From: Lichenihabitans psoromatis
Lineage (GTDB): Bacteria > Pseudomonadota > Alphaproteobacteria > Rhizobiales > Beijerinckiaceae
Reading direction: 5' to 3'
Assembly: GCF_004323635.1 (NCBI RefSeq)
Contig: NZ_CP036515.1
Coordinates: 2,791,501-2,855,500, forward strand
Length of the DNA stretch: 64,000 bases
Positions 1 to 64,000 of this stretch are shown one piece after another. The translations under genes and the position numbers were made by a program. The notes under the pieces were generated by a model. It was given only the letters and a program-made list of their open reading frames with translations, was not told the origin of the DNA and did not search any database. How positions within the stretch are numbered: position 1 is the stretch's first letter; every line of letters starts with the position of its first letter.

Positions 1-149
1 CGATCCGGCGAGACAAAAGCTTAACGTTCTTCAATCATATTTTAATGATCGGTTTCCGTAAGGTGCAACCGTCCATAGAAGCTTTGGTAGACTTAACCCC
101 AACCGCCGTGCATCTGGGTAAACGACTGTCCATGCTATAAGGTTTTCAA

Positions 150-257
150 ATGTCCGATTCAGCTATCGGTTTGGGCGTTCTTCTTGTTCTTGCCCCGCTC
201 GGCCTCGTGTCGCTTGTCATCATGATTTGGAGCGGCGTCTCGAAATCAGCGATCTGA
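150..257 (+). CDS. Possible 35-aa single-span membrane protein
   Basis: Reading from the ATG at 150 gives a 35-residue peptide. It has a short polar start (MSDSAIG), one hydrophobic segment of about 20 residues rich in Leu and Val, and a short tail ending SKSAI. An AAGG element lies 7 bases before the ATG. The stop codon at 255-257 abuts the treY stop on the other strand, so the two genes converge with no gap. Single-span proteins this small are common in bacteria, but I recognise no family. Length and context support it only modestly; a chance hydrophobic ORF is the alternative. Confidence 0.45.
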   Translation: MSDSAIGLGVLLVLAPLGLVSLVIMIWSGVSKSAI

Positions 258-3017
258 TCAGGTCGCCCCGACCATCAGGACCGCTGCGGGAAGCCCGTCC
301 ATCGTCATTGCGACGTCCATATCGGCGCCAAAGCCGAGATCCCGCCCATTCAGAAGATTTCGGGCCGTGGTGCCTTGAAGGTCGGCGGTCAGCACCAGCC
401 GGCGCGACACATCCACCTGGGTCGACGAAAATCGATTGGCCAGCACGATCAGCCGAACGCCGCCGAGGCGGCGCTCGAAAGCGCAGAGATCCTCAGTGCC
501 GGTTGCGATCGCCGTGTAGCTTCCTCGCATGAAGACATCCGGATGAGCGCGTCTCTGATCGAGAAGAAGCGCCGTCAGCGCGAGCTTGAACCGGCCATCG
601 TGCCAGTCGCGCCACACAGCTCCAAGAGCGGCTGAGACCCCACCTGGTTGCTCGAGAATGGTGTCGAGCGCAGTCGCTCGCGCCGTAAAGTCGATCGGGC
701 GACGATTGTCCGGGTCCACCATGGACAGATCCCAAAGCTCCGCGCCCTGATAGATGTCAGGCATGCCTGGCACGGTGAACTTCAGCACGGTCTGAGCGAA
801 GGTCACCTCGGCTCCAGAGCGGGCGACCTGATCGACGAAAGGGCGAAGGGAGGCGAGGAATTTTTCCGAATGCGGCCCGACGAGCGCGGCGTCGACGAAT
901 GCCAAAGCCTCCGTCTCATAGGCCTCGTCCGGCGCAACCCAGGTGGAATGCGTCTTGGCCTCGCGAAACGACTTCCTCATCACGGCTTTGAGGCGATCCA
1001 CATATGTGTTCAGCCCCTCATGGGGCAGCTTGTCCTGGCCAATGAAGTCGGCCGGCCACGTGCCGACTAGCAATTGATAGAAGAGGTATTCGTCGTTGCG
1101 ATCGGGCCGTAAGCACGGGGCGCTATCCCGGCCGAGAATCGACTGCCACTCTTGGAGTTTTTGGCTCCATTCCTCAGGCAGGTTCGATAAGGCCGCAAGC
1201 CGCGCACGCGTGTCCTCGCCGCGCTTCGTGTCATGGGTCGAGGTCGCCAGCATCGTCGTCGGCCAGCGCTGGTTACGCTGCCGGTTAGCCTCGTGGAACG
1301 CGTCGAGCGAAACGCCGAACCGATCCGGCGCGCCGCCCACTTCGTTCAACGCGACAAAGCGATAGTAGCGGTAGAAGGCGGTATCTTCGACGCCCTTTGC
1401 CATGACGGGCCCGCAATATTGTTGCAGCTTCATGGCGCAGCGGTAGACGTCGGATCGGCGATAGCCATGCCACGGTCCATCGGCGAGATCGCCGGAGAGG
1501 AGGCGCTGCAGAAACGCGAACACACTTGGATCGATCGACGGCTCGTCTTCTGCCGCGGCCGCGATCGCAATATCGACATAGCGCAGGTCTTCCGCCGTCG
1601 GCGCGTCCATGCCATCGATGTAGGTGCGATAGACCGGGAAAGCCGCCACGATCGCCCGAATGGCGCGCTGCAGAACCGTGAAGGTGAAATCCGTCGTCTT
1701 GTTGTTTTCGCGCGCGACACGGGTTGCGGCACGCGCCATGCGATGCAACTCGCTCGACATTTCGTCGTCGATGATCTTCAGCTTGCTCGCATGGGTGATC
1801 GCGTCGAAAGACTGGGGTTTATCGAGAAACTCGTCGTAAAACCGGGTGAACTTGCCCTCGTGCCGTGCCTGAACGAACAAGCCGGTCAGCAGATTGGTGA
1901 AGTCATAGCCCGTGGTGCCATCGATCGGCCAATCGTCACGCAAGGGCTCGTCATGACCGAGGATCTTCTCGACGACGAGATAAGGCAGGCTTCCGTCTCG
2001 TGACAACGGCGCGTCATTGCGGAGTTTTTGCAGGTAGCCTTTCGGATCGTAGAGACCGTCGATGTGATCGATCCGCAGCCCGTCAAGCTTATCCTCCCGC
2101 ATCAGGCGAAGCACGAGCCGGTGCGTGTGGTCGAACACGTCCGGCAGTTCCATCCGTAGCCCGGCCAGGGTCGCAATGTTGAAGAACCGCCGATAATTGA
2201 TGTCGTCGCCAGCCACGAGGAAATGCGTGACCTTCCACCTCTGCTTTTTGATCAAGGCATCGAGCATCGCCCAGCTCGCCTCGTCGCCGGCCTCGCCGTT
2301 CAGACGATGAAGAGCGGCTTTGATGGCATCGTTCACCTCGGCGCTGTTCATCGCGAGGCGGGCTAAGTCCGACTTGAGATCTCGGGCCCGGCGCATGATC
2401 TGCGGGCGCCACTGCAGAAGGTCTGAGAAGGCATCGCCGAGCACTTCAAGAGCCGGCACCGAATGCCCCAAAATGTCCTCGTAGTCGATCGGGCAGATCG
2501 GAAGCTTATGCGTGTCATGCGCCCAGACCGCGAAGCTGCCGTCCTGGCTGTCGTATTTGAGAACGAGATCGCCGGCTTCGAGCGTCACACCATATTGGTT
2601 ACCAAGGAGAGGCACCAACACCTTGCCGCGCAGGTCGACGCGATCCGGCGTCCAATCGACGTCGAACCAGCCGGCATGGTCAGCCTCTTCGCCCCATTCG
2701 AGAAGATCCAGCCAGATGGCATTGTCGGCTCCGCCCACGCCCATATGGTTCGGCACGAAATCGAGAATGTGACGAAGCCCATTAGCCGAGAGCGCCGCAA
2801 CCAGCCGCTCGAAGCCAGCCTCGCCTCCGAGTTCCGGATTGAACTGATCGTGGTCGACGATGTCGTAGCCGTGCGTGCTACCCGGATGAGCCTTCAAATA
2901 AGGCGACGCGTAAAGATGGCTGACGCCGAGTTTGGCGAGATAGGGCGCAAGACCCGCTGCCTCGTCGAATCCGAAATCCTTGTGGAATTGCATCCGATAG
3001 GTCGCGCGCGGTGTCAT
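258..3017 (-). CDS. treY: Malto-oligosyltrehalose synthase
   Basis: This 919-residue GH13 enzyme rearranges the reducing-end alpha-1,4 bond of maltodextrins to alpha-1,1, giving maltooligosyl trehalose in the cytoplasm. The protein opens with PRATYRMQF followed by a YASPYLKAHPGS stretch, typical of TreY. The catalytic regions are visible: DGLRIDHIDGLYDP (nucleophile Asp), VVEKILG (acid/base Glu) and STHDTKRGED. An ATG at 3023 is possible, but GAGGGG sits directly against it and is 6 bases from the ATG at 3017, so I chose 3017. The upstream neighbour is glgX on the same strand. treZ, which releases trehalose from the TreY product, is not in the window. Family assignment is firm. Confidence 0.95.
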   Translation of the reverse strand: MTPRATYRMQFHKDFGFDEAAGLAPYLAKLGVSHLYASPYLKAHPGSTHGYDIVDHDQFNPELGGEAGFERLVAALSANGLRHILDFVPNHMGVGGADNAIWLDLLEWGEEADHAGWFDVDWTPDRVDLRGKVLVPLLGNQYGVTLEAGDLVLKYDSQDGSFAVWAHDTHKLPICPIDYEDILGHSVPALEVLGDAFSDLLQWRPQIMRRARDLKSDLARLAMNSAEVNDAIKAALHRLNGEAGDEASWAMLDALIKKQRWKVTHFLVAGDDINYRRFFNIATLAGLRMELPDVFDHTHRLVLRLMREDKLDGLRIDHIDGLYDPKGYLQKLRNDAPLSRDGSLPYLVVEKILGHDEPLRDDWPIDGTTGYDFTNLLTGLFVQARHEGKFTRFYDEFLDKPQSFDAITHASKLKIIDDEMSSELHRMARAATRVARENNKTTDFTFTVLQRAIRAIVAAFPVYRTYIDGMDAPTAEDLRYVDIAIAAAAEDEPSIDPSVFAFLQRLLSGDLADGPWHGYRRSDVYRCAMKLQQYCGPVMAKGVEDTAFYRYYRFVALNEVGGAPDRFGVSLDAFHEANRQRNQRWPTTMLATSTHDTKRGEDTRARLAALSNLPEEWSQKLQEWQSILGRDSAPCLRPDRNDEYLFYQLLVGTWPADFIGQDKLPHEGLNTYVDRLKAVMRKSFREAKTHSTWVAPDEAYETEALAFVDAALVGPHSEKFLASLRPFVDQVARSGAEVTFAQTVLKFTVPGMPDIYQGAELWDLSMVDPDNRRPIDFTARATALDTILEQPGGVSAALGAVWRDWHDGRFKLALTALLLDQRRAHPDVFMRGSYTAIATGTEDLCAFERRLGGVRLIVLANRFSSTQVDVSRRLVLTADLQGTTARNLLNGRDLGFGADMDVAMTMDGLPAAVLMVGAT

Positions 3018-3367
3018 TTTCATCCCCTCTCGTGCGGACGAACAAACGGAGCGCCCGTGGTCCCGAGCCGGATCTCATCGACTTTGCCCTGCTGGAACCG
3101 GTGCCGTCCAGCGCACCGCTCCTCGAGGTATTCGACCACAACACATCGCAGGGTCGAGCGGCGCTAGGACAAGTTGACGTCTGGCCGATAAGAGGCGGAA
3201 CTCTCAATCGAGGATGTCGCCAAAGAACGGAGGGTCGGGCCCGACCGATCGGGCTTAAGCGACCAATAAGGCTCCAGCCACAAAGGCCTCTCGTGTCGAC
3301 GAACTGCCGATCCGATCCACGGTGACAAGGACGAAATCGCCACCGCGATCTCGTCCGGACGTTTGGA
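3018..3367 (-). other. Gap between glgX and treY
   Basis: I see no convincing gene in these 350 bases; ORFs here are low-complexity shadows. The stretch holds a 14-bp perfect palindrome (GGTCGGGCCCGACC, 3233-3246). An overlapping hairpin, GCCCGA-CCGA-TCGGGC, lies at 3239-3254. There is no following T-run, so it is not a clear intrinsic terminator. It could be an RNA-processing or attenuation element between the two genes. Confidence 0.4.
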
Positions 3368-5500
3368 TTAAGCCTCGGGTGTCAGCTGCAGCGCGAGTAG
3401 GCTGAGCGAACGCGAAACCAGCTTCAACGGCTTGCCATTCTCGATCGTCGATCCCTCGGTCATATCCGGCTGGTTCGTGTCGAGAAGCAACTTCCATGTC
3501 GATCCACCGACATGCTCAGGCAGGACGAAATCGACGTCTTCGTGGTGAGAGTTGAAGAGGATCAGCAGCGGGCAATCTTCCTGGGCCTTGCTGGTGTCGC
3601 TGGCATAGCCACGCACATCCAGCAACATGCCGACGCGCTTGCGCTCACCATCGTCCCAATCCTCCGGCGAAAATTCCGTGCCGTCTTCCTTGATCCACGT
3701 CACATCCTTGGTGTCGATGTCCTCTTTCAGTTCACCGTTCAGGAAGCGCGTGTAGTGAAGCATCGGGTAGGTCTGGCGTAGTGTCGTCAGCTTCTGGACG
3801 AAGCGGATCAGGGACTGCCCCTTGTGCTCGATCTCCCAGTTGATCCAGCTGATGTCGCTGTCCTGGCAATAGGCGTTGTTATTGCCGCCCTGACTGCGGC
3901 CGAACTCGTCGCCGGCCAGCAGCATCGGCGTGCCTTGCGAGAACATCAGCGTCGCGATCAGATTGCGGATCTGCTTTTCGCGCAACAGGTTGATGGTTTC
4001 ATCGTCGGTCGGCCCTTCGACGCCACAGTTCCAGGACTCGTTGTTTGAACTGCCGTCTTTGTTGTCCTCGCCGTTCGCGTCATTGTGCTTCTCGTTATAG
4101 GTCACGAGATCGTTGATCGTGAACCCATCATGCGCAGCGATGAAGTTGACCGAGGCCCAGGGGCGGCGGCCGTCATGGTTGAACGCATCGGCTGATCCGC
4201 AGAGCCGAGGGACCAGTTCCTTGACGCCGGCCGACCCCTTCCAGAAGCTCCGCACTACATCCCGAAACTTGTCGTTCCATTCGGCCCAGCCGGGCGGGAA
4301 ATTGCCGACTTGATAGCCGCCGGGACCAATATCCCAGGGTTCCGCAATAAGCTTGACCGAGCTGATAACGGGATCAAGCCCGCAATGCTGAAGAAACGCG
4401 CTGTTCTTGTCGAAGCCGGTCGGGGTCCGTCCCAGCACCGTGCCAAGATCGAAGCGATAGCCGTCGATATGCATCTCCTGCACCCAATAGCGCAGCGAGT
4501 CGCTGACCAAGCGGGTGACTTGGGGGTGGCTGAGGTTGAACGTATTCCCGGTGCCGCTGTCGTTGTTGTAGAAGCGCGGGTTGTCGGGCTGCAGCGAATA
4601 ATATGAGGCGTTATCGATGCCCTTGAACGAGAGCGTCGCGCCCTTCTCATTGCCTTCCGCCGTGTGATTGAACACCACGTCGAGGATCACCTCGAGGCCC
4701 GCGTCGTGGAAGCGAGCCACCATGTCCTTGAATTCTTGAACCGAACCTTTCGGCGATACCGCATAGCGCGGATCCGGCGCGAAGAAGCCGATCGAATTAT
4801 AGCCCCAGAAGTTCGTCATTCCTTTTTCGATAAGGAATTGGTCGGCCACGAACGTATGGACCGGCAGGAGTTCGACCGTCGTGACCCCAAGCGACTTGAT
4901 GTAGTCCGTTACGGCGGGATTGGCCAAACCCTTATAGGTACCGCGCTCGCCCTCCGGCACTTTCGGATGCTGCTTGGTGAAGCCTTTGACGTGGGTTTCA
5001 TAGACGATTGTCCGCTCCCAAGGCACTTGCTGCCAATCGGGATCTTCCTTCCAGTCGAAATCGCGATCGACGACGACGCATTTCGGAATGAAGGCTGCGC
5101 TGTCCCGCTCGTCGAAGGTGGTGTCGTCGCCGGTCTCGAGCTGGTACCCAAACACCGCCGGATCCCAAATGATGTCGCCGACATGGCCGCGAGCATAGGG
5201 GTCGAGCAGAAGCTTGTTCGGATTAAAGCGGTGTCCGTTGTGGGGCTCGTAGGGGCCATGCACCCGATAGCCATAGAGCGTGCCGGGTTTCAGGTCTGGC
5301 AAAAAGCCATGATAAATCTGGTTGGTGAACTCGGGCAGGGTGATCCGTGCGATCTCCTCCTTGCCATCATCGTCGAAGATGCAGAGTTCGACCTTTGTCG
5401 CATTCGCCGAGAACAGGGCGAAATTGGTGCCTTCCCCGTCCCACGTGGCACCGAGGGGCTGCGGCGTGCCGGGCAATACGGTAAAGTCTGTGTGTGGCAT
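3368..5500 (-). CDS. glgX: Glycogen debranching enzyme GlgX
   Basis: This is a 710-residue GH13 isoamylase-type enzyme that hydrolyses alpha-1,6 branches of phosphorylase-trimmed glycogen. An N-terminal CBM48 domain (roughly residues 10-130, with GATWDGEGTNFALFSAN) precedes the catalytic barrel. The active-site segments are GYRFDLGTVLG (nucleophile Asp), LIAEPWDIGPGGY (Glu) and AAHDGFTINDLV (His-Asp). The frame is open to 5602, but homology begins at MPHTDFTVLPG and a GAAGAAAG element lies just before that ATG, so I start at 5500. treY follows on the same strand after 350 bases. Together they suggest conversion of glycogen to short maltodextrins and trehalose precursors. Confidence 0.95.
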   Translation of the reverse strand: MPHTDFTVLPGTPQPLGATWDGEGTNFALFSANATKVELCIFDDDGKEEIARITLPEFTNQIYHGFLPDLKPGTLYGYRVHGPYEPHNGHRFNPNKLLLDPYARGHVGDIIWDPAVFGYQLETGDDTTFDERDSAAFIPKCVVVDRDFDWKEDPDWQQVPWERTIVYETHVKGFTKQHPKVPEGERGTYKGLANPAVTDYIKSLGVTTVELLPVHTFVADQFLIEKGMTNFWGYNSIGFFAPDPRYAVSPKGSVQEFKDMVARFHDAGLEVILDVVFNHTAEGNEKGATLSFKGIDNASYYSLQPDNPRFYNNDSGTGNTFNLSHPQVTRLVSDSLRYWVQEMHIDGYRFDLGTVLGRTPTGFDKNSAFLQHCGLDPVISSVKLIAEPWDIGPGGYQVGNFPPGWAEWNDKFRDVVRSFWKGSAGVKELVPRLCGSADAFNHDGRRPWASVNFIAAHDGFTINDLVTYNEKHNDANGEDNKDGSSNNESWNCGVEGPTDDETINLLREKQIRNLIATLMFSQGTPMLLAGDEFGRSQGGNNNAYCQDSDISWINWEIEHKGQSLIRFVQKLTTLRQTYPMLHYTRFLNGELKEDIDTKDVTWIKEDGTEFSPEDWDDGERKRVGMLLDVRGYASDTSKAQEDCPLLILFNSHHEDVDFVLPEHVGGSTWKLLLDTNQPDMTEGSTIENGKPLKLVSRSLSLLALQLTPEA

Positions 5501-5820
5501 GGCGCTTTCTTCATGTCGGTCGAGGCATTTCATGAATGTTGAATTGCGGCCGTTGTTCCTTCGTGGGCGCCGCGCCACGCCGCTTTCACGGCAGGGATGC
5601 ACAAATCACACAGCTTAAGCCTGACTACACCGACTGACAGAGAGCGGATCGACGTCAGACGTTCGCCGCCAACCCGGACGCGCGATATCCTGGAACACGA
5701 GACCTCGGGCTATGTCCTTGAGCGATCGAGGCGTCGCCCCATCGTCGAACTCTCAAGCTTTGATTGGAACGTTTGGGCATGTTTCGGATTGCACCATCAG
5801 AGTCGATCCGGAGCAGCGTC
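5501..5820. other. Divergent promoter region, glgX / receiver protein
   Basis: About 320 bases separate the divergent starts of glgX and the receiver-domain gene. No ORF here looks real. The region should carry the promoters for both directions. I could not place -35/-10 elements with confidence, and no clear operator stands out. Confidence 0.5.
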
Positions 5821-6231
5821 ATGCAACGTTCCATTTTGGTCGTCGAAGACGAACCTTTGATCCGCATGGATATTGTCTCGATGTTGGAAGACGCCGGCTT
5901 GCTGGTCGTGGATTTCGACAATGCCGAGGACGCGCTCGATTTCATTCAACCGAACGTCGGCTCGGTCGGTGGCATCTTTACCGACGTGAATGTTCGCGGT
6001 GTCATGACCGGAATTGAACTTGCGTCGCATATCATGAGGATTGCGCCTCGCATCACCATCCTGGTGACATCCGGCGGATACATCGCACGGCCAGATAATC
6101 TGCCGATCACGGCGGGGTTTGTGGTCAAACCTTGGCTGCCCTTGGATGTCATCGCCGCAATGCGGATCGCCGCGAATGCCCCTGACGCGGCCGCTGCGGC
6201 ACTCGACTTGATAACGTTGAAGTCGCTGTGA
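5821..6231 (+). CDS. Stand-alone response-regulator receiver protein
   Basis: This 136-residue protein is a single REC domain (residues 4-120) without an output domain. It starts QRSILVVEDEPLIRMD, giving the acidic pair. The phospho-acceptor Asp is in GIFTDVNV, and the conserved Lys is in FVVKPW. The frame is open from 5764, but the REC fold begins at the ATG at 5821, preceded by a weak GGAGC element. It probably acts as a phosphate relay or sink, or binds a protein partner. A second, similar REC protein follows 25 bases downstream, and shared motifs (TDV/IN, GIELA) suggest tandem duplication. The cognate kinase is not evident; the hybrid kinase at 23-26.7 kb is only one possibility. Confidence 0.9.
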   Translation: MQRSILVVEDEPLIRMDIVSMLEDAGLLVVDFDNAEDALDFIQPNVGSVGGIFTDVNVRGVMTGIELASHIMRIAPRITILVTSGGYIARPDNLPITAGFVVKPWLPLDVIAAMRIAANAPDAAAAALDLITLKSL

Positions 6232-6256
6232 CATGAGCGGCGGGAGAGATGGGCAA

Positions 6257-6640
6257 ATGGATGTGAGGCCCACGATTTTGGTCGTCGACGACGAGATCTT
6301 GCTTGCGGAGGTCGCCTGCGACATCATCGATTCCGCAGGGATGAAGGCTGTCTTTCGTCGATCGATCGCGGATGCTCTGTCGTATATGGCCGAGCACGCC
6401 GACAGTACGGTGGCGCTGTTCACCGATATCAATCTCACGTCGCCGATGAGCGGCATCGAACTGGCGGTCTACGTGGCTGAGGAATGGCCGCATGTCGCCA
6501 TCTGCGTCACGTCCGGTATATCGCTCGACCGGCCAACCCGAATTCCGGATAAGGCGTCCTTCTTGACGAAGCCTTGGCGACATGAGGACATTCTCGTCTT
6601 CGCCGAAACGGCATGCGGCCAACCGAGAGCGGCTGGCTAG
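6257..6640 (+). CDS. Stand-alone response-regulator receiver protein, second copy
   Basis: This 127-residue single REC domain has PTILVVDDEILLAEV at the N-terminus, the phospho-acceptor Asp in ALFTDINL and the Lys in FLTKPW. An ATG at 6233 is in frame, but GGAGAG lies at a better distance from the ATG at 6257 and the REC fold starts there. It is probably co-transcribed with the preceding receiver gene and shares SGIELA with it. With no DNA-binding or enzymatic domain, its output must go through protein contact or phosphotransfer. It converges on the LysR gene with a 6-base gap. Confidence 0.88.
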   Translation: MDVRPTILVVDDEILLAEVACDIIDSAGMKAVFRRSIADALSYMAEHADSTVALFTDINLTSPMSGIELAVYVAEEWPHVAICVTSGISLDRPTRIPDKASFLTKPWRHEDILVFAETACGQPRAAG

Positions 6641-6646
6641 TCGCCC

Positions 6647-7579
6647 TTATCGGCGCCGTGGGTAAGCGGCTCGACAGACCGCCATGACGGTCTCACGCAG
6701 CCAGCGATGGGCCGGATCGGCATCGACACGCGGGTGCCAAATGGCCGAAATCTTGAACGAGGGGGTCGGAAGTGGGAGCGCGAAGCTTTCGAGACCCTGG
6801 AGAATGTCGTCATCGCGAGTCAAACGATTGCCGAGGCATGAGCGCGGCACGAGCGCGACCAGATCCGACTGGCGCGCGATCCGCATGGCATCGGGATAAC
6901 CCGGTACAACGACCGGGATGCTGCGCCTGAGACCGAGACGTTCAAGCGCCTCGTCGATCCGCTCGGCCGGATCGCCATCGCGGAACGTTGCGAGATGTTT
7001 GCAGGCTGCGTAGCGCTCGGGCGTCACGGCAGCGTCGACGAGCAAGGGATGTTCACGACGAACGACGCCGACGAGTTCATCGGTGAAGAGCACCTGCGAG
7101 CGGATCTCCGGCGCGGAGGTTCCCAGCACGCCGATTTCGAGATCGATCATACCCTCGCGGAGCGGATGCGCGGTTTTGTCGAGTTTCGGCGCAAAGTGGA
7201 GACGGAGACGAGGCGCGGCTCCCGTGATGGCGGCCACCACGGGAGCCGACAGCAAATCCATAAAGGCTTCGCTCGCGCGGATCGTGAAGGTTCGGTCGAG
7301 CGCGGCCAGATCGAGATCGATGACGCTCGGGCGAAGCACAGCTTGCGCCTCGCGGGTCAACGCATGGACCTTGTCACGCAGTCCGATAGCGTGCGGTGTC
7401 GGCACAAGTCCGCGACCGGCGCGCACCAGCAGCGGATCGCCGGTCGCCGCGCGCAACCGCGTCAAAGTCCGGCTCATGGCGGAGGCACTCAAGCCGAGGC
7501 GTCTGGCAGCCCCAGTCACGCTGGTTTCGGCCAAAAGAGCATCGAGAGCGACGAGCAGGTTCAGATCCATCGTGTCCAT
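6647..7579 (-). CDS. LysR-family transcriptional regulator
   Basis: This 310-residue LysR-type regulator has an N-terminal winged helix-turn-helix (residues 1-65, with SVTGAARRLGLSASAMSRTL) and a periplasmic-binding-like effector domain after about residue 90. The frame is open to 7678, but MDTMDLNLLVAL is the typical LysR start. A strong inverted repeat at 7617-7658 would fall inside the longer version, so 7579 is preferred. The SDR gene at 7714 is divergent, the classic layout of a LysR activator and its target. The inducer is unknown. Family call is firm, target inferred. Confidence 0.9.
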   Translation of the reverse strand: MDTMDLNLLVALDALLAETSVTGAARRLGLSASAMSRTLTRLRAATGDPLLVRAGRGLVPTPHAIGLRDKVHALTREAQAVLRPSVIDLDLAALDRTFTIRASEAFMDLLSAPVVAAITGAAPRLRLHFAPKLDKTAHPLREGMIDLEIGVLGTSAPEIRSQVLFTDELVGVVRREHPLLVDAAVTPERYAACKHLATFRDGDPAERIDEALERLGLRRSIPVVVPGYPDAMRIARQSDLVALVPRSCLGNRLTRDDDILQGLESFALPLPTPSFKISAIWHPRVDADPAHRWLRETVMAVCRAAYPRRR

Positions 7580-7616
7580 GGCCGGCAGGCATAGACCCAA
7601 GCCACTTGCGAATGAA

Positions 7617-7658
7617 GCGTCAGACGCAAGGATTGATTGTATTCGATGCGTCTGGCGC
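7617..7658. promoter_or_regulatory. Inverted repeat, candidate LysR operator
   Basis: Two 12-bp arms, GCGTCAGACGCA (7617-7628) and TGCGTCTGGCGC (7647-7658), are inverted with one mismatch and an 18-bp spacer. They lie between the divergent LysR and SDR genes. LysR regulators bind dyads in such intergenic regions, which makes this the best candidate operator. The arm itself contains a smaller palindrome (GCGTCAGACGC-like), which would suit dimer binding at each arm. Confidence 0.6.
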
Positions 7659-7713
7659 TCCGTCGGCTCGATCGTCATAAACGAAGGACAGTCGCAAGCG
7701 CAAAGGTGAGTTC

Positions 7714-8433
7714 ATGCCCCAATCGGAATTCAGAACAGTCGCCCCGACGATCCTGCTGATCGGCGCATCACGCGGTCTTGGCCATGGCATGGCGGCCGAG
7801 TTCCTGAAACGCGGATGGAATATCGTCGGCACGGTCCGGGACGGGAGCGGCCGGACCCCCTTGCACGACTTGGCGGACGAATACGCGGAAAGGGTCGAGA
7901 TCGAGACCTTGGACATCTGCGAGCCGGATCATTTGCAATCGCTGCATGACCGGCTGCAAGGCCGAACGTTCGATATTCTGTTCGTCAACGCTGGAACAGC
8001 CACCGGCGACGTCAACGAGACGATCGGCGCGGTGTCGACCGAAGATTTCATCCACGTGATGGTCACCAATGCCCTGAGCCCGATGCGCGTCATCGAAAGC
8101 CTGCAGCACCTCGTTCCTGCGACGGGTCTGATCGGCATCATGTCGTCCGGGCAGGGCAGCATCGGCAACAACGAGACGGGCCTGCGAGAACTCTACCGCG
8201 GCAGCAAGGCGGCCGTGAATATGTTCATGCGGAGCTTTGCGGCCCGCCATGCCGGGTCCTCGCGCGGCATGGTTCTCATGGCGCCGGGTTGGGTCCGGAC
8301 CGCGCTTGGCGGACCGGATGCGCGGCTTCGCATCGAGGACAGCGTGCCGGGCCAAGTCGACGTTCTACTTGCACGGCTTGGCACACCCGGGTTGCTCTAC
8401 GTCGACTATCTCGGCCGCCCCGTTCCGTGGTGA
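7714..8433 (+). CDS. Short-chain dehydrogenase/reductase
   Basis: This 239-residue classical SDR has the NAD(P)-binding motif GASRGLG near residue 18, NAG (VNAGTAT) near residue 91, and the catalytic YRGSK near residue 167 after a Ser in the MSSGQGS segment. The substrate cannot be read from sequence. It is divergent from the LysR gene, which presumably controls it. The C-terminus (LLYVDYLGRPVPW) is typical of the small Rossmann oxidoreductases near the C-factor/YciK-like group, but I do not assign a name. Confidence 0.88.
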   Translation: MPQSEFRTVAPTILLIGASRGLGHGMAAEFLKRGWNIVGTVRDGSGRTPLHDLADEYAERVEIETLDICEPDHLQSLHDRLQGRTFDILFVNAGTATGDVNETIGAVSTEDFIHVMVTNALSPMRVIESLQHLVPATGLIGIMSSGQGSIGNNETGLRELYRGSKAAVNMFMRSFAARHAGSSRGMVLMAPGWVRTALGGPDARLRIEDSVPGQVDVLLARLGTPGLLYVDYLGRPVPW

Positions 8434-8660
8434 CCCGCTCGCGATCGTAGAATGCGGCAGGCTCAGCGCAACCACCATGCGCCGCGCGCGCCGCCGCTGC
8501 ATGCTTGGCGCTGCGACCGCCACCGCGGTTGACCCTCGGATGTCACCCGCGGCCGGCGCCGACGCACCGGATCCGTCCTGTGACGCTGCCGTTTATGCGT
8601 CGTTAACAAGCCCTGGACCAACCGCGTATGGATCGTTGATCCCGCGATGAAGGACTGTGC

Positions 8661-8688
8661 GCCCCTCGGCCATCCAGGCCGGAGGGGC
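8661..8688 (+). promoter_or_regulatory. Hairpin covering the Shine-Dalgarno of the kdp leader ORF
   Basis: GCCCCTCGGCC and GGCCGGAGGGGC form an 11-bp stem with a one-base bulge and a 5-base loop. The right arm contains GGAGGGG, the Shine-Dalgarno of the small ORF that starts at 8696. In mRNA, the stem would hide that site. This is a structural reading only; transcription start and function are unknown. Confidence 0.5.
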
Positions 8689-8695
8689 TATTCCC

Positions 8696-8779
8696 GTGCT
8701 TGACATCATCTTCATCGCCGTCGCGCTCGCGCTCTTCGCCGTCACGGGGGCCTATGCGGCCTTCTGCGACCGCTTGTGA
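8696..8779 (+). CDS. 27-aa membrane peptide upstream of kdpF
   Basis: The GTG at 8696, preceded by GGAGGGG, opens a 27-residue peptide: one hydrophobic helix beginning LDIIFIAVALAL and a cytoplasm-like end FCDRL. Short ORFs of this shape occur just before kdpF in several alphaproteobacterial kdp operons, as I recall, and are often annotated as a second small Kdp subunit. It lies 7 bases before kdpF in the same direction. Its Shine-Dalgarno lies in a hairpin (8661-8688), so translation may be controlled. Function is unproven. Confidence 0.6.
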   Translation: MLDIIFIAVALALFAVTGAYAAFCDRL

Positions 8780-8786
8780 GGGCGTC

Positions 8787-8873
8787 ATGATCGAACCTCT
8801 CGCGGGCCTCGCGGTCGCGGCCGCTCTCGGCCTCTATCTTCTCTACACTCTCATCCATCCCGAACGTTTTTGA
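8787..8873 (+). CDS. kdpF: Potassium-transporting ATPase subunit F
   Basis: This 28-residue peptide runs MIEPLAGLAVAAAL through YTLIHPERF. One transmembrane helix and a YxLxxPE(R/K)F end are typical of KdpF, which stabilises the KdpABC potassium pump in the membrane. It precedes kdpA by 35 bases and follows another small hydrophobic ORF by 7 bases. The length matches the family (about 29 residues). Confidence 0.85.
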   Translation: MIEPLAGLAVAAALGLYLLYTLIHPERF

Positions 8874-8908
8874 AGGCGTGGCCCTGACCGGGCCGCGAAG
8901 GTGACGCC

Positions 8909-10618
8909 ATGACCGTCCTCGGATGGCTACAGATCATTCTCCTCCTGGTGGCCGTCGTGGCCGCCGCCATTCCGATCGGGGCCTATATGGTTCTGGTCAT
9001 GGGCGGCGAACGCACGTTCATGTCGCCCGTGCTCCGGCCGGTCGAAGCGGGATTCTACAAGCTTTGTGGCGTCGATCCGAAGGTCGAACAGGGATGGCGA
9101 GCCTACACGCTGTCCATGCTGGCATTCAGTGCGGCCGGGTTCTTCTCGCTCTACGCGATGCAGCGTCTACAGGCCTACTTGCCGCTTAACCCGCAGGGCT
9201 TCGACGGCGTTGCGCCGGACCTCGCCTTCAACACGGCCGTAAGCTTCGTGACCAACACGAACTGGCAGAATTACGGCGGCGAAACCACGATGAGCCATCT
9301 GATGCAGATGGCAGGTCTGACGGTCCATAACTTCGTCTCGGCCGCCACCGGCCTCGGGATGGCTTTCGCCATGGTCCGCGCCTTCTCGCGGTCCGAGTCG
9401 AAGACGATCGGCAACTTCTGGACGGATCTGACGCGGGGCGTGCTCTACATCCTGCTCCCGATTTCGATCGTGGTGGCTCTCGTGCTCGTTGCACTGGGGG
9501 TTCCGCAAACGCTGCTCGCCTCCGTCGATGCGACGACGCTCGAAGGCGCCAAGCAGGTGATCGCCATGGGTCCGGTCGCCAGCCAGGAGGCCATCAAGGA
9601 ACTCGGCACCAATGGCGGCGGCTTCTTCAACGCCAATTCGGCTCATCCGTTTGAAAGCCCGAACGTCTGGTCGAACTTCATCGAAAATTGGAGCATTCTG
9701 GTGATCCCGGTCGCCACCGTTTTCGCCTTCGGTCGGATGGTTGGTAATAAGCGCGAGGGGCGTGCGCTGCTCACCACCATGGCGATCGTGTTCCTGGTCG
9801 GCGTCGCAACCGTTTATGCGGCTGAGACCTTCGGCAACCCAATTCTGACCGCCCTCGGTGTCGATGGCGCGGCCGGCAATCTCGAAGGCAAGGAGATCCG
9901 CTTCGGACAGGCCATGACGGCTTTGTTCACGGTCTCGACGACCGGCACCAGCACCGGCGCCGTCATCGCCGCGCATGACTCGCTGACGCCGCTGGGCGGC
10001 CTCGTGCCCTTGTTCAACATGCTGCTCGGCTGCATCACGCCGGGCGGCGTTGGCGCGGGTCTTTATGGCATCCTGGTGCTGGCCATCATCACGGTCTTCG
10101 TGGCTGGCCTGATGGTCGGACGGACCCCCGAATATCTCGGCAAGAAGATCGAGACCCGGGAGATGAAGCTCGCCATGCTGGCGGTGCTGATCTACCCGCC
10201 TCTGGTGCTTGGCTTCACGGCGGCGTCGGTCATGCTGAAGACGGGCCTCGATAGCCTGAACAATGCCGGCGCCCATGGTTTGAGCGAAATTCTCTACGCA
10301 TTCGCATCGACCACGGCCAACAATGGCTCGGCCTTCGGCGGCCTCACCGGCAACACGCTCTGGTACAACACGACCCTCGGGCTCGCGATGTTCCTCGGCC
10401 GGTTCGCCTACGTGATCCCGGTTCTGGCCCTTGCCGGCTCGGTCGCGGCCAAGAAAAAGTCTCCCGCCTCCGTCGGCACCTTCCCGACCGACAGCCCGCT
10501 CTTCGTCGGCCTGCTGCTCGGCGTGATCGTGATCCTCTACCTCCTGCAATACTTCCCGGTGCTCGCGCTTGGACCCATCGTCGAGCATTTCTCGATGCTG
10601 GCCGGCAAAGCCTTTTAA
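8909..10618 (+). CDS. kdpA: Potassium-transporting ATPase subunit A
   Basis: This 569-residue channel-like subunit of the KdpFABC pump binds and conducts potassium through the inner membrane. It is a polytopic protein with four selectivity-filter repeats: [39 protein letters not shown] and [11 protein letters not shown]. Length and filters are normal, so this subunit appears intact. The kdpB start lies 12 bases downstream. Because kdpB is broken, KdpA probably has no working partner unless another kdpB exists in the genome. Confidence 0.96.
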
Positions 10619-10630
10619 GGAAATCGAGCC

Positions 10631-11764
10631 ATGGCTCCCCGTTCGTCTTCGCTCAACCTCTTCGACCCGGCCATTATGGGCCGCGCCGTCGTCGAGGCCT
10701 TCAAGAAGCTCAATCCGCGAACCCTCGCCAAGAATCCGGTCATCTTCGTGACCGAGGTGGTGTCGGCTGGCGTCACCTTGCTGTTCATCCGTGATCTGGT
10801 GACCGGCAATGGCGAAGCTTTGTTCTCCGGCCAGATCGCAGCCTGGCTCTGGTTCACGGTGTTGTTCGCCAACTTCGCCGAAGCCGTTGCCGAGGGGCGT
10901 GGCAAGGCGCAGGCCGATGCCATGCGGAAGCTGCGGAGCGAGACGAGCGCCAAGCGGCTCGTTGATCCGAAGGGCCTCGGCGATACGGTCGAGAGCGTCA
11001 ATGCTCTCGATCTGAAGGTCGGCGACATCGTTCTGGTCGAGGCGGGCGACTTGATCCCGTCTGACGGCGAGGTCGTGGCCGGGATCGCATCGGTCAACGA
11101 AAGCGCCATCACGGGCGAGTCGGCTCCGGTGATCCGCGAATCAGGCGGCGACCGCTCGGCCGTCACCGGCGGCACCATGGTCCTGTCGGATTGGGTCAAG
11201 GTTCGGATCACCGCTGCTGTCGGCTCGACATTCCTCGATCGCATGATCGCCCTCGTCGAAGGCGCCGAGCGCCAGAAGACCCCGAACGAACTCGCGCTGT
11301 CGATCTTGCTGTCGGGGCTCACGATCATCTTCCTGATCGTCTGCGTCACGCTCTGGCCGATCGCGCTCTATTCGGGCACGACCCTCTCGGTCACCGTTCT
11401 GGTTGCTTTGCTGGTCTGCCTGATCCCGACCACCATCGGCGGCTTGCTGTCGGCCATCGGCATCGCCGGCATGGATCGTCTGATCCGCTTCAATGTCGTC
11501 GCGACCTCTGGGCGCGCCGTCGAAGCGGCCGGCGACGTCGACACCCTGCTGCTCGACAAAACCGGCACGATCACGTTCGGCAACCGTATGCCGAGCGAGT
11601 TCATTCCGGTCGGCGGCGTCGCCGAAAAGGCGCTGGCCGAAGCCGTACTGCTGTCGAGCCTCGCCGACGAGACACCGGAAGGCCGCTCGATCGTGGCGCT
11701 CGCGAAAAGCCGCTATGGCCTGGCCGAAACCGACCTGACGGCCGCGAATGCCAAGGTCGTGTGA
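10631..11764 (+). pseudogene. kdpB: kdpB, 5' part, truncated by IS element
   Basis: The first 377 residues of the P-type ATPase subunit KdpB are present: membrane helices, the actuator loop with ITGESAPV, and the phosphorylation site [12 protein letters not shown]. The reading frame continues into the nucleotide-binding domain ([13 protein letters not shown]) and stops at 11762-11764. That stop codon is the first three bases of the inserted IS3-family element. The next native residues would be near PFTAQ in other KdpB proteins. The ATP-binding motif and the GDGxNDAPAL hinge are missing from the window, so the pump cannot be energised by this copy. Confidence 0.93.
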
Positions 11765-11785
11765 TCGGCCCCCATCGGGTGGTCC
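11762..11785. repeat. IS terminal inverted repeat, left
   Basis: Reads TGATCGGCCCCCATCGGG then TGGTCC. It matches the reverse complement of the right end (13015-13039) at TGATCG, CCCCC and GTGGTCC, with a one-base length difference in the middle. Its first three bases supply the stop codon of the kdpB fragment. Confidence 0.8.
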
Positions 11786-11795
11786 GGGTTGATTG

Positions 11796-12668
11796 TTAGT
11801 TCATGGTCGGCCTGGGCGCCACCCTGAGCATGGCCGGCGGAGATGGTCGGGGTTTCGCAGCCGGCCATGCGGCGAAGGCGGGCACGAAGACCTCCGGCGC
11901 CGGGGGCTTGTAGCCGATTGATCCGTGCGGGCGCACAGTATTGTAATGCCTTCTCCAGCTTTCGATGATGACCTGAGCTTCCTTGAGCGAGTAGAAGATC
12001 TCTCCGTCGAGCAGCTCGTCTCGGAAGCGAGCGTTGAACGACTCGACGTAGCCGTTCTCCCACGGGCTGCCTGGGGCAATATAGGCGGTCTTTGCTCCAA
12101 CCGCCGTGATCCAGTCTTGCACAGCCTGGGCGATGAACTCGGGGCCGTTGTCCGAACGGATGTGACCAGGCACGCCGCGCAGGATGAACAGGTCGGACAG
12201 AACGTCAATGACGTCGGTCGAGTTGAGCTTGCGCGCGACCCGGATGGCCAGGCACTCCCGGGTGAACTCGTCGACGACATTGAGGGTCCTGAACTTGCGG
12301 CCGTCATGCGTGCGATCCTCGACAAAGTCGTACGACCAGACGTGATCGCGGTGCTCGGGCCGGAGGCGAATGCAGGAGCCGTCGTTGAGCCAGAGACGTC
12401 CCTTCTTCGGCTGCTTGGCCGGCACCTTCAGCCCTTCGCATCGCCAGATGCGCTCGACCCGCTTGTCGTTTACCAGCCACCCGGCATCGCGCAGCAACGC
12501 CGCGATCTTGCGATAGCCGTAGCGGCCGTACTGCCGCGCCAGCTCGATGATGTCGCCCGTCAACGCCTCTTCGTCGTCAAAGCCCCGCGGCGCCTTGCGC
12601 TGCGTCGAGCGGTGCTGACCGAGCGCCGCACAGACGCGGCGCTCGGAGACAGGCAAATGCTGTCGCAC
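11796..12668 (-). CDS. IS3-family transposase OrfB
   Basis: This is the catalytic half of the transposase, with an rve-type DDE integrase core. An HTH_21-like region (ARQYGRYGYRKIAALL) leads into the core. The three acidic residues lie in NVVDEFTREC (first Asp), SDNGPEF (second Asp) and ENGYVESFNARFRDELL (Glu). The GTG at 12668 opens the annotated frame. However, the frame is open further upstream as [15 protein letters not shown], joined to orfA by -1 frameshifting at 12707-12713. The active protein is therefore probably the OrfAB fusion. All catalytic residues are present. Confidence 0.92.
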   Translation of the reverse strand: MRQHLPVSERRVCAALGQHRSTQRKAPRGFDDEEALTGDIIELARQYGRYGYRKIAALLRDAGWLVNDKRVERIWRCEGLKVPAKQPKKGRLWLNDGSCIRLRPEHRDHVWSYDFVEDRTHDGRKFRTLNVVDEFTRECLAIRVARKLNSTDVIDVLSDLFILRGVPGHIRSDNGPEFIAQAVQDWITAVGAKTAYIAPGSPWENGYVESFNARFRDELLDGEIFYSLKEAQVIIESWRRHYNTVRPHGSIGYKPPAPEVFVPAFAAWPAAKPRPSPPAMLRVAPRPTMN

Positions 12669-12700
12669 ATGCTCGATGCAGACGCGCCGGCGCGCGGGGC

Positions 12701-12976
12701 TCAGAAGTTTCCCGAGGCCGCCTCCTTCAGAATCAGCTTGTCGAGCGTGAGGTCGGCGATCGCCTTGCGAAGCCGCATGTTCTCCGTCTCCAGCTCCTTC
12801 AGGCGCTTGACCTGGTCAAGCTTCAAGCCGCCGAACTCCTTCCGCCACCGGTAGTAGGTGACCTCGGTCACCCCGATCGAGCGAACCGAGTCCGCAACGG
12901 TCTTCCCCTGTGAGACCAACACGTCGACCTGACGCAGCTTGCTCACGATCTCTTCAGGCTTCGGTCGTCTTCCCAT
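12701..12976 (-). CDS. IS3-family transposase OrfA
   Basis: This 91-residue DNA-binding half has a helix-turn-helix ([20 protein letters not shown]) and a leucine-rich coiled coil ([18 protein letters not shown]) used for dimerisation and end binding. The frame is open to 13021, but the ATG at 12976 has GGAGG 5 bases upstream and begins [11 protein letters not shown], the usual OrfA start. It ends SGNF at a stop just past the slippery heptamer, so OrfB is reached by ribosomal frameshifting. Confidence 0.9.
12707..12713 (-). other. Programmed -1 frameshift heptamer G GGA AAC
   Basis: In the orfA frame the message reads TCG GGA AAC TTC TGA. The heptamer GGGAAAC fits the X XXY YYZ slippery pattern in phase. 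Slipping back one base gives GGG AAA CTT CTG, which continues in the orfB frame as [10 protein letters not shown]. This is the usual route to the OrfAB transposase in IS3 elements. Confidence 0.8.
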
Positions 12977-13014
12977 CGATCCATCCTCCAGGCTCGAAAG
13001 CCATACATCGGGAT

Positions 13015-13039
13015 GGACCACTTCAAGGGGGGACGATCA
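13015..13039. repeat. IS terminal inverted repeat, right
   Basis: On the minus strand it starts TGATCGTCCCCCCTTGAA then GTGGTCC, mirroring the left end at 11762-11785. The native kdpB sequence resumes one base later, with the codons for IANDVAKYF at 13041. Confidence 0.8.
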
Positions 13040-13040
13040 G

Positions 13041-13352
13041 ATCGCCAATGACGTTGCAAAGTATTTCGCCATCATCCCGGCGCTGTTCCTGGCGACCTAT
13101 CCGGAGCTTGGCGGCATCAACATCATGCATCTCAGCTCGCCGAAATCGGCGATCCTGTCGGCCGTGATCTTTAACGCGCTCATCATCATCGCGCTGATTC
13201 CCCTCGCGCTGAAGGGCGTGCCTTACCGCCCGATCGGCGCTGCCGCGCTGCTGCGGCGCAACCTGTTGATCTACGGGTTCGGCGGTATCGTGGTGCCGTT
13301 CATCGGCATCAAGATCATCGACCTCGCCGTCTCTCACCTCCATCTCGCGTGA
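13041..13352 (+). pseudogene. kdpB: kdpB, 3' part
   Basis: This fragment encodes the last 103 residues of KdpB ([14 protein letters not shown] at the start, then the closing transmembrane helices with [16 protein letters not shown] and FIGIKIIDL). It has no start codon of its own beyond IS sequence. With the 377-residue 5' part, only about 480 of the roughly 680-700 residues usual for KdpB remain. The missing part covers most of the nucleotide-binding domain and the rest of the P domain. kdpC starts 5 bases after its stop. Confidence 0.92.
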
Positions 13353-13357
13353 AAGCC

Positions 13358-13987
13358 ATGTTGAATCACATCCGCCCGGCGATCGTCATGATCGTTCTCT
13401 TCACCGCCCTCACGGGCGTCGCTTATCCGCTCGCCATCACCGGCATCGCCCAGGTCGCGATGCGCGGGCATGCCGACGGCAGCCTCGTCGTCCGTGACGG
13501 CAAGACCGTCGGCTCCAGCCTGATCGGACAGAATTTCACGTCCGATCAGTATTTCCACGGACGGCCCTCGGCGACGAGCGGCACCGATCCGGCCGACGCC
13601 ACCAAGACGGTCGATCAGCCCTACAATGCCTCGAATTCGTCCGCCTCGAATTTTGGTCCGACCTCGCAGAAACTCGTCGACCGGGTGAAGGCTTCGGTGG
13701 CGGCGCTGAACGGCTCGCCACAGGCACCGGTGCCGGCCGATGCGGTGACGACCTCTGCCTCGGGTCTCGATCCGCATATCTCGCCCGCCTATGCGACGCT
13801 TCAGGTTGATCGTGTCGCGCGAGCCCGCAAGATGTCGGTCGATCGGATCCAAGCCCTGGTGGAGCAGGGGACGTCGTCTCCCGTGCTCGGCTTCATGGGC
13901 CAGCCACGCGTCAACGTGTTGAACCTCAACCTCGCCATCGACGCGCTGTCCAAGACACCCGGACCTGCCGCGACCGTCGCGCCGTAA
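13358..13987 (+). CDS. kdpC: Potassium-transporting ATPase subunit C
   Basis: This 209-residue single-span subunit assists potassium pumping by KdpB. The N-terminal helix (IVMIVLFTALTGVAYPLAIT) is followed by an exported domain with SLIGQNF, YFHGRPSA, ASNFGPTS and the family motif SGLDPHISPAYA. The ATG at 13358 is chosen; an in-frame GTG at 13349 overlaps the kdpB stop and is an alternative. The gene is intact, but transcription from the kdp promoter must now read through the IS element on its antisense side. Expression may therefore be reduced. Confidence 0.94.
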   Translation: MLNHIRPAIVMIVLFTALTGVAYPLAITGIAQVAMRGHADGSLVVRDGKTVGSSLIGQNFTSDQYFHGRPSATSGTDPADATKTVDQPYNASNSSASNFGPTSQKLVDRVKASVAALNGSPQAPVPADAVTTSASGLDPHISPAYATLQVDRVARARKMSVDRIQALVEQGTSSPVLGFMGQPRVNVLNLNLAIDALSKTPGPAATVAP

Positions 13988-14075
13988 AGTTGGTGTCGCG
14001 GCAGAGATACGGCATTGTCGTTGCGGCGAGCGGAAGGCGTAGAGCCGCTCGGTCCGATGCCTGGTGCTTGTGACG

Positions 14076-16823
14076 ATGCTCTCAGTCGAGACCCGACCGA
14101 ATCCCGATGCCCTTTTGGCCAATCTCGGCCAGGAGGGCAAAGGTCATTTGAAGATCTTCCTTGGGGCCGCGCCCGGCGTCGGAAAGACGTTTGCGATGCT
14201 GTCGGCGGCCCGGCGTCTGGCGGCTGCCGGCATCGATATTGTGGTCGGCGTTGTCGAAACGCATGGGCGGGCCGAAACCGAGGCCCTGATCGAGGGCCTG
14301 ACGATCCTGCCGCGACGCACCATGTCGTATCGCGGCACGACGATCGAGGAATTCGACCTCGACGCTGCGTTGGCCCGGAAACCCGCGCTGCTGATCGTCG
14401 ACGAACTCGCTCACTCCAACGCGCCCGATAGCCGACACCCGAAGCGCTATCAGGATGTCGAGGAACTGCTGGGCGCCGGCATCGACGTCTGGACCGCGAT
14501 CAACATCCAGCATCTCGAAGGCTTCTCCGACGTCGTCTCGCGCATCACCGGCGTCGTGGTGCGCGAGGTGGTGCCCGAGACGGTGCTCGACACGGCCGAC
14601 GAGGTCGTGGTCGTCGATGTCACGCCGACCGAACTGATCGGACGACTGCGAGATGGCAAGATCTATCTCCCTGAAAACGCGACGCGCGCCGCCGACGGCT
14701 TTTTCAAGCCCGGCAACCTGACGGCCCTTCGCGAACTCGCCTTGCGCCGCACGGCCGACCGGGTCGACGATCAGATGGTCGACATCCTCCGGCAGAACGC
14801 GATCGAGGGCGCATGGCCAAGCGCCGAGCGGCTGATGGTCTGCGTGGGTCCCGATCCATCCTCCGAGAATGTGGTGCGGGCCGCGAGCCGGCTGGCCAGT
14901 GGCTTGAACGCAGCGTGGGTGGCCGTGACGCTGGAGCGCACGGGTGCCGAGGTGACGGACGATGTCGCGCTGCGTCGTATCGACGAGATGCTGCGGCTTG
15001 CCGAGAGGCTCGGCGCCGAAACCGCACGCCTTGCCGGCCGCGACCTGCCGGATGAGGTGCTGCAATATGCCAAGCGCGAAAATATCACGCAGATCGTTAT
15101 CGGACGATCCAGTGCCGGGTTCTGGGCCCGCTTCCGCGGCCAGTCTTTGTCCGGGATGATCCTGCGCCGCGCCACCGACATCGCCGTGCATGTGATCGTG
15201 GGGCAGGGCACCAGCGTCAAACCCAAACCGAAACTGCCGCGGCTCGACCCAAGCAGCCTCCTTCTCGGGTCCGCCTGCGCGCTGACGTCCGTCGCATCGG
15301 CGGTGGGGATCGGGCTGTTGGCCGAGCGCTATGTGCAACTGCCGAATCTGTCGATCATCTTCCTGGTGGCGGTCTTGGTTTGTGCCGTCAGCCTCGGGGT
15401 GTGGCCGGCCATCGCGGCCGCGATCCTGTCGTTCTTCGCCTATAATTTCTTCTTCATCCAGCCCGTCTACAGCCTGACCGTGGCGGAGCCACATGAGGTG
15501 TTGGCGCTGGTCATCTTCCTTCTGGTCGCAGTGTTGACGGGAGGATTGGCGGGACGCGTTCACGACCAGACCGTGGCGGCGCGTCGTCGGATCACGACGG
15601 TGCAGACGCTTTACGACGTGTCGCGCAAATTATCGGGTATCACCAATCTCGACGACGTTCTCTGGGTCGTGGCGCGCCAATCCGCCGCCGCGATCGGCGG
15701 TCAGGTCATCATTCTTCTGCCTGAAAGCGCCTCTGACCGAGATTTGACCATCAGGGCCGCCTTCCCACCGGAGGATACGTTGCAGCCGGGCGAATGGGCG
15801 GCCGCCCGGTGGGCTTTCGAGAAAGGCGAAACTGCAGGATGGCGGACCGGGACGCTCCCGAATGCCCTCTACCAATTCGTCCCGATCCGCACCTCGCGGG
15901 GGTTGCTCGGCGTCGTTGGCTTCGAGCCGCATGATCGCGAACAGGCTATGCCGGCCGAAGTCGAGCGCACCTTCTCGGCCTTAGTCGATCAGGGGGCGAT
16001 ATCGATCGAGCGGGCTTTGCTGGTCGCCGAAGGCCGGCAGCGCGACGCCCTCGTCGAAAAGGAACGGCTCCGCACAACGCTGCTATCGTCTCTGTCACAC
16101 GACCTGCGGACGCCGTTGAGCTCGATCCTCGGATCGGTCACCAGTCTGCGGAGCTTTGGCGATCAGATGCCCGCGGCCGACCGGAACGATCTTCTGGCCG
16201 CCATCGAGGAAGAGGCGAGCCGCTTGGCGCGGTTCGTGTCGAACCTTCTCGATATGACCCGGTTGGAGTCCGGTGCGATGGACCTCTGCGGTGGCTGGAT
16301 CGATATGGCGGATGTGCTGCCGCAGGCCGTTGCCCGGGCCGAGAAGTCGTTTCCGGGGCGGCCCATTCGGCTGGAGATGCCGTCGGATCTGCCGATGGTG
16401 CGGGGTGATGCCAGCCTGCTCGAGCAGGTGTTGTTCAATCTGTTGGACAATGCCAACAAATATTCGCCGGCCGGAACCCCGACAGCGCTGTCGGCAACGC
16501 GCCAGACGGATGAGGTCGTGATCGCGGTCGAGGATCAGGGACGGGGTATTCCGCCGGAGGGCCTCGTCCGTATTTTCGAGAAATTTACCCGTATGCATGC
16601 GGGTGACGGGCGGCCGGCCGGAACCGGCCTCGGTTTGGCGATCGCCAAAGGTGTCGTCGAGGCGATGGGCGGCACGATTGTCGCGCAAAGTCCTGCTACG
16701 CATGGCGTCGGCACGCGGATCGTGATCCGATTACCCGCTGCGGATGAGCCGCTCCTTTTGGAGCCGGGTAGCGACAAGGAGCACCATGTTGTCGGGACAG
16801 CAGCGCATTCTGGTGGTGGATGA
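14076..16823 (+). CDS. kdpD: Osmosensitive potassium-channel histidine kinase KdpD
   Basis: This 915-residue membrane sensor kinase governs kdp expression in response to potassium limitation and turgor. An N-terminal KdpD domain has a Walker A (GAAPGVGKT, about residues 30-38) and a Walker B-like LLIVDELAHSN. A USP-like domain (about 250-370), four clustered transmembrane helices (about 400-490), a GAF-like domain, HisKA (SLSHDLRTPLSS) and HATPase (NLLDNANKYSP, DQGRGIP, GTGLGLAI) follow. A GTG at 14064 is a possible earlier start. It overlaps kdpE, so the pair is translationally coupled. Both signalling genes are intact although the pump is not. Confidence 0.96.
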   Translation: MLSVETRPNPDALLANLGQEGKGHLKIFLGAAPGVGKTFAMLSAARRLAAAGIDIVVGVVETHGRAETEALIEGLTILPRRTMSYRGTTIEEFDLDAALARKPALLIVDELAHSNAPDSRHPKRYQDVEELLGAGIDVWTAINIQHLEGFSDVVSRITGVVVREVVPETVLDTADEVVVVDVTPTELIGRLRDGKIYLPENATRAADGFFKPGNLTALRELALRRTADRVDDQMVDILRQNAIEGAWPSAERLMVCVGPDPSSENVVRAASRLASGLNAAWVAVTLERTGAEVTDDVALRRIDEMLRLAERLGAETARLAGRDLPDEVLQYAKRENITQIVIGRSSAGFWARFRGQSLSGMILRRATDIAVHVIVGQGTSVKPKPKLPRLDPSSLLLGSACALTSVASAVGIGLLAERYVQLPNLSIIFLVAVLVCAVSLGVWPAIAAAILSFFAYNFFFIQPVYSLTVAEPHEVLALVIFLLVAVLTGGLAGRVHDQTVAARRRITTVQTLYDVSRKLSGITNLDDVLWVVARQSAAAIGGQVIILLPESASDRDLTIRAAFPPEDTLQPGEWAAARWAFEKGETAGWRTGTLPNALYQFVPIRTSRGLLGVVGFEPHDREQAMPAEVERTFSALVDQGAISIERALLVAEGRQRDALVEKERLRTTLLSSLSHDLRTPLSSILGSVTSLRSFGDQMPAADRNDLLAAIEEEASRLARFVSNLLDMTRLESGAMDLCGGWIDMADVLPQAVARAEKSFPGRPIRLEMPSDLPMVRGDASLLEQVLFNLLDNANKYSPAGTPTALSATRQTDEVVIAVEDQGRGIPPEGLVRIFEKFTRMHAGDGRPAGTGLGLAIAKGVVEAMGGTIVAQSPATHGVGTRIVIRLPAADEPLLLEPGSDKEHHVVGTAAHSGGG

Positions 16824-17481
16824 CGAACCGCAGATCCATCGCTTTCTGCGTCCGACTTTGGTCGCGGCGGGGTTTGAGGTCGTTTCGGCGCTGACCGGCA
16901 AGGAGGCCCTTGGCATCATCGCCAAAGCTGTGCCCGAACTCGTGCTGCTCGATCTTGGTCTGCCCGACATGGATGGTCGCGCCGTTCTCGAAGCGATTCG
17001 CGCGGTCTCACGTGTACCGATCGTCATTTTGTCGGCCCGGGATGACGAAGCCGCCAAGGTGGCGGCACTCGATGCCGGCGCGGATGATTATGTCAACAAG
17101 CCATTCGGGGTCGAGGAATTGATGGCGCGGTTACGGACCGCGCTTCGCCACGCCATCACGATCGAAGGCACGACGGCCGTGTTCCAGTCGGGCGAACTCA
17201 TCATCGATACGCTGGCGCACCGCGTCACGATGCGGGGCGAGCCGGTGAAGCTCACCCCTAAAGAGTTCGAATTGTTGCTATTTCTGGCGCGTCACGCAGG
17301 TCGCGTTCTGACACATCAACATATTCTTCGCACGATCTGGGGACCGGCTCATGTCGACGACGCTCAATATCTCCGGGTTTTCGTTCGTCGGCTTCGCCAG
17401 AAGATCGAAGTCGATCCAGCACAACCGCGCATTCTTCTGACCGAAGCAGGCGTCGGCTACCGGCTGCATTCCGACGCTTAA
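16786..17481 (+). CDS. kdpE: Response regulator KdpE
   Basis: This 231-residue OmpR/PhoB-type regulator is phosphorylated by KdpD. The receiver domain has ILVVDDEPQ, phospho-acceptor Asp in LVLLDLGLPD and Lys in DYVNKPFG. The C-terminal winged helix has LTPKEFELLLFL and RVFVRRLRQKIE. The ATG at 16786 has AAGGAG at 5 bases' spacing and overlaps kdpD by 38 bases. The frame is open upstream to 16744, but that extension is not homologous. Confidence 0.95.
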   Translation: MLSGQQRILVVDDEPQIHRFLRPTLVAAGFEVVSALTGKEALGIIAKAVPELVLLDLGLPDMDGRAVLEAIRAVSRVPIVILSARDDEAAKVAALDAGADDYVNKPFGVEELMARLRTALRHAITIEGTTAVFQSGELIIDTLAHRVTMRGEPVKLTPKEFELLLFLARHAGRVLTHQHILRTIWGPAHVDDAQYLRVFVRRLRQKIEVDPAQPRILLTEAGVGYRLHSDA

Positions 17482-17544
17482 AATAGCCACCACCATCGCG
17501 CGGGATCTGGGTTAACGTCCGTTCGTCAAGCCGAGGGGGACGAC

Positions 17545-17817
17545 GTGAACCACAATGAGGCGCCGATGGTCAGCATCATCGTCGAAAGTTACAGGCCGGA
17601 TGTCGCGGAGGGGGCCGAGCCGATCGTGCTGATCCGGCCCGTGCAGGGGCAGCCCTTCCCGGTCACCATGGACGTGCGCTGCAGCAACCGGCTCTCCGAT
17701 GCGGCGCTCCACGATGTCGGGACGCGCTTCCGCATCAAAGTAAAGCCGACCAAGCGAGAAGACGGATCGACTTATCTGTCTACCCCTCGCTATTCGCATC
17801 CCTACGAGGTGCTGTGA
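17545..17817 (+). CDS. Small conserved-type hypothetical protein
   Basis: This 90-residue soluble protein starts at a GTG with GAGGGGG upstream. It is rich in beta-forming stretches (MVSIIVESYRPDV, PIVLIRPVQGQPFPVTM, RFRIKVKPTKRED) and ends YSHPYEVL. No signal peptide, membrane segment or known motif is visible. It follows kdpE by 63 bases in the same direction and converges on gcd. I do not recognise a family. Confidence 0.6.
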   Translation: MNHNEAPMVSIIVESYRPDVAEGAEPIVLIRPVQGQPFPVTMDVRCSNRLSDAALHDVGTRFRIKVKPTKREDGSTYLSTPRYSHPYEVL

Positions 17818-17869
17818 GGGTGCGACCACGCATCCGATGCGCCTGTCTAAGGGGGTGACAGACCAGCAG

Positions 17870-17897
17870 GATGGCTCGGCGACGCTGCCAAGCCATC
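17870..17897. terminator. Hairpin between convergent genes
   Basis: GATGGCT pairs with AGCCATC, and after one mismatched pair GGC pairs with GCC around a 6-base loop, giving about 10 paired bases. It lies between the convergent 90-residue gene and gcd. No T-run follows on either strand, so it would be a weak or Rho-assisted bidirectional terminator. Confidence 0.4.
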
Positions 17898-17913
17898 TCG
17901 CGCTGCCCCTAAC

Positions 17914-20298
17914 TCAGGGCTGGAGCGCATAGGCGATCACGTAATCGCCGATTTTCGTACCAAACGAGCCATGGCCGCCGGCCGCCGTGATCACGAATTG
18001 CTTGCCGCCACTCGCATAGGTCATCGGTGTCGATTGGCCGCCGGCCGGCAAGCGATCTTCCCACAATTGCGTGCCGTTGGTGACGTCGTAGGCACGGATG
18101 TAATAATCGAGCGTCGAGGTCAGGAAGGTCACGCCACCCGCAGTGGCGAGCGGGCCGCCGAGGGTCGGAACGCCGAGTTTGATCGGCACCGGTATGGGCG
18201 AGCTATCCTGGATCGTGCCGTTCCGATGCATCCAGATCACCTTCTTGGTCTGGAGATCGATGCCGGCCATATAGCCCCACGGCGGCCGAAGACAGGGAAT
18301 GCCGATCGGCGACAAAAACGCGTGCAGATCGACGCCATAGGGCGTGCCGAACATGGGTTGCACGCCATTTTCCGAACCAGGCGGCAGCGAGGCGTTGGGC
18401 TTGGCCGGATTATCGGCGCCGCGTGGGATCAGCGTCGACACGAATGGCACCGACATCGGATTGGCGATCGCGATTTGCCGGACCGGGTCGACCGCGATGC
18501 CGCCCCACTCGAACATCCCAAGATTGCCGGGGAACACGAGCGTGCCCTGCAGCGAAGGCGGCGTGAACGTGCCTTCGTAGCGAAGCTGGTGGAACAAGAT
18601 GCGGCAAGCGAGCTGATCGAAGATCGTGGCGCCCCACATGTCGGCTCCGGTCAGCTTCTCTTCCGGCCGGAACGTCAGTTCACTGAAGGGTTGTGTTGGT
18701 GACGACCGATCGCCCGGCGCGGCGCCTTGCGGCACGGGACGTTCGGGCGCCGGCACGATCGGCTCACCGGTGCGACGGTCGAGCACGAAGAGATTGCCGG
18801 TCTTGGCCGGCTGCAAAATTGCGGGCACGACGCCGTTGGCGGTTGGCACATCGACCAGGGTCGGCTGCGAGGGGAGGTCCATATCCCACAGGTCGTGATG
18901 CACGGTCTGGTAGGACCACGCCAGTTTGCCGGTGTTGATATCGAGAGCCACGAGTGCGCTTGAGTAGCGCTCTTGCGCGGGGGAGCGATTGCCGCCCCAG
19001 ATGTCTCCGGCTTGCACTCCCATGGGGAGAAAGACGAAGCCGAGAGTGGCGTCATACGAGGCCGTCATCCACGAATTCGGCGACCCGATCGTGTAGCTGT
19101 GGGTCTCGGATGGCATTTCGTTTTCGTTCAGATTGCCTGAGTCCCAGGCCCAGACGAGCTTGCCGGTATGGATGTCGAAACCGCGCACGACACCCGAGGG
19201 AACATGCGTCGAATAATTGTCGATCACGGCGCCGGACACGACCAAGATCTTGTCACTGACGACGGGCGGCGAGGTTGGTTCATAGAAGCCGAGCGTGTGT
19301 TCGCCCATGCCCTGCTGCAATCCCAGTGTGCCATGGTCCCCGAAGCTGTCGCATAATTTGCCGGTGTCCGCGTCGAGCGCGATCATCCGCCCATCGTTGA
19401 CGGGCAAGAAGATGGTTCGCGGGCAATCGGCTGGCGCGGGCGAGCCGTCAGCATTCGTCGCGCCCGGCTCCGTCTCGTGATACGACACGCCACGGCAGGT
19501 CAGATGCTGAAAGGTCGGATTGTCTTTGACCATCGGATCATAGGACCAGCGCAATTTGCCTGTCGCCGCGTCGAGCGCGAACAGCCGCTGGTGCTGCGAG
19601 CAGAGATAGACGGTGTCGCGGACCTTGAGAGGCGTCACCTCGAAGGTCGTCTCGGTCGGGTCGTTCTTACCCGGCAGATCGCCGGTCCGGAATGTCCAGG
19701 CCACCTTGAGGTTCTTGACGTTGGCCGGGGTGATCTGCGCGAGCGGCGAATAGCGCTGACCGAACTGGCTTCGGCCATAGGCCCGCCAATCCTCGTCCGG
19801 CTGCGGCTCGGGATCGGCCGGCGGCTTGGACGACGCGCTCACGATGGTTCCGTCGATCTCGTGATAGGTCGAAACAAGACCAGTGATCAGCACGACCGCA
19901 CCGGCCGCGACGCCGGCCCAGAGCGGCAGCATCGGGGCGATGCCGGCGAGCCTCTTGTCGCGATCGAGGTTGCGGGTGATCCAGGGCGTGAGTAGCCACA
20001 GGCCAAGTGGATAGATGATGTCGCCGCGCGCTGCGAGCGGCCAAAAATCGAAGCCGACCTCGCTGACGGCCCAGAGCAGGGTGCCGATCAGCACCGCCGC
20101 ATAAAGCCATAATGCGGATTGTCGCCGGAGCAGCAGGAGGATACCGGTCGCGATAATGCCGAGGCCCGCGACGAGGTAGAAGAAGGAACCGCCGAGCGCC
20201 ACGAGCCACGCGCCGCCGCCTCCGAGCGCCAGACCCAGCACGATGAACACGATCCCGGTCAGCAGGACCACCCAGCTCGATCGTGACGCAGTCCGCAT
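17914..20298 (-). CDS. gcd: Membrane-bound PQQ-dependent glucose dehydrogenase
   Basis: This 794-residue quinoprotein oxidises glucose to gluconolactone on the periplasmic side and passes electrons to ubiquinone. The first 150 residues hold about five transmembrane helices, and the rest is an eight-bladed PQQ propeller. It contains DWRAYGRSQFGQRYSPL, VAWTFRTGD, HQRLFALDAATGKL, GYMAGIDLQTK and TYASGGKQFV, all characteristic of the family. The frame is open to 20487, but MRTASRSSWVVLL with GAGGAA upstream is the proper start. PQQ biosynthesis genes are not in this window. It would allow direct oxidation and acidification (phosphate solubilisation) if PQQ is available. Confidence 0.95.
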   Translation of the reverse strand: MRTASRSSWVVLLTGIVFIVLGLALGGGGAWLVALGGSFFYLVAGLGIIATGILLLLRRQSALWLYAAVLIGTLLWAVSEVGFDFWPLAARGDIIYPLGLWLLTPWITRNLDRDKRLAGIAPMLPLWAGVAAGAVVLITGLVSTYHEIDGTIVSASSKPPADPEPQPDEDWRAYGRSQFGQRYSPLAQITPANVKNLKVAWTFRTGDLPGKNDPTETTFEVTPLKVRDTVYLCSQHQRLFALDAATGKLRWSYDPMVKDNPTFQHLTCRGVSYHETEPGATNADGSPAPADCPRTIFLPVNDGRMIALDADTGKLCDSFGDHGTLGLQQGMGEHTLGFYEPTSPPVVSDKILVVSGAVIDNYSTHVPSGVVRGFDIHTGKLVWAWDSGNLNENEMPSETHSYTIGSPNSWMTASYDATLGFVFLPMGVQAGDIWGGNRSPAQERYSSALVALDINTGKLAWSYQTVHHDLWDMDLPSQPTLVDVPTANGVVPAILQPAKTGNLFVLDRRTGEPIVPAPERPVPQGAAPGDRSSPTQPFSELTFRPEEKLTGADMWGATIFDQLACRILFHQLRYEGTFTPPSLQGTLVFPGNLGMFEWGGIAVDPVRQIAIANPMSVPFVSTLIPRGADNPAKPNASLPPGSENGVQPMFGTPYGVDLHAFLSPIGIPCLRPPWGYMAGIDLQTKKVIWMHRNGTIQDSSPIPVPIKLGVPTLGGPLATAGGVTFLTSTLDYYIRAYDVTNGTQLWEDRLPAGGQSTPMTYASGGKQFVITAAGGHGSFGTKIGDYVIAYALQP

Positions 20299-20557
20299 GT
20301 CGTTCGTTCCTCGTTCGGCTGGCCGGCCTCGCCGCCAGGATGAACGGCGCGCCAGCCCACAGCCAAGCAGCAGCCGTGCATCCGCTGTGTGACGGTGGCG
20401 GCGACATTTTGCAACAACACAGGCGTGTTTCCGTGCATCAACAGCATGGCTTCGCCGGAACCCTCCCTGGATTTCGGCGGTTGCCATGGGTTAGCTCCGG
20501 CCTTGCGTCAGCATTGTTGCGCTGCGGCCGGCCCTCCCTCGCGCAAAGGTCACGTCC

Positions 20558-20749
20558 ATGGCTCATGAAAAAGACGACCGTCAGAAGCCCGCTCCCACCG
20601 AGCCGCATCCCGGTATGATGGGTGACGGCACCGAGGAGCAGAACCTCAACCAGACGGGCAACCCGAAGGCGCGCATCTCGGAAGACGAGGTGAAGGAGGC
20701 TTTCGGGACGGAAAGCACGACCCAAGGTGAAACGTCGAAGAAGAGCTGA
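20558..20749 (+). CDS. Small hydrophilic protein
   Basis: This 63-residue, highly polar protein is rich in Glu, Lys, Pro, Thr and Gly and begins MAHEKDDRQKPAPTEPHPG. It has no cysteine, hydrophobic segment or recognisable domain and is probably disordered. It resembles small stress-associated hydrophilic proteins in composition, but I cannot name a family. A terminator-like hairpin follows 17 bases after the stop, which supports a monocistronic gene. An ATG at 20558 with a loose AAAGG element is used as start. Confidence 0.65.
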   Translation: MAHEKDDRQKPAPTEPHPGMMGDGTEEQNLNQTGNPKARISEDEVKEAFGTESTTQGETSKKS

Positions 20750-20765
20750 GGCTCTTCATCGCCGC

Positions 20766-20802
20766 AGGGGCCAGGCCAGCTCTTAAAGGTCGGGCCCCTT
20801 TT
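20766..20802 (+). terminator. Intrinsic terminator after the small hydrophilic gene
   Basis: AGGGGCC (20766-20772) pairs with GGCCCCT (20793-20799), and the right arm runs into TTTT. The loop of 20 bases is long, but the GC-rich stem followed by a short T-run directly after a small gene is terminator-like. Confidence 0.55.
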
Positions 20803-20878
20803 CGGTTGGCAGCATAGCATTGCTACACAAGTGTTTGTTCTGACGCAGATCTAAGCTGCGTCAACTCGGCCTCGGTCG

Positions 20879-21190
20879 TCACGGGCGGACGAATGATCCA
20901 CTCGGCACAATGTCGGCTGCCGCGCCGCCAGATACGGTTGACAACTCCCGAGCAGGACTTGTCGAAGCGGTCGACGCGACTTGATGAACTGGCCGACGTC
21001 GGGCCCGCGCGGTGGACTTTGCTGACCGAGGCGCGTGACCGATAAAGCCCGCTCCATTCGAGCCGGTGTACGGCCGATCCGCTGGGGAACCAGAATATCC
21101 GGGTAATTGCACACTAGACATCTGCGGCGGCGCTTCGGCACATCCTGCCAACATCGCGAGCGTCGACAAGGCCACCAAACGACAGATCAT
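20879..21190 (-). CDS. Putative small lipoprotein
   Basis: This 103-residue protein has a lipoprotein signal: MICRLVALSTLAMLAGC, with the lipobox LAGC placing the modified Cys near residue 17. The mature part is short, Ser/Ala/Gly/Pro-rich and basic, without a recognisable domain. The ATG at 21190 has GGAG 6 bases upstream; a TTG four codons earlier is less likely. It is probably anchored in the outer or inner membrane. Function is unknown. Confidence 0.6.
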   Translation of the reverse strand: MICRLVALSTLAMLAGCAEAPPQMSSVQLPGYSGSPADRPYTGSNGAGFIGHAPRSAKSTARARRRPVHQVASTASTSPARELSTVSGGAAADIVPSGSFVRP

Positions 21191-21271
21191 AAGCAACTCC
21201 AAACTCTCGATATCATCGTCTAAAAGTATGAACGACCCTTCGTACCCGGAGGGTTCGGTCGGCTCACGCTT

Positions 21272-21763
21272 TTAGCCGATGTGACGCTGATGGGAGGACA
21301 CAGGCTTTCCCAGCCTGATTGCCCCAATCGCGAGACCCGCCGCCATCGCGACATAGACGGCCGCCATCGACCGTTTGGACAGCACCATTTCCCACCCCGG
21401 CGTAAGCTGTTTTGGGGTCGCACCATAATCGACAACTACCGCGACGGCCGATATCGCAAGAGCTTTACCGAACGCCTCGATCGGAGGGACTGGCCGACGC
21501 GATCCGACCCAGAGTTGCAGCGGGACAGCCCAGAAGATGGTGGCCGCGAGATGGGTCGCAAGGCCGACGCCGGTATGGGCCAGATCGCCTTTTGTGACCA
21601 GGCTGGCCTGTTCGCCGTTCAGCCAATGGCTGGTCGAGTTGGTCGGTTGCAGCAATCCGCGGTTTTCGATCTTTGCCGCAACCATGAGAGCGACGGTTGA
21701 GGTCAGACTTCCGAGCGCTCCTGAAACCACGGCCGAGCGGCCCGCGCTTGCCCAAACTCCCAC
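21272..21763 (-). CDS. Hypothetical inner-membrane protein
   Basis: This 163-residue protein has about four hydrophobic stretches: SAVVSGALGSLTSTVALMVAA, VGLATHLAATIFWAVPL, ALAISAVAVVVDYG and AAVYVAMAAGLAIGAI. A conserved-looking DYGATPKQLTPGWE lies between the third and fourth helices. The GTG start at 21763 has GGGAG 7 bases upstream; a TTG two codons earlier is the alternative. Proteins of this size and topology, with the DYG...P.R.TPGWE pattern, are widespread in proteobacteria as uncharacterised membrane proteins. I assign no function. Confidence 0.7.
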   Translation of the reverse strand: MGVWASAGRSAVVSGALGSLTSTVALMVAAKIENRGLLQPTNSTSHWLNGEQASLVTKGDLAHTGVGLATHLAATIFWAVPLQLWVGSRRPVPPIEAFGKALAISAVAVVVDYGATPKQLTPGWEMVLSKRSMAAVYVAMAAGLAIGAIRLGKPVSSHQRHIG

Positions 21764-22157
21764 ATCCAAACTCCCTGATCACCGACGTGAGGTGAACGTT
21801 CCGCGTCATGAGACGTTCCTGCACCGGGACAAGCCATCCTCGATTGCAAGCCACGCCCTTATCGACCGACGGCCGATCCGCCGGATATTCGGGCGTGGAT
21901 CGATCAGTGGGGCATTGCTGCACCGGGCAGCACGAGCATATCGCGACGAGAGTCTCGCCCGATACGACTGTCTAGGGGGCGATTGATCTGCGCGCTGCGA
22001 CTGACACAGAACACGCGGTAGAACAATATGCTTGTGCCGTAACAACAAGCTGAGATTATGGTGCCGACCATCTCGCCAGAGGCCGACATGGTCCGCTTAT
22101 CACGCTCGACGCAGGGCACGGTCGGCACAAGGGTCGAAGAGGCTGGCGGGATCCGCG
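21764..22157. other. Gene-poor stretch
   Basis: About 390 bases without a gene I can support. ORFs on both strands lack a ribosome site and have arginine-rich shadow-like composition. A hairpin GCTTGT...ACAAGC with a 9-base loop lies at 22030-22050; there is no T-run. Promoters for the flanking divergent small genes may be here. Confidence 0.4.
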
Positions 22158-22301
22158 ATGAAAGCAAAGAGACATTCACGCCTCTCGGTGATGACCCTCG
22201 TGCTTCAATACGTGGTTGTCGTGCTGCTCGTGTTGCTCTTTATCGAGATCTGCATGCGATCGGACGCGCGGTTGGCGCCATTGCCTTGGGACGGCTCCTG
22301 A
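22158..22301 (+). CDS. Possible 47-aa single-span membrane protein
   Basis: The ATG at 22158 opens a 47-residue peptide with a basic N-terminus (MKAKRHSRLSV), one long hydrophobic helix (VVVVLLVLLFIEI) and a short polar tail ending LPWDGS. The basic start suggests an N-in topology. There is only a loose GGCGGGAT element upstream, and the frame is open earlier without plausible content. I do not recognise a family. Confidence 0.4.
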   Translation: MKAKRHSRLSVMTLVLQYVVVVLLVLLFIEICMRSDARLAPLPWDGS

Positions 22302-22535
22302 GCGGGCGACGCATCTTTTATCGTCGCCAATCTGCCGAGCCGTTGATCGAGGCACGCGGAGGCTGAGACACAACCCTCGACGAGAGAGATTTGAAAGTGG
22401 GCGAGCCGAGATGTTTCGGCACAGCCTCGAATGTCACGCGACGGCCGGTTGGATCGAGACGCAAAGCGGCTCGATCCTCGATTGCCTTAGACACGTCGAC
22501 CGCGAAGGACGACGTCACAAAAAGGGCGCCGCTTC

Positions 22536-22778
22536 TTATCGCTTCAGCTTATAGGCGGCCGCGCATTTCGGGCTGACTTCTGCCTTCTTGGCTTTCATGC
22601 AGGTCGTCACCTTATTGACGTCCGGAACGAACTCCCCGCAGAGCCTCTGGGCGTCGTCGTAGCAGGCTGCCTGCTGCCGGTCTCGCAGCGTCGGACCCTT
22701 GGTGAACGCAAAAGCGGGTGCGACGGAAGAGCCGGTCACTGCAACAATCAAGAGTGCTTTAAAGACATTCATCGGCAT
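22536..22778 (-). CDS. Secreted small cysteine-rich protein
   Basis: This 80-residue protein has a signal peptide (MNVFKALLIVAVTGSSVAPAFA) and a mature part with four cysteines. Their spacing, AACYDDAQRLCGEF then TTCMKAKKAEVSPKC, matches the cysteine-rich (GLG1-like) repeat seen in small periplasmic proteins of rhizobia. The cysteines probably form two disulfides after export. An AAGGA element lies 4 bases before the ATG at 22778; the ATG at 22772 is equally possible. Function is unknown. Confidence 0.75.
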   Translation of the reverse strand: MPMNVFKALLIVAVTGSSVAPAFAFTKGPTLRDRQQAACYDDAQRLCGEFVPDVNKVTTCMKAKKAEVSPKCAAAYKLKR

Positions 22779-22977
22779 CCGTTCCTTGCAGGGCGTCTCA
22801 ATTGCTCAATCGGCATGACGCAAAGACATAAGCCTCATTCAGACTTAATGTTTCGCTGCTGGACGCGGTCTTCAGAACAGAACAACCGATTTATGCTTCG
22901 TGTTGTCGTTTTGCCGCTAGGTCGAAGCCGTGGTGGACTCGGGTTAGACCCGCGACGCTGATCGCATTGTGTTGACC

Positions 22978-25900
22978 TTAACGGGACTCTGCCGCGACCG
23001 ACGGCGCACGCTTCAATCGCCGCATGCGGGCCGCTTTCGTCAGCACATGCGACAGCTGCTCGATCGAATACGGCTTATGCAGCAACTCGAAGCCGTGCGT
23101 GCCGCTCTGCGCCAGAACGTGGCTGTAACCGGAGGTGAGCACAACCGGAAGATCGGCATGGCGGCGGCGGATCTCCTGGGCGAGATCGACGCCGTTCATA
23201 CCGGGCATGACCACGTCGGAAAAAACCACGTCGAAGCGACTCGAGTCGAGTGCCAGTTCGGCCAGAGCAGATTTGGCATCAATCGCCAGAACCGAGGCAT
23301 AGCCGAGTTCCTCGAGCGTCTGCGTCGCGAAGGATCCGACATCGACGTTATCCTCGACGAGGAGCACGCTGATGCCATCCCCATCGACCGTCATGGTCGC
23401 TCCATTTCGGCTCTCGTCCGCCATCGTATCGCCGACGGCCCTCGGCAGATAAAGCGTGAAGGTCGTGCCCTCACCCAGGATGCTTTCGACGCCGACCTCC
23501 CCGCCCGACTGTTTGACGAAGCCGAACACCTGGGACAGGCCGAGCCCGGTGCCCTTCCCGACGCCCTTAGTCGTAAAGAAAGGCTCGAAGATCCGATCCA
23601 GGTCTTCGGGCGCGATGCCGGAACCGCTATCGGTCATCGACATCGCGACGAAATCGCCGAGTACCGCCGGGTGGGCTCTCAAGGCCGGCAGAACGGACGT
23701 CGGATGCACCCAAATGGTGAGTTTCCCCTCACCATCCATCGCGTCGCGGGCGTTGACGGCCAAATTGACGAGCGCGGTTTCGAACTGGCTGGGATCCGCA
23801 TCCACGAAGCAGGGTTCGTCATGCACGATCGTCTCGACGCGGACACGGGACCCCGTGAGGGTTTTGACCATGTCGCTGATCGCGCCGACGCTCTGAACCA
23901 CGTCGAACACTTCGGGTTTGAGCGCCTGACGGCGAGCAAAGGCAAGCAATTGCCCCGTGAGTTTGGCGGCTCGCCCGGTCGTATCCGAAATAGCGTCGAT
24001 GTAGCGCTGGCGTCTTTCGTCCGAGAGGTTCGGCCGTTTCAGAAGATCGATCGACGATCGGATGACGGTCAGCAAGTTGTTAAAATCATGCGCCACGCCG
24101 CCGGTCAATTGACCGACCGCCTCCATCTTTTGGGATTGGCGAAGCTGTTCCTCGGCAAGGTTCAGCGCTTCCGCTTGGAGCTTCTCGGCCGTGATGTCAC
24201 GCCCATAGGCATAGACGAGGCCATCCTCCGGAGCCGCCACCCAGGACATCCAACGGTAGCCGCCGTCCTTCCGACGAAAGCGATTGATGTAGGCCCGAAG
24301 ACCCTCGCGATTGGCGCGTTCCAACACCTCGCTAGCATCGCCGAGGTCGTCCGGATGGATGAAATCGAAAACCGATAGCCCCAGCATCTCGTCTGGGGTC
24401 CAACCGAGGATCGTCTCAGCGGCAGGATTGACGGCTCGAAACTGCCCCTCCGCATCGACGATGATCAGAAGATCTTGGGAGTTCCGCCACACGCGATCGC
24501 GCTCTCGAGTCCGTTCGGCAACGCGTTGCTCAAGATCGATATTGAGATCGCGCAGTTGGTCTTCGACGCGCCGTCGCTCGATCGCGGCACGGGTGCGGTC
24601 GGCGACGTTCCGCGCGAAGGCCAATTGCTCTTCGGTCCAGTGCCGAGGCTGCGTATCGTGGAGAAAGAACATGGCCACGAACTTGCCATGTTCGATCACC
24701 GGCAGATTGATGAACGCACGGACCTCTATGCTCTCGAAAGCTGCCGTCCTTCCCGATGTTCGATCGTCCTCGTTCGTATTGTCGATGACGACCGTTGACC
24801 CTCGTTTGAGATCGTCGACGAAGGATCCGAAAGTTCGAAACGAGTGCGTTCCGGCGACACTCGCGACGTTGGGCTTGGCCCAATCGCGAAAAATAGTGAT
24901 GACTTCGCCTGCGACATTGACGGCGCCGTAGCCGGCCCGACCAATGCCGAGCGTGCGACCCATGATCTCGGATGCGGCGAAAGCCATCTCGGCGGTATCG
25001 CTCATGTCCCGGAGGCGATCGCCGAGTTCGAGGATTGCGAGCCGGCGCTCTTCGGCTTGTTTGCGTTCCGTGATGTCGACCGATGCGCCCGGAAAGCGAA
25101 TGGGCGTCCCATCGGCGTCTCTGACGATCCGACCTCGCGCCAAAACCCATCGGACCGAACCATCCGGTTGAAAGATGCGATACTCGTTCGAAAATTCATC
25201 CGCGCCGGAAAAGAGACGGTCTAGTTCGTTTTGAAAGGCCGGCAGATCATCCGGATGAAAGTTACGCGTGAATTCCGAGAGAGGGGCGCCGCGTGCGGCC
25301 CAGGCGGGATCGACCGTGTAGATGTGAGCGAAATTGGCGTCCGCATAGATGATGTCCGCCTTCAGGTCCCAGTCCCAAATGCCGACCATGCCGGAGGCGC
25401 CGAGTGCCAGGTTCAACCGCTCCTGGCTCTGTTGCAGTTCCCGTTCGGCCTGTTTGGAGGCCGTGATATCGCGGGAGACCGCAAGCAGCTTCTCGATCTG
25501 GCCATGGGCATCCCGTATCGGGGTGATCCGAACGTCCCACCATTTCTCAATCCCGGCGAACGTCGCGGTCGGTCCCTGGTAATGTCCGGTTCCGCCCGTG
25601 CGTGCGGTCGCGAGGGCATTCTCCGCTGTCAGGCGCAAATCGTAAGGGCAGATGACGGGCCAGGGCCGGCCACGGATCGCATCGAAATCCGACACATCCA
25701 TAGCGTCTTGACCACGCTCGCTCATGAAAACGAGCGCTCCGTCGAGATCGAGCACCTGGATGCAATCGTCCGATGAGGCCAGAACGCCTTGGAGGAATTC
25801 CTCACTGAGCCGAAGCTTCTCGGCCGCCGCGCGGCGCAGGGTCTCGTCACGAACGATCTTGATGAACCCGATATGCTGGCCAGCCTCGGTCCGCAATGGC

Positions 25901-26721
25901 ATCATTTCGCCATTGGCCCAGAAGCGCGACCCGTCCTTTTTCATATGCCAGCGCTCATCGTTCGCGCGGCCCGTTTCAAGCGATCGCCTCATCTCTTGCT
26001 GGACGAGATCGCGCGCCCGATCTTCGGGTGTGAAGAAAAGATCGGCTGGCTGCCCCTTCATCTCCTCACAAGACCACCCAAAAATCCGCGTCGCGCCGGA
26101 GTTCCATTCGGTCACGAGGCCGACGCGGTCGGTCGCCACGATTGCGAAATCGACGGCGCTTTCGAGAATTTGATGGTGGCGTGCGTTGCCGTCTTTCACG
26201 GCCTGCTCCGCCGTCTCGAGGGCCGCGATCGAGCGCCGCAATTCAAGCTGGGACATGACTTGTCTGGCTAGCGCCTTGAGGCCGGAGGCCTGCATCTGCG
26301 ACAACCCATTGGGACGCGGCACCGAGTCAATGACGCAGAGGGTTCCAAGCGGCACACCCTCGGCCGTCTCGAGCCGGGCACCCGCGTAGAAGCGGAGATG
26401 CGGTTCGCCCGTCACGAGGGGGTTGGTCGAGGTTCGATCATCCAGGGTGAGATCGGGAATGATCATGAGCCCTGGCTGCTTCAACGCATGTTGGCAGACG
26501 GACTGGTTGATCGGTGTCTGGTGAGGATCGAAGCCGACCCGCGCCTTGAACCACTGCCGGTCATTCGCCACGAGACTGACGAGCGCCACGGGCGTCGCGC
26601 AAATTTGCGCCGCAAGATGTACGATGTCGTCGAACCCCTCTTCGGCGGGGGTGTCGAGGATGTTATAGGAATCGAGCACAGCAAGCCGTCTCTCCTCCTC
26701 GGATCGGGACGGATCAACCAT
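22978..26721 (-). CDS. Hybrid sensor histidine kinase with GAF and PAS domains
   Basis: This 1247-residue soluble hybrid kinase has, in order: a GAF domain (about residues 25-160), three PAS/PAC units (about 190-555), a second GAF (about 565-715), a fourth PAS (about 745-860), HisKA with the phospho-accepting His in GGVAHDFNNLL, HATPase (NLAVNARDAM, DSGSGI, GKGTGLGLSQV) and a C-terminal receiver with Asp in VVFSDVVMPG. No transmembrane helix is seen, so it senses cytoplasmic or diffusible signals. The frame is open to 26919, but homology starts at MVDPSRSEEERRL (26721). No output regulator is adjacent. Frequent relatives of this architecture are PAS-rich kinases of unknown stimulus. Confidence 0.93.
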   Translation of the reverse strand: MVDPSRSEEERRLAVLDSYNILDTPAEEGFDDIVHLAAQICATPVALVSLVANDRQWFKARVGFDPHQTPINQSVCQHALKQPGLMIIPDLTLDDRTSTNPLVTGEPHLRFYAGARLETAEGVPLGTLCVIDSVPRPNGLSQMQASGLKALARQVMSQLELRRSIAALETAEQAVKDGNARHHQILESAVDFAIVATDRVGLVTEWNSGATRIFGWSCEEMKGQPADLFFTPEDRARDLVQQEMRRSLETGRANDERWHMKKDGSRFWANGEMMPLRTEAGQHIGFIKIVRDETLRRAAAEKLRLSEEFLQGVLASSDDCIQVLDLDGALVFMSERGQDAMDVSDFDAIRGRPWPVICPYDLRLTAENALATARTGGTGHYQGPTATFAGIEKWWDVRITPIRDAHGQIEKLLAVSRDITASKQAERELQQSQERLNLALGASGMVGIWDWDLKADIIYADANFAHIYTVDPAWAARGAPLSEFTRNFHPDDLPAFQNELDRLFSGADEFSNEYRIFQPDGSVRWVLARGRIVRDADGTPIRFPGASVDITERKQAEERRLAILELGDRLRDMSDTAEMAFAASEIMGRTLGIGRAGYGAVNVAGEVITIFRDWAKPNVASVAGTHSFRTFGSFVDDLKRGSTVVIDNTNEDDRTSGRTAAFESIEVRAFINLPVIEHGKFVAMFFLHDTQPRHWTEEQLAFARNVADRTRAAIERRRVEDQLRDLNIDLEQRVAERTRERDRVWRNSQDLLIIVDAEGQFRAVNPAAETILGWTPDEMLGLSVFDFIHPDDLGDASEVLERANREGLRAYINRFRRKDGGYRWMSWVAAPEDGLVYAYGRDITAEKLQAEALNLAEEQLRQSQKMEAVGQLTGGVAHDFNNLLTVIRSSIDLLKRPNLSDERRQRYIDAISDTTGRAAKLTGQLLAFARRQALKPEVFDVVQSVGAISDMVKTLTGSRVRVETIVHDEPCFVDADPSQFETALVNLAVNARDAMDGEGKLTIWVHPTSVLPALRAHPAVLGDFVAMSMTDSGSGIAPEDLDRIFEPFFTTKGVGKGTGLGLSQVFGFVKQSGGEVGVESILGEGTTFTLYLPRAVGDTMADESRNGATMTVDGDGISVLLVEDNVDVGSFATQTLEELGYASVLAIDAKSALAELALDSSRFDVVFSDVVMPGMNGVDLAQEIRRRHADLPVVLTSGYSHVLAQSGTHGFELLHKPYSIEQLSHVLTKAARMRRLKRAPSVAAESR

Positions 26722-27391
26722 GTCGGGCGATCGCTCTCTGATGATCACAGACAACGGTCGAGAGCTCGACGAATCCCGTCGGAGGAAGTCGAAACGCCAA
26801 CGCGAGCCCAAACGACCAACCGCAGGGGATCCAGCATTCCAAGAAGGCCATGCGGATCGGGCCGCGAGCGTGTATCGACACCATAACCGCGCCATAACAT
26901 GACGTCGAGAACGAGTCACCTGACCGAGAAGACGCGGGCCGCGACCTGAAACACATCGGCGCGTGGGGCTCGAGCAAGGCTCTCAGTTCGATCATCGTGT
27001 GGCGAAGCGGGTTTCGGCAAACGGCATCGATCGTTTCGGAGGCATAACATAAGTTTGATCGTGAGCCTGACCCGCGTTCTAGTCTCCCGTGCGCTCGGAG
27101 GTTCGTTCGATGGCAGCCAGACGACATCATTTTCGATGAGCCTCCCGGTCGAGGTCACGTATCGCGGCAAAAGCCGGGTCGGACAATATACTCTCCTGGG
27201 ATACGGACCGCAGGCGATCGTGACCGTCACCTATCGCTTGAGCAAAATATCGAAGGAGTGCGGCAACTTCTCGGTCGAACGGATCGCCCGCAATCTCATC
27301 TTGGAAATGGTACGCGGCAGCCATTATTGAACAGGGCGGGTGTCGGCTCTTTGTTCGGCCTAACGCAGATGCCGGGGCCTTTCATCCAAGT
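26722..27391. other. Gene-poor stretch with one possible small ORF
   Basis: About 670 bases lie between the sensor kinase start and the ABC ATPase stop. Apart from the doubtful ORF at 27136-27330 listed separately, I see no gene. The kinase promoter should lie just right of 26721. Composition is ordinary. Confidence 0.45.
27136..27330 (+). CDS. Possible 64-aa hypothetical protein
   Basis: From the ATG at 27136 the peptide begins MSLPVEVTYRGKSRVGQY and continues with beta-like segments and a C-terminal helix ending LEMVRGSHY. Composition is protein-like, not arginine-saturated as in most shadows, and the frame is open back to 27055. There is no clear ribosome-binding site and no recognised family. 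A competing ORF runs on the opposite strand. Confidence 0.3.
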   Translation: MSLPVEVTYRGKSRVGQYTLLGYGPQAIVTVTYRLSKISKECGNFSVERIARNLILEMVRGSHY

Positions 27392-28120
27392 TTAATGATG
27401 CAAGATCCGGCTCAGGAACGTCTTGGCACGCGGCGACGCCGTGTCGCCAAAGAAGGCGGCGGTGGGTCGGTCCTCGACGATGACGCCGCCGTCGATGAAG
27501 ATGACGCGGTGGGCGACGCGACGGGCAAAGCCCATTTCATGCGTCACGCACATCATGGTCATGCCATCGCGCGCAAGCGCAGTCATGACGTCGAGCACCT
27601 CGGAGATCATCTCCGGATCGAGAGCGGACGTCGGCTCGTCGAACAGCATGGCCAGCGGGTCCATAGCGAGCGCGCGTGCGATAGCGACGCGTTGCTGCTG
27701 GCCACCCGAAAGCCGACCTGGATATTTGGCCGCATGATCGGCCAGGCCGACGCGATCGAGCAGCGCCAATGCCTTGCGTCGTGCGAGGTCTGAACTCCGG
27801 CCCAGGACCTTCATGGGTGCGAGCGTGAGATTGTCGATGATCGTGAGGTGAGGAAAGAGCTCGAAGCTCTGGAACACCATGCCGATCCGGGTCCTCAAGC
27901 CCGGCAGATCCGTCGACGGATCGCCGACCGAGATGCCGTCGACCAGGATCGTGCCTTCGTCGAACGGCTCCAGCGCATTCACGCATTTGATGAGCGTCGA
28001 TTTGCCCGAGCCCGAGGGGCCGCACACGACCACGACCTCGCCTTTGGCGACATTTGTCGAGCAGCCCTTCAGCACCGTCGTGGCGCCGTAGCGCTTGGTG
28101 AGATTATGGATCTCGATCAT
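27392..28120 (-). CDS. Polar amino-acid ABC transporter ATPase
   Basis: This 242-residue GlnQ/HisP-type ATPase energises import of an amino-acid-like solute. Walker A GPSGSGKST, Q-loop GMVFQSFELFPHLT, signature LSGGQQQRVAIARAL, Walker B MLFDEPTSALDP and the switch His in CVTHEMGFA are all present. The ATG at 28120 has AGGTGG upstream; an upstream extension to 28138 overlaps the preceding gene. It is the last gene of a minus-strand operon with a periplasmic binding protein and a permease. Only one permease gene is present, so the membrane part is probably a homodimer. Confidence 0.93.
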   Translation of the reverse strand: MIEIHNLTKRYGATTVLKGCSTNVAKGEVVVVCGPSGSGKSTLIKCVNALEPFDEGTILVDGISVGDPSTDLPGLRTRIGMVFQSFELFPHLTIIDNLTLAPMKVLGRSSDLARRKALALLDRVGLADHAAKYPGRLSGGQQQRVAIARALAMDPLAMLFDEPTSALDPEMISEVLDVMTALARDGMTMMCVTHEMGFARRVAHRVIFIDGGVIVEDRPTAAFFGDTASPRAKTFLSRILHH

Positions 28121-28127
28121 GGGCCAC

Positions 28128-31019
28128 CTAGCCTTCAAATCGTGCGATGGAAAAGCCCGAAATGTCGCGGTCGGTCGCGCCCCGGCTGATGAGGTCGGCC
28201 GTCATACGACCCATCAGCGGCCCGAGCGTGTAGCCGTTCGACGTCACGGCATGAAAGAGACCGGGCTGGCGCGGGTCCTCGCCGAGGATCGGGGCGCCAT
28301 CGATGTTGATATTCATGGCGGCCCACGAGCGGAGGACGTGCAACTTACGCAAGCCTGGCATCACACGCTGCGCGACCCAAAGATTGCCCTCCAGGCTCGC
28401 CATCCGAGGGCGAGGATGTCCGTGCACGGGGTCGAGCCCGGCCGTCCAACCACCGCCGATCAGGAACGAGCCGTTCGCGGCTTGCTTCAACGTGAGATGG
28501 CGGTCCGCGTGAGCCACGAGGCAGGTGAGGGCGGGCGCGGCCGGTTCCGTGACCACCATCTGCAGGGGCGCCCCATGCACCGGCACATTCAAGCCGAGCA
28601 TTCGCCCGATGGTCGAGGCAAATGCCCCAGCCGCGTTGACGATCCGAGGGGCCGTGACGGTGCCACGCGACGTCCCGATCCGAAACCCTTGCTGGTTTCG
28701 TGTAATGTGGGTGACGGCCGCGCGGCGCTCCACCCGAGCGCCCGCCTCGAGTGCGGCCGCAAGGATGCCCTGCGTGGCGACCAGAGGATTGATCTTCCCT
28801 TCGTCCGGACAGAAGGCAGCCCCCACAAAATCGTCGGCGAGTGCGGGTTCGAGCCGCCGGAGATCGGCGGCCGTGATGACGTCGCAGGTGACGCCGTGTT
28901 GGCGCTCGACCCGCGTCTTGGCGTTCAGAAAGGCGAGATCGCGCTCGGTCTCCGCCACCATCAATCCGCCGGTGCGCTTGATCTCGAAGTCGACCCCAAG
29001 CTCGCGTTCGAGCGCCATCCAAAGCGCGATGGAGTCGCGCTGCAGCGGCAATGTCCGGGCCGCGGGGGCGCCGCCCGCTTCGGCCCGGGCCCCATGGTCG
29101 AACGACAGCAATTGGCCATGCAGGCTGCCGGCATTGCCGCCCGACGCAAGGCTGTTCGGCTCCGCGCGGTCGAGCACCAGCACGTCGTGCCCCGCACGGG
29201 CCAGAAAGAGAGCCGTCGCAAGGCCCACGATGCCGGCTCCGATCACGACCACGTCGGCGTGAAGGTCGCCGTGGAGCTCGACCGACGCGGGGCCGGGAAT
29301 CCAGTCCGGCAGCATGTTGCGCGTGTGGCCGCCCCATTCGGGCTTTTCGAGCGCCAGAGCCGCAAGCGGGACGGGGCGAAGCGGCATCTGCGGCGCAAAG
29401 GCGGCGCGTTCGTCCGGATGGGTGCCGACGAGCCGCTGGAGATGTTCGGCGCAGTAACGGCCCTGGCAGCGTCCCATGCCGGCGCGCGTGAGGCGTTTCA
29501 GCGTGGCGAGGTCGGTCACGTCATGGTCGACGATCGCGCGCTCCAGCGTGCCACGCGTAAGAGATTCGCAGCGGCAGACGATCGTCTCGCTTGTGGCGCG
29601 CGACAGGCCAGGCGGCTCGGCGGCGAACAGAGCCCAGAGGTGGCGCTGGAAGGTCGCGGCGCGCGCGAGGCGCTTGATCACAGGCTGGTCGTCGGCCGAC
29701 ACGGCAAAGCCGAGTTGTCGCGCTGCGGCCCGACCCGCCAGCAATCCCTGCTGGCTCGCCATCGCGGCGCCCCCGAACCGGCCCGCTTCGCCGACCACCA
29801 GGATATCGGCTTGTGATGTCGTTCCGGTGAAATCGTGGACAAGGCTGAGTTCATGGCTGCCATCGGCTTCGTATCGGCATCCGAGCAGACGCGGCAAGTC
29901 GTGCGAGGGGCGGAACCCCTCGCCGATGGCGACGAGATCCACCGGGATGAGACGTGGCGCTGGGGCGCCTTGCGTCGACACCGCGATCTGTTTGACGCGA
30001 TCTGTGCCCCTGGCCTCGATCACCCGGCTGCTCCACAAAACCGGACGACCTGCCCGGCGCAGCGCCGCGATCTGGCGCAGGCCGGCGCTGGCGAGCGTGG
30101 GGCCTGCACGTAGCAGCGCTGCCGCCTCGCGCGGGCGCGTCCAAGGCGGCGGTGCGGCCTCGATGACAGCGACCGGCGTCACGCCCCGACGGAGCAATTC
30201 GGCCGCGACTTGGAGGTTCAACGGGCCGTTGCCGGCGATGGCGATCCGCATGGGGGGAACGAAGCCGTCGCTCCTCAAAAGCGTTTGCAGTGCGCCGGTC
30301 GTCATGATGCCCGGCAGGGTCCAGCCGGGAAGGATCGGGGCCGCTTCAAAGGCTCCTGTGGCCACGATCAACCGGCGTGGCCGAATGCGCCTCGCGACGG
30401 CGTCGACGATGCATCCGATGACGAGGCCGCCGGACGCGTCGCGTTCGCCACCCCAGACGATGCCGCCGGATTGGAGATCGACGCCGGCGGCCCGAACGCG
30501 CGCGATCAAAACGGCCCCATCGCGAGCCTGCTGATCCACCGGATTGGCGGGGTGCGTGGCGGGTTGCTTGTAGTACTGGCCGCCCGGCGCGGGACGCTCG
30601 TCGATGAGCAGAACCGTCGCGCCTGCCGCCCGCGCACTTTCGGCTGCGGCGAGACCGGCCGGACCGGCGCCGACCACCAGAATGTCGACGGCGATCTCGG
30701 AGAAGCTCTCAGGGGGTTCCGTGAGAGACGACAGCGTATCCGACCGGATGTCGGGCAATTGCGGCTGGCCACCAAGGCGCATGCCGTCCCGCGCCTTGGT
30801 CAGGCAGGCGCGCTGACCGGCTCGGCCATCCACGCTCACCAGACAATCGTGGCAAACCCCCATCCCGCAAAATGGCCCGCGCGGCGTTCCGTCCCGGCCG
30901 AGGCCGTGCGCCATGGCGCCACTTGCCAAGATCGCCGCAGCGATACTCTCGCCCGGGACAGCAAAGAGCGGCGCTCCATCGAGCGTCATCCGCCAGATGG
31001 CGCCACGCCTATGCGGCAT
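28128..31019 (-). CDS. Three-module fusion: [2Fe-2S] / FAD-NAD / BFD-like / DAO oxidoreductase
   Basis: This 963-residue protein joins parts that are usually separate subunits. Residues about 10-90 form a ferredoxin-like domain with cysteines at 51, 56, 59 and 72. A pyridine-nucleotide-disulfide-type FAD domain follows (DILVVGAGPAGLAAAE), then a BFD-like [2Fe-2S] module (IVCRCESLTRGTLE, GRCQGRYCAEHL). The C-terminal half from about residue 590 is a DAO-type FAD oxidoreductase (VVVIGAGIVGLATALFL). The same three modules occur as the separate gamma, alpha and beta subunits of heteromeric D-hydroxyproline dehydrogenase and opine oxidases. It overlaps the dapA-like gene by 11 bases. The start at 31019 is uncertain; 30989 is the next choice. 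Substrate is inferred: an imino or opine-type amino acid. Confidence 0.88.
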   Translation of the reverse strand: MPHRRGAIWRMTLDGAPLFAVPGESIAAAILASGAMAHGLGRDGTPRGPFCGMGVCHDCLVSVDGRAGQRACLTKARDGMRLGGQPQLPDIRSDTLSSLTEPPESFSEIAVDILVVGAGPAGLAAAESARAAGATVLLIDERPAPGGQYYKQPATHPANPVDQQARDGAVLIARVRAAGVDLQSGGIVWGGERDASGGLVIGCIVDAVARRIRPRRLIVATGAFEAAPILPGWTLPGIMTTGALQTLLRSDGFVPPMRIAIAGNGPLNLQVAAELLRRGVTPVAVIEAAPPPWTRPREAAALLRAGPTLASAGLRQIAALRRAGRPVLWSSRVIEARGTDRVKQIAVSTQGAPAPRLIPVDLVAIGEGFRPSHDLPRLLGCRYEADGSHELSLVHDFTGTTSQADILVVGEAGRFGGAAMASQQGLLAGRAAARQLGFAVSADDQPVIKRLARAATFQRHLWALFAAEPPGLSRATSETIVCRCESLTRGTLERAIVDHDVTDLATLKRLTRAGMGRCQGRYCAEHLQRLVGTHPDERAAFAPQMPLRPVPLAALALEKPEWGGHTRNMLPDWIPGPASVELHGDLHADVVVIGAGIVGLATALFLARAGHDVLVLDRAEPNSLASGGNAGSLHGQLLSFDHGARAEAGGAPAARTLPLQRDSIALWMALERELGVDFEIKRTGGLMVAETERDLAFLNAKTRVERQHGVTCDVITAADLRRLEPALADDFVGAAFCPDEGKINPLVATQGILAAALEAGARVERRAAVTHITRNQQGFRIGTSRGTVTAPRIVNAAGAFASTIGRMLGLNVPVHGAPLQMVVTEPAAPALTCLVAHADRHLTLKQAANGSFLIGGGWTAGLDPVHGHPRPRMASLEGNLWVAQRVMPGLRKLHVLRSWAAMNINIDGAPILGEDPRQPGLFHAVTSNGYTLGPLMGRMTADLISRGATDRDISGFSIARFEG

Positions 31020-31905
31020 GGGGAAAGGCAAGACCGAAAGTTTCGACCATGACCTTCAGGGCTGCATCCTCGGCTGCCGGGAGCGGCAGGCGCGGGGGGC
31101 GCGGCGGACCGGCCGGCAGGCCCATGTGGCTGAGCAAGGCCTTGGTGGCTGCGACGTAGCGGTGTCCGCCGACGGCCTCGATCAGCGGCAGCCACTTGAG
31201 GTAAAGCGCATGGGCTTCGCGCACCTTGTTGTCGTCAGCCACGAGCGTGAAGAGCCGCGCCAGCGGGCCCGGCGCCACATTGGACGCCACCGCGACCCAA
31301 CCCTCGGCGCCCTCGACGAACGATTCAAAACCGAGAATGCCGCCGAATACCGTCATTCGATCGCCGCAGAGTCTCAGAATGTCGCGCACGCGCGTCACCT
31401 CCAACGTCGATTCCTTGATGTAGCGGCAGTTGTCGATGGCGGCGAGACGCGCGACTAGCCCCGGCTTCAAGTCGACGTTCGAGGTCGCTGGGTTGTTATA
31501 AATCATGATCGGAATGCCGATCGCACGGGCGACGGTGTCATAGTGATGCACGATCTCATCGTCGGTCGGCGTCGAATAGAAAGGTGGGATCACCATAACG
31601 CCGTCGGCGCCGAGGCGCTCGGCTTGCTGGCTCAGGCGCACCGCTTCGCGGGTGTCCTCGGCTCCCGTGCCGATCAACGTCGGGACGCGGCCTGCTGCGG
31701 TGCGGATCACGGTTTCGGCGACGGCGATGCGCTCGTCTTCGGTCAACGAGAGAAATTCGCCTGTCGAGCCGAGCGGGATCAGGCCGTGGATGCCCTCCCG
31801 GATCTGCCACTCGACGAAATGGGCGAGCGCCGCGAGATCGAGCCGACCATCCTCGTGGTTCGGCGTCATCATCACTGTATAGGTGCCGCGAAAGGTTTTG
31901 CTCAT
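31009..31905 (-). CDS. DapA-family lyase/deaminase
   Basis: This 298-residue class I aldolase-fold enzyme of the dihydrodipicolinate synthase family has IPLGSTGEFLSLT, PTLIGTGAEDT, MIYNNPATSNVDL and the Schiff-base Lys in CRYIKEST. The family also includes 1-pyrroline-4-hydroxy-2-carboxylate deaminase, which follows D-hydroxyproline dehydrogenase in hydroxyproline catabolism. The adjoining multi-domain dehydrogenase fits that reaction, so a role in imino-acid breakdown is more likely than lysine synthesis. The exact substrate is inferred from context only. Confidence 0.87.
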   Translation of the reverse strand: MSKTFRGTYTVMMTPNHEDGRLDLAALAHFVEWQIREGIHGLIPLGSTGEFLSLTEDERIAVAETVIRTAAGRVPTLIGTGAEDTREAVRLSQQAERLGADGVMVIPPFYSTPTDDEIVHHYDTVARAIGIPIMIYNNPATSNVDLKPGLVARLAAIDNCRYIKESTLEVTRVRDILRLCGDRMTVFGGILGFESFVEGAEGWVAVASNVAPGPLARLFTLVADDNKVREAHALYLKWLPLIEAVGGHRYVAATKALLSHMGLPAGPPRPPRLPLPAAEDAALKVMVETFGLAFPHAA

Positions 31906-31947
31906 CGTCTTGGATCCCGGGCGTTTCCGCGCCCCATCTCAGGAAGG

Positions 31948-32637
31948 TCAGGCGCCCGCGCCCGTCGGCGGCGCGTCCGCGCGGCCGGCATATAGCTCGA
32001 GCCGGCGCTGCACGAGTTGCCAGGCGGTGGTCATGACGAGGTAGTAGAGCGCCGCAACCGTGAAGAGCTCCAGCACCTCGAATTTTTCCTGAATCAGCAA
32101 TTGGGTCCGGCGCAACAGCTCCTCCATCGAAATGACGGACGTGATCGACGTGGTCTTGAGCAAGCCGTTCACTGAATTGCCGAGCGGCGGGAGAATGATG
32201 CGGAACGCCTGCGGCAGCACGATATGCTGCATGATCTGCCGCTCTTTCATGCCGAGCGCACGGGCCGCTCGCACCTGGCCTTGTGGTACGGCGCCAATGC
32301 CGGCCCGAATGATTTCGGCCAGATAGGCCGCCTCGTTGAGCGACAGACCGATGAGGGCCGATTGGATCACGCCGAACTTGATCCCGAGTTGCGGCAGACC
32401 GGTATAGATGACGATCAGTTGCACCAGGAGCGGCGTGCCGCGAAACAGCCAGACGTAGAAGCCAGCCGGCGCCGACACGGGAAGCACGCGAGAGCGGCGC
32501 ATCATGGCGAGCACGAACCCGAGCGCCAGACCGCACACCATGGAAACGGCTGTCAGCCATAAGGTCGCCCACGCTCCGGCGAGGATGTAGGGATTGACGA
32601 GATACTCGAAAAATCCCGACCAGTCCCAGGCGTTCAT
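31948..32637 (-). CDS. Polar amino-acid ABC transporter permease
   Basis: This 229-residue HisM/GlnP-type permease has about five transmembrane helices and the cytoplasmic EAA loop EAAYLAEIIRAGIGAVPQGQ, followed by RAARALGM, where the ATPase docks. The frame is open to 32724, but MNAWDWSGFFEYL is the sensible start, with GGAG 12 bases upstream. It lies between the binding protein and the DapA-family gene in the same operon. Confidence 0.92.
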   Translation of the reverse strand: MNAWDWSGFFEYLVNPYILAGAWATLWLTAVSMVCGLALGFVLAMMRRSRVLPVSAPAGFYVWLFRGTPLLVQLIVIYTGLPQLGIKFGVIQSALIGLSLNEAAYLAEIIRAGIGAVPQGQVRAARALGMKERQIMQHIVLPQAFRIILPPLGNSVNGLLKTTSITSVISMEELLRRTQLLIQEKFEVLELFTVAALYYLVMTTAWQLVQRRLELYAGRADAPPTGAGA

Positions 32638-32671
32638 GCGTTGCCGATCTCCGATCGCAGGGTTGGCTCGT

Positions 32672-33502
32672 TCAGGTCGCCGGACCCTGCACCGCAAGGG
32701 CGCCAGCGGGCGCCACCACGCCATAGCGGTCGAACAGCGTCTTGTAGCTGCCGTCCTTCTGCATATCGTCCAGCACCTTCAACACGGCATCGGCCAGGGG
32801 CTTGCTCTTGAAGGCTAGCGCTACCGGCGTCGGGTAGAGGCCCGAAATGGCACGTTTAAAGTCGCCACGATCGGCATAATCCTTGGCGACGCCATCGATC
32901 GACACCACGGCTTCCACCTGGCCGGCCCGGAGCGCCTGATAGGCCAGCGCGAAGGAGTCGAAGGTGAGGATCGTCAGGCCCTTGCCGCCGGTGCGCTTCA
33001 ATTCGGCGTCGATGGCTTTGGCCTTGCCCTCCTCGAAACCGCCAATCTCCACGCCGACCGTCTTGCCTTCCAGATCCTCGAGTTTGCTGATGGGAGCTTT
33101 CGAGGTAGGCGGAACCGAAATGCTGATGGCCTGCATCTCATAAGGGATCATCTGCATCAGCTTGGCGCGCTCGGGCGTGAAGAAGATGCCCGTGTTGATC
33201 ATGTCCCAGCGTCCGCCCTTGAGGCCGGGAACCATCGCGTCGAACTCGATTTTCACAAATTCGGGCGTGAGACACAGACGCTTGGCGATCTCTTTGCCAA
33301 GCTCGATCCGCATGCCGACGAGCTGGCCGGTCTTGTCGACATATTGCAGCGGCGGCAGCGTCGGATTGGTCGACATCACCAAGGTGCCGGGCTTGATCAG
33401 ATCGGAGGTCGCCACCGGCGACGTGCAATCGGCGGCCCAGGCCGCTCCCGAGAGCAGGGATGCCGCCAAAAAAGGCAGAAGCAAGCGAGCGAAACGGACC
33501 AT
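32672..33502 (-). CDS. Amino-acid ABC transporter substrate-binding protein
   Basis: This 276-residue periplasmic protein of SBP family 3 has a Sec signal ending SGAAWA, then CTSPVATSDLIKPGTLVM. The hallmark segments TLPPLQYVDKTGQLVGMRIEL, VEIGGFEEGKA and VVSIDGVAKDYA are present. GAGGGG precedes the ATG at 33502. It is the first gene of the importer operon, and a palindrome 34 bases upstream may bind the divergent GntR regulator. Ligand unknown; the neighbouring enzymes suggest a proline-like or opine-like compound. Confidence 0.93.
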   Translation of the reverse strand: MVRFARLLLPFLAASLLSGAAWAADCTSPVATSDLIKPGTLVMSTNPTLPPLQYVDKTGQLVGMRIELGKEIAKRLCLTPEFVKIEFDAMVPGLKGGRWDMINTGIFFTPERAKLMQMIPYEMQAISISVPPTSKAPISKLEDLEGKTVGVEIGGFEEGKAKAIDAELKRTGGKGLTILTFDSFALAYQALRAGQVEAVVSIDGVAKDYADRGDFKRAISGLYPTPVALAFKSKPLADAVLKVLDDMQKDGSYKTLFDRYGVVAPAGALAVQGPAT

Positions 33503-33535
33503 CGAACATCCCCTCGAATTTTGAACTCATCAACG

Positions 33536-33552
33536 GTATACAATTGGAATAC
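33536..33552. promoter_or_regulatory. GTAT-N9-ATAC palindrome, candidate GntR operator
   Basis: The 17-bp GTATACAATTGGAATAC is an imperfect dyad between the divergent binding-protein and GntR genes. FCD-type GntR regulators often bind short AT-rich dyads of this kind. It is the only such element in the 177-base interval. Confidence 0.5.
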
Positions 33553-33679
33553 TGTTTGGCAAGTTGAGAAAGCGAGGCGGCGCTCGATTGCAAGTTTCCG
33601 TCTTGTGCTTGCTCCGATTTGCCGATGGCCCGTAAGGAAGTCCGATGTTCGCCCGACCTCTCTGTTTCCCTTGGTTCGT

Positions 33680-34330
33680 ATGAGTTTGCCCGACTTTAAA
33701 CCGAGCCCGTTGAACCTCGGAAACCTCGCCTACGAGGCGCTCTCTGACATGATCCGCCACAAGCGCCTGCGCGGCGGCGACGTGATCGTGGAGGCGCGCT
33801 TGGCGGAGACCATCGGGGTTTCGCGCACACCGCTTCGCGAGGCGCTGCAACGGCTCGAGGGCGAGGGGATGGTCGAGAAGACCGGTGGACGCTCCTATTG
33901 TGTGCGCCGGGTGGACCTCGTCGAATATTTGAAGAGCCTCAAGGTGCGCGAGATTTTGGAGCCCGAGGCCGCGGCGCTGGCTGTCGACCACATCCCAGGC
34001 GTGCGGCTTGCTGCCGTGCGGCAGGAAACGCTGCAGATGCTCGAAGCCACCACCTACCACACCGACGCGCATTGGCGCTCGGACGACAACCTGCACAATA
34101 TGTTCATCGACGGCTCGGGGAACGAGGTGATGGCCCGCATCCTTCGGCAGTTGCGAGCGACGACGCGATTATTCGAGATCGACCGGCTGAAAGAGCGCTT
34201 GAAGCCCGACTCGCGTGAGCATCTCGTCATCGTGGATGCGCTGATCGCCGGCGATGCAGGCGCGGTCCGTGAGGCGGTGACGATCCATATCCGCAGCCTC
34301 ATCGATTTCGCGCTTGCGGCCCTCCGGTAG
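33680..34330 (+). CDS. GntR-family (FCD) transcriptional regulator
   Basis: This 216-residue regulator has an N-terminal winged HTH (LAYEALSDMIRHKRLRGGD, ARLAETIGVSRTPLREALQRLE) and an all-helical FCD ligand domain with metal-binding-type histidines (HNMFID, REHLVIVDAL). The frame is open far upstream, but MSLPDFKPSPLNL at 33680 is the natural start. It is divergent from the amino-acid importer and oxidoreductase operon and probably represses it until substrate arrives. Confidence 0.92.
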   Translation: MSLPDFKPSPLNLGNLAYEALSDMIRHKRLRGGDVIVEARLAETIGVSRTPLREALQRLEGEGMVEKTGGRSYCVRRVDLVEYLKSLKVREILEPEAAALAVDHIPGVRLAAVRQETLQMLEATTYHTDAHWRSDDNLHNMFIDGSGNEVMARILRQLRATTRLFEIDRLKERLKPDSREHLVIVDALIAGDAGAVREAVTIHIRSLIDFALAALR

Positions 34331-34749
34331 CGCTGTTCAGGCGTGAGACGAGAGGGGCACGGCGGAGCGGTCTAACCATTGACTTGCATCGCGGCAGTGA
34401 CATGTCTGGTTTTGCAAATGCGGTCGGTCGGACAGTCGAGCTCGTTCAATAAGCGAAGCCAAAAAGCCGGCTCTCCCAAACAGCAATCGATACATTTTGT
34501 CGACGCCGGGCCCCAAGAACTTTCGGACGTCATGCACGTTGAGCGATGCGCGAGCGGGCTGCCTTGGCAGCTGGGATCATCTGTCCGAACCGGAGTCCCT
34601 TCCGCTCGCGTACATCAGAGCGGTTCACCGGACGCCACGTGACTGTCGCGATCGGTTGATTCGTCGCCACCCTGGCGCCATTGCACCTGTCGAGCCGCAA
34701 AAGGGCAGGACGTGACCGTTGGCGCGGTTGGAAAAGTCCGAGCGAACGT
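34331..34749. other. Gap between convergent GntR and hydrolase genes
   Basis: About 420 bases without a supported gene. The ORFs on both strands are short and lack ribosome sites. No clear terminator with a T-run was found. Confidence 0.4.
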
Positions 34750-35820
34750 TTACGCCTGATGGGCTGCATCCCGTATGGCGTCAGCAAAGGCTGCCGGCGC
34801 CTCTTGTGGTAAGTTGTGCCCGATGCCGCCACGGATCAGGCGGTGGGCATAAGGTCCGGTATATTTGGCGGCATAGCTTGCCGGCTCTGGATGCGGCGCA
34901 CCGTTCGCGTCGCCCTCGATCGTGATCGTCGGAACCGTGATGGCGGGGGCCGATGCGAGACGACTCTCATAGGTTTCATAAAGAGCCTCGCCCTGCGCAA
35001 GACTGAGCCGCCAGCGATAATTATGGATCACGATCGCGACGTGGTCCGGGTTGTCGAAGGCGCGTGCGGTCCTCTCGAACGTGGCGTCGTCGAACCGCCA
35101 GTCGGGTGAAGCGCTCTGCCAGATGAGCCGGGCGAAATCGCGCCGGTTGCGCTCGTATCCCAAACGGCCACGTTCGGTCGCAAAATAAAACTGATACCAC
35201 CAGGCAAGTTCGGCCTTCGGCGGCAGCGGTGCCTCGCTGGCGTGCTGGCTCCCAATCAGATAGCCGCTCACCGAAACCAGTGCTGCACAGCGGCCCGGCC
35301 AGAGCGCCGCGACGACATTTGCTGAACGCGCACCCCAGTCGAAGCCTCCCAAAACCGCCTTCTCGATTTTCATCGCATCCATTAGGGCAATGACATCAAG
35401 GGCGAGAGCAGTCTGCTGGCCGTTGCGGGGCGTGTCGGCGGATAAGAAGCGTGTCGCTCCGTAACCCCGGAGATAGGGAACGATCACGCGATAGCCCTCG
35501 GAAGCGAGCAAGGGCACGACCTCGACGAAACTATGGATGTCGTAGGGCCATCCGTGCAGAAGGATCATCACCGGTCCGTCAGCCGGCCCATCCTCGACGT
35601 AAGCAATGCTGAGCGGACCCGCGTCGATCTGCTTGAGTGGCGGAAACGAGGTCTTGTAACGTGGCACCTCTGAGGATTTGACGGCATGCGCGCTCGTCGT
35701 CGCCTCGGCCGCAAGAGCGCTCTTCGCAACAATTTGCGTCGACGCCATGGTTGCCGCGGTCAACGCCATAAAGCGGCGGCGCTCGACATTCGTCAGAGCG
35801 GGTTTTCTGATCGTGACCAT
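34750..35820 (-). CDS. Exported alpha/beta hydrolase (epoxide-hydrolase-like)
   Basis: This 356-residue protein has a Tat-like leader (VERRRFMALTAATMAS, cleavage near ALAAEA) and an alpha/beta hydrolase fold. ILLHGWPYDIHSF is the oxyanion-hole HGWP motif. VLGGFDWGARSA places an Asp nucleophile in the G-x-D-x-G elbow as in epoxide hydrolases and haloalkane dehalogenases. GIGHNLPQE holds the catalytic His. GGAGG lies 6 bases before the ATG at 35820. It is likely periplasmic. Substrate unknown; SDR and metallo-hydrolase genes follow upstream on the same strand. Confidence 0.88.
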   Translation of the reverse strand: MVTIRKPALTNVERRRFMALTAATMASTQIVAKSALAAEATTSAHAVKSSEVPRYKTSFPPLKQIDAGPLSIAYVEDGPADGPVMILLHGWPYDIHSFVEVVPLLASEGYRVIVPYLRGYGATRFLSADTPRNGQQTALALDVIALMDAMKIEKAVLGGFDWGARSANVVAALWPGRCAALVSVSGYLIGSQHASEAPLPPKAELAWWYQFYFATERGRLGYERNRRDFARLIWQSASPDWRFDDATFERTARAFDNPDHVAIVIHNYRWRLSLAQGEALYETYESRLASAPAITVPTITIEGDANGAPHPEPASYAAKYTGPYAHRLIRGGIGHNLPQEAPAAFADAIRDAAHQA

Positions 35821-35962
35821 GAGCAACCTCCAGAACCATCGTGCCGAGGAGAGCGGCCGCAATGCTCATTTTGATCGGCTTGGATCGGTGGGACTTGATC
35901 ATCCGATGGCTCTTCCGGTTCGCGTGATGCCGAGTTCCAAGTCTTTGCGGTTGAGCCAGTTG

Positions 35963-36712
35963 CTAAATTTGAGCCGCGCCGCCATCGACGAAAAGCTCGC
36001 TTCCGGTGATGAAATTGCTGTCATCGGAGGCGAGGAAGAGCGCCGCGCGTGCGACCTCGTCGACGTTGCCGAGACGAGCCAGGGGCGTTGTCGCTTTGAC
36101 GTAGGCGAGCATCTGCTGATGCGCTTCCTCCGACGTGGCCAGGTCATGCCAACCGGGGGTCGACGTGGCGCCGGGGACGAGCACGTTGATGCGGATCTGA
36201 CGGGGCGCCACGTCAAGGATCCAGCAGCGGGCGAAATTGCGGATCGCCGCCTTGCTGGCGCTGTAGACACTGAAGGCGGGGGTTCCGGTCGTGGCGGCAG
36301 TCGAGCCGGTCAGAATGACGGAGCTGCCATCTTTCAAGAGCGGGAGCGCCGTCTGGACCGTGAAGAGGGTGCCTTTGACATTGATCGAGAATGTTCTGTC
36401 GAAGTGGTCCTCGGAGATGGCTCCAAGGGGGGCAAACTCCCCGCCGCCGGCATTTGCAAAAAGCACATCGATGCGACCGGCCTGGTCACCGACGATCTGA
36501 AACAGGCGATCCAAATCGTCTTGCTTCGAAATATCGCTCTGGATGCCTCGAGCATTCTTCCCGACCTCGGCGACAGCTGCATCGAGTTCTGTCTTGCGGC
36601 GACCGGTCATGAAAACCAACGCGCCCTCTGCTGCAAAGAGCTTTGCGGCAGCTAAACCGATGCCACTATTCGCACCGGTGATCACGGCGACTTTGCCTTG
36701 CAGGCGGTCCAT
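35963..36712 (-). CDS. Short-chain dehydrogenase/reductase
   Basis: This 249-residue classical SDR has TGANSGIG at residues 13-20, NAGGGE near 89, a Ser in TGSTAATTG, and YSASK near 149. It ends with the usual glucose-dehydrogenase-like FVDGGAAQI. NAD(P)-dependent oxidation or reduction of an alcohol/ketone is expected. It sits 142 bases upstream of the exported hydrolase on the same strand. Confidence 0.9.
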   Translation of the reverse strand: MDRLQGKVAVITGANSGIGLAAAKLFAAEGALVFMTGRRKTELDAAVAEVGKNARGIQSDISKQDDLDRLFQIVGDQAGRIDVLFANAGGGEFAPLGAISEDHFDRTFSINVKGTLFTVQTALPLLKDGSSVILTGSTAATTGTPAFSVYSASKAAIRNFARCWILDVAPRQIRINVLVPGATSTPGWHDLATSEEAHQQMLAYVKATTPLARLGNVDEVARAALFLASDDSNFITGSELFVDGGAAQI

Positions 36713-36754
36713 GGTCGTGTCTCCCTCGAGGACTGGTACGCTATTCGGCGAATG

Positions 36755-37204
36755 TCACTGTGAACGCGGAGGTTGGGGGATCATCAAGCTCAAGCGTTTG
36801 GCGTCGATCACCTTGTGGGTTGGATCCGCGAGTTCGATGAGCACCTCATGCGGGCCAGGCTTCAGCCCAACCAAGATGATGGTTTCGCCGCTTGCATCGA
36901 CGAAGTGCCACGGCGCGTCGTCGACCGTGACGTGAACATGCCCGATGCGGGGCGAGACCTGGAGAGCGCCAGCCCCAAAGACGGGAACGACCCGAAGATT
37001 TTCGGTCCGATATTGGATGAACACACGGCCGAGCGCCAAGGGCCCGGCAAGGGGAGCATCAACGATGAGTTTGGGCGGAGCCTCGTTTTTGATCGCCACC
37101 AAGGCCGATGGGCCGCGAATGTCTCTCGCGCTTTGAGGCAGGGCGTGGGCGGGTAAGAGTGTTGATGCTGCCATGACGATTAGGCCTCTCAGCGATACAT
37201 GCAT
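36755..37204 (-). CDS. Secreted DUF6130-like protein
   Basis: This 149-residue protein has a signal peptide (MHVSLRGLIVMAASTLLPAHALPQ) and a beta-rich domain. RVFIQYRTENLRVVPVFG, SPRIGHVHVTVDDAPWHF and GLKPGPHEVLIELADPTHK resemble the DUF6130 family as I remember it. GGGAG precedes the ATG. HVHVTVDD and HF histidines could bind metal, but the role is unknown. It sits between an MBL-fold protein and an SDR on the same strand. Confidence 0.75.
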   Translation of the reverse strand: MHVSLRGLIVMAASTLLPAHALPQSARDIRGPSALVAIKNEAPPKLIVDAPLAGPLALGRVFIQYRTENLRVVPVFGAGALQVSPRIGHVHVTVDDAPWHFVDASGETIILVGLKPGPHEVLIELADPTHKVIDAKRLSLMIPQPPRSQ

Positions 37205-37243
37205 GGCGGATCTCCCGGATGACCAATATGCTGTGGAACGCGC

Positions 37244-38212
37244 TCACAATCCTTCGTAGACCAGCCGGGTGAAGAGGGCCGGATTGATCACGAAGGTCCC
37301 CCACGCGGCATCGGACGCAGCCGTTGGCTTGGCCGCGATGATCGCGTCGAGCGAGTACCCGTTCTTTTTCAGCGCAGACACATTCGCCCGAGCCGCGACC
37401 AGCATGTCGTGGAAGGCCTGCAGTTGAGAGCGATTGCTGACCGGTGAGCCGTGCCCGGGAATGATGATTGTCTTGTCGGATGTCTTGGAAAGATTGGTTT
37501 CAGCGGCTCGGATAGAGCCGTCGATGCTGCCACCGGTCGAGTAGTCGATAAAAGGATAGATCCCGTTCCAATATGTATCGCCGGTGTGCAGGATGTCGGG
37601 CTCGGTGAAGTAGACTCCGATGTCGCTGTCTGTGTGGGCTGGGCCGTAATACTTCAGCGCAATGGTGGTCTTGTTCAGCGTGAGCATCTGCTCATCGGCA
37701 AAGACGTCGGTCGGCAAAGCGGCCGCCGCGAGCGGTTGAAAATCGTAGCTCCAATCCTCGACCCGCTGCATCGTCAGGAGATGCTTGCGTGTGTTGTCGT
37801 GCGCCATGATGGTCGGGCCGAGTTCACACAGCCACTCATTGCCGTTCGCATGATCGAAATGCCAATGCGTGTTGATCAAATGCGTGACAGGCTCTGGCCC
37901 GAGTGTGGCAAGGGCAGTTGCAACCTGCGGATGCGACACTGCAATCCCGGTGTCGATCAGCACCTTCCCATCGGCTCCATTCAAGACCGCGATGTTCCCC
38001 CCGGACCCCTCGAGCACGGCAATGTCGCCGCGGAGACGGTAGATCGCGATCGGCGTCGTGACGGCTGCAGACTTGATGCGCTGCACGATACCGAGCGCCT
38101 CTGCATAAGCTTCGCCCGGCGTAAGCCACCGACTGGCCGCAAGCGCAGGCGCGGACAGGCAGCACAGACAGAAGCCGCGCCGAGACATGCTGTGGGCGTG
38201 TTTACGAGTCAT
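37244..38212 (-). CDS. Tat-exported MBL-fold metallo-hydrolase
   Basis: This 322-residue protein has a twin-arginine leader (MSRRGFCLCCLSAPALA) and a metallo-beta-lactamase fold. The metal motif is NTHWHFDHANG, followed by YYGPAHTDSD and IIPGHGSPV, with ILHTGDTYWNG supplying the bridging Asp. It is close to the SoxH/quinoprotein-relay-like group. The ATG at 38212 is preferred over 38251. It is divergent from an AraC regulator across a long AT-rich region, and probably the first gene of a run through the DUF6130 protein and SDR. Confidence 0.87.
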   Translation of the reverse strand: MTRKHAHSMSRRGFCLCCLSAPALAASRWLTPGEAYAEALGIVQRIKSAAVTTPIAIYRLRGDIAVLEGSGGNIAVLNGADGKVLIDTGIAVSHPQVATALATLGPEPVTHLINTHWHFDHANGNEWLCELGPTIMAHDNTRKHLLTMQRVEDWSYDFQPLAAAALPTDVFADEQMLTLNKTTIALKYYGPAHTDSDIGVYFTEPDILHTGDTYWNGIYPFIDYSTGGSIDGSIRAAETNLSKTSDKTIIIPGHGSPVSNRSQLQAFHDMLVAARANVSALKKNGYSLDAIIAAKPTAASDAAWGTFVINPALFTRLVYEGL

Positions 38213-38785
38213 TTGCCTGTCGATCCCAAAATAATATCTTGTGACGATCACGCGTTGCGCGGCTTATTTGAGAGCGATCTTGTGGTCCAGAACGTCACGG
38301 ATCAGTGGGTTCGCGACACGGGCTTGGCTTTACGAACGCGACTTTTCATATTTCGAGCATATGCAGTAGAAAATTCGATATTTAATAAAAAATATTGCTT
38401 CTACCCAAAATCTCGAGCCAAGATAATTATTCAACGTGTTCTATGATTTGGAAAATGATATGTATGTAATATAAATTGTAAATCAGGCATTGTTTACATG
38501 ATCTCGATGATCTCTTAGAGGCCGAAATCGTTTTCTGAAGCTTCAAAATGAATCAGTATGAGGCTGGTCTTTGTGACTGGGCTCACGGGTCAGACGCAGT
38601 GCTCCCGAGCCGCAGATTGCTTTGAAGCCGCGCTCATGTCTGTCACGATGGCGCGGTATTTATGATGAAAGCGGTTGTTTAGAGTCAGTCTCTCGGCACG
38701 CGGCTTCGTTTCGCTCGCGCTTGGTTATCCAGCACAAGACCGACATTCGCTTAGACACGCACACGACGTCACAAGGGAGCATTCA
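38213..38785. other. AT-rich intergenic region
   Basis: This 573-base gap lies between the divergent MBL-fold and AraC genes. From about 38340 to 38520 the sequence is strongly AT-rich (for example TATTTAATAAAAAATATT near 38379), in sharp contrast with the GC-rich surroundings. No ORF is supported. It probably carries both promoters and could be a site for nucleoid-protein silencing, or a remnant of transferred DNA. Confidence 0.55.
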
Positions 38786-39763
38786 ATGCCGAGCGCAGGG
38801 GTGTATGGATCTCGACTGGCGAGCCGCTTTCGCCTCGAGGCGGCACCGGTCCTCGTGTCCAAGACGTTGCAGAAAACCGAGGTGGCGGTGACCAACCTGC
38901 AACTCCCTGCGGCGGACCACCGTCTGACAGAAGCGATCCCGCACGAGGATGCCTATCTGGTCGCTGTCATGCTGCGCGACGTCCTCGAGCATGAGTTGTG
39001 GCTTGATGGGCGAGCGATCCCGCGTTCGCCGTTCCTGGCCGGATCGACAGTATTTTATGATTTAAGGCGAAACCCGATCGCGCGCTGCCTCAGCCCGTTC
39101 AACACGTTGTTTTTTTACGTTCCGCGCGGCGTGTTTGACCTCGTCGCCGACCAAGCCGAGGCGTCACACGTCGATGAGCTGAACTATGTGCCAGGCGAGG
39201 GCATCGCCGATGCCTTACTGCACGGCTTGGCACGCACCCTCCTTCCGGCTCTCGATCGGCCCGATGAAGTCAACCGGCTCTATTTCGAGCATGTTGCGCT
39301 CGCGGCCTGTACACACATTGCCCGCACCTATGGTGGCATGGTTGCTCGGAGCTCGAAGATTGGGGTTTTGGCCCCGTGGCAGGAGAGGAGGGCCAAGGCC
39401 CTCATCGCCGCCAATCTTCAGGGGGACTTGTCGCGGGCACAACTCGCGGCGGAATGCGGGCTGTCCGCCGATTATTTCGGCCGCGCCTTCAAACGAACCA
39501 CCGGCACCAGCCCGCATCAATGGCTGATGCAGAGAAGGGTGGACGTGACCAAAGACCTGCTCCGATGCTCGAATCTGACCCTGGCGGAAGTCGCAGTCGC
39601 GGCCGGGTTCCACGACCAAAGCCATATGAGCCGCGTCTTTTCCCAAGCGACATCGACGACACCTGCTTCGTGGCGGCGTGACTTCGACGCGGGGGACGCT
39701 CGGCGCTGTCTGCGTCGACATCAACGAAACGCGAGAGCCACAAAGGACGTCGTTCCGGCGTAA
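38786..39763 (+). CDS. AraC-family transcriptional regulator
   Basis: This 325-residue regulator has a C-terminal double helix-turn-helix: LSRAQLAAECGLSADYFGRAFKRTTGTSP and LTLAEVAVAAGFHDQSHMSRVF. The N-terminal 190 residues form an effector domain with no close match that I can name. The ATG at 38786 has AAGGGAG upstream; the frame is open to 38675 without homology. It probably controls the divergent MBL-fold operon. Confidence 0.9.
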   Translation: MPSAGVYGSRLASRFRLEAAPVLVSKTLQKTEVAVTNLQLPAADHRLTEAIPHEDAYLVAVMLRDVLEHELWLDGRAIPRSPFLAGSTVFYDLRRNPIARCLSPFNTLFFYVPRGVFDLVADQAEASHVDELNYVPGEGIADALLHGLARTLLPALDRPDEVNRLYFEHVALAACTHIARTYGGMVARSSKIGVLAPWQERRAKALIAANLQGDLSRAQLAAECGLSADYFGRAFKRTTGTSPHQWLMQRRVDVTKDLLRCSNLTLAEVAVAAGFHDQSHMSRVFSQATSTTPASWRRDFDAGDARRCLRRHQRNARATKDVVPA

Positions 39764-39862
39764 CGTCGGCTCCCGGCGAGCGTCGAGTCCGAGTAATAAC
39801 GGGCCTCGGAGAGCGTTGAGGCTTGTCTCACTGAAACGCTTGAGCCATCGCCGGCGGCTATG

Positions 39863-40885
39863 TCACCTCAACTCGCGGCAGATCGCCAGGCCAGTATCGC
39901 CGTCGACGATCAATCCTTTGACAAGGCCTGCTCGCAGCAAACCCGTGATCGCGTCGACTTTTTCGAGGCCGCCGGCCAGCAGGACGACATGCCGGCCCCG
40001 CAAAGCTTCCGGCTCGACCGCCAGGGTACGGCTGCTCAGCGGGTGGCGGATTTCGCGTCCCTCCGCGTCGAAGAGCCGGCCGAGCGTATCGCAGACCGCG
40101 CCTTGCGCGCGGATGCTCTGCAACTCGGCGGATGACAGCATGTCGTGAACCCGGAGGAACGACGTCTCGGCGAGTTCACCGGTCGAGATGAGAAAGAGAT
40201 CGGCCGATCGGGCAAGGTCCATCGCGTCGGCGACGGACCGTTGCGACAACAGCACGTCGCGATCCGACTCCGAATCGGCGATGAACGGAACCGGGAGAAA
40301 ATGCCCTTCGCCGCCGGTGCGAGCTGCAAAAGCCTGAACCACCTCGAACGGATTGGATGCGGAGTTGCGCGTCAGCGAGCCAAGCAGCGAGATAAACATC
40401 GCTTCGGCGTTGCGGACGCCTGACAGTTGCTGGGCTACCTGCTCGATCGTGCGGCCCCAACTGACCCCCACCTTGATCGGTCCGTTCTGAAGCTTGCCGC
40501 GAAGGAAGTTCGCGCCTGCATTGCCCACGGCCCGACGCGCCACCAGCCCCTGCATCCGGATCGCTGCCGCATCGGTCACGTCGAGCGGCTCGAAACCGAT
40601 AGCCGGGGTGGAGAGGCAGAAATCGAGGCCGAACGCGTCGGCGATCGTCTGTTCGGTGGCGACGTCCCGCGCCGACTCGTGATGGATCGTGACACTCACG
40701 AGACCGCGCTCGCGCGCCTCTGCCAGCAGGCGGTTCACGCGGCTGCGATGCAGCCCGAGTCGGGTCGCGGTTTCCTCCTGGTTCAATCCGGCCACGTGAT
40801 AGAGCCACGCCGTCCGAACCAACAGGGCATCGTCGCTGTCGTGATTCAGCGCGAGGGTCAGGCGTTTGGGGGCTTTGGCTATCAT
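39863..40885 (-). CDS. SorC/DeoR-type sugar-binding regulator
   Basis: This 340-residue protein has an N-terminal HTH (AWLYHVAGLNQEETATRLGLHRSRVNRLL) and a SorC sugar-phosphate-binding domain with VGVSWGRTI and LLAGGLEKVDAI. The family binds phosphorylated sugars as inducers. It is divergent from the FGGY kinase gene, whose product would make such an inducer. ATG at 40885 was chosen over 40918. It probably represses the kinase and downstream operon. Confidence 0.9.
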   Translation of the reverse strand: MIAKAPKRLTLALNHDSDDALLVRTAWLYHVAGLNQEETATRLGLHRSRVNRLLAEARERGLVSVTIHHESARDVATEQTIADAFGLDFCLSTPAIGFEPLDVTDAAAIRMQGLVARRAVGNAGANFLRGKLQNGPIKVGVSWGRTIEQVAQQLSGVRNAEAMFISLLGSLTRNSASNPFEVVQAFAARTGGEGHFLPVPFIADSESDRDVLLSQRSVADAMDLARSADLFLISTGELAETSFLRVHDMLSSAELQSIRAQGAVCDTLGRLFDAEGREIRHPLSSRTLAVEPEALRGRHVVLLAGGLEKVDAITGLLRAGLVKGLIVDGDTGLAICRELR

Positions 40886-40914
40886 CAAATCAGCTTGACA
40901 AATCCGCTTCCGAC

Positions 40915-40956
40915 GCACAACCTCTGCACAAATGTCGCCGCATAAGTCAAATGTGC
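40915..40956. promoter_or_regulatory. GCACAA repeats, candidate SorC-family operator
   Basis: GCACAA occurs at 40915-40920 and again at 40926-40931, 11 bp apart and so on the same helix face. An inverted TGTGC lies at 40952-40956. These sit in the 141-base divergent interval between the SorC-type regulator and the kinase. Regulators of this family act as tetramers on spaced half-sites. Confidence 0.35.
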
Positions 40957-41026
40957 GACCTTAGGGAGGGTTGATGTCAGTGCGCGATCTCCGCGGAAAC
41001 GGATCTGCCGGCCGGGAGCGTCTCCG

Positions 41027-42535
41027 ATGAGCGTCGTGATCGGGGTCGATGGCGGCACCGAAGGCTTGCGCGCCGGTGTGTACAACCGGGCAGGGCGCTG
41101 TCTCGGCGCTGCCTCGCAGAATTACGACACCCATTTCTCGGCCGGAGCGCGGGCCGAACAGAACCCTGAAGAGTGGTGGAGCGCCCTCGGGATCGCGGTG
41201 CGTAAAGCGATGACGGCAGCCGGCGTTTCGCCCAAGGCGGTCGATGCGATTGCGCTCGATACGACCTCCTGCACGGTTGTGGCGCTGGATCGAGACGGGC
41301 GACCAGTTCGCCCGGCCATTCTCTGGATGGATGTGCGCGCCGGTGCGGAAGCCGCCGCCGTGTTGGCGACGGGCGACGAGGCGCTGCGCGTCAATGGCGC
41401 CGGCCAAGGTCCTGTTTCGGCCGAATGGATGATCCCCAAGGCGCTCTGGATCTCGCGACACGAGCCGGACGTCTTCGCGCAAGCCGCCACGATTTGCGAA
41501 TACCAGGATTTCATGACCCTGAGGCTGACGGGGCGACGTGTCGGCAGTCTGACGAACGTGTCGCTGCGGTGGCACTATTCGAGCGAACGCAAGGGCGGCT
41601 GGCCCTATGGCTTGCTGAAAGCGTTGGACCTCGAGATTCTCGCCGATAAATGGCCGTCCGACATTCTGCCGCCGGGCGACGTCATCGGCCCTTTGACCAC
41701 GGCCGCGGCGGCCCACCTCGGATTATCTGAGCGGACCCAGGTCATTCAAGGCGGTGTCGATGCGGTGATCGGGATGATCGGGCTCGGGGTCGCGGCGCCG
41801 GGACAACTCGCGCTCATCACCGGCTCGTCGCATTTGCAGTTCGGCGTCGTGGCCGATGGTGCGATCAGCAAACCGGGGCTTTGGGGTGCCTATCCGGACT
41901 TGCCGATCCCCGGCCGCTACATGCTCGAAGGGGGTCAAACTTCAACCGGCTCAATTGTCAATTGGCTGCGTCGGCTTGGCGGGTCGTCCTTTGATCTAGC
42001 GACCTTGAACGAGGAAGCGGCCGCCCTTCGCCCCGGTTGCGACGGGCTTCTGGTTCTCGATCATTTCCAGGGCAACCGGACGCCTTATACCGATCCGCAT
42101 TCGCGCGGGGCCTTCGTTGGTCTGACGCTGGCGCATGGGATGCCACATCTGTTTCGTGCAGCCATCGAAGGGATTTGCATGGGCACGCGGTCGATCCTCG
42201 ACCGCATGGCGGAAGCCGGCTTCGACGGACGCGAGATCGTGATCGGCGGTGGCGCGGCGAAATCCGACCTTTGGCTGCAGATCCATGCCGACACGGCCGG
42301 TCTTCCGGTCGTGGTGCCGGATGCCGCCGATGCGCCCTTGGTCGGGGCCGCCATCCTGGCCTTCACCGGCATCGGCGTATTCGCGTCCATCTCGGAGGGG
42401 ATCGCCGCCATGGTGCGCCCCGGTCGTCGGATCGAACCGAGACCCGCCGAACGCGCGCTCTATGACGACATCTATCTCCGTTACGTCGAACTTTACCCTG
42501 CGCTCAGACTGTTTCGGTCGACCGCAAGCGCCTGA
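41027..42535 (+). CDS. FGGY-family carbohydrate kinase
   Basis: This 502-residue sugar or polyol kinase has the ATP/substrate motifs GVDGGTEGLRAGVY, ALDTTSCTVVALD, LWMDVRAG and the FGGY C-terminal signature in GGGAAKSDLWLQIHADTAGLPV. It is closest in style to the xylulokinase / ribulokinase / LsrK group, and I cannot name the sugar. GGGAGCG precedes the ATG. It starts an operon that continues with E1 alpha/beta genes, an E2-like protein and a ribose-type importer. It probably phosphorylates the imported sugar before cleavage. Confidence 0.9.
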   Translation: MSVVIGVDGGTEGLRAGVYNRAGRCLGAASQNYDTHFSAGARAEQNPEEWWSALGIAVRKAMTAAGVSPKAVDAIALDTTSCTVVALDRDGRPVRPAILWMDVRAGAEAAAVLATGDEALRVNGAGQGPVSAEWMIPKALWISRHEPDVFAQAATICEYQDFMTLRLTGRRVGSLTNVSLRWHYSSERKGGWPYGLLKALDLEILADKWPSDILPPGDVIGPLTTAAAAHLGLSERTQVIQGGVDAVIGMIGLGVAAPGQLALITGSSHLQFGVVADGAISKPGLWGAYPDLPIPGRYMLEGGQTSTGSIVNWLRRLGGSSFDLATLNEEAAALRPGCDGLLVLDHFQGNRTPYTDPHSRGAFVGLTLAHGMPHLFRAAIEGICMGTRSILDRMAEAGFDGREIVIGGGAAKSDLWLQIHADTAGLPVVVPDAADAPLVGAAILAFTGIGVFASISEGIAAMVRPGRRIEPRPAERALYDDIYLRYVELYPALRLFRSTASA

Positions 42536-42572
42536 GCGCTCGGGCTCCCCTGCTTTTCGAGATCATCGCTTC

Positions 42573-43589
42573 ATGTCCAGCAACACGCCCCTTCTCGACC
42601 TCTATCGCACCATGCGCCGGATCCGCAGCTTCGAGGAGCATGTGGCCGAACTCTACGTCCGCGGCGAGTCGGCCGGTTCGATGCTGCATCTCTCGATCGG
42701 AGAGGAGGGGGCGGCCGCCGGCGTCTGCGCCGCGATGCAGCCGCAAGACAGCTTCACGACTCATCATCGAGGCCACGGCATCTTCCTGGCGCGCGGCGCC
42801 GAACCCGACCGCATGATGGCGGAGATCGGCGGCAAGGAAACAGGGTATTGCCGGGGCAAGGGTGGCTCCATGCACATCGCCGACATGACGCTGGGCCATC
42901 TCGGCGCCAATGCGATCGTGGGCGGGGGCATCTCGCACGTGGTCGGGGCTGGGCTCAGCTACAAGCGGCTCAAAACCGATGCGGTTTCGGTCGCATTCTT
43001 CGGCGACGGCGCCATGCAGCAGGGTATCCTCTACGAAAGCATGAACATGGCGGCCCTGTGGGATCTGCCGGTCGTCTTCGTCTGCATCAACAATCAATAT
43101 GGCATGGGCACGCGCATCGATCGCGCGACCCGGAATGTGGCGTTTGAGAAGCGCGCCGAAGCCTTCGGCCTTAATGCCGAGATGGTCGATGGCGAGGACG
43201 TCGAAGCGGTGTTCCATACGGCTCAGGGACTCGTCGACGCGGCGCGGGCGGGCAAGCCGGGCTTCATGGCCGTGTCGTGTTTCCGCTTCTTCGGTCATGG
43301 CCGCAAAGACAAGAGCCCGTACCGAACCGCGGAGGAGGAGGAAATCGGCCGCAAGCGCGACCCGATCGCCCGCACCCGCGAGACGCTGCTGACGCGCAAT
43401 CTGACGACCGCCGCCGCCCTTGATGCGATCGACGAGGAGGTGACGCGGGAGATGAATGCCACGATCGACTTCACGACGGCCGCCGCCGCCCCGGCGCAAG
43501 CCTCCATGTTCCGCGATGTCTTCGCGGTCGGAGAGCCCGAGCCGGAGCCGCTCCGCACGCGGATCGACCGCATCCTGGCTCGGACCTGA
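42573..43589 (+). CDS. Thiamine-diphosphate-dependent dehydrogenase E1 alpha (AcoA-like)
   Basis: This 338-residue alpha subunit resembles those of acetoin or pyruvate dehydrogenase complexes. It has RIRSFEEHVAELY, GRGKGGSMHIADM and the TPP/Mg motif GDGAMQQGIL...FVCINN. These E1 enzymes cleave a 2-oxoacid or an acyloin and load the acyl group on lipoamide. The frame is open upstream to 42249 inside the kinase gene, but MSSNTPLLDLYRTM is the true start. Its length suits AcoA better than the longer PDH alpha subunits. Confidence 0.9.
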   Translation: MSSNTPLLDLYRTMRRIRSFEEHVAELYVRGESAGSMLHLSIGEEGAAAGVCAAMQPQDSFTTHHRGHGIFLARGAEPDRMMAEIGGKETGYCRGKGGSMHIADMTLGHLGANAIVGGGISHVVGAGLSYKRLKTDAVSVAFFGDGAMQQGILYESMNMAALWDLPVVFVCINNQYGMGTRIDRATRNVAFEKRAEAFGLNAEMVDGEDVEAVFHTAQGLVDAARAGKPGFMAVSCFRFFGHGRKDKSPYRTAEEEEIGRKRDPIARTRETLLTRNLTTAAALDAIDEEVTREMNATIDFTTAAAAPAQASMFRDVFAVGEPEPEPLRTRIDRILART

Positions 43590-43604
43590 GGGGAGAACCA
43601 CGCC

Positions 43605-44582
43605 ATGGTCCAGATCACCTATCGCGACGCCCTCCGCCAAGCCCTGCAGGACGGCATGCGGGCCGACCCCACCATCATCGTCATCGGCGAGGAAGTCGGT
43701 CTCTATGGAGGCGCTTATGGCGTCACCAAGGATTTGATCAACGAGTTCGGTGCGGAGCGGTTGCTCGATACGCCGATCAGTGAACCCGCCATCATCGGAA
43801 CGGCGGTTGGGGCGGCCATGACCGGCCTGCGGCCGATCGCTGAACTCATGTATGTCGACTTCCTCGGCCTCACGATGGACCAGGTGTCCAATCAGGCCGC
43901 CAAGATCCGCTATATGTTCGGCGGCCAGATCGGTGTGCCGATGGTGCTCCGCACGCAGGGTGGCACCGGGCGCTCCGCCGGGGCCCAACATTCGCAAAGC
44001 CTCGAAGCCTGGATCATGCATACGCCCGGTCTCCGGCTCGCGATGCCGGCCACGGCCGAGGACGCCTATCATCTGCTCCGCCATGCCATGACGCTGCCGG
44101 ACCCGGTGGTGTTCATCGAACACAAGGCCCTTTACACCAAGAAGGAGGAGGCCGACCTCGCCACCGCACCTGCGCCATGGGGCAAAGCCCTTGTTCGGCG
44201 CGCGGGACGAGACGTCACTATCGTGACCTATTCCCGCATGGTGCACTACGCCCTCGAGGCCGCCGTCGCCTTGCGGGAGCAGGGCATCGAAGCCGAGGTG
44301 ATCGACCTTCGGACCCTGAATCCGCTCGATATGGACACGGTGGTGGCGTCGGTGAATCGCACCGGTCGGGCCGTGGCTCTGAGCGAGGGCTATCTGACGG
44401 CGGGTGTTGCGGCGGAGCTGGCGGCACGCATCACCGAAGAATGTTTCGACTACCTCGAAGACCCCGTGCTGCGGATCGCCGGCGAGGACATTCCCATCCC
44501 GGTGTCGCCCGCTCTTGAAGCCGGCGCCATCCCGTCCGTTCAACTGATCGTTGATAGCGTCGCCCGCATGGTGCGTCGATGA
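43605..44582 (+). CDS. Thiamine-diphosphate-dependent dehydrogenase E1 beta (AcoB-like)
   Basis: This 325-residue transketolase-like beta subunit partners the preceding E1 alpha. It has RDALRQALQDGM, IGEEVGLYGGAYGVT, DTPISEPAIIGTAVG, and the C-terminal segment VALSEGYLTAGV. GGGGAG lies before the ATG. Its last codons overlap the start of the lipoyl protein (ATGA), so the two are translationally coupled. Confidence 0.92.
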   Translation: MVQITYRDALRQALQDGMRADPTIIVIGEEVGLYGGAYGVTKDLINEFGAERLLDTPISEPAIIGTAVGAAMTGLRPIAELMYVDFLGLTMDQVSNQAAKIRYMFGGQIGVPMVLRTQGGTGRSAGAQHSQSLEAWIMHTPGLRLAMPATAEDAYHLLRHAMTLPDPVVFIEHKALYTKKEEADLATAPAPWGKALVRRAGRDVTIVTYSRMVHYALEAAVALREQGIEAEVIDLRTLNPLDMDTVVASVNRTGRAVALSEGYLTAGVAAELAARITEECFDYLEDPVLRIAGEDIPIPVSPALEAGAIPSVQLIVDSVARMVRR

Positions 44583-46183
44583 CCGCAGTGCTGACCATGC
44601 CGCGCATGGGCGAGACGATGGAAAGCGGGCGGGTCGCGACGTGGCTGAAGAAGCCTGGCGATAGTTTCAAACGCGGCGAAACCATTCTCGAAATCGAGAC
44701 CGATAAGGTGACGGTTGAGATGCCGGCGCTGGACGATGGGCGGCTGGTCGAAATCATCGCGGCGGAGGGCACGGAGGTTGCGGTCGGGGCCGCACTCGGG
44801 CGCTACGATCAGACGAAGGCCGGTGCCTTGGCGCCCACATCTCGCCCACCGGAGCCGGCTCCGGTGCTTCCGACCCTGACCGCGACGCCTCTGACTCTTC
44901 CGCGCATGGGTGAGACCATGGAGGAGGGCCGGATCGTCGCCTGGTTGAAGCAGCCGGGGCAGACGTTCAAACGAGGCGAGGTCCTCGTCGAGATCGAAAC
45001 CGATAAGACAACCGTGGAAGTGCCGGCCCTTGACGATGGCCAACTGCTGGACATCATCGCGCAAGCCGGTGCGTCCGTCGCGGTCGGCGAGCCGATCGGC
45101 CATTATGCCCCCGTCGGCGGCCCCGCCGCGCTAACGGTCCCCGACTCCAGTCCGCCGCAGCCGCCAACAGGCACGTCCCTCGCGGCTGCGCCTTCAGCCG
45201 GGTCGGACGCGGCGCGCGAGGTCGTCGGGCAGGCGTCTCCCGTAAATGCCGGCAGCCGCCTGCGCGCGACCCCGCTCGCACGCCGTCTGGCACGCAACGG
45301 CGGCCTCGACCTTCGGACCCTGACGGGCAGTGGCCGACGCGGTCGCATCGAGAAGCGCGATATCGAGGCTGTTCTCGCAGGTCGCGAGGCTGGGCCAGCG
45401 CTCAAAGGCGAGACGTCGACGCCGGGCGTCCTGTTCCTCGATCTGCCCGACGGTCGTCTTGCCTATCGGGATTGGGCGCCGGCTGGCGCGGCACGCGGCA
45501 CGGTGCTGTTCCTGCACGGCTTCAGCGCCGACGGTGCGACCTGGGCGGGGTTCGCGTCCATCCTGAGCCGGCAGGGTTTGCGCGTTGTCGCACCCGATCT
45601 CCCCAGCCATGGCGCCACCACGATCGAGGCCGAAACGCCGAACACCATGGCGGCCCCCGTGCTGGCCTTGATCGATGCTTTGGCACTGCAGGATTGCCAT
45701 GTCGTCGGCCATTCGATGGGCGCCGCGGTGGCGGTCATGGCGGCCGCCGAGGGTCTTGTTCCGGCCCGGATGACGCTGATCGCGCCGGCCGGTCTCGGCA
45801 GCGAGATCGACGCGGATTTCGTCACCGGCATGGCCCATGCCCGCACGTCCGGCGCCTTGTCGCATCTGCTGCGTCGCCTGGCCCGGCGCGTTCCGCCGAT
45901 GTCCCGGTCGCAGTTGGATCGACTGGTCGCCGACGTCGCCCGTGGGCGGCTCAAGCGGCTCGCCGAAAGCCTCGTCGAAGACGGACGTCAGGCGATCGAC
46001 ATCCTGTCCGAGCTGCGCGCACTCAAAGGTCAGGTCCGGATCGTCTGGGGCGTCGAGGACCGGATCATTCCCTGGACCCAGGTGACCGAGGTTCCGAGCG
46101 TCATCCCGATCCATCTCATCACCGGCGCGGGGCACATGCCGCACTGGGACAATCCGCAAGATTTGGCCGCGCTGTTCACCTGA
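44579..46183 (+). CDS. Double-lipoyl, E3-binding, alpha/beta-hydrolase fusion (AcoC-like E2)
   Basis: This 534-residue protein has two lipoyl domains, about residues 4-77 and 104-177. The lipoylated Lys are at 43 and 143, exactly 100 residues apart, both in ETDK. A peripheral-subunit-binding domain lies about 224-268 (ATPLARRLARNGGLDL). In place of the 2-oxoacid acyltransferase core there is an alpha/beta hydrolase (285-534) with FLHGFSADGATW, nucleophile Ser379 in VGHSMGAAV, Asp in WGVEDRIIPW and His in GAGHMPHWDNP. AcoC proteins of acetoin complexes carry one lipoyl domain and such a hydrolase, from memory. Two lipoyl domains plus a binding domain is richer. No HxxxDG acyltransferase motif is seen. 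No E3 gene is nearby. Confidence 0.9.
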   Translation: MTAVLTMPRMGETMESGRVATWLKKPGDSFKRGETILEIETDKVTVEMPALDDGRLVEIIAAEGTEVAVGAALGRYDQTKAGALAPTSRPPEPAPVLPTLTATPLTLPRMGETMEEGRIVAWLKQPGQTFKRGEVLVEIETDKTTVEVPALDDGQLLDIIAQAGASVAVGEPIGHYAPVGGPAALTVPDSSPPQPPTGTSLAAAPSAGSDAAREVVGQASPVNAGSRLRATPLARRLARNGGLDLRTLTGSGRRGRIEKRDIEAVLAGREAGPALKGETSTPGVLFLDLPDGRLAYRDWAPAGAARGTVLFLHGFSADGATWAGFASILSRQGLRVVAPDLPSHGATTIEAETPNTMAAPVLALIDALALQDCHVVGHSMGAAVAVMAAAEGLVPARMTLIAPAGLGSEIDADFVTGMAHARTSGALSHLLRRLARRVPPMSRSQLDRLVADVARGRLKRLAESLVEDGRQAIDILSELRALKGQVRIVWGVEDRIIPWTQVTEVPSVIPIHLITGAGHMPHWDNPQDLAALFT

Positions 46184-46255
46184 CGGCGCGACCCCACGAG
46201 CAGATCCTGGAGCATACCGGGGCGCACAATAAAACAACCCTTGAAGGAGGAAACG

Positions 46256-47368
46256 ATGACAGACGATATGGAGCCGCGAGGACAGACGCGGCGCAGCCTG
46301 CTTGGCGGATTTGGTCTTGCCGGGGCCGCAAGCATCATGGGCGGCGCGCAACTCGCCCAATTCACGCTGGGCAGCACCCCAGCGTTCGCACAACAAGGCG
46401 GAAAGCCACTATCGGTCGCGGTGGTGGCCCAGCAGATGGCGGCTCAATCCGACCAGCGATCCTGGGACGGCCTGCAGCAGTGGCTGAAGACCACCGGGCT
46501 CGACAAGACCTGGAAGATCACCCAGACCGATGCCAAAGGCGACCCCGGCCAGTTGGTCAGCCAGATCGAGGATGCCATCACGGCGAAAGCCGATGCGATC
46601 CTGGTGCTCTACGGCACGCTCACGGCCGCCCATAGCGCGCTCGACGATCTGGCTAAATCGAAGATCCCGTTTTTCAGCCTCGACTCCGGTTGGCAATCGC
46701 CCGCCATCGCCGACATCACCAGCAACAACTTCGTGATGGGGTCGCAGACCTCGCAATATATGGTCGATAACCTGCTCTCGAAGGGCAAGGACAAGGCCAA
46801 CATCTGCGCCGTCATCGCCAATTTCCACCACGGGACACGCAAGCGCGGCAAGGTCATGAAGTCCGTGCTGTCGGAGAACGAGTGGATCTCGCTGAAGAAC
46901 GAGCGGGTGATCCAATATAGCGGCTTCTACGAAACCACGCAGAACACCGTGAACGACTGGTTGACCACCTACGGCAACGATCTCGACGCGATCTGGTGCC
47001 CGTGGGACGAACCCGCCATGGCGGCCGCCGAGGTGATCGTGTCACGCGGCATGCAGGATCGGGTCTTCGTGGTCGGAGCCGACGGACATCCGACCGCTGT
47101 GGATCGGATGCGGAAGCCGGATTATCCGCTGGTCGCGACTGTCGCCCAGGCCTTCGAGATCTGGGGTGCCTACTCGGGATGGCTCATCAACGAGATCGTC
47201 GGCAAGGGCCGCAATGCCAAGGAGGTCGTCCCCGTCCCGACGGTGGAGTTCCCGGCGCCTTTGCTGGTGAAAGGCGTCAATCTGCCCGAGGCCGGTAAGC
47301 CGACCTGGGACGCGACGGATCTTTACTACATCTACCGCGATCGCGCCCTGAAGGGCATGCGCGGCTGA
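46256..47368 (+). CDS. Sugar ABC transporter substrate-binding protein (CUT2 type)
   Basis: This 370-residue periplasmic-binding protein of the ribose/galactose (Peripla_BP_4) type has a twin-arginine leader, GQTRRSLLGGFGLAG, with cleavage near AFAQQ. The body has AKGDPGQLVSQIEDAI, IPFFSLDSGW, GSQTSQYMVD and VVGADGHPTAVD. AAGGAGG precedes the ATG by 5 bases. It leads the importer module of the kinase operon. Its ligand is presumably the sugar handled by the FGGY kinase. Confidence 0.9.
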   Translation: MTDDMEPRGQTRRSLLGGFGLAGAASIMGGAQLAQFTLGSTPAFAQQGGKPLSVAVVAQQMAAQSDQRSWDGLQQWLKTTGLDKTWKITQTDAKGDPGQLVSQIEDAITAKADAILVLYGTLTAAHSALDDLAKSKIPFFSLDSGWQSPAIADITSNNFVMGSQTSQYMVDNLLSKGKDKANICAVIANFHHGTRKRGKVMKSVLSENEWISLKNERVIQYSGFYETTQNTVNDWLTTYGNDLDAIWCPWDEPAMAAAEVIVSRGMQDRVFVVGADGHPTAVDRMRKPDYPLVATVAQAFEIWGAYSGWLINEIVGKGRNAKEVVPVPTVEFPAPLLVKGVNLPEAGKPTWDATDLYYIYRDRALKGMRG

Positions 47369-47469
47369 GGCGCATCGGTGACACGAGGCAGAAGCTTCCT
47401 GGCACCGATCCACGACAAGCAGTGCGGATGGATGAGCCATCCGCACCAATGATCATCGAGGAAACCACC

Positions 47470-48984
47470 ATGAACGGCCATCTGCCGACAGAGCCACGCC
47501 TGAGGGCGCGCGCCATCGGCAAGACATTCGGGGGAACGGTGGCGCTCAGGGGCGTCGACCTCGACGTCATGCGCGGCGAGATGCTGGCGCTCGTGGGTGC
47601 GAATGGCGCCGGCAAATCGACGCTCGTGAAGATCATCTGCGGGGCTTACAGCACGGACGAAGGCGACCTCCAGGTGGATGGCCGCCCGGTCGCGTTTGCG
47701 TCGGTCGGCGACGCGCTGGCGGCCGGTATCGCCGTGGCTCACCAGCAGGTCGCCATCATCCCGACTTTGACGGCCGCCGAGAACATCATGTTGGGGCAGG
47801 AGCCCCGTCGGTTCGGGCTGATCCAGAATGGCCGACTCAACGCCGAGGCGCGCGCGTTGGCCGAGCGGTTCGGCGTCGACATTCCGCTCGATCGGGAATG
47901 CGGCGACCTTGGCATCGGCGAAAATAAGATCCTCGATATCCTGAAGGCGCTGAAGAGCGATCCGGCGCTGTTGATCCTCGACGAGCCGACGGCTTCGCTC
48001 ACGCTCAACGAGAGCCGCAAGCTGTTTGGCTTCCTGCGCGACCTGAAGGCCAACGGGCTCGCGATCCTCTTCATTTCCCATCACATCAACGAAATCTTCG
48101 AGAATTGTGACCGGGTGGCGGTCCTGAAGGACGGCATCAAGGTTCATGACGGGGCCGTGAACGACACGACTCCTGACGCGGTCATCCGCCTGATGGTCGG
48201 GCGCGCCATCGAGGACGGAGACTGGATCAGCCACGCCGTCGCGGGCGAGGTCTCGGTGCGGCTCACGGACGTGACGATCGGCTCGCTTCAGGTGCCTGAC
48301 TTGACCGTCCATCGGGGTGAGGTGGTCGGCATCGCAGGCGTGCTCGGCGCCGGGCAGACCGACCTGATCGAAGCCATGGCGGGTGGTCGACCCACGCCCG
48401 GTGGCGGCCGGATCACGCTGAACGGCCTCGAACGCCTGCCGCGCAACGTCGACGAAGCGACCGAGCAGGGGATCTACCTCATCGCCGACAATCGGCTCAA
48501 GAAGGCGCTGTTTCCGGGTCTCACGATCGAGGAGAACCTGATGACGGGGTCGCTCGACCACGTGAGCCGGTTCGGCTTCATGCGCGATCGCGAGACGCTT
48601 GCGTCCGCCGAACACGTCATCGGCCAGCTTGGCGTGAAATGCAGCGGGCCCGCGCAAGATATCCTGCAATTGTCCGGCGGCAACCAACAGAAGGTCGCGT
48701 TCGGGCGGTGGCTCGTCCGGATGGCGCGTGGGCCCGCCGCGGTGCCGCCGTTGCTGCTGCTCGATAACCCCACGGAGGGGGTCGATGTCGGCAGCAAGGC
48801 CGAGCTCTATGCGCTGATCCGAGGCTTCGCCAAGCAGGGCGCCTCCGTGGTCATCGCCAGCGCGGAATTCGGCGAGCTGCTGAAGCTCTGCGACCGCATC
48901 TATTGCATCACCGACGACCGGCTGAGCTCCTGCCTCGACCGCGCCGACTTTTCTGAAGAACGACTGCTCTTGGAGGTAAACTGA
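47470..48984 (+). CDS. Sugar ABC transporter ATPase with two nucleotide-binding domains
   Basis: This 504-residue RbsA-type protein contains two NBDs. NBD1 has Walker A GANGAGKST, a degenerate signature LGIGENKILDILKAL, and Walker B LLILDEPTASL. NBD2 has lost a standard Walker A (GVLGAGQTD), as is usual, has signature LSGGNQQKVAFGRWL, but Walker B reads LLLLDNPTEGVDVG, with Asn where the catalytic Glu is expected. GAGGA lies before the ATG at 47470. It overlaps the permease start (ATGA). Confidence 0.92.
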   Translation: MNGHLPTEPRLRARAIGKTFGGTVALRGVDLDVMRGEMLALVGANGAGKSTLVKIICGAYSTDEGDLQVDGRPVAFASVGDALAAGIAVAHQQVAIIPTLTAAENIMLGQEPRRFGLIQNGRLNAEARALAERFGVDIPLDRECGDLGIGENKILDILKALKSDPALLILDEPTASLTLNESRKLFGFLRDLKANGLAILFISHHINEIFENCDRVAVLKDGIKVHDGAVNDTTPDAVIRLMVGRAIEDGDWISHAVAGEVSVRLTDVTIGSLQVPDLTVHRGEVVGIAGVLGAGQTDLIEAMAGGRPTPGGGRITLNGLERLPRNVDEATEQGIYLIADNRLKKALFPGLTIEENLMTGSLDHVSRFGFMRDRETLASAEHVIGQLGVKCSGPAQDILQLSGGNQQKVAFGRWLVRMARGPAAVPPLLLLDNPTEGVDVGSKAELYALIRGFAKQGASVVIASAEFGELLKLCDRIYCITDDRLSSCLDRADFSEERLLLEVN

Positions 48985-50000
48985 TGGTGGCCACGGATCG
49001 AGGATCGGCGCCGACGTCCGGCAATGCATCTCGAGCGCTGCGCGGCAGTCGGCTGGACTGGAGCGCCATCGCGGCCCGGTACGGAACCGTGGCGGCCGCA
49101 CTCGTCATTTTCGTGACGTTCGCGCTGGCGAGCGATCGTTTTTTGTCGGTCGGTAACATCAGCAACATCCTGGTTCAGATCTCGGTGCTGATGATCGTCT
49201 CGTCCGGGCTAACCTTCGCGGTCGCGAGCGGCGAATTCGATCTGTCGGTCGGCCAGGTCGCCAGCTTGTCCGGCGTACTTGTGGCGGGTCTGATGATCTG
49301 GGCCGGATTGCCGGTCGCGGTCGCGATTCTCCTCTCGATCCTGGCCGGCGCCGCCATCGGCGTCGTCAACGGTCTGCTGGTGACGCGTCTGCGGATTCCC
49401 TCGCTGATCGCGACACTCGCCATGGGGCCGATCGCGCTCGGGCTGAACTATGCTTATACGAACGGCGATTCCATCTACGCCAGCATGCCCCCGAGCTTCT
49501 ATTATATCGCAACCGGCAAGATCTTCGGCATCGTGCCGGTTCCGGTCATCATCGCGCTGCTGGTGGTCGGCATCTTCTACGTGCTGCTCAACAAGACGAG
49601 GCTCGGCCGCGGTGTGGTGGCGACGGGAGCCAATATCCAGGCCGCACGCCTCTCGGGCATTCGGGTCAACCGCTATCGGCTCATCGCCCTCGCGTTCTCC
49701 GGGCTCGGGGCAGCGATGGGCGGCGTGATGCTGACGGCGCGGCTCGGCACGGGACAGTCGGGAGCGGGCGACGCCTACCTGCTCGACAGCCTCACGGCGG
49801 TGTTCCTCGGCATGACCGCGTTCAAGCCGGGGCGAGCCACCGTGCAGGGGACGCTGGTCGGGGTCGTGATCATCGGCATGCTCGACAACGGGCTCAACCT
49901 GCTTGGCGCACCCTTCTACCTGCAGAATGAAGTGCGCGGGTTGGTCATGATCGCAGCCGTCAGTCTCGCCGTGATGCGGGCCGAAATCAGGTTCTTTTGA
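48984..50000 (+). CDS. Sugar ABC transporter permease (RbsC type)
   Basis: This 338-residue CUT2 permease has about eight to ten hydrophobic helices. It carries GEFDLSVGQVASLSG in the typical N-terminal half, NGLLVTRLRIPSLIATLAMG and NKTRLGRGVVATGAN, where RbsC-like proteins contact the ATPase. GGAGG and a one-base stop/start overlap couple it to the ATPase gene. An SDR gene follows 20 bases later. Confidence 0.93.
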   Translation: MVATDRGSAPTSGNASRALRGSRLDWSAIAARYGTVAAALVIFVTFALASDRFLSVGNISNILVQISVLMIVSSGLTFAVASGEFDLSVGQVASLSGVLVAGLMIWAGLPVAVAILLSILAGAAIGVVNGLLVTRLRIPSLIATLAMGPIALGLNYAYTNGDSIYASMPPSFYYIATGKIFGIVPVPVIIALLVVGIFYVLLNKTRLGRGVVATGANIQAARLSGIRVNRYRLIALAFSGLGAAMGGVMLTARLGTGQSGAGDAYLLDSLTAVFLGMTAFKPGRATVQGTLVGVVIIGMLDNGLNLLGAPFYLQNEVRGLVMIAAVSLAVMRAEIRFF

Positions 50001-50020
50001 CCATCGAGAAGGAGAGCGTC

Positions 50021-50782
50021 ATGACGGCAGCATCGAACGGGCGCGTCGCGCTCGTCACCGGATCGAGCCGTGGGATCGGGCGTGCGATCGCGCTCGGCCT
50101 GGCGGACGCCGGGTTCGACCTCGTGCTCAACGACCTGGCTCGGCAGAGCGAGGCGCTGGCCGAGGTCAAAAGCGCGATCGAGATGCGCGGCCGGCAGGCC
50201 GTCGTGGTCTATGCGGACGTCAGCCGGAAAGCTGAGGTCACTGCAATGGTGGCCGACGCCATCGCGGCCGTCGGCCATATCGACGCAGTGGTCAACAACG
50301 CCGGTATCCTGATCTCGAACGCGGTCGACGACCTCGAAGAGGAGCAGTGGGATTCCGTGCTCGACGTCAACGCGAAGGGCACGTTCCTGGTCGTACAAGC
50401 CCTGCTGCCGCACATGCGCGCGCGCCGCTACGGCCGCATCGTCAACATCGCGTCGATCGGCGGCAAGCATGGCGCGCAGATGCAGGCTCATTACTCGGCC
50501 TCGAAGGCCGCCGTCATGGGGTTTACCCGCGTGTTGGCTCAGGAGGTCGGTGCTGACGGCATCACGGCCAACTGCCTCTGCCCCGGCATCATCGTGACCG
50601 ACATGGGCCGCACCAATCTCTCGGATGCGGCCAATGTGGCGAAGTGGGAAGGCATCACGGCGCTACGCCGCCTTGGCCAACCGGAAGATGTGGCTGGGCC
50701 GGCGGTCTTCTTGGCCTCCGACGCCTCGGCTTTCGTGACCGGACAGTCGCTGAATGTCTGCGGCGGCATCGTGCTGAGTTGA
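50021..50782 (+). CDS. Short-chain dehydrogenase/reductase
   Basis: This 253-residue classical SDR has TGSSRGIGRA, NNAGIL, a Ser in IASIGGKHG and HYSASK, and ends CGGIVLS. AAGGAG precedes the ATG at 50021 within the tail of the importer operon. It probably oxidises or reduces the polyol or sugar imported by this system. The upstream in-frame ATG at 49997 overlaps the permease stop and is less likely. Confidence 0.9.
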   Translation: MTAASNGRVALVTGSSRGIGRAIALGLADAGFDLVLNDLARQSEALAEVKSAIEMRGRQAVVVYADVSRKAEVTAMVADAIAAVGHIDAVVNNAGILISNAVDDLEEEQWDSVLDVNAKGTFLVVQALLPHMRARRYGRIVNIASIGGKHGAQMQAHYSASKAAVMGFTRVLAQEVGADGITANCLCPGIIVTDMGRTNLSDAANVAKWEGITALRRLGQPEDVAGPAVFLASDASAFVTGQSLNVCGGIVLS

Positions 50783-50823
50783 TCGAGGCGGCACGTGGCG
50801 TTCGCTCGAGATGAGTGTGGCGA

Positions 50824-51759
50824 TTACATCGCCGGATGGGTCGCTTTCCACCACCGCGCGATTTCAATCCGCTGCATGAATTCGGCGCCGCCTTTTGCGC
50901 CGACATAGTCGAGAAACTCGCGCAGGGCGTGGATCCGGCTTGCCTGACCGATGATACGCGGGTGCAGGCCGATCGACATCAGGCGTGGATGCTCCTCGCC
51001 TTCCTCGTGCAGCAGGTCGAAGCCGCGTTTCAGGTTGTCGAGATAGTCCGACGGCGAGCCATAGCTCGGCACCAGGCTGAAGCGAGCATCGTTATAGGTG
51101 GCACTGTAGGGAACAACGAGTTGCCGGTGAGCGCCGACCTTGGCGTAGTAAGGGAAGTCGTCGTTGTAGGCGTCCGAATCATATTCGAAGCCGCCCTCTT
51201 CGATCAGGAGCTCGCGCGTGTGGACGGAGGCGCCGTAGCGGCAATACCAGCCAAGCGGACGCTGGCCACATGTCTCGGTGATCGATGCGACCGCACGCCG
51301 AATATGCTCCGCTTCCTCGTCGCGGCTCAGTGTCCAGACTTCCTCCCAGCGCCAGCCATGCGAGCAGGCTTCATGCCCGGCCTCGCGGATCCACGCCGCC
51401 ACCTCGCGATTACGTTCCAGCGCGACGGCTGCCGCAAAAAATGTGACCGGGATTTTATACTGTGTGAACAACCGCTCCAGCCGCCAGATCCCGGCGCGCG
51501 AGCCGTATTCGTAGACCGACTCTGCGCAGAGGTCGCGATAACGCGGATCCATGGCGTAGATGGACTCGGTCATGCCATCGTTACGTCCGTCCCCGTTCGG
51601 ATGGGCGTTTTCCGATCCTTCCTCGTAGTTGATCACGATGCTGATCGCCACGCGTCCGCCGTTCGGCAGCGGCACGCGCGGGGCGGAGCGCCCATAACCG
51701 ACGAAATCGCGCTCGGGGCCCGGGACCGGAGTTCCGACAAACGGCTCGAAGCTGCTCAC
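50824..51759 (-). CDS. PuuE-like polysaccharide-deacetylase-family protein
   Basis: This 311-residue NodB-homology protein is close to PuuE-type allantoinases. It has RDFVGYGRSAP, IVINYEEGSEN, YEYGSRAGIWRLERLF, the metal-region CSHGWRWEE, and GLHPRIIGQ. PuuE proteins hydrolyse allantoin or act on other N-acyl/cyclic amides; here the substrate is unknown. It begins at a GTG that overlaps the stop of the isochorismatase-family gene (GTGA), so the two were coupled. It converges on the SDR of the importer operon. Confidence 0.87.
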   Translation of the reverse strand: MSSFEPFVGTPVPGPERDFVGYGRSAPRVPLPNGGRVAISIVINYEEGSENAHPNGDGRNDGMTESIYAMDPRYRDLCAESVYEYGSRAGIWRLERLFTQYKIPVTFFAAAVALERNREVAAWIREAGHEACSHGWRWEEVWTLSRDEEAEHIRRAVASITETCGQRPLGWYCRYGASVHTRELLIEEGGFEYDSDAYNDDFPYYAKVGAHRQLVVPYSATYNDARFSLVPSYGSPSDYLDNLKRGFDLLHEEGEEHPRLMSIGLHPRIIGQASRIHALREFLDYVGAKGGAEFMQRIEIARWWKATHPAM

Positions 51760-52477
51760 GAACGGTCCTCGCGTGTTGTGCCGATCCTTTCGAGATAGGC
51801 CAGCACGTCGTCACAGGGCATCACGTCACCGCAAAAACGGTTCATGTCAAAGAGGCTGATCCGGTGGCTGATGTCGATGCGGTCGAAGACTGCCTCTTCG
51901 GGGATGATGGTGAAGAAGTTATGCTGCTCGCTGTCGATGGCGGTTGCTCGGACGCAATTGCTGGTCGAGCCTCCCGTGACAATCACAGTATCGATCTGCT
52001 TATCGATCAGCAGCGAGAGAAGGGGCGTACCGAAGAATGCGCTTTTTTTCTTCTTGTCGAGGACGATCTCGCCCTTTAGCGGGCGCAGCGGCGTGACGAT
52101 CTCGGCACCAAAAGTCCATCGAAATAGAGGTTCTCGCCGCGTCCGATCCCGGCGCCCACCTTGCGGTGGAACATGCCACAATCGTCGGCGTCGGGGTTGA
52201 CGATGAAGCGGGTCTGAAACACGGGAACGCCATGGCGACGCGCGGAGGTTTGCAGAGCAGCGATCCATTCAACGGCGGCAAAACCAACCTCGCCGCAGGC
52301 AAGCGGGAAATGCGCTGCATTATCGCTCGCGCCCGGAATACCGGTCATATAATTTTGGGCGTCGACGATCAGGAGGGCCGGTCGCTTGCCGAAGCCGGCC
52401 GTCTGACCCCATTTTCCGCGGCGAATGACCTCGCGGTCGCTGTCACTGAGGATGTCCTGCCAACTGTCGGAAGTCAT
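51756..52477 (-). pseudogene. Isochorismatase-family hydrolase, frameshifted
   Basis: The N-terminal part (from ATG at 52477: ALLIVDAQNYMTG, then VFQTRFIVNPDADD, up to NLYFDG) and the C-terminal part (FGAEIVTPLRP, VTGGSTSNCVRATAIDS) lie in different frames. They meet near 52110-52117. One missing base between GATGG and ACTTTT breaks the frame; adding one base would give FDG-TFGAEIV, which fits the family. The catalytic Asp (VDAQ), Lys (LDKKKKSAF) and Cys (SNCVRATA) are all otherwise present. This may be a recent mutation or a sequencing error. Homologs include N-carbamoylsarcosine amidase and ureidoacrylate hydrolase. Confidence 0.85.
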
Positions 52478-52523
52478 AGGCTCGTCTCCGCTTCAATCTT
52501 TTTTTGGCCCGTGCGTTCGACGC

Positions 52524-53270
52524 TTAAGCCATGTGGTCGCCGCCGTTCATGTTCAGGCAGGCACCGACGAAGTACGCGCCCGCATAGCTCGCCAAGAGCA
52601 TGACGGCCGGCGCAACTTCGTCGACAGTGCCGAAGCGTTTGATCGGTAAGCCGGCGACCTTTGCGGCGACCCACTCGGGCGGTAGCGTATCTTTGATTGG
52701 GGTATCGATCGGGCCGGGCGCGATCGCATTGACCGTGATGTTGTCGTCGATCACTTCGTAGGCCAGAGCGCGTGTGAAGCCGAGGACCCCGGCCTTCGTG
52801 GCACAATAATGGACCATTGCCGGCGCCCCCTTGTAGCCGCTCTGCGAGGCGGTGTTGATGATCCGCCCCCAGCGCTTGCGCTGCATGGCCGGGAGGACCG
52901 CCTTCGTGCAGACGAATAAGCTTCTCAGATTGACCCGCATCATCTCGTCCCAGACCTCAGCCGACATGTCGACGAGCGGGACGGCATTGTCGATGCCAGC
53001 ATTGTTGAAGAGGATGTCGATGTCGCCAAACGCCTCGACGATCGTCGCGAAAGCGGTTTCGACCGCGGGCTCGTCGGCGACATCCGCGACCGCTGCGAGT
53101 GCCCTCAACCCTCTGCCGCACAAGTCGGCTGCGACGCGCTCGGCGTTCGCACGGTTCCAGTCGACCACGCCGACGGCGGCGCCCGCCTCGGCGAGCGCGA
53201 TCGCCACCGCCTTGCCGATTCCGCTGCCGCCGCCCGTGACCACAGCAACCCGCGTTGTGAACTCAGACAT
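52524..53270 (-). CDS. Short-chain dehydrogenase/reductase
   Basis: This 248-residue classical SDR has TGGGSGIGKA, NNAGIDNAVP, a Ser in NTASQSGYKG, HYCATK (catalytic Tyr and Lys) and ends MNGGDHMA. It is the first gene of a minus-strand run followed by the isochorismatase-family and PuuE-like genes. A CTGTCTACAG palindrome lies in its promoter region, shared with the divergent Zn-alcohol dehydrogenase. Confidence 0.9.
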   Translation of the reverse strand: MSEFTTRVAVVTGGGSGIGKAVAIALAEAGAAVGVVDWNRANAERVAADLCGRGLRALAAVADVADEPAVETAFATIVEAFGDIDILFNNAGIDNAVPLVDMSAEVWDEMMRVNLRSLFVCTKAVLPAMQRKRWGRIINTASQSGYKGAPAMVHYCATKAGVLGFTRALAYEVIDDNITVNAIAPGPIDTPIKDTLPPEWVAAKVAGLPIKRFGTVDEVAPAVMLLASYAGAYFVGACLNMNGGDHMA

Positions 53271-53325
53271 CCCAGCCCTCGCAACCCTTCACGTCTGCAG
53301 ATGAGCCTATACGTCAGATTTAAAA

Positions 53326-53335
53326 CTGTCTACAG
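53326..53335. promoter_or_regulatory. CTGTCTACAG palindrome, candidate GntR operator (site A)
   Basis: CTGT-N2-ACAG with the downstream context AAGAC lies between the divergent SDR and Zn-dehydrogenase genes. It matches sites at 57354 and 59222, suggesting one regulator, probably the GntR/FCD protein at 58245-59021. Confidence 0.6.
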
Positions 53336-53379
53336 AAGACAAAGAAGCGACCCTGAGGGCGCGGGAGCGGAGAGAGCCG

Positions 53380-54414
53380 ATGAAAGCGATTGTGTTGCGG
53401 GAGCACGGAGGGCTCGAACAGCTTCGTTATGAAACGGTGGCGGATCCTGTCGTGACCGGAAACACGGTCGTTGTTCAAATCCGAGCCTCCGGGTTGAATC
53501 ATTGCGACATCGATGTGCGGAACGGCACATTTGGGGTCGAGCAGAAACTCCCGCATGTCATGGGCGTCGATGCGGCCGGCGAGGTCGTCGCGATTGGTCA
53601 CAACGTGAGCCTCTGGAAAGTGGGCGATCGGGTGGCGCCGCATTTTGTGGTGTCCTGCGGACATTGCGCTCACTGCCGAAGTGGGCGGGAAAACATCTGC
53701 GAGAATGCCGACATCCTTGGCGTAACGGTCTGGGGCGGTTACGCCGAAAAGCTGATGGTGCCGGAAAGCAATCTCATCGCGCTCCCGGACAGTGTCTCGT
53801 TCATCGACGCGGCCGCCTCCATGGTCCCGTTCGCCACGGCGTGGGAAGCACTCATCACGACGGCGCGCCTGCAGGCCGGTGAGACAGTGCTGATCAATGC
53901 GGCCGGCGGCGGAGTTGGCTCCCATGCGGTTCAGATCGCTCGATTGGCCGGCGCGCGCGTGATCGCCTCGGTCGGGGCCGACGACAAGATCGACAAGGTG
54001 ATGGCGCTCGGGGCGGACGCCGTCATCAACTATCGCAAGGAAACACTCGTCGACGGCGTGCAGCGCTTGACGAGCGGCAGAGGCGTCGATGTCGTCCTGG
54101 ACGGGGTCGGCGGCGACATCCTCAAGCAGAGCCTCAAAGCTCTTGCTGATGGCGGCAGGCTCGCGTCCATCGGCGCGCAAGGCGGCGAGATCGTCGATAT
54201 CGACATGATCGAGTTCTTCCGCAAGCACATCACGCTTCTCGGTTGCGGGCGTTCGACGCGCGAGATCGCCGCCACGGTCCTCGGACTTATGGCAGCGGGG
54301 CGGCTCAAGGCCGTCCTCCAGGGCACGTTCCCCCTGGCGAAGGCGGCGGACGCGCAGGCGCTAATGGAGAGCCGCAACTTCTTCGGCCGGATCGTCCTGC
54401 AACCGGAGGCGTGA
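53380..54414 (+). CDS. Zinc-binding alcohol dehydrogenase family protein
   Basis: This 344-residue MDR protein has the N-terminal GroES-like fold with SGLNHCDIDVRNG, a structural-zinc loop with four cysteines (CGHCAHCRSGRENIC), WGGYAEKLMVP, and the NAD(P)-binding motif NAAGGGVGSHAVQIAR. It resembles quinone oxidoreductase-like alcohol dehydrogenases. It reads divergently from the SDR and is followed by a hairpin and a convergent Fe-dependent dehydrogenase. Substrate unknown. Confidence 0.9.
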   Translation: MKAIVLREHGGLEQLRYETVADPVVTGNTVVVQIRASGLNHCDIDVRNGTFGVEQKLPHVMGVDAAGEVVAIGHNVSLWKVGDRVAPHFVVSCGHCAHCRSGRENICENADILGVTVWGGYAEKLMVPESNLIALPDSVSFIDAAASMVPFATAWEALITTARLQAGETVLINAAGGGVGSHAVQIARLAGARVIASVGADDKIDKVMALGADAVINYRKETLVDGVQRLTSGRGVDVVLDGVGGDILKQSLKALADGGRLASIGAQGGEIVDIDMIEFFRKHITLLGCGRSTREIAATVLGLMAAGRLKAVLQGTFPLAKAADAQALMESRNFFGRIVLQPEA

Positions 54415-54421
54415 GCCTCGA

Positions 54422-54449
54422 TGCCGATGCGCTTGAAACCGCATCGGCA
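54422..54449. terminator. Bidirectional hairpin between convergent dehydrogenases
   Basis: TGCCGATGCG and CGCATCGGCA form a perfect 10-bp stem with an 8-base loop. It starts 7 bases after the Zn-dehydrogenase stop and ends 11 bases before the stop of the convergent Fe-dehydrogenase. A true T-run is lacking, but the placement and perfect stem make a shared terminator likely. Confidence 0.6.
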
Positions 54450-54460
54450 ACATATTTCGC

Positions 54461-55618
54461 TCAGAGAGCCGCCCGGTAAATCGCGCGTGCGTCGTTATAG
54501 GTCATGTTTCTGGGATTATTCTGGAGCAGTCGCGTCTGCGCCATGGCATCATTCGCCAGATCATTCACGTCGGCCGCCACAATGCCAACCTCACCCAGTG
54601 TGGAGGGTATGGCGGTGTCGCGCATCAGGCCAGCCAGGCCATCGATGAACCCGTCCACCTGCTCGGCCTGGCCAAGCCCCGCCAAATGCGGGAACGCGAA
54701 AGGCGCAAGCGCGGCGTAACCAGGCGCGCAGGCGCTGCGGTTGAATCGCATCACATGGAGAAGCACCACCGCATTCGACATGCCATGCGGCACGCCGAAG
54801 CGGCTACCGACCGGATAGGCGAGCGCATGGACCGCGCCGACCGGCGAGTTGGCGAATGCTTGTCCGGCTAGCATCGCGCCCAGCAGCATCGCACCCCGCG
54901 CCTCTACGTCTGCTCCGTGATCCACGGCACGCCGCAAATTCGAGGCGAGCAGGCGGATGGCTGTTTCGGACAACATCCGCGACAGTGGATTATTGCGGGG
55001 GCTGATGGACGTATAGGCCTCGATCGCATGGACCATGGCGTCGAGCCCAGTCGCCGCCGTAATCGCTTTCGGTAGTCCGATCGTCACGAAAGGATCGAGG
55101 AGGGCGACATCGGGGATGATGAGGCGGGACGACACGCCCATCTTCTGGTGGTGACCCGTCGTCACGATCGCGATCGGCGTCACCTCCGACCCCGTTCCGG
55201 CGGTCGTCGGCACGAGCATCAAAGGAAGGCGTTTCCCAACGGCTTTGTCGACGCCGTAAAGCGCCTCCAGCGGCTGTGATCCTGGCGAGATCAGCGCTGC
55301 CAGTTTGGCAACGTCCATCGAGGAGCCGCCGCCGAGCCCGATGATTCCCTCGACCCGTGCCTCGCGTGCCATATCGGCCGCTGCCTGAACGATGCTGGCG
55401 GCCGGATCGGCTGTTACCGCATCGAAAACAACCGGCGCGACGCCGGCGGCTTCCAGGCTCTTCAGCGCATCAGTCACGATCGCGCTGGACGCGAGCCCCC
55501 GATCGGTGACGATCAAGATGCGGCGCCCGATGCGGTCGGCCGCCAGTGTGCCGATCCGCTTCAGGGCGCCAGCCTCGCAGATAATGGTCGGGACCGTGTC
55601 GAAGGTAAAACCGTCCAT
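54461..55618 (-). CDS. Iron-containing alcohol dehydrogenase
   Basis: This 385-residue Fe-ADH-family protein has GIIGLGGGSSMDVAKLAAL (nucleotide-binding GGGS), PTTAGTGSEVTP, and metal-binding Asp/His in GLDAMVHAIEAY, AVHALAYPVGSRFGVPHGMSN. It is similar to maleylacetate reductases and lactaldehyde/alcohol dehydrogenases of the family. It is the third gene of an operon after DUF1446 and DUF4387 proteins, with only 6 bases between its start and the DUF4387 stop. Confidence 0.92.
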   Translation of the reverse strand: MDGFTFDTVPTIICEAGALKRIGTLAADRIGRRILIVTDRGLASSAIVTDALKSLEAAGVAPVVFDAVTADPAASIVQAAADMAREARVEGIIGLGGGSSMDVAKLAALISPGSQPLEALYGVDKAVGKRLPLMLVPTTAGTGSEVTPIAIVTTGHHQKMGVSSRLIIPDVALLDPFVTIGLPKAITAATGLDAMVHAIEAYTSISPRNNPLSRMLSETAIRLLASNLRRAVDHGADVEARGAMLLGAMLAGQAFANSPVGAVHALAYPVGSRFGVPHGMSNAVVLLHVMRFNRSACAPGYAALAPFAFPHLAGLGQAEQVDGFIDGLAGLMRDTAIPSTLGEVGIVAADVNDLANDAMAQTRLLQNNPRNMTYNDARAIYRAAL

Positions 55619-55624
55619 GTGCCC

Positions 55625-55948
55625 TCAGGCTAGAGCGTTGATCGGGATGTCGATATCCAGCAGCGGTGCATGCTGCTGCGCGCCGTAGACGTCGGTGTCG
55701 CCAAAATCGCCCGCCGGGATCTTGCGCGGTACAGTCGCTTTGAACGCCATGGCAGCATCGTAAATCGTGAACTGCACCTGGTCCAAGTCGACCTTGTAGA
55801 GCTTCGCAAAGAGTTCGGCGTTGATGACGCCTGTCGCCTTCACGTCGCGAAACATGGCGGCGTCTTCAAAGACGACGTCGATGGTGAAATGGAATGGTCC
55901 GGCGTTCTTGCTCTTGCAGACCTGGGCGATGCTGCCGATGCGGGCCAT
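55625..55948 (-). CDS. DUF4387 family protein
   Basis: This 107-residue protein has KSKNAGPFHFTIDVVFED, DQVQFTIYDAAMAFKATVPR and GDTDVYGAQQHAPLLDIDIP, typical of DUF4387. The family is nearly always encoded directly after an AtuA/DUF1446 protein, as here (2-base gap). The frame is open to 56191 but the ATG at 55948 is the natural start. Its role is unknown; it may be a small subunit of the DUF1446 enzyme. Confidence 0.85.
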   Translation of the reverse strand: MARIGSIAQVCKSKNAGPFHFTIDVVFEDAAMFRDVKATGVINAELFAKLYKVDLDQVQFTIYDAAMAFKATVPRKIPAGDFGDTDVYGAQQHAPLLDIDIPINALA

Positions 55949-55950
55949 TG

Positions 55951-57312
55951 TCAAACCGTCTCGTAGGTAATGGGAAAGAGTTCCGTCGGCGACATGGCCT
56001 CGACCGTGTGAAACACGTTGAACCGGTACATCGGGCCGACGTCGATGTCCGACGGCGAGAACGGAATGGCCATATTTCCTTCCTTGCAGAGGCGCCCAGC
56101 AAAATCCGAATGCAGCATCGTGAGCCGCGCCATGCCGATCACGGCCGCCGCCTGTTCCTGCGTCTCGCAAACAGCCTCCACCACAAAGCACAGCTCGTGG
56201 GCCGGCGTGTTCGCAAGGGGTTCGAGATCGCCCATGACGCCGTTCAGGCCGTAGCTGCGGATGATCAGGCGATAGGCCTCCGGTGCGATGCCGAAGGCGG
56301 CCGACTTGTCGGCCACGACCTCACGGACTTTGGCGAGATACGGCTCGATATTGGCGATCAGGACCGGATCGCGTGTGGCGCAGATGGTGATCGATCGAAA
56401 CCCGGCAAGTTCGACGCCTTCAAGCTTTATGGTCAGGCGCTCTGCCGGCTCCCATCGCATACCGGAAATGCGAACGGCGCGATCGGAGACGGCATCGAAG
56501 CGACAAGCGGACGTATCGAGGATGCCGCCCGGTTCGATATGCCGAATGGGGCTGGAATTTTCATGCAGCGCGAAATTGGCGACCGACAAGGGCGTGCAGC
56601 GCCGGATGGGATTGGTCGGCTCACATTCGACATATCCGTCGCCGACCGTGACGAACAGGCAATCCTCTTTCTTGGGAAGCGCTGGTTCCGCGCCGCATTC
56701 CAGCATCTTGCCAGCGTACCAAGCCTCGGCATGCCCCAAGCCGCCGCGCAAAACAGCGGCCGCCCATGGTGCCGGGTCGGTACTGCGTCCAGCGATGATG
56801 ACCTGTGCGCCGGCATCGAGCGCGGCGCGATAGGGTTCCGGGCCCATCAGCCCGACAATACGGGTTGATGCTTCGATTGTCCGGCGCGTCAGAGGAGGCA
56901 GGCCTGCCAGGGGCTTGGTCTGACCGGCTTCGGCTCGCGTCGCGAGCAGTTCCTTATCCTGTTCCGAACCAATCAACGCCATCTTGAAGCCGAGCTTGTC
57001 TTCCGCCGCGATCTCGCGTGCGATCGCTGCTGTCGCCTCGAGATGCGGCTGCCCGCCGGCGCCGCCCGCCGTGCTGATCACGACGGGGACGCCATGGTCC
57101 GAAGCGGCGCGCAGCATGAGTTGCAGGTCGCGTTTGACGGCGCGCGGAGAGGTGAAGCCTTTTCCCGAGCCGAGATAGTAAGGGCCCGGGTCGACGCTGC
57201 CCGCATCTGCGCCGATGAGGTCAGGACGGCGCGCCATCCCGCGCGTGAGGGACTCAGCCGGAAATCCATAACCGAGGATAGCGGTCGTCGAAAGCAGGCG
57301 AACTTCGGCCAA
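55951..57312 (-). CDS. DUF1446 / AtuA-family protein
   Basis: This 453-residue protein is of the acyclic-terpene-utilisation AtuA (DUF1446) type. It has GADAGSVDPGPYYLGSG near the N-terminus, ISTAGGAGGQPH, VIIAGRSTDPAPWAAAVLRGG, GHAEAWYAGKMLECGA and VTVGDGYVECEP. The frame is open to 57372, but a CTGTCGACAG operator lies there, and GGAG precedes a TTG at 57312, giving a start LAEVRLLSTTAILGYG. The biochemical function of this family is not settled. It heads an operon with DUF4387 and Fe-ADH. Confidence 0.85.
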   Translation of the reverse strand: MAEVRLLSTTAILGYGFPAESLTRGMARRPDLIGADAGSVDPGPYYLGSGKGFTSPRAVKRDLQLMLRAASDHGVPVVISTAGGAGGQPHLEATAAIAREIAAEDKLGFKMALIGSEQDKELLATRAEAGQTKPLAGLPPLTRRTIEASTRIVGLMGPEPYRAALDAGAQVIIAGRSTDPAPWAAAVLRGGLGHAEAWYAGKMLECGAEPALPKKEDCLFVTVGDGYVECEPTNPIRRCTPLSVANFALHENSSPIRHIEPGGILDTSACRFDAVSDRAVRISGMRWEPAERLTIKLEGVELAGFRSITICATRDPVLIANIEPYLAKVREVVADKSAAFGIAPEAYRLIIRSYGLNGVMGDLEPLANTPAHELCFVVEAVCETQEQAAAVIGMARLTMLHSDFAGRLCKEGNMAIPFSPSDIDVGPMYRFNVFHTVEAMSPTELFPITYETV

Positions 57313-57353
57313 ACGGCTTACTCCACGGATGGGCGATAAGCCTTTCTCGTCTA

Positions 57354-57363
57354 CTGTCGACAG
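57354..57363. promoter_or_regulatory. CTGTCGACAG palindrome, candidate GntR operator (site B)
   Basis: A perfect 10-bp CTGT-N2-ACAG palindrome followed by AAAAG. It lies 42 bases upstream of the DUF1446 start and just after the stop of the next SDR gene. It shares its core with sites at 53326 and 59222. Confidence 0.6.
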
Positions 57364-57387
57364 AAAAGTCAATGCTCAATCTCGCGT

Positions 57388-58143
57388 TTATGCCATTCGG
57401 GCTCCGCCGTTCACGGCGATGGTTTCGCCATTGATGAAACTGGCTGCGTCCGACGCGAGAAAGACCACGACGCTGGCGACTCCTTCGGCTGTTCCCAAGC
57501 GTCCCGGCAGTGTTTCCAAGGCAATGGCCCGCAACTCCTCGACCGCGTGTCCTTCGAGAGCCTGATCGGTCAGGATCATGCCCGGCGCGACGGCGTTCAC
57601 GCGGATACCTTCGCGCGCAACATCCAGCGCGACGGCCCTCGTCATGGCATCCATGCCGCCCTTGCTGGCGCTGTAATGTACCCCCCGGGCCGTTCCGTAA
57701 GCAGCAACCGAGGACATGTTGATAATCGAGCCAGCGATGCCGTCCGCGCGCATATGCGCGACGGCAGCCTGAATCACGAAGGTGCTGGCTCGAAGATTGA
57801 CGTCCAGCGTCATGTCCCAAAGATCAGGCGACAGGGCGGCGAGGGACGCCCGATGAAAGATGCCGGCATTGTTGACGACGATATGGAGCGGTCCCATCGC
57901 GTCCCGCGCGGCGTCGACAAGCTCACGCGCGGCGGATACATCCCGCAGATCTGCCTGTATGGTCACGCATTTGCGACCGAGCAACGTTATACAGGCGGCA
58001 AGCTTCTGGCTCGCTGCTTCGTCATCGAAATAGTGCACCGCAATATCCGCGCCGGCTTCGGCAAGCATCATGGCGGTTGCCCGGCCGATCCCCTTCTGCG
58101 CTCCTGTGACCAGAGCGGTCTTCCCCTTCAAGATCATCATCAT
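57388..58143 (-). CDS. Short-chain dehydrogenase/reductase
   Basis: This 251-residue classical SDR has TGAQKGIGRAT, NNAGIFHRA, a Ser in NMSSVAAYG, HYSASKGG and ends VNGGARMA. It lies between the GntR regulator and the DUF1446 operon on the same strand. Three ATG codons start the frame (MMMILKGK); the exact one is uncertain. Substrate unknown. Confidence 0.9.
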   Translation of the reverse strand: MMMILKGKTALVTGAQKGIGRATAMMLAEAGADIAVHYFDDEAASQKLAACITLLGRKCVTIQADLRDVSAARELVDAARDAMGPLHIVVNNAGIFHRASLAALSPDLWDMTLDVNLRASTFVIQAAVAHMRADGIAGSIINMSSVAAYGTARGVHYSASKGGMDAMTRAVALDVAREGIRVNAVAPGMILTDQALEGHAVEELRAIALETLPGRLGTAEGVASVVVFLASDAASFINGETIAVNGGARMA

Positions 58144-58244
58144 CGCCTCTGCTTCTGACGCTCAAGGCTCGAGACGTGCTTGCGCCTGTGCCGGACCTGC
58201 GCACACTTTATTTTGTTGACTTGGCAATCTGTTCTGCGACCGCT

Positions 58245-59021
58245 CTAGCGCAGTCGCATCACCGTTCCGTCCTTGCGGATGTCACGGGTCACGTAACCCA
58301 TGATGGAACTCGGAATAGGCTTGTTGAGGTTTTGATAGGCCTTCAGGAGGATCACGCTCCGGAACAGTTCCTCTGCCTCGACAGGGTCGCCGGACTCAAG
58401 GGCATCCAGAAAAGCTTTATGTCGCCCCGCAACCTCGGTCGGTTGCACATGGTAGAGTTCGCTGCGGGCCAGATAAGCGTAAAGCAACGTCCGCAACGCT
58501 TGCCAACTGCTCACGAGGAAGCGGTTTCCCGAGCCGACCACCATCGTCTCGTGAAATCGGGAATCGAGGGCCTTATAGTCGTTTTCACGTCCATCCGTGG
58601 CAGCTTTGAGCATCTCGGCATAGACGTCGCGCAACTGGCTCCGGCTCTCGGGCGATGCATCCGCCGCGAATTGACGAGCCGCAAGCCCCTCGAGCATGGC
58701 GCGCAGCAAGGACATATTTTCGACGTCGGCAATCGAGAGTTCAGCCACGCGAGTCCCGCGCCCAGCACTGGTGACGACGAGACCTTGCCCGGTCAACACT
58801 TTAAGGGCCTCCCGCAACGGCCCCCGACTGACGCCAAGATCGGCCGCAACCTTGGTTTCGATCAATCGTTCGCCAGGCTTGAGCACACCGCTGATGATGG
58901 CTGTCACGAGTTTCTGGATGACCTGTTCGGTCAGCGCCACCTGCGCCGTGACGGCAAATCCGCTGAGGCCGTTGCCATGTGGGACGTTGTCAGCATCCAT
59001 CGGAGTGTGTTTGCCTCTCAT
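58245..59021 (-). CDS. GntR-family (FCD) transcriptional regulator
   Basis: This 258-residue regulator has a winged HTH (QVIQKLVTAIISGVLKPGE, VAADLGVSRGPLREALKVL) and an FCD domain with RFHETMVVGSGNRFL and GRHKAFLDALESGD, where metal or acid ligands bind. Start choices are 59021 (MRGKHTP) and 59000; the frame is open to 59033. It lies between the SDR and the importer genes and is the likely reader of the three CTGT-N2-ACAG sites. Confidence 0.9.
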   Translation of the reverse strand: MRGKHTPMDADNVPHGNGLSGFAVTAQVALTEQVIQKLVTAIISGVLKPGERLIETKVAADLGVSRGPLREALKVLTGQGLVVTSAGRGTRVAELSIADVENMSLLRAMLEGLAARQFAADASPESRSQLRDVYAEMLKAATDGRENDYKALDSRFHETMVVGSGNRFLVSSWQALRTLLYAYLARSELYHVQPTEVAGRHKAFLDALESGDPVEAEELFRSVILLKAYQNLNKPIPSSIMGYVTRDIRKDGTVMRLR

Positions 59022-59221
59022 CAGGAAATACAAGTGACGCTTACGGCCAGACGTCGACGGTTGACCGATCCGATCTCGCCGCGCAAGGGCATCGGCTCAT
59101 GTTTCCTCTGCTCGCCCGCACCGACGTCAAGACGAAACGGTTCTATGCCTGCAAAATAGTCACTCCGCTGCGCTCGATTGCAAAGAATCCTATAATATCG
59201 ACTTCTCGCCGACCTCAAACT

Positions 59222-59231
59222 CTGTAGACTG
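59222..59231. promoter_or_regulatory. CTGTAGACTG element, candidate GntR operator (site C)
   Basis: CTGT-AG-ACTG followed by AAGAC matches site A in its flank (AAGAC) and the CTGTNNACAG core with one mismatch. It lies 48 bases upstream of the importer binding-protein start. Confidence 0.5.
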
Positions 59232-59278
59232 AAGACAAGAACGGGAAGGGTCCTGTGGAGCGAACCGGTGAGGCAGTG

Positions 59279-60418
59279 ATGTTGCGAAAGATTTTCACGG
59301 GGCGTCGGGCCCGCATCTCGTTGATTGGTGCCGCATCTCTTCTGACCGGGCTCCTCGCAAGTGCGGCCCCGGGTCGGGCTGCGGACGTCGACCTTGCGCC
59401 CTTCAAAGAGTCGCTGGCTCGTTTCCAGAGCAAGCCGTCCTTCAAAGCCGCTGGCCCGGCTTTCGACGCCCGTAAATGCATGGCAGGCAAGAGCATCGTT
59501 TCGATTCCGGTCTCCAGCGAGAACACCTTCACGGCGGCGATTGAGAAAGAGATGAAGGCCATCGCGGATCGCGTCGGCTTCAAGTTCACGACCTGGGAAA
59601 ACCAGGGGACCAGCCAACAATGGGCACAGGGCGTCAACGCGGCCATCGTGCAAAAGGCAAGCCTCATCGATCTGTTGGCCGGTACCGACCCTCGCACGCT
59701 GGTGCCCCAAATTCTGGCCGCCAAGCAAGCCGGTATCCCGGTCGTGGCTTCGCACGACAACGGCATCGAGCAACGCGCCGAGATGATGAAATATGTCGAT
59801 GGCGATGCGGTTGTGGACTACCGGACTGTCGGCAATATCCTTGCCGATTGGGCTATCGTGAAGCGCGAAGGCAAACTCAATGCGCTTGTGCTGATCGCCA
59901 CCGGCCCACTCGCCACGGGGCTCATCCAGTCCGGGGTGGAGCAGGAACTCAAGAAGTGTGCGACCTGCACCAGTAAAACCGTCAACGTTCCGCCTGTCGA
60001 CTGGGCGACGCGGCTGACCCCGACGGTTCAATCCGCGCTGACGGCCGATCCAACCATCAACTACATCATTACGATCTACGACGGCATGACGCAGTTCGTT
60101 GTTCCCGGAGTGATCCTGGCCAACGCGCAGGACCGTGTTCTCATCGACGGCTTCAACGGCACGCCCGGGGCGCTGAGTCTCATCCAGCAGGGTCGCGTCG
60201 ATATGACGATCGGCGAGAGTCTCGCCTGGGTCGCTCGTGCGGTGCTCGACGCCAATATGCGGCGGGTCTGTGGGCTGACACCGGTCAACGATCCCCTCAT
60301 CCCGTTCTATCTGTTTGATGCCAGCAACGCGAAGGAGGCCGGTACGCCGCCGGAAGTGTCCAAGGGCTACGGCGATGCTTACGTTGCAGGTTATAACAAG
60401 CTCTGGATGATGGATTAA
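59279..60418 (+). CDS. Sugar ABC transporter substrate-binding protein (CUT2 type)
   Basis: This 379-residue Peripla_BP_4-type protein has a Sec signal ending APGRAADV, then SIVSIPVSSENTFTAAIEK, LAAKQAGIPVVASHDNG, YIITIYDGMTQFV and DGFNGTPGALSLI. The GAGG element 5 bases before the ATG at 59279 was chosen over the GTG at 59255. It heads a second ribose-type importer operon. The neighbouring enzymes do not give away the ligand. Confidence 0.88.
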   Translation: MLRKIFTGRRARISLIGAASLLTGLLASAAPGRAADVDLAPFKESLARFQSKPSFKAAGPAFDARKCMAGKSIVSIPVSSENTFTAAIEKEMKAIADRVGFKFTTWENQGTSQQWAQGVNAAIVQKASLIDLLAGTDPRTLVPQILAAKQAGIPVVASHDNGIEQRAEMMKYVDGDAVVDYRTVGNILADWAIVKREGKLNALVLIATGPLATGLIQSGVEQELKKCATCTSKTVNVPPVDWATRLTPTVQSALTADPTINYIITIYDGMTQFVVPGVILANAQDRVLIDGFNGTPGALSLIQQGRVDMTIGESLAWVARAVLDANMRRVCGLTPVNDPLIPFYLFDASNAKEAGTPPEVSKGYGDAYVAGYNKLWMMD

Positions 60419-60427
60419 CCCCACGCC

Positions 60428-61972
60428 ATGACGTCAGCCCTGCAGGCACGGCACTTCTCAAAGACCTTCGGAGGCCATCGTGCGCTCGACGACGTGAGCC
60501 TGACCATCGAACCGGGCGAAGTGCACGGCCTTTTGGGCCAGAATGGCTGCGGTAAGTCGACGTTGATCAAGATCCTGGCCGGTTACCAGAACGCCGATCC
60601 TGGGGCCGAACTGATGATTGGCGGTCGCCCTGTCGCGCTGCCTTTGCCGAGCGGGCAAGCCCAGTCGCTCGGCATCAGTACCGTGCATCAGAACCTCGCC
60701 CTGATCCCGTCCTTGACCGTGGTCGAGAACATGTTGCTGGGCCGTCTCGGCCGTTCGAACGACATGGCGCTGTCGTGGCGCAAGGCACGGGCCGAGTGCG
60801 CTGCGATCTTCCAGCGCTATGATCTTTCGATCGATCCGGCCGCAACCGTCGGTGGCCTGCTCGCCATCGAGCGAGCCATGGTGGCCATCGTCCGCGCCGT
60901 CGAGGATCTCGGTCTGCGATCCCGCGAAGCTGGTGCGGGCCTCCTCATTCTCGACGAGCCGACGCCGTTTCTCCCCAAGCGGGACGTTGAAAAACTTTTC
61001 GCTCTCGTTCGTCGGATTGTCGCGGGAGGCGCAAGCGTTCTCTTCGTCTCGCACGACATCGACGAGGTGCGCGAGATCACCGACCGCGCGACGGTGCTGC
61101 GCGACGGACGCGTCGCCGGCACCATCGCGACCAACACCTCGACCCGCGAGGATTTGATCGAACTCATCATCGGGCGCGCGCTGCGGACCGCCCGGCCTCA
61201 CTCCGATGCCGCCCGGCGCGGCCCCGCAAAGGCCGCGATCACCGACCTCCGCGGGAACGGCGTCGCGGATGTCGGCTTCGAGGTGCAGCCTGGCGAAATT
61301 CTGGGCCTGACCGGCCTGCTGGGCTCCGGCTTCGAGTCGGTCGTCTACATGCTCTACGGCGCGCTGCCCTGCGAGAGCGGCAGCTTGCGCGTCGCGGAGG
61401 AGAGCGTCGCGCTTGCTGAAGCGACGCCGGCCCGGTCGCTGAAGATGGGCACGGTTCTGATTCCGGGGGACCGCAACGCCAAAGCCGCCATCGGCATGTT
61501 GCCGATCGCCGACAATGTCACGATGCCGGTGCTCGGCCACAAATTGAACCCGTGGTGTGTCAGGCGCGCGCCGATGCACCAGTTGGCGCATGATCTCGGG
61601 CAACAATTCGGCGTGGTGCCGAACCGCCCCGAACGGGCGCTGTCCTCGCTGTCCGGCGGGAACGCGCAAAAAGTCGTGCTTGCGAAATGGCTGCAGACAG
61701 ACCCGAGCCTCATCCTGCTGGACGAGCCGACCCAAGGCGTCGATGTGGGCGCTAGAGAACTGGTGTTTGACGCCATCCGCAACGCCACGCGCAAGGGTGC
61801 TGCTGTCATATGCGCCAGCTCCGACTATGAGCAACTCGCCCTTCTGTGCGACCGGGTGCTGGTCTTCGCCGACGGGCACATCGGCGCCCAGCTCGAGGGC
61901 GAGCAGATCTCGAAACAGACCATCGCTGAAACCTGCCTCCGCGGTTCCACCCAGCTGCAAGGTGTCCCATGA
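60428..61972 (+). CDS. Sugar ABC transporter ATPase with two nucleotide-binding domains
   Basis: This 514-residue RbsA-type ATPase has NBD1 with Walker A GQNGCGKST and Walker B LLILDEPTPFL; the LSGGQ-like motif is replaced by LLAIERAMVAI. NBD2 has LSGGNAQKVVLAKWL and LLDEPTQGVDVGA, with the reduced Walker A usual for the second domain. It overlaps the permease start (ATGA). It works with the adjacent binding protein and permease. Confidence 0.92.
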   Translation: MTSALQARHFSKTFGGHRALDDVSLTIEPGEVHGLLGQNGCGKSTLIKILAGYQNADPGAELMIGGRPVALPLPSGQAQSLGISTVHQNLALIPSLTVVENMLLGRLGRSNDMALSWRKARAECAAIFQRYDLSIDPAATVGGLLAIERAMVAIVRAVEDLGLRSREAGAGLLILDEPTPFLPKRDVEKLFALVRRIVAGGASVLFVSHDIDEVREITDRATVLRDGRVAGTIATNTSTREDLIELIIGRALRTARPHSDAARRGPAKAAITDLRGNGVADVGFEVQPGEILGLTGLLGSGFESVVYMLYGALPCESGSLRVAEESVALAEATPARSLKMGTVLIPGDRNAKAAIGMLPIADNVTMPVLGHKLNPWCVRRAPMHQLAHDLGQQFGVVPNRPERALSSLSGGNAQKVVLAKWLQTDPSLILLDEPTQGVDVGARELVFDAIRNATRKGAAVICASSDYEQLALLCDRVLVFADGHIGAQLEGEQISKQTIAETCLRGSTQLQGVP

Positions 61973-62973
61973 AGATCGCATCCGCATCGCTGGCCGCTCA
62001 GATGAAGCCGCAGGTTCGCCTAAACATTACTGCCGCGATCGAGCGCTTCGGCCTCGTGATCGCGCTGATCATCCTCTTTGCGCTCTTCGGCATTTTGCTG
62101 CCGGACACGTTCCTGAGTTGGGGCAACATATCGGGGATGCTGGGTTCACAGGCGGTGCTCGCCATCGTGGCGCTCGCGCTCATCGTCCCCCTGACGTCCA
62201 ACGACTTCGACATGTCGATCGCCAACGTTCTGGTGCTCGCGTCGGTAATCGTCGCGGTGATGAACGCCCAGATGGGTCTGTCGCTCTGGCTTGCGGTCCC
62301 GGCCGCCTTGCTGATGGGGCTTGTGGTCGGATTGCTGAATGGGTTCTTCATCACCTATTTTCGGATTCACTCGCTGATCGTGACCATCGCAACCGGCACG
62401 TTCGTGAGCGGCTTGGCGACCTGGCTGAGTGGATCGCAGACGATCAGCGGCGTCGACTTCGCGCTGATGGACTATGTCATCGTCAAGCGGCTCTTCGGCG
62501 TGCCGCTCGTGTTCTACTATGCAATCCTGTTGGCCTTGGTTCTCTGGTACGTCTTCGAGCATACAGCCATGGGGCGACGGATGCTCTTCGTCGGCCGCGG
62601 CCGGGAGGTGTCCCGTCTGAGTGGAATCAATGCCGACCGCGTCCGTTGGGGGGCCCTGATCGTGTCGGGTCTGCTGGGTTCCATCGCCGGCATTCTCTAT
62701 TGCGGGACGCAGGGAGCAGCCGATCCCTCGTCGGGCGCTTCGTTCCAATTGCCCGCTTTCGCGGCCGCGTTTCTGGGATCGACGGCCATTCAGCCGGGCC
62801 GCTTCAACGCGTGGGGCACGATCGTCGCAGTCTATTTCCTCGTGATCGGCATCACCGGCCTGATGTTCATGGGCCTAAGCTCCTTCGTGCAATCGCTGTT
62901 CTACGGCGGCGCTTTGTTGGTCGCGGTTGTGCTGTCGCAATGGGTTCGCGGTCGCGCCGAACAACAGTTTTGA
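61969..62973 (+). CDS. Sugar ABC transporter permease (RbsC type)
   Basis: This 334-residue CUT2 permease is polytopic, with NDFDMSIANVLVLAS, NGFFITYFRIHSLIVTIATG and EHTAMGRRMLFVGRG, where ATPase contacts are expected. Translationally coupled to the ATPase gene. It is the last component of the second importer. Confidence 0.93.
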   Translation: MKIASASLAAQMKPQVRLNITAAIERFGLVIALIILFALFGILLPDTFLSWGNISGMLGSQAVLAIVALALIVPLTSNDFDMSIANVLVLASVIVAVMNAQMGLSLWLAVPAALLMGLVVGLLNGFFITYFRIHSLIVTIATGTFVSGLATWLSGSQTISGVDFALMDYVIVKRLFGVPLVFYYAILLALVLWYVFEHTAMGRRMLFVGRGREVSRLSGINADRVRWGALIVSGLLGSIAGILYCGTQGAADPSSGASFQLPAFAAAFLGSTAIQPGRFNAWGTIVAVYFLVIGITGLMFMGLSSFVQSLFYGGALLVAVVLSQWVRGRAEQQF

Positions 62974-63116
62974 CCAAACGTCGATGGTCCGACCAGGGTC
63001 GGGAGCATGCGTCGGTTTGATCCAGCGATGTCGACTGCAGAACAGGTCTTCTGACTTACGGCTGGAATGAACCTTGCTTTGATGATGCGGTGATCGTCGT
63101 CGAGGACGTCAGCCGT

Positions 63117-64000
63117 ATGAATGACCTCAACACTCCTTTGTCGACGACGACCATCGCTGCGGCCGAAGACGTGTTGGGTGTCCGGTATACTGAAACCGAG
63201 CGCGCCTTCATGCTCGACAATCTGGCTGGCCAGATCGCACTGGCGCAGCGACGGCGCGAGATCCGCTTGCCGCATGATCTGGCACCCGCGACCCGTTTCG
63301 ATCCCCGCTTGCCCGGCTTTGTCATGCCGGTCCCGGCGTCGCCGAAGTCCAATGAAGGAGATACACAGTCTCTACGCATCCCGAATGACGCGGCGAGCAT
63401 CTGCTTCGCGCCCGTCACGCAGCTATCAGCCTGGATCCGCCACCGGCATATTTCGGCCGAACGGTTAGCGGGCCTCTATCTCGACCGTATCGCCCGGTTT
63501 GGCCCCACACTCGAATGTATCGCCACGGCGACGTCCGACCTTGCGATGACCCAGGCGCGACGCGCCGATGCGCTCCTCGCGGCTGGAACATACCTCGGGC
63601 CGCTCCACGGCATTCCCTGGGGCTGCAAGGATCTGCTCGATTCCAGCGGCGTCGTCACCGGTTGGGGCGCCGAACCCTTTGCCGAGCGGGTTCCAGCGAC
63701 GGATGCGACGGTGGTGCAGCGCTTGACCGCGGCGGGCGCAGTCTTGGTCGCGAAGCTCACGCTCGGGGCGCTCGCCTACGGCGATGTGTGGTATGGAGGC
63801 GTCACCCGCAATCCGTGGAATCTGAACGAGGGGTCGAGCGGCTCGTCGGCGGGGTCGGGCTCGGCCACGGCGGCTGGTCTCGTCGCCTTCAGCCTTGGCA
63901 CCGAGACGCTTGGCTCCATCGTGGCGCCATCCTTGCGCTGCGGAACGACGGGCCTGCGGCCGACGTTCGGCAGAGTGCCGCGAACCGGCGCCATGCCGCT
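63117..64000 (+). CDS. Amidase-signature family enzyme, partial (cut by window end)
   Basis: This frame is open from the ATG at 63117 to the window edge, about 294 residues. The Ser-cisSer-Lys amidase signature is visible: LHGIPWGCKDLLDSSG with the catalytic Lys, GSSGSSAGSGSATAAG with the cis-Ser, and TETLGSIVAPS with the nucleophilic Ser. It is related to GatA-like amidases. An N-terminal region of about 130 residues precedes the core. GAGG lies 11 bases upstream; a GTG at 63090 is a possible earlier start. Co-directional with the importer. Amide hydrolysis of the imported compound is plausible. Confidence 0.85.
   Translation, partial: MNDLNTPLSTTTIAAAEDVLGVRYTETERAFMLDNLAGQIALAQRRREIRLPHDLAPATRFDPRLPGFVMPVPASPKSNEGDTQSLRIPNDAASICFAPVTQLSAWIRHRHISAERLAGLYLDRIARFGPTLECIATATSDLAMTQARRADALLAAGTYLGPLHGIPWGCKDLLDSSGVVTGWGAEPFAERVPATDATVVQRLTAAGAVLVAKLTLGALAYGDVWYGGVTRNPWNLNEGSSGSSAGSGSATAAGLVAFSLGTETLGSIVAPSLRCGTTGLRPTFGRVPRTGAMP

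Follow-up and report, generated by a model that had tools for sequence, protein, structure and literature searches.

A conserved operon of Lichenihabitans psoromatis with a sugar kinase, a thiamine- and lipoyl-dependent complex and a ribose-type importer: possible cleavage of a phosphorylated 1-deoxyketose

An operon of eight genes in Lichenihabitans psoromatis joins an FGGY kinase, the E1 and E2 components of a thiamine- and lipoyl-dependent complex, a ribose-type importer and an SDR dehydrogenase. Our reading, held with roughly balanced confidence, is that these proteins provide import, oxidation or adjustment, and phosphorylation of a sugar, followed by E1/E2 cleavage of a 1-deoxyketose phosphate to acetyl-CoA and an aldose phosphate. 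The initial annotation of the 64,000-nucleotide stretch analysed (the window) had proposed a cleavage of this kind. That proposal is supported in part (by a conserved module, E1-E2 genes linked to DRL, shared basic residues and a precedent for the reverse chemistry), although its scheme lacked the SDR step.

The operon is tight (41027-50782), with all genes intact and on the plus strand and with successive intergenic gaps of 37, 15, -4, 72, 53, -1 and -4 bp. It opens with the FGGY pentulose/hexulose kinase gene (41027-42535; PF00370 and PF02782, FGGY_N/FGGY_C), followed by the genes for the two thiamine diphosphate subunits, E1-alpha (42573-43589; PF00676, E1_dh, 221 bits) and E1-beta (43605-44582; PF02779 and PF02780, Transket_pyr and Transketolase_C). 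The E1-alpha start was placed at 42573, giving a 338-residue protein that carries the catalytic His and a GHxR[KM]DK motif. E2 (44579-46183) has two stretches matching PF00364 (lipoyl) with ETDK motifs, an E3-binding domain (PF02817) and an alpha/beta-hydrolase domain (PF12697) with GHSMG and GAGH motifs; the classical 2-oxoacid dehydrogenase acyltransferase domain was not found in it by Pfam search. The importer genes encode a substrate-binding protein (46256-47368; Peripla_BP_4), an ATPase with two ABC domains (47422-48984; two stretches of PF00005, ABC_tran) and a permease (48984-50000; PF02653, BPD_transp_2, 147 bits). The SDR gene (49997-50782; PF13561/PF00106, adh_short; Rossmann GSSRGIG and YSASK motifs) is also an operon member; its frame is open from 49997 and its probable ATG start is at 50021. 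No E3 gene lies within the operon. Divergent from it and 108 bp upstream, on the minus strand, is a gene for a SorC/DeoR-type sugar-binding transcriptional regulator (39863-40918; PF04198, 173 bits; NF053881 DeoR, 146.3 bits, below the cut-off of 420). The FGGY kinase, AcoAB-like E1, importer and SorC-type regulator named in the initial annotation were thus all confirmed by Pfam matches, by open plus-strand frames and, for the regulator, by its divergent orientation.

The kinase scores best against XylB among NCBIfam models (TIGR01312, 277.8 bits), short of the xylulokinase equivalog cut-off of 380.25, and its closest PDB relatives by profile comparison are 3gg4, 3qdk (ribulokinase), 3ifr and 2itm (XylB). 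The specificity predicted from these relatives is pentulokinase-like and no finer. The importer has the Peripla_BP_4 binding protein, double ABC ATPase and BPD_transp_2 permease that define the CUT2 (ribose-type) class, and the best NCBIfam match of its ATPase is AraG (412.8 bits, below the cut-off of 689). Comparison of a model of the binding protein with known structures singled out no ligand: its top neighbours, the ribose-binding proteins 4wt7, 3l49 and 4ry8, differ by no more than about 2 Z units. The family matches of the SDR gave no pointer to a substrate, and its best match elsewhere in the same genome has only 41-44% identity.

The module recurs as a whole, beyond chance. We examined 20 other loci that were selected for an FGGY kinase and an E1, so that kinase, E1-alpha, E1-beta and E2 are present in all 20 by construction. 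The SorC regulator is found in 17 of them, the importer ATPase and permease in 15, the SDR in 9 and all nine parts in 9/20, some of the loci being cut by contig ends; this is the conserved co-occurrence that the initial annotation had suggested looking for. Sinorhizobium, Shinella and Tritonibacter are among the carriers of full nine-part loci, and examples of the module occur in S. meliloti Ak57, Shinella sumterensis, Rhizobium hidalgonense and Tritonibacter mobilis. Four loci of one genus have a D-psicose-3-epimerase-like gene in place of the SDR (156.3 bits, below the cut-off of 300), a swap that fits stereochemical correction of the free ketose ahead of phosphorylation. In variant loci, FucU-like (2/20), FGGY2-like (3/20), DhaK-like and fuculose-aldolase-like genes adjoin the module; these neighbours point to other sugars, which counts against the main reading. 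Genes in relatives were called by a simple codon-usage script and local tblastn rather than taken from curated annotation.

With E2 as query, 29 of 397 genomes matched, including the organism's own, and the loci were of FGGY type or DRL type in only some cases. The E2 search of plasmids at 1e-60 returned no match, but a later local search found E2 genes of 38-46% identity on plasmid records L088-L091, so counts based on E2 are too low. Of five kinase relatives at class level (E≤1e-100), one (L021) adjoins E1/E2 genes and four (L022-L025) do not; the FGGY kinase family is not tied to E1, which counts against the main reading.

The E1 and E2 proteins share architecture with the pyruvate dehydrogenase (PDH) complex, namely the E1-alpha/beta arrangement, an E3-binding domain and lipoyl arms. 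E1-alpha, however, falls below the PDH equivalog cut-offs (TIGR03182, 311.0 against 393.85; TIGR03181, 199.8 against 411.35), and the genome encodes a separate PDH-type E1 (L002), the presence of which led us to reject a housekeeping PDH. E1-beta exceeds the cut-off of the PDH-beta subfamily NF006667 (373.4 against 321), while remaining below that of the equivalog NF008854 (374.9 against 454). E2 scores 409.3 bits with NF011457 ("acetoin dehydrogenase dihydrolipoyllysine-residue acetyltransferase subunit"), above the threshold of 307 bits.

An E1 tree was built from 75 sequences, drawn from loci yielding both subunits at more than 290 aa, with small search loci left out. FGGY and DRL labels were assigned by co-location, and acetoin and acyl labels by neighbouring genes. 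The 20 FGGY-type E1s are placed apart from three acetoin-type E1s in this tree, which does not resolve the deep branching order; two of the three (L161 and L165) come from acetoin clusters adjoining butanediol dehydrogenase genes, and the third (L160, from an unannotated Acinetobacter sequence) was assigned to the acetoin type by its genus. The host PDH E1 is likewise placed elsewhere, and FGGY-type and DRL-type E1s do not form one clade. At positions +2 and +5 from the catalytic His of the GH motif in E1-alpha, the FGGY type has basic residues (R/K) in 20/20 and 20/20 sequences and the DRL type in 29/30 and 30/30, while the host PDH has M and P and the three acetoin E1s have E in every case at +2 and E, A or P at +5. 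L140, a DRL locus whose distant E1 is located about 5 kb away, departs from this pattern with E at +2. This basic pair is not exclusive, as Lys is found at +5 in two of three acyl-type E1s and basic residues occur in some unclassified E1s. Invariant in the FGGY type and absent from the DRL type are His58 and His103 of the alpha subunit and Arg123 and His156 of the beta subunit (alpha residues are counted from base 42591; 6 is added for the 338-residue protein). Position 103 of alpha is His in the FGGY type, Asn or Ser in the DRL type, Met in the acetoin E1 and Phe in PDH. As the invariants of the window-type E1 differ from the DRL type, its sugar may differ as well. The direct results of this work are the genes present, their arrangement as an operon, the conserved module, a distinct E1 clade and a basic signature common to FGGY-type and DRL-linked E1s.

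DXR-II/DRL is an alternative DXP reductoisomerase (PDB 3upl/3upy) that interconverts 1-deoxyxylulose 5-phosphate (DXP) and methylerythritol 4-phosphate (MEP); DXP, its product or substrate, is also what we propose as the substrate of E1 in the sister clusters. Its gene is absent from the window, and the window's genome, which has DXR-I, gave no DRL match at E≤1e-60. Among 60 DRL loci examined, 17 have the genes for DRL, E1-alpha, E1-beta and E2 side by side, and 14 of these 17 include either a glucitol-type PTS (7) or a PfkB kinase (7). The 60 loci were drawn from 92 DRL places with an identity of at least 51%; 10 further places, several of them E1-linked, were known through the E2 search and stand outside the 17/60 count, and the remaining 22 were outside the sample. 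DRL-E1-E2 clusters also occur in S. meliloti Rm41, S. americanum and A. tumefaciens CFBP7129, all with lpdA and two of the three with lipA. In seven genomes (G644, G716, G702, G563, G466, G568 and G752) the sole DRL found is E1-linked and DXR-I was not found; IspG is present in all six of these that were tested. The DRL residues K191, K193, T229, H250 and R320, taken from section 6 of PMC3847144, are retained in 30/30 E1-linked DRLs. Given the retained residues and the genomes in which an E1-linked DRL is the only one, with IspG and no DXR-I found, these DRLs probably catalyse the interconversion of MEP and DXP, and DXP is then the compound that the adjacent E1 probably encounters. The E1 substrate in the DRL-linked clusters should then be 1-deoxy-D-xylulose 5-phosphate, a compound of the kind that the initial annotation had proposed.

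Applied to the window, cleavage of a 1-deoxyketose phosphate would proceed as follows. The CUT2-type importer would bring in a small deoxy sugar or the corresponding polyol, the SDR would oxidize, or adjust, the imported compound to a 1-deoxy-2-ketose, and the FGGY kinase would phosphorylate the far end of this (1-deoxy)ketose. In an alpha2beta2 E1, thiamine diphosphate would attack the C2 carbonyl, splitting the C2-C3 bond and releasing the aldose phosphate. E2 would take up the acetyl unit on its two lipoyl arms and move it to CoA through its alpha/beta-hydrolase-type domain, with host E3 reoxidizing the arms, and the SorC regulator would mediate induction by a phosphorylated intermediate. 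The leading candidate substrate is 1-deoxy-D-xylulose 5-phosphate, which would give acetyl-CoA and glyceraldehyde 3-phosphate. We infer every catalytic step and substrate of this scheme. In split-transketolase pathways (such as that of apulose 4-phosphate transketolase), a kinase likewise precedes a thiamine enzyme encoded by two genes, which cleaves a ketose phosphate; there the C2 unit passes to an aldose acceptor, whereas the lipoyl E2 of the window would form a CoA thioester. According to PMC3424233, purified PDH forms 1-deoxyxylulose from pyruvate and glyceraldehyde, which is the reverse chemistry, and E. coli XylB phosphorylates 1-deoxyxylulose. A literature search, with most subscription journals outside its reach, found no account of methylerythritol or 1-deoxyxylulose catabolism by such a complex.

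Four other readings were weighed. An ordinary ketose phosphate (e.g. xylulose 5-phosphate or hexulose 6-phosphate) might be cleaved to glycolyl-CoA and an aldose phosphate, or to glycolate if the thioester is hydrolysed by the hydrolase domain of E2. For FGGY kinases in the ribulokinase/xylulokinase branch, unmodified ketoses are the normal substrates, the invariant His103 could make the donor pocket more polar, and E2 does bear a hydrolase fold. Nevertheless, we consider this unlikely, as inspection of the module revealed no recurrent gene for handling glycolyl-CoA or glycolate and the DRL-linked sister complexes imply an acetyl donor. Somewhat less likely again is a 1-deoxyhexulose (or longer) phosphate, whereby deoxyhexitols (fucitol or rhamnitol, for example) would be oxidized beside the methyl group and, once phosphorylated, split into acetyl-CoA and a C4 (or longer) sugar phosphate. 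This would accord with the E1 residues unlike those of the DRL type and with the FucU-like mutarotase and fuculose-kinase/aldolase-like genes adjoining some modules, but those genes are confined to the few loci counted above, may serve other sugars, and the window itself contains no pointer to a hexulose.

The complex could also be an ordinary acetoin/2,3-butanediol or 2-oxoacid dehydrogenase present in a sugar operon by chance, with the SDR as acetoin or butanediol dehydrogenase. Like AcoABC, the window pairs a thiamine-dependent E1-alpha/beta with an NF011457-family E2, from which acyloin cleavage to acyl-lipoamide and an aldehyde is expected; the E2 and E1-beta scores lend this some weight, as does the SDR score of 199.8 bits against acetoin reductase TIGR02415, albeit below its cut-off of 304.35. 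We regard it as improbable because the acetoin E1s and the host PDH group elsewhere in the tree, the operon has no sigma-54 regulator, and a dedicated kinase and sugar importer are conserved alongside. Further differences from AcoABC are basic rather than acidic residues beside the catalytic His, two lipoyl domains, the SorC regulator and the lack of a butanediol dehydrogenase. A true acetoin operon was rejected on the E1 tree and gene context; by the tree, the AcoAB-like E1 of the initial annotation is not an acetoin dehydrogenase E1. An autoinducer-2 (Lsr-like) operon in which E1/E2 replace LsrF/LsrG would broadly match in having an FGGY kinase, a SorC-type regulator and a ribose-type importer. 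It was rejected as very improbable: all Lsr models score far below their cut-offs (LsrK 157.3 against 528, LsrR 80.3 against 486, LsrA 300.9 against 586, LsrC 118.1 against 388 and LsrD 99.6 against 500), there is one permease instead of two, and the kinase is closer to 3gg4 and ribulokinase than to the AI-2 kinase 5ya0.

Returning to the 1-deoxyketose phosphate, we tentatively suggest a wider scheme, which we think possible rather than probable, in which DXP undergoes a so far unreported CoA- and lipoyl-dependent oxidative cleavage to acetyl-CoA and glyceraldehyde 3-phosphate, with two routes leading to DXP. In the window, the importer, SDR and FGGY kinase would supply it from 1-deoxyxylulose or its polyol; in many Hyphomicrobiales, uptake by a polyol PTS, or by an ABC importer combined with PfkB, and the action of DXR-II would lead to it from 2-C-methyl-D-erythritol by way of MEP. 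Under this scheme DXR-II would be a catabolic enzyme, and its part in isoprenoid synthesis would reflect recruitment in some lineages. The cleavage of DXP so proposed is DXP synthase run backwards, with acetyl-CoA replacing pyruvate.

If true, this would be a sugar route without aldolases, transketolase or pyruvate, in which a thiamine/lipoyl complex converts a ketose phosphate to acetyl-CoA and an aldose phosphate, and it would give a function to genes mis-named as acetoin or pyruvate dehydrogenase in many rhizobia and marine Alphaproteobacteria. The DRL-linked sister clusters suggest that bacteria can consume carbon lost from the isoprenoid pathway of plants and bacteria in the form of methylerythritol and deoxyxylulose. 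DXR-I was found in 6 of 47 relatives tested, and all six bear an E1-linked DRL, which bears on a question raised in section 9 of PMC3847144, where DXR-II is presented as a biosynthetic enzyme: how it evolves and persists in strains that already have DXR-I. A catabolic DXR-II, if true, would explain that persistence.

The operon at 41027-50782 lies on the forward strand and encodes, in order, an FGGY kinase, E1-alpha, E1-beta, E2, a binding protein, a double-domain ATPase, a permease and an SDR, with successive gaps of 37, 15, -4, 72, 53, -1 and -4 bp. Upstream, at a distance of 108 bp, is a divergent SorC-type regulator. Family assignments are clear for the operon proteins. The kinase, E1/E2 complex and importer do share a single stretch beside a SorC-type regulator, as the initial annotation had it. 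The FGGY kinase resembles pentulokinases and falls under all equivalog cut-offs among the matches listed. Two lipoyl motifs and an E3-binding domain are present in E2, along with an alpha/beta-hydrolase domain bearing the motifs GHSMG and GAGH. A model of the binding protein (pLDDT 80.3) matches several sugar-binding proteins to the same degree, a 5-methylthioribose binder being one, and does not single out a ligand. The host genome (4.84 Mb, three contigs) carries a separate PDH-type E1 and DXR-I; a search for DRL (DXR-II) gave no match at E ≤ 1e-60. Downstream, at 50824-55618, ORFs of mixed orientation resemble by eye a polysaccharide deacetylase/allantoinase-type protein, an SDR, and one zinc-type and one iron-type alcohol dehydrogenase; these show no sign of module membership.

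Relatives were gathered with the kinase in 385 class genomes, with E2 in named genomes and in 397 order genomes (29 matched), and with E1-beta in plasmids. FGGY kinase and E1 occur together at 20 loci besides the window, accompanied by E2 in all 20, the SorC regulator in 17 and the importer ATPase and permease in 15. All nine parts, regulator included, are present at nine of these loci: L016 (Natronohydrobacter), L019 (Aliiruegeria lutimaris), L088 (Sinorhizobium meliloti Ak57), L090 (Shinella sumterensis), L091 (Tritonibacter mobilis), L056, L057, L060 and L061. The module is conserved as a set. Gene order matches the window in L056 and L057; because importer genes lead in the remaining nine-part loci, it is the set and not the order that is retained. 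In the Ak57 record (L088:9972-11290), E2 is annotated as two pieces, a hypothetical protein and an alpha/beta hydrolase, and therefore looks broken. Association of the kinase is looser than that of other module parts: among five class-level relatives at E ≤ 1e-100, E1/E2 adjoins L021 only and not L022-L025, and the kinase family therefore also serves other pathways.

Variants of the module were also observed. At four loci of one genus (L062-L064 and L066) the SDR is absent and a D-psicose-3-epimerase-like gene precedes E1-alpha, a swap that would fit a free ketose needing its stereochemistry set before phosphorylation. A DhaK-like kinase and a two-permease importer adjoin the module there. At 7/20 loci (including L060:8881-9213, L016 at 10.3 kb and L088-L091), E2 is directly followed by an AhpD/carboxymuconolactone-decarboxylase-like protein, roughly 110 residues long, which is absent from the window and may take part in electron exchange with the lipoyl arms. 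Adjoining the Natronohydrobacter module (L016:14168-19043) are a lumazine synthase-like protein (RibH, by eye), one further SorC regulator, one further FGGY kinase and a gene pair with distant E1 similarity that looks like a split transketolase.

Several distant E2 matches lie in clusters that lack FGGY and instead contain a 440-residue oxidoreductase homologous to PDB 3upl and 3upy (508.9 and 616 bits), the latter identified in PMC3847144 as Brucella abortus DXR-II. DRL was detected in 124 of 397 order genomes, and is contiguous with E1-alpha, E1-beta and E2 in 17 of the 60 DRL loci examined. Glucitol-type PTS genes accompany seven of these 17 and a PfkB kinase seven; three have neither within the stretch examined, two of those stretches being incomplete. 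Named examples are S. meliloti Rm41 pRM41A, S. americanum and Agrobacterium tumefaciens CFBP7129 (lpdA in 3/3, lipA in 2/3), and also Aminobacter aminovorans. At L092-L108, L138, L152-L154 and L167, the four genes share an operon with either a glucitol-type PTS or PfkB kinase/ABC importer genes. The DRL-E1-E2 operons, including those of the Sinorhizobium and Agrobacterium plasmids, are candidate 2-C-methylerythritol catabolic operons. A Priestia aryabhattai plasmid (L157, 1899-10763) carries a glucitol-type PTS, GutM, E1-alpha, E1-beta, E2, lpdA and a sugar-binding regulator; DRL was not found in the stretch examined, and the cluster is possibly a Gram-positive counterpart.

DXR-II interconverts 1-deoxyxylulose 5-phosphate (DXP) and methylerythritol 4-phosphate (MEP). 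All 30 of 30 E1-linked DRLs keep K191, K193, T229, H250, R320 and E174, which are substrate and dimer residues, and also Y322 and G121. Since the first five are likewise kept in 44/44 unlinked DRLs, they mark both groups as DXR-II rather than the linked ones as special. DXR-I was detected in six of 47 relatives, all six having an E1-linked DRL (the sole DRL in five). In seven genomes (G644, G716, G702, G563, G466, G568 and G752) the E1-linked DRL is the only DRL found, DXR-I was not found in these assemblies (drafts can hide genes), and IspG is present in 6/6 examined; DRL therefore probably makes MEP there, which is support rather than proof. If E1-linked DRLs act on DXP and MEP, the neighbouring E1 most likely takes DXP. 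The route would be methylerythritol to MEP, made by the PTS or kinase as the entry step, then to DXP and finally to acetyl-CoA and glyceraldehyde 3-phosphate.

In a midpoint-rooted tree of 75 concatenated E1-alpha/beta pairs, in which groups but not deep branching order are readable, the FGGY-type pairs, 20 with that of the window, group in one clade (support 0.88) whose sole other members are L018 and L067. L018 lies beside a sugar importer and a nucleoside/PanK-like family kinase (275.7 against a cut-off of 250). The clade is separate from host PDH, three acetoin-type pairs and three pairs beside acyl-CoA dehydrogenases. By this tree E1 is not of the acetoin-dehydrogenase type; E2 exceeds the NCBIfam cut-off for the acetoin type (409.3 versus 307 bits). 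At +2 and +5 from the invariant GH catalytic His of E1-alpha (238 and 241, counted from base 42591), the FGGY type has R (20/20) and K (20/20) and the DRL type K/R (29/30) and R (30/30). The corresponding residues are M and P in host PDH. All three acetoin E1s and all three acyl-type E1s have E at +2; at +5 the acetoin E1s have E, A and P, and the acyl-type E1s P, K and K. Both positions are basic in five of 18 unclassified pairs (L018, L020, L067, L069 and L073), which fall in or adjoin the FGGY-type or DRL-type clades. Position 24 is likewise basic in the FGGY and DRL types, whereas PDH, acetoin and acyl E1s have no basic residue there. From sequence, we infer that the basic positions may bind phosphate.

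In the window, the importer would bring in a deoxy sugar or polyol, the SDR would make or correct a 1-deoxy-2-ketose and the FGGY kinase would phosphorylate it; E1 would then cleave the C2-C3 bond, E2 would yield acetyl-CoA and E3 from the host would reoxidise the lipoyl arms. As a class of mechanism, this elaborates the cleavage of a phosphorylated 1-deoxyketose first suggested, and we give it an even chance. The main rival is that the same machinery acts on an ordinary ketose phosphate, transferring a glycolyl unit. Invariants specific to the FGGY type (alpha His58 and His103; beta Arg123 and His156) speak against simple identity of its substrate with that of the DRL type. DXP itself, the leading candidate substrate for the window E1, is rated at less than even odds. 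PMC3424233 reports that E. coli aceE (PDH E1) mutants form DXP in vivo, and that 1-deoxyxylulose is made by purified PDH from pyruvate plus glyceraldehyde and is phosphorylated by XylB. Cleavage of a 1-deoxyketose phosphate by E1/E2 would be this 1-deoxyxylulose-forming chemistry in reverse, with a lipoyl acceptor. The component enzymes belong to known kinds; no description of the route was found in the literature searched, within which the combination and the proposed catabolic reaction appear new. The DRL-linked sister design indicates what such an E1/E2 complex can do.
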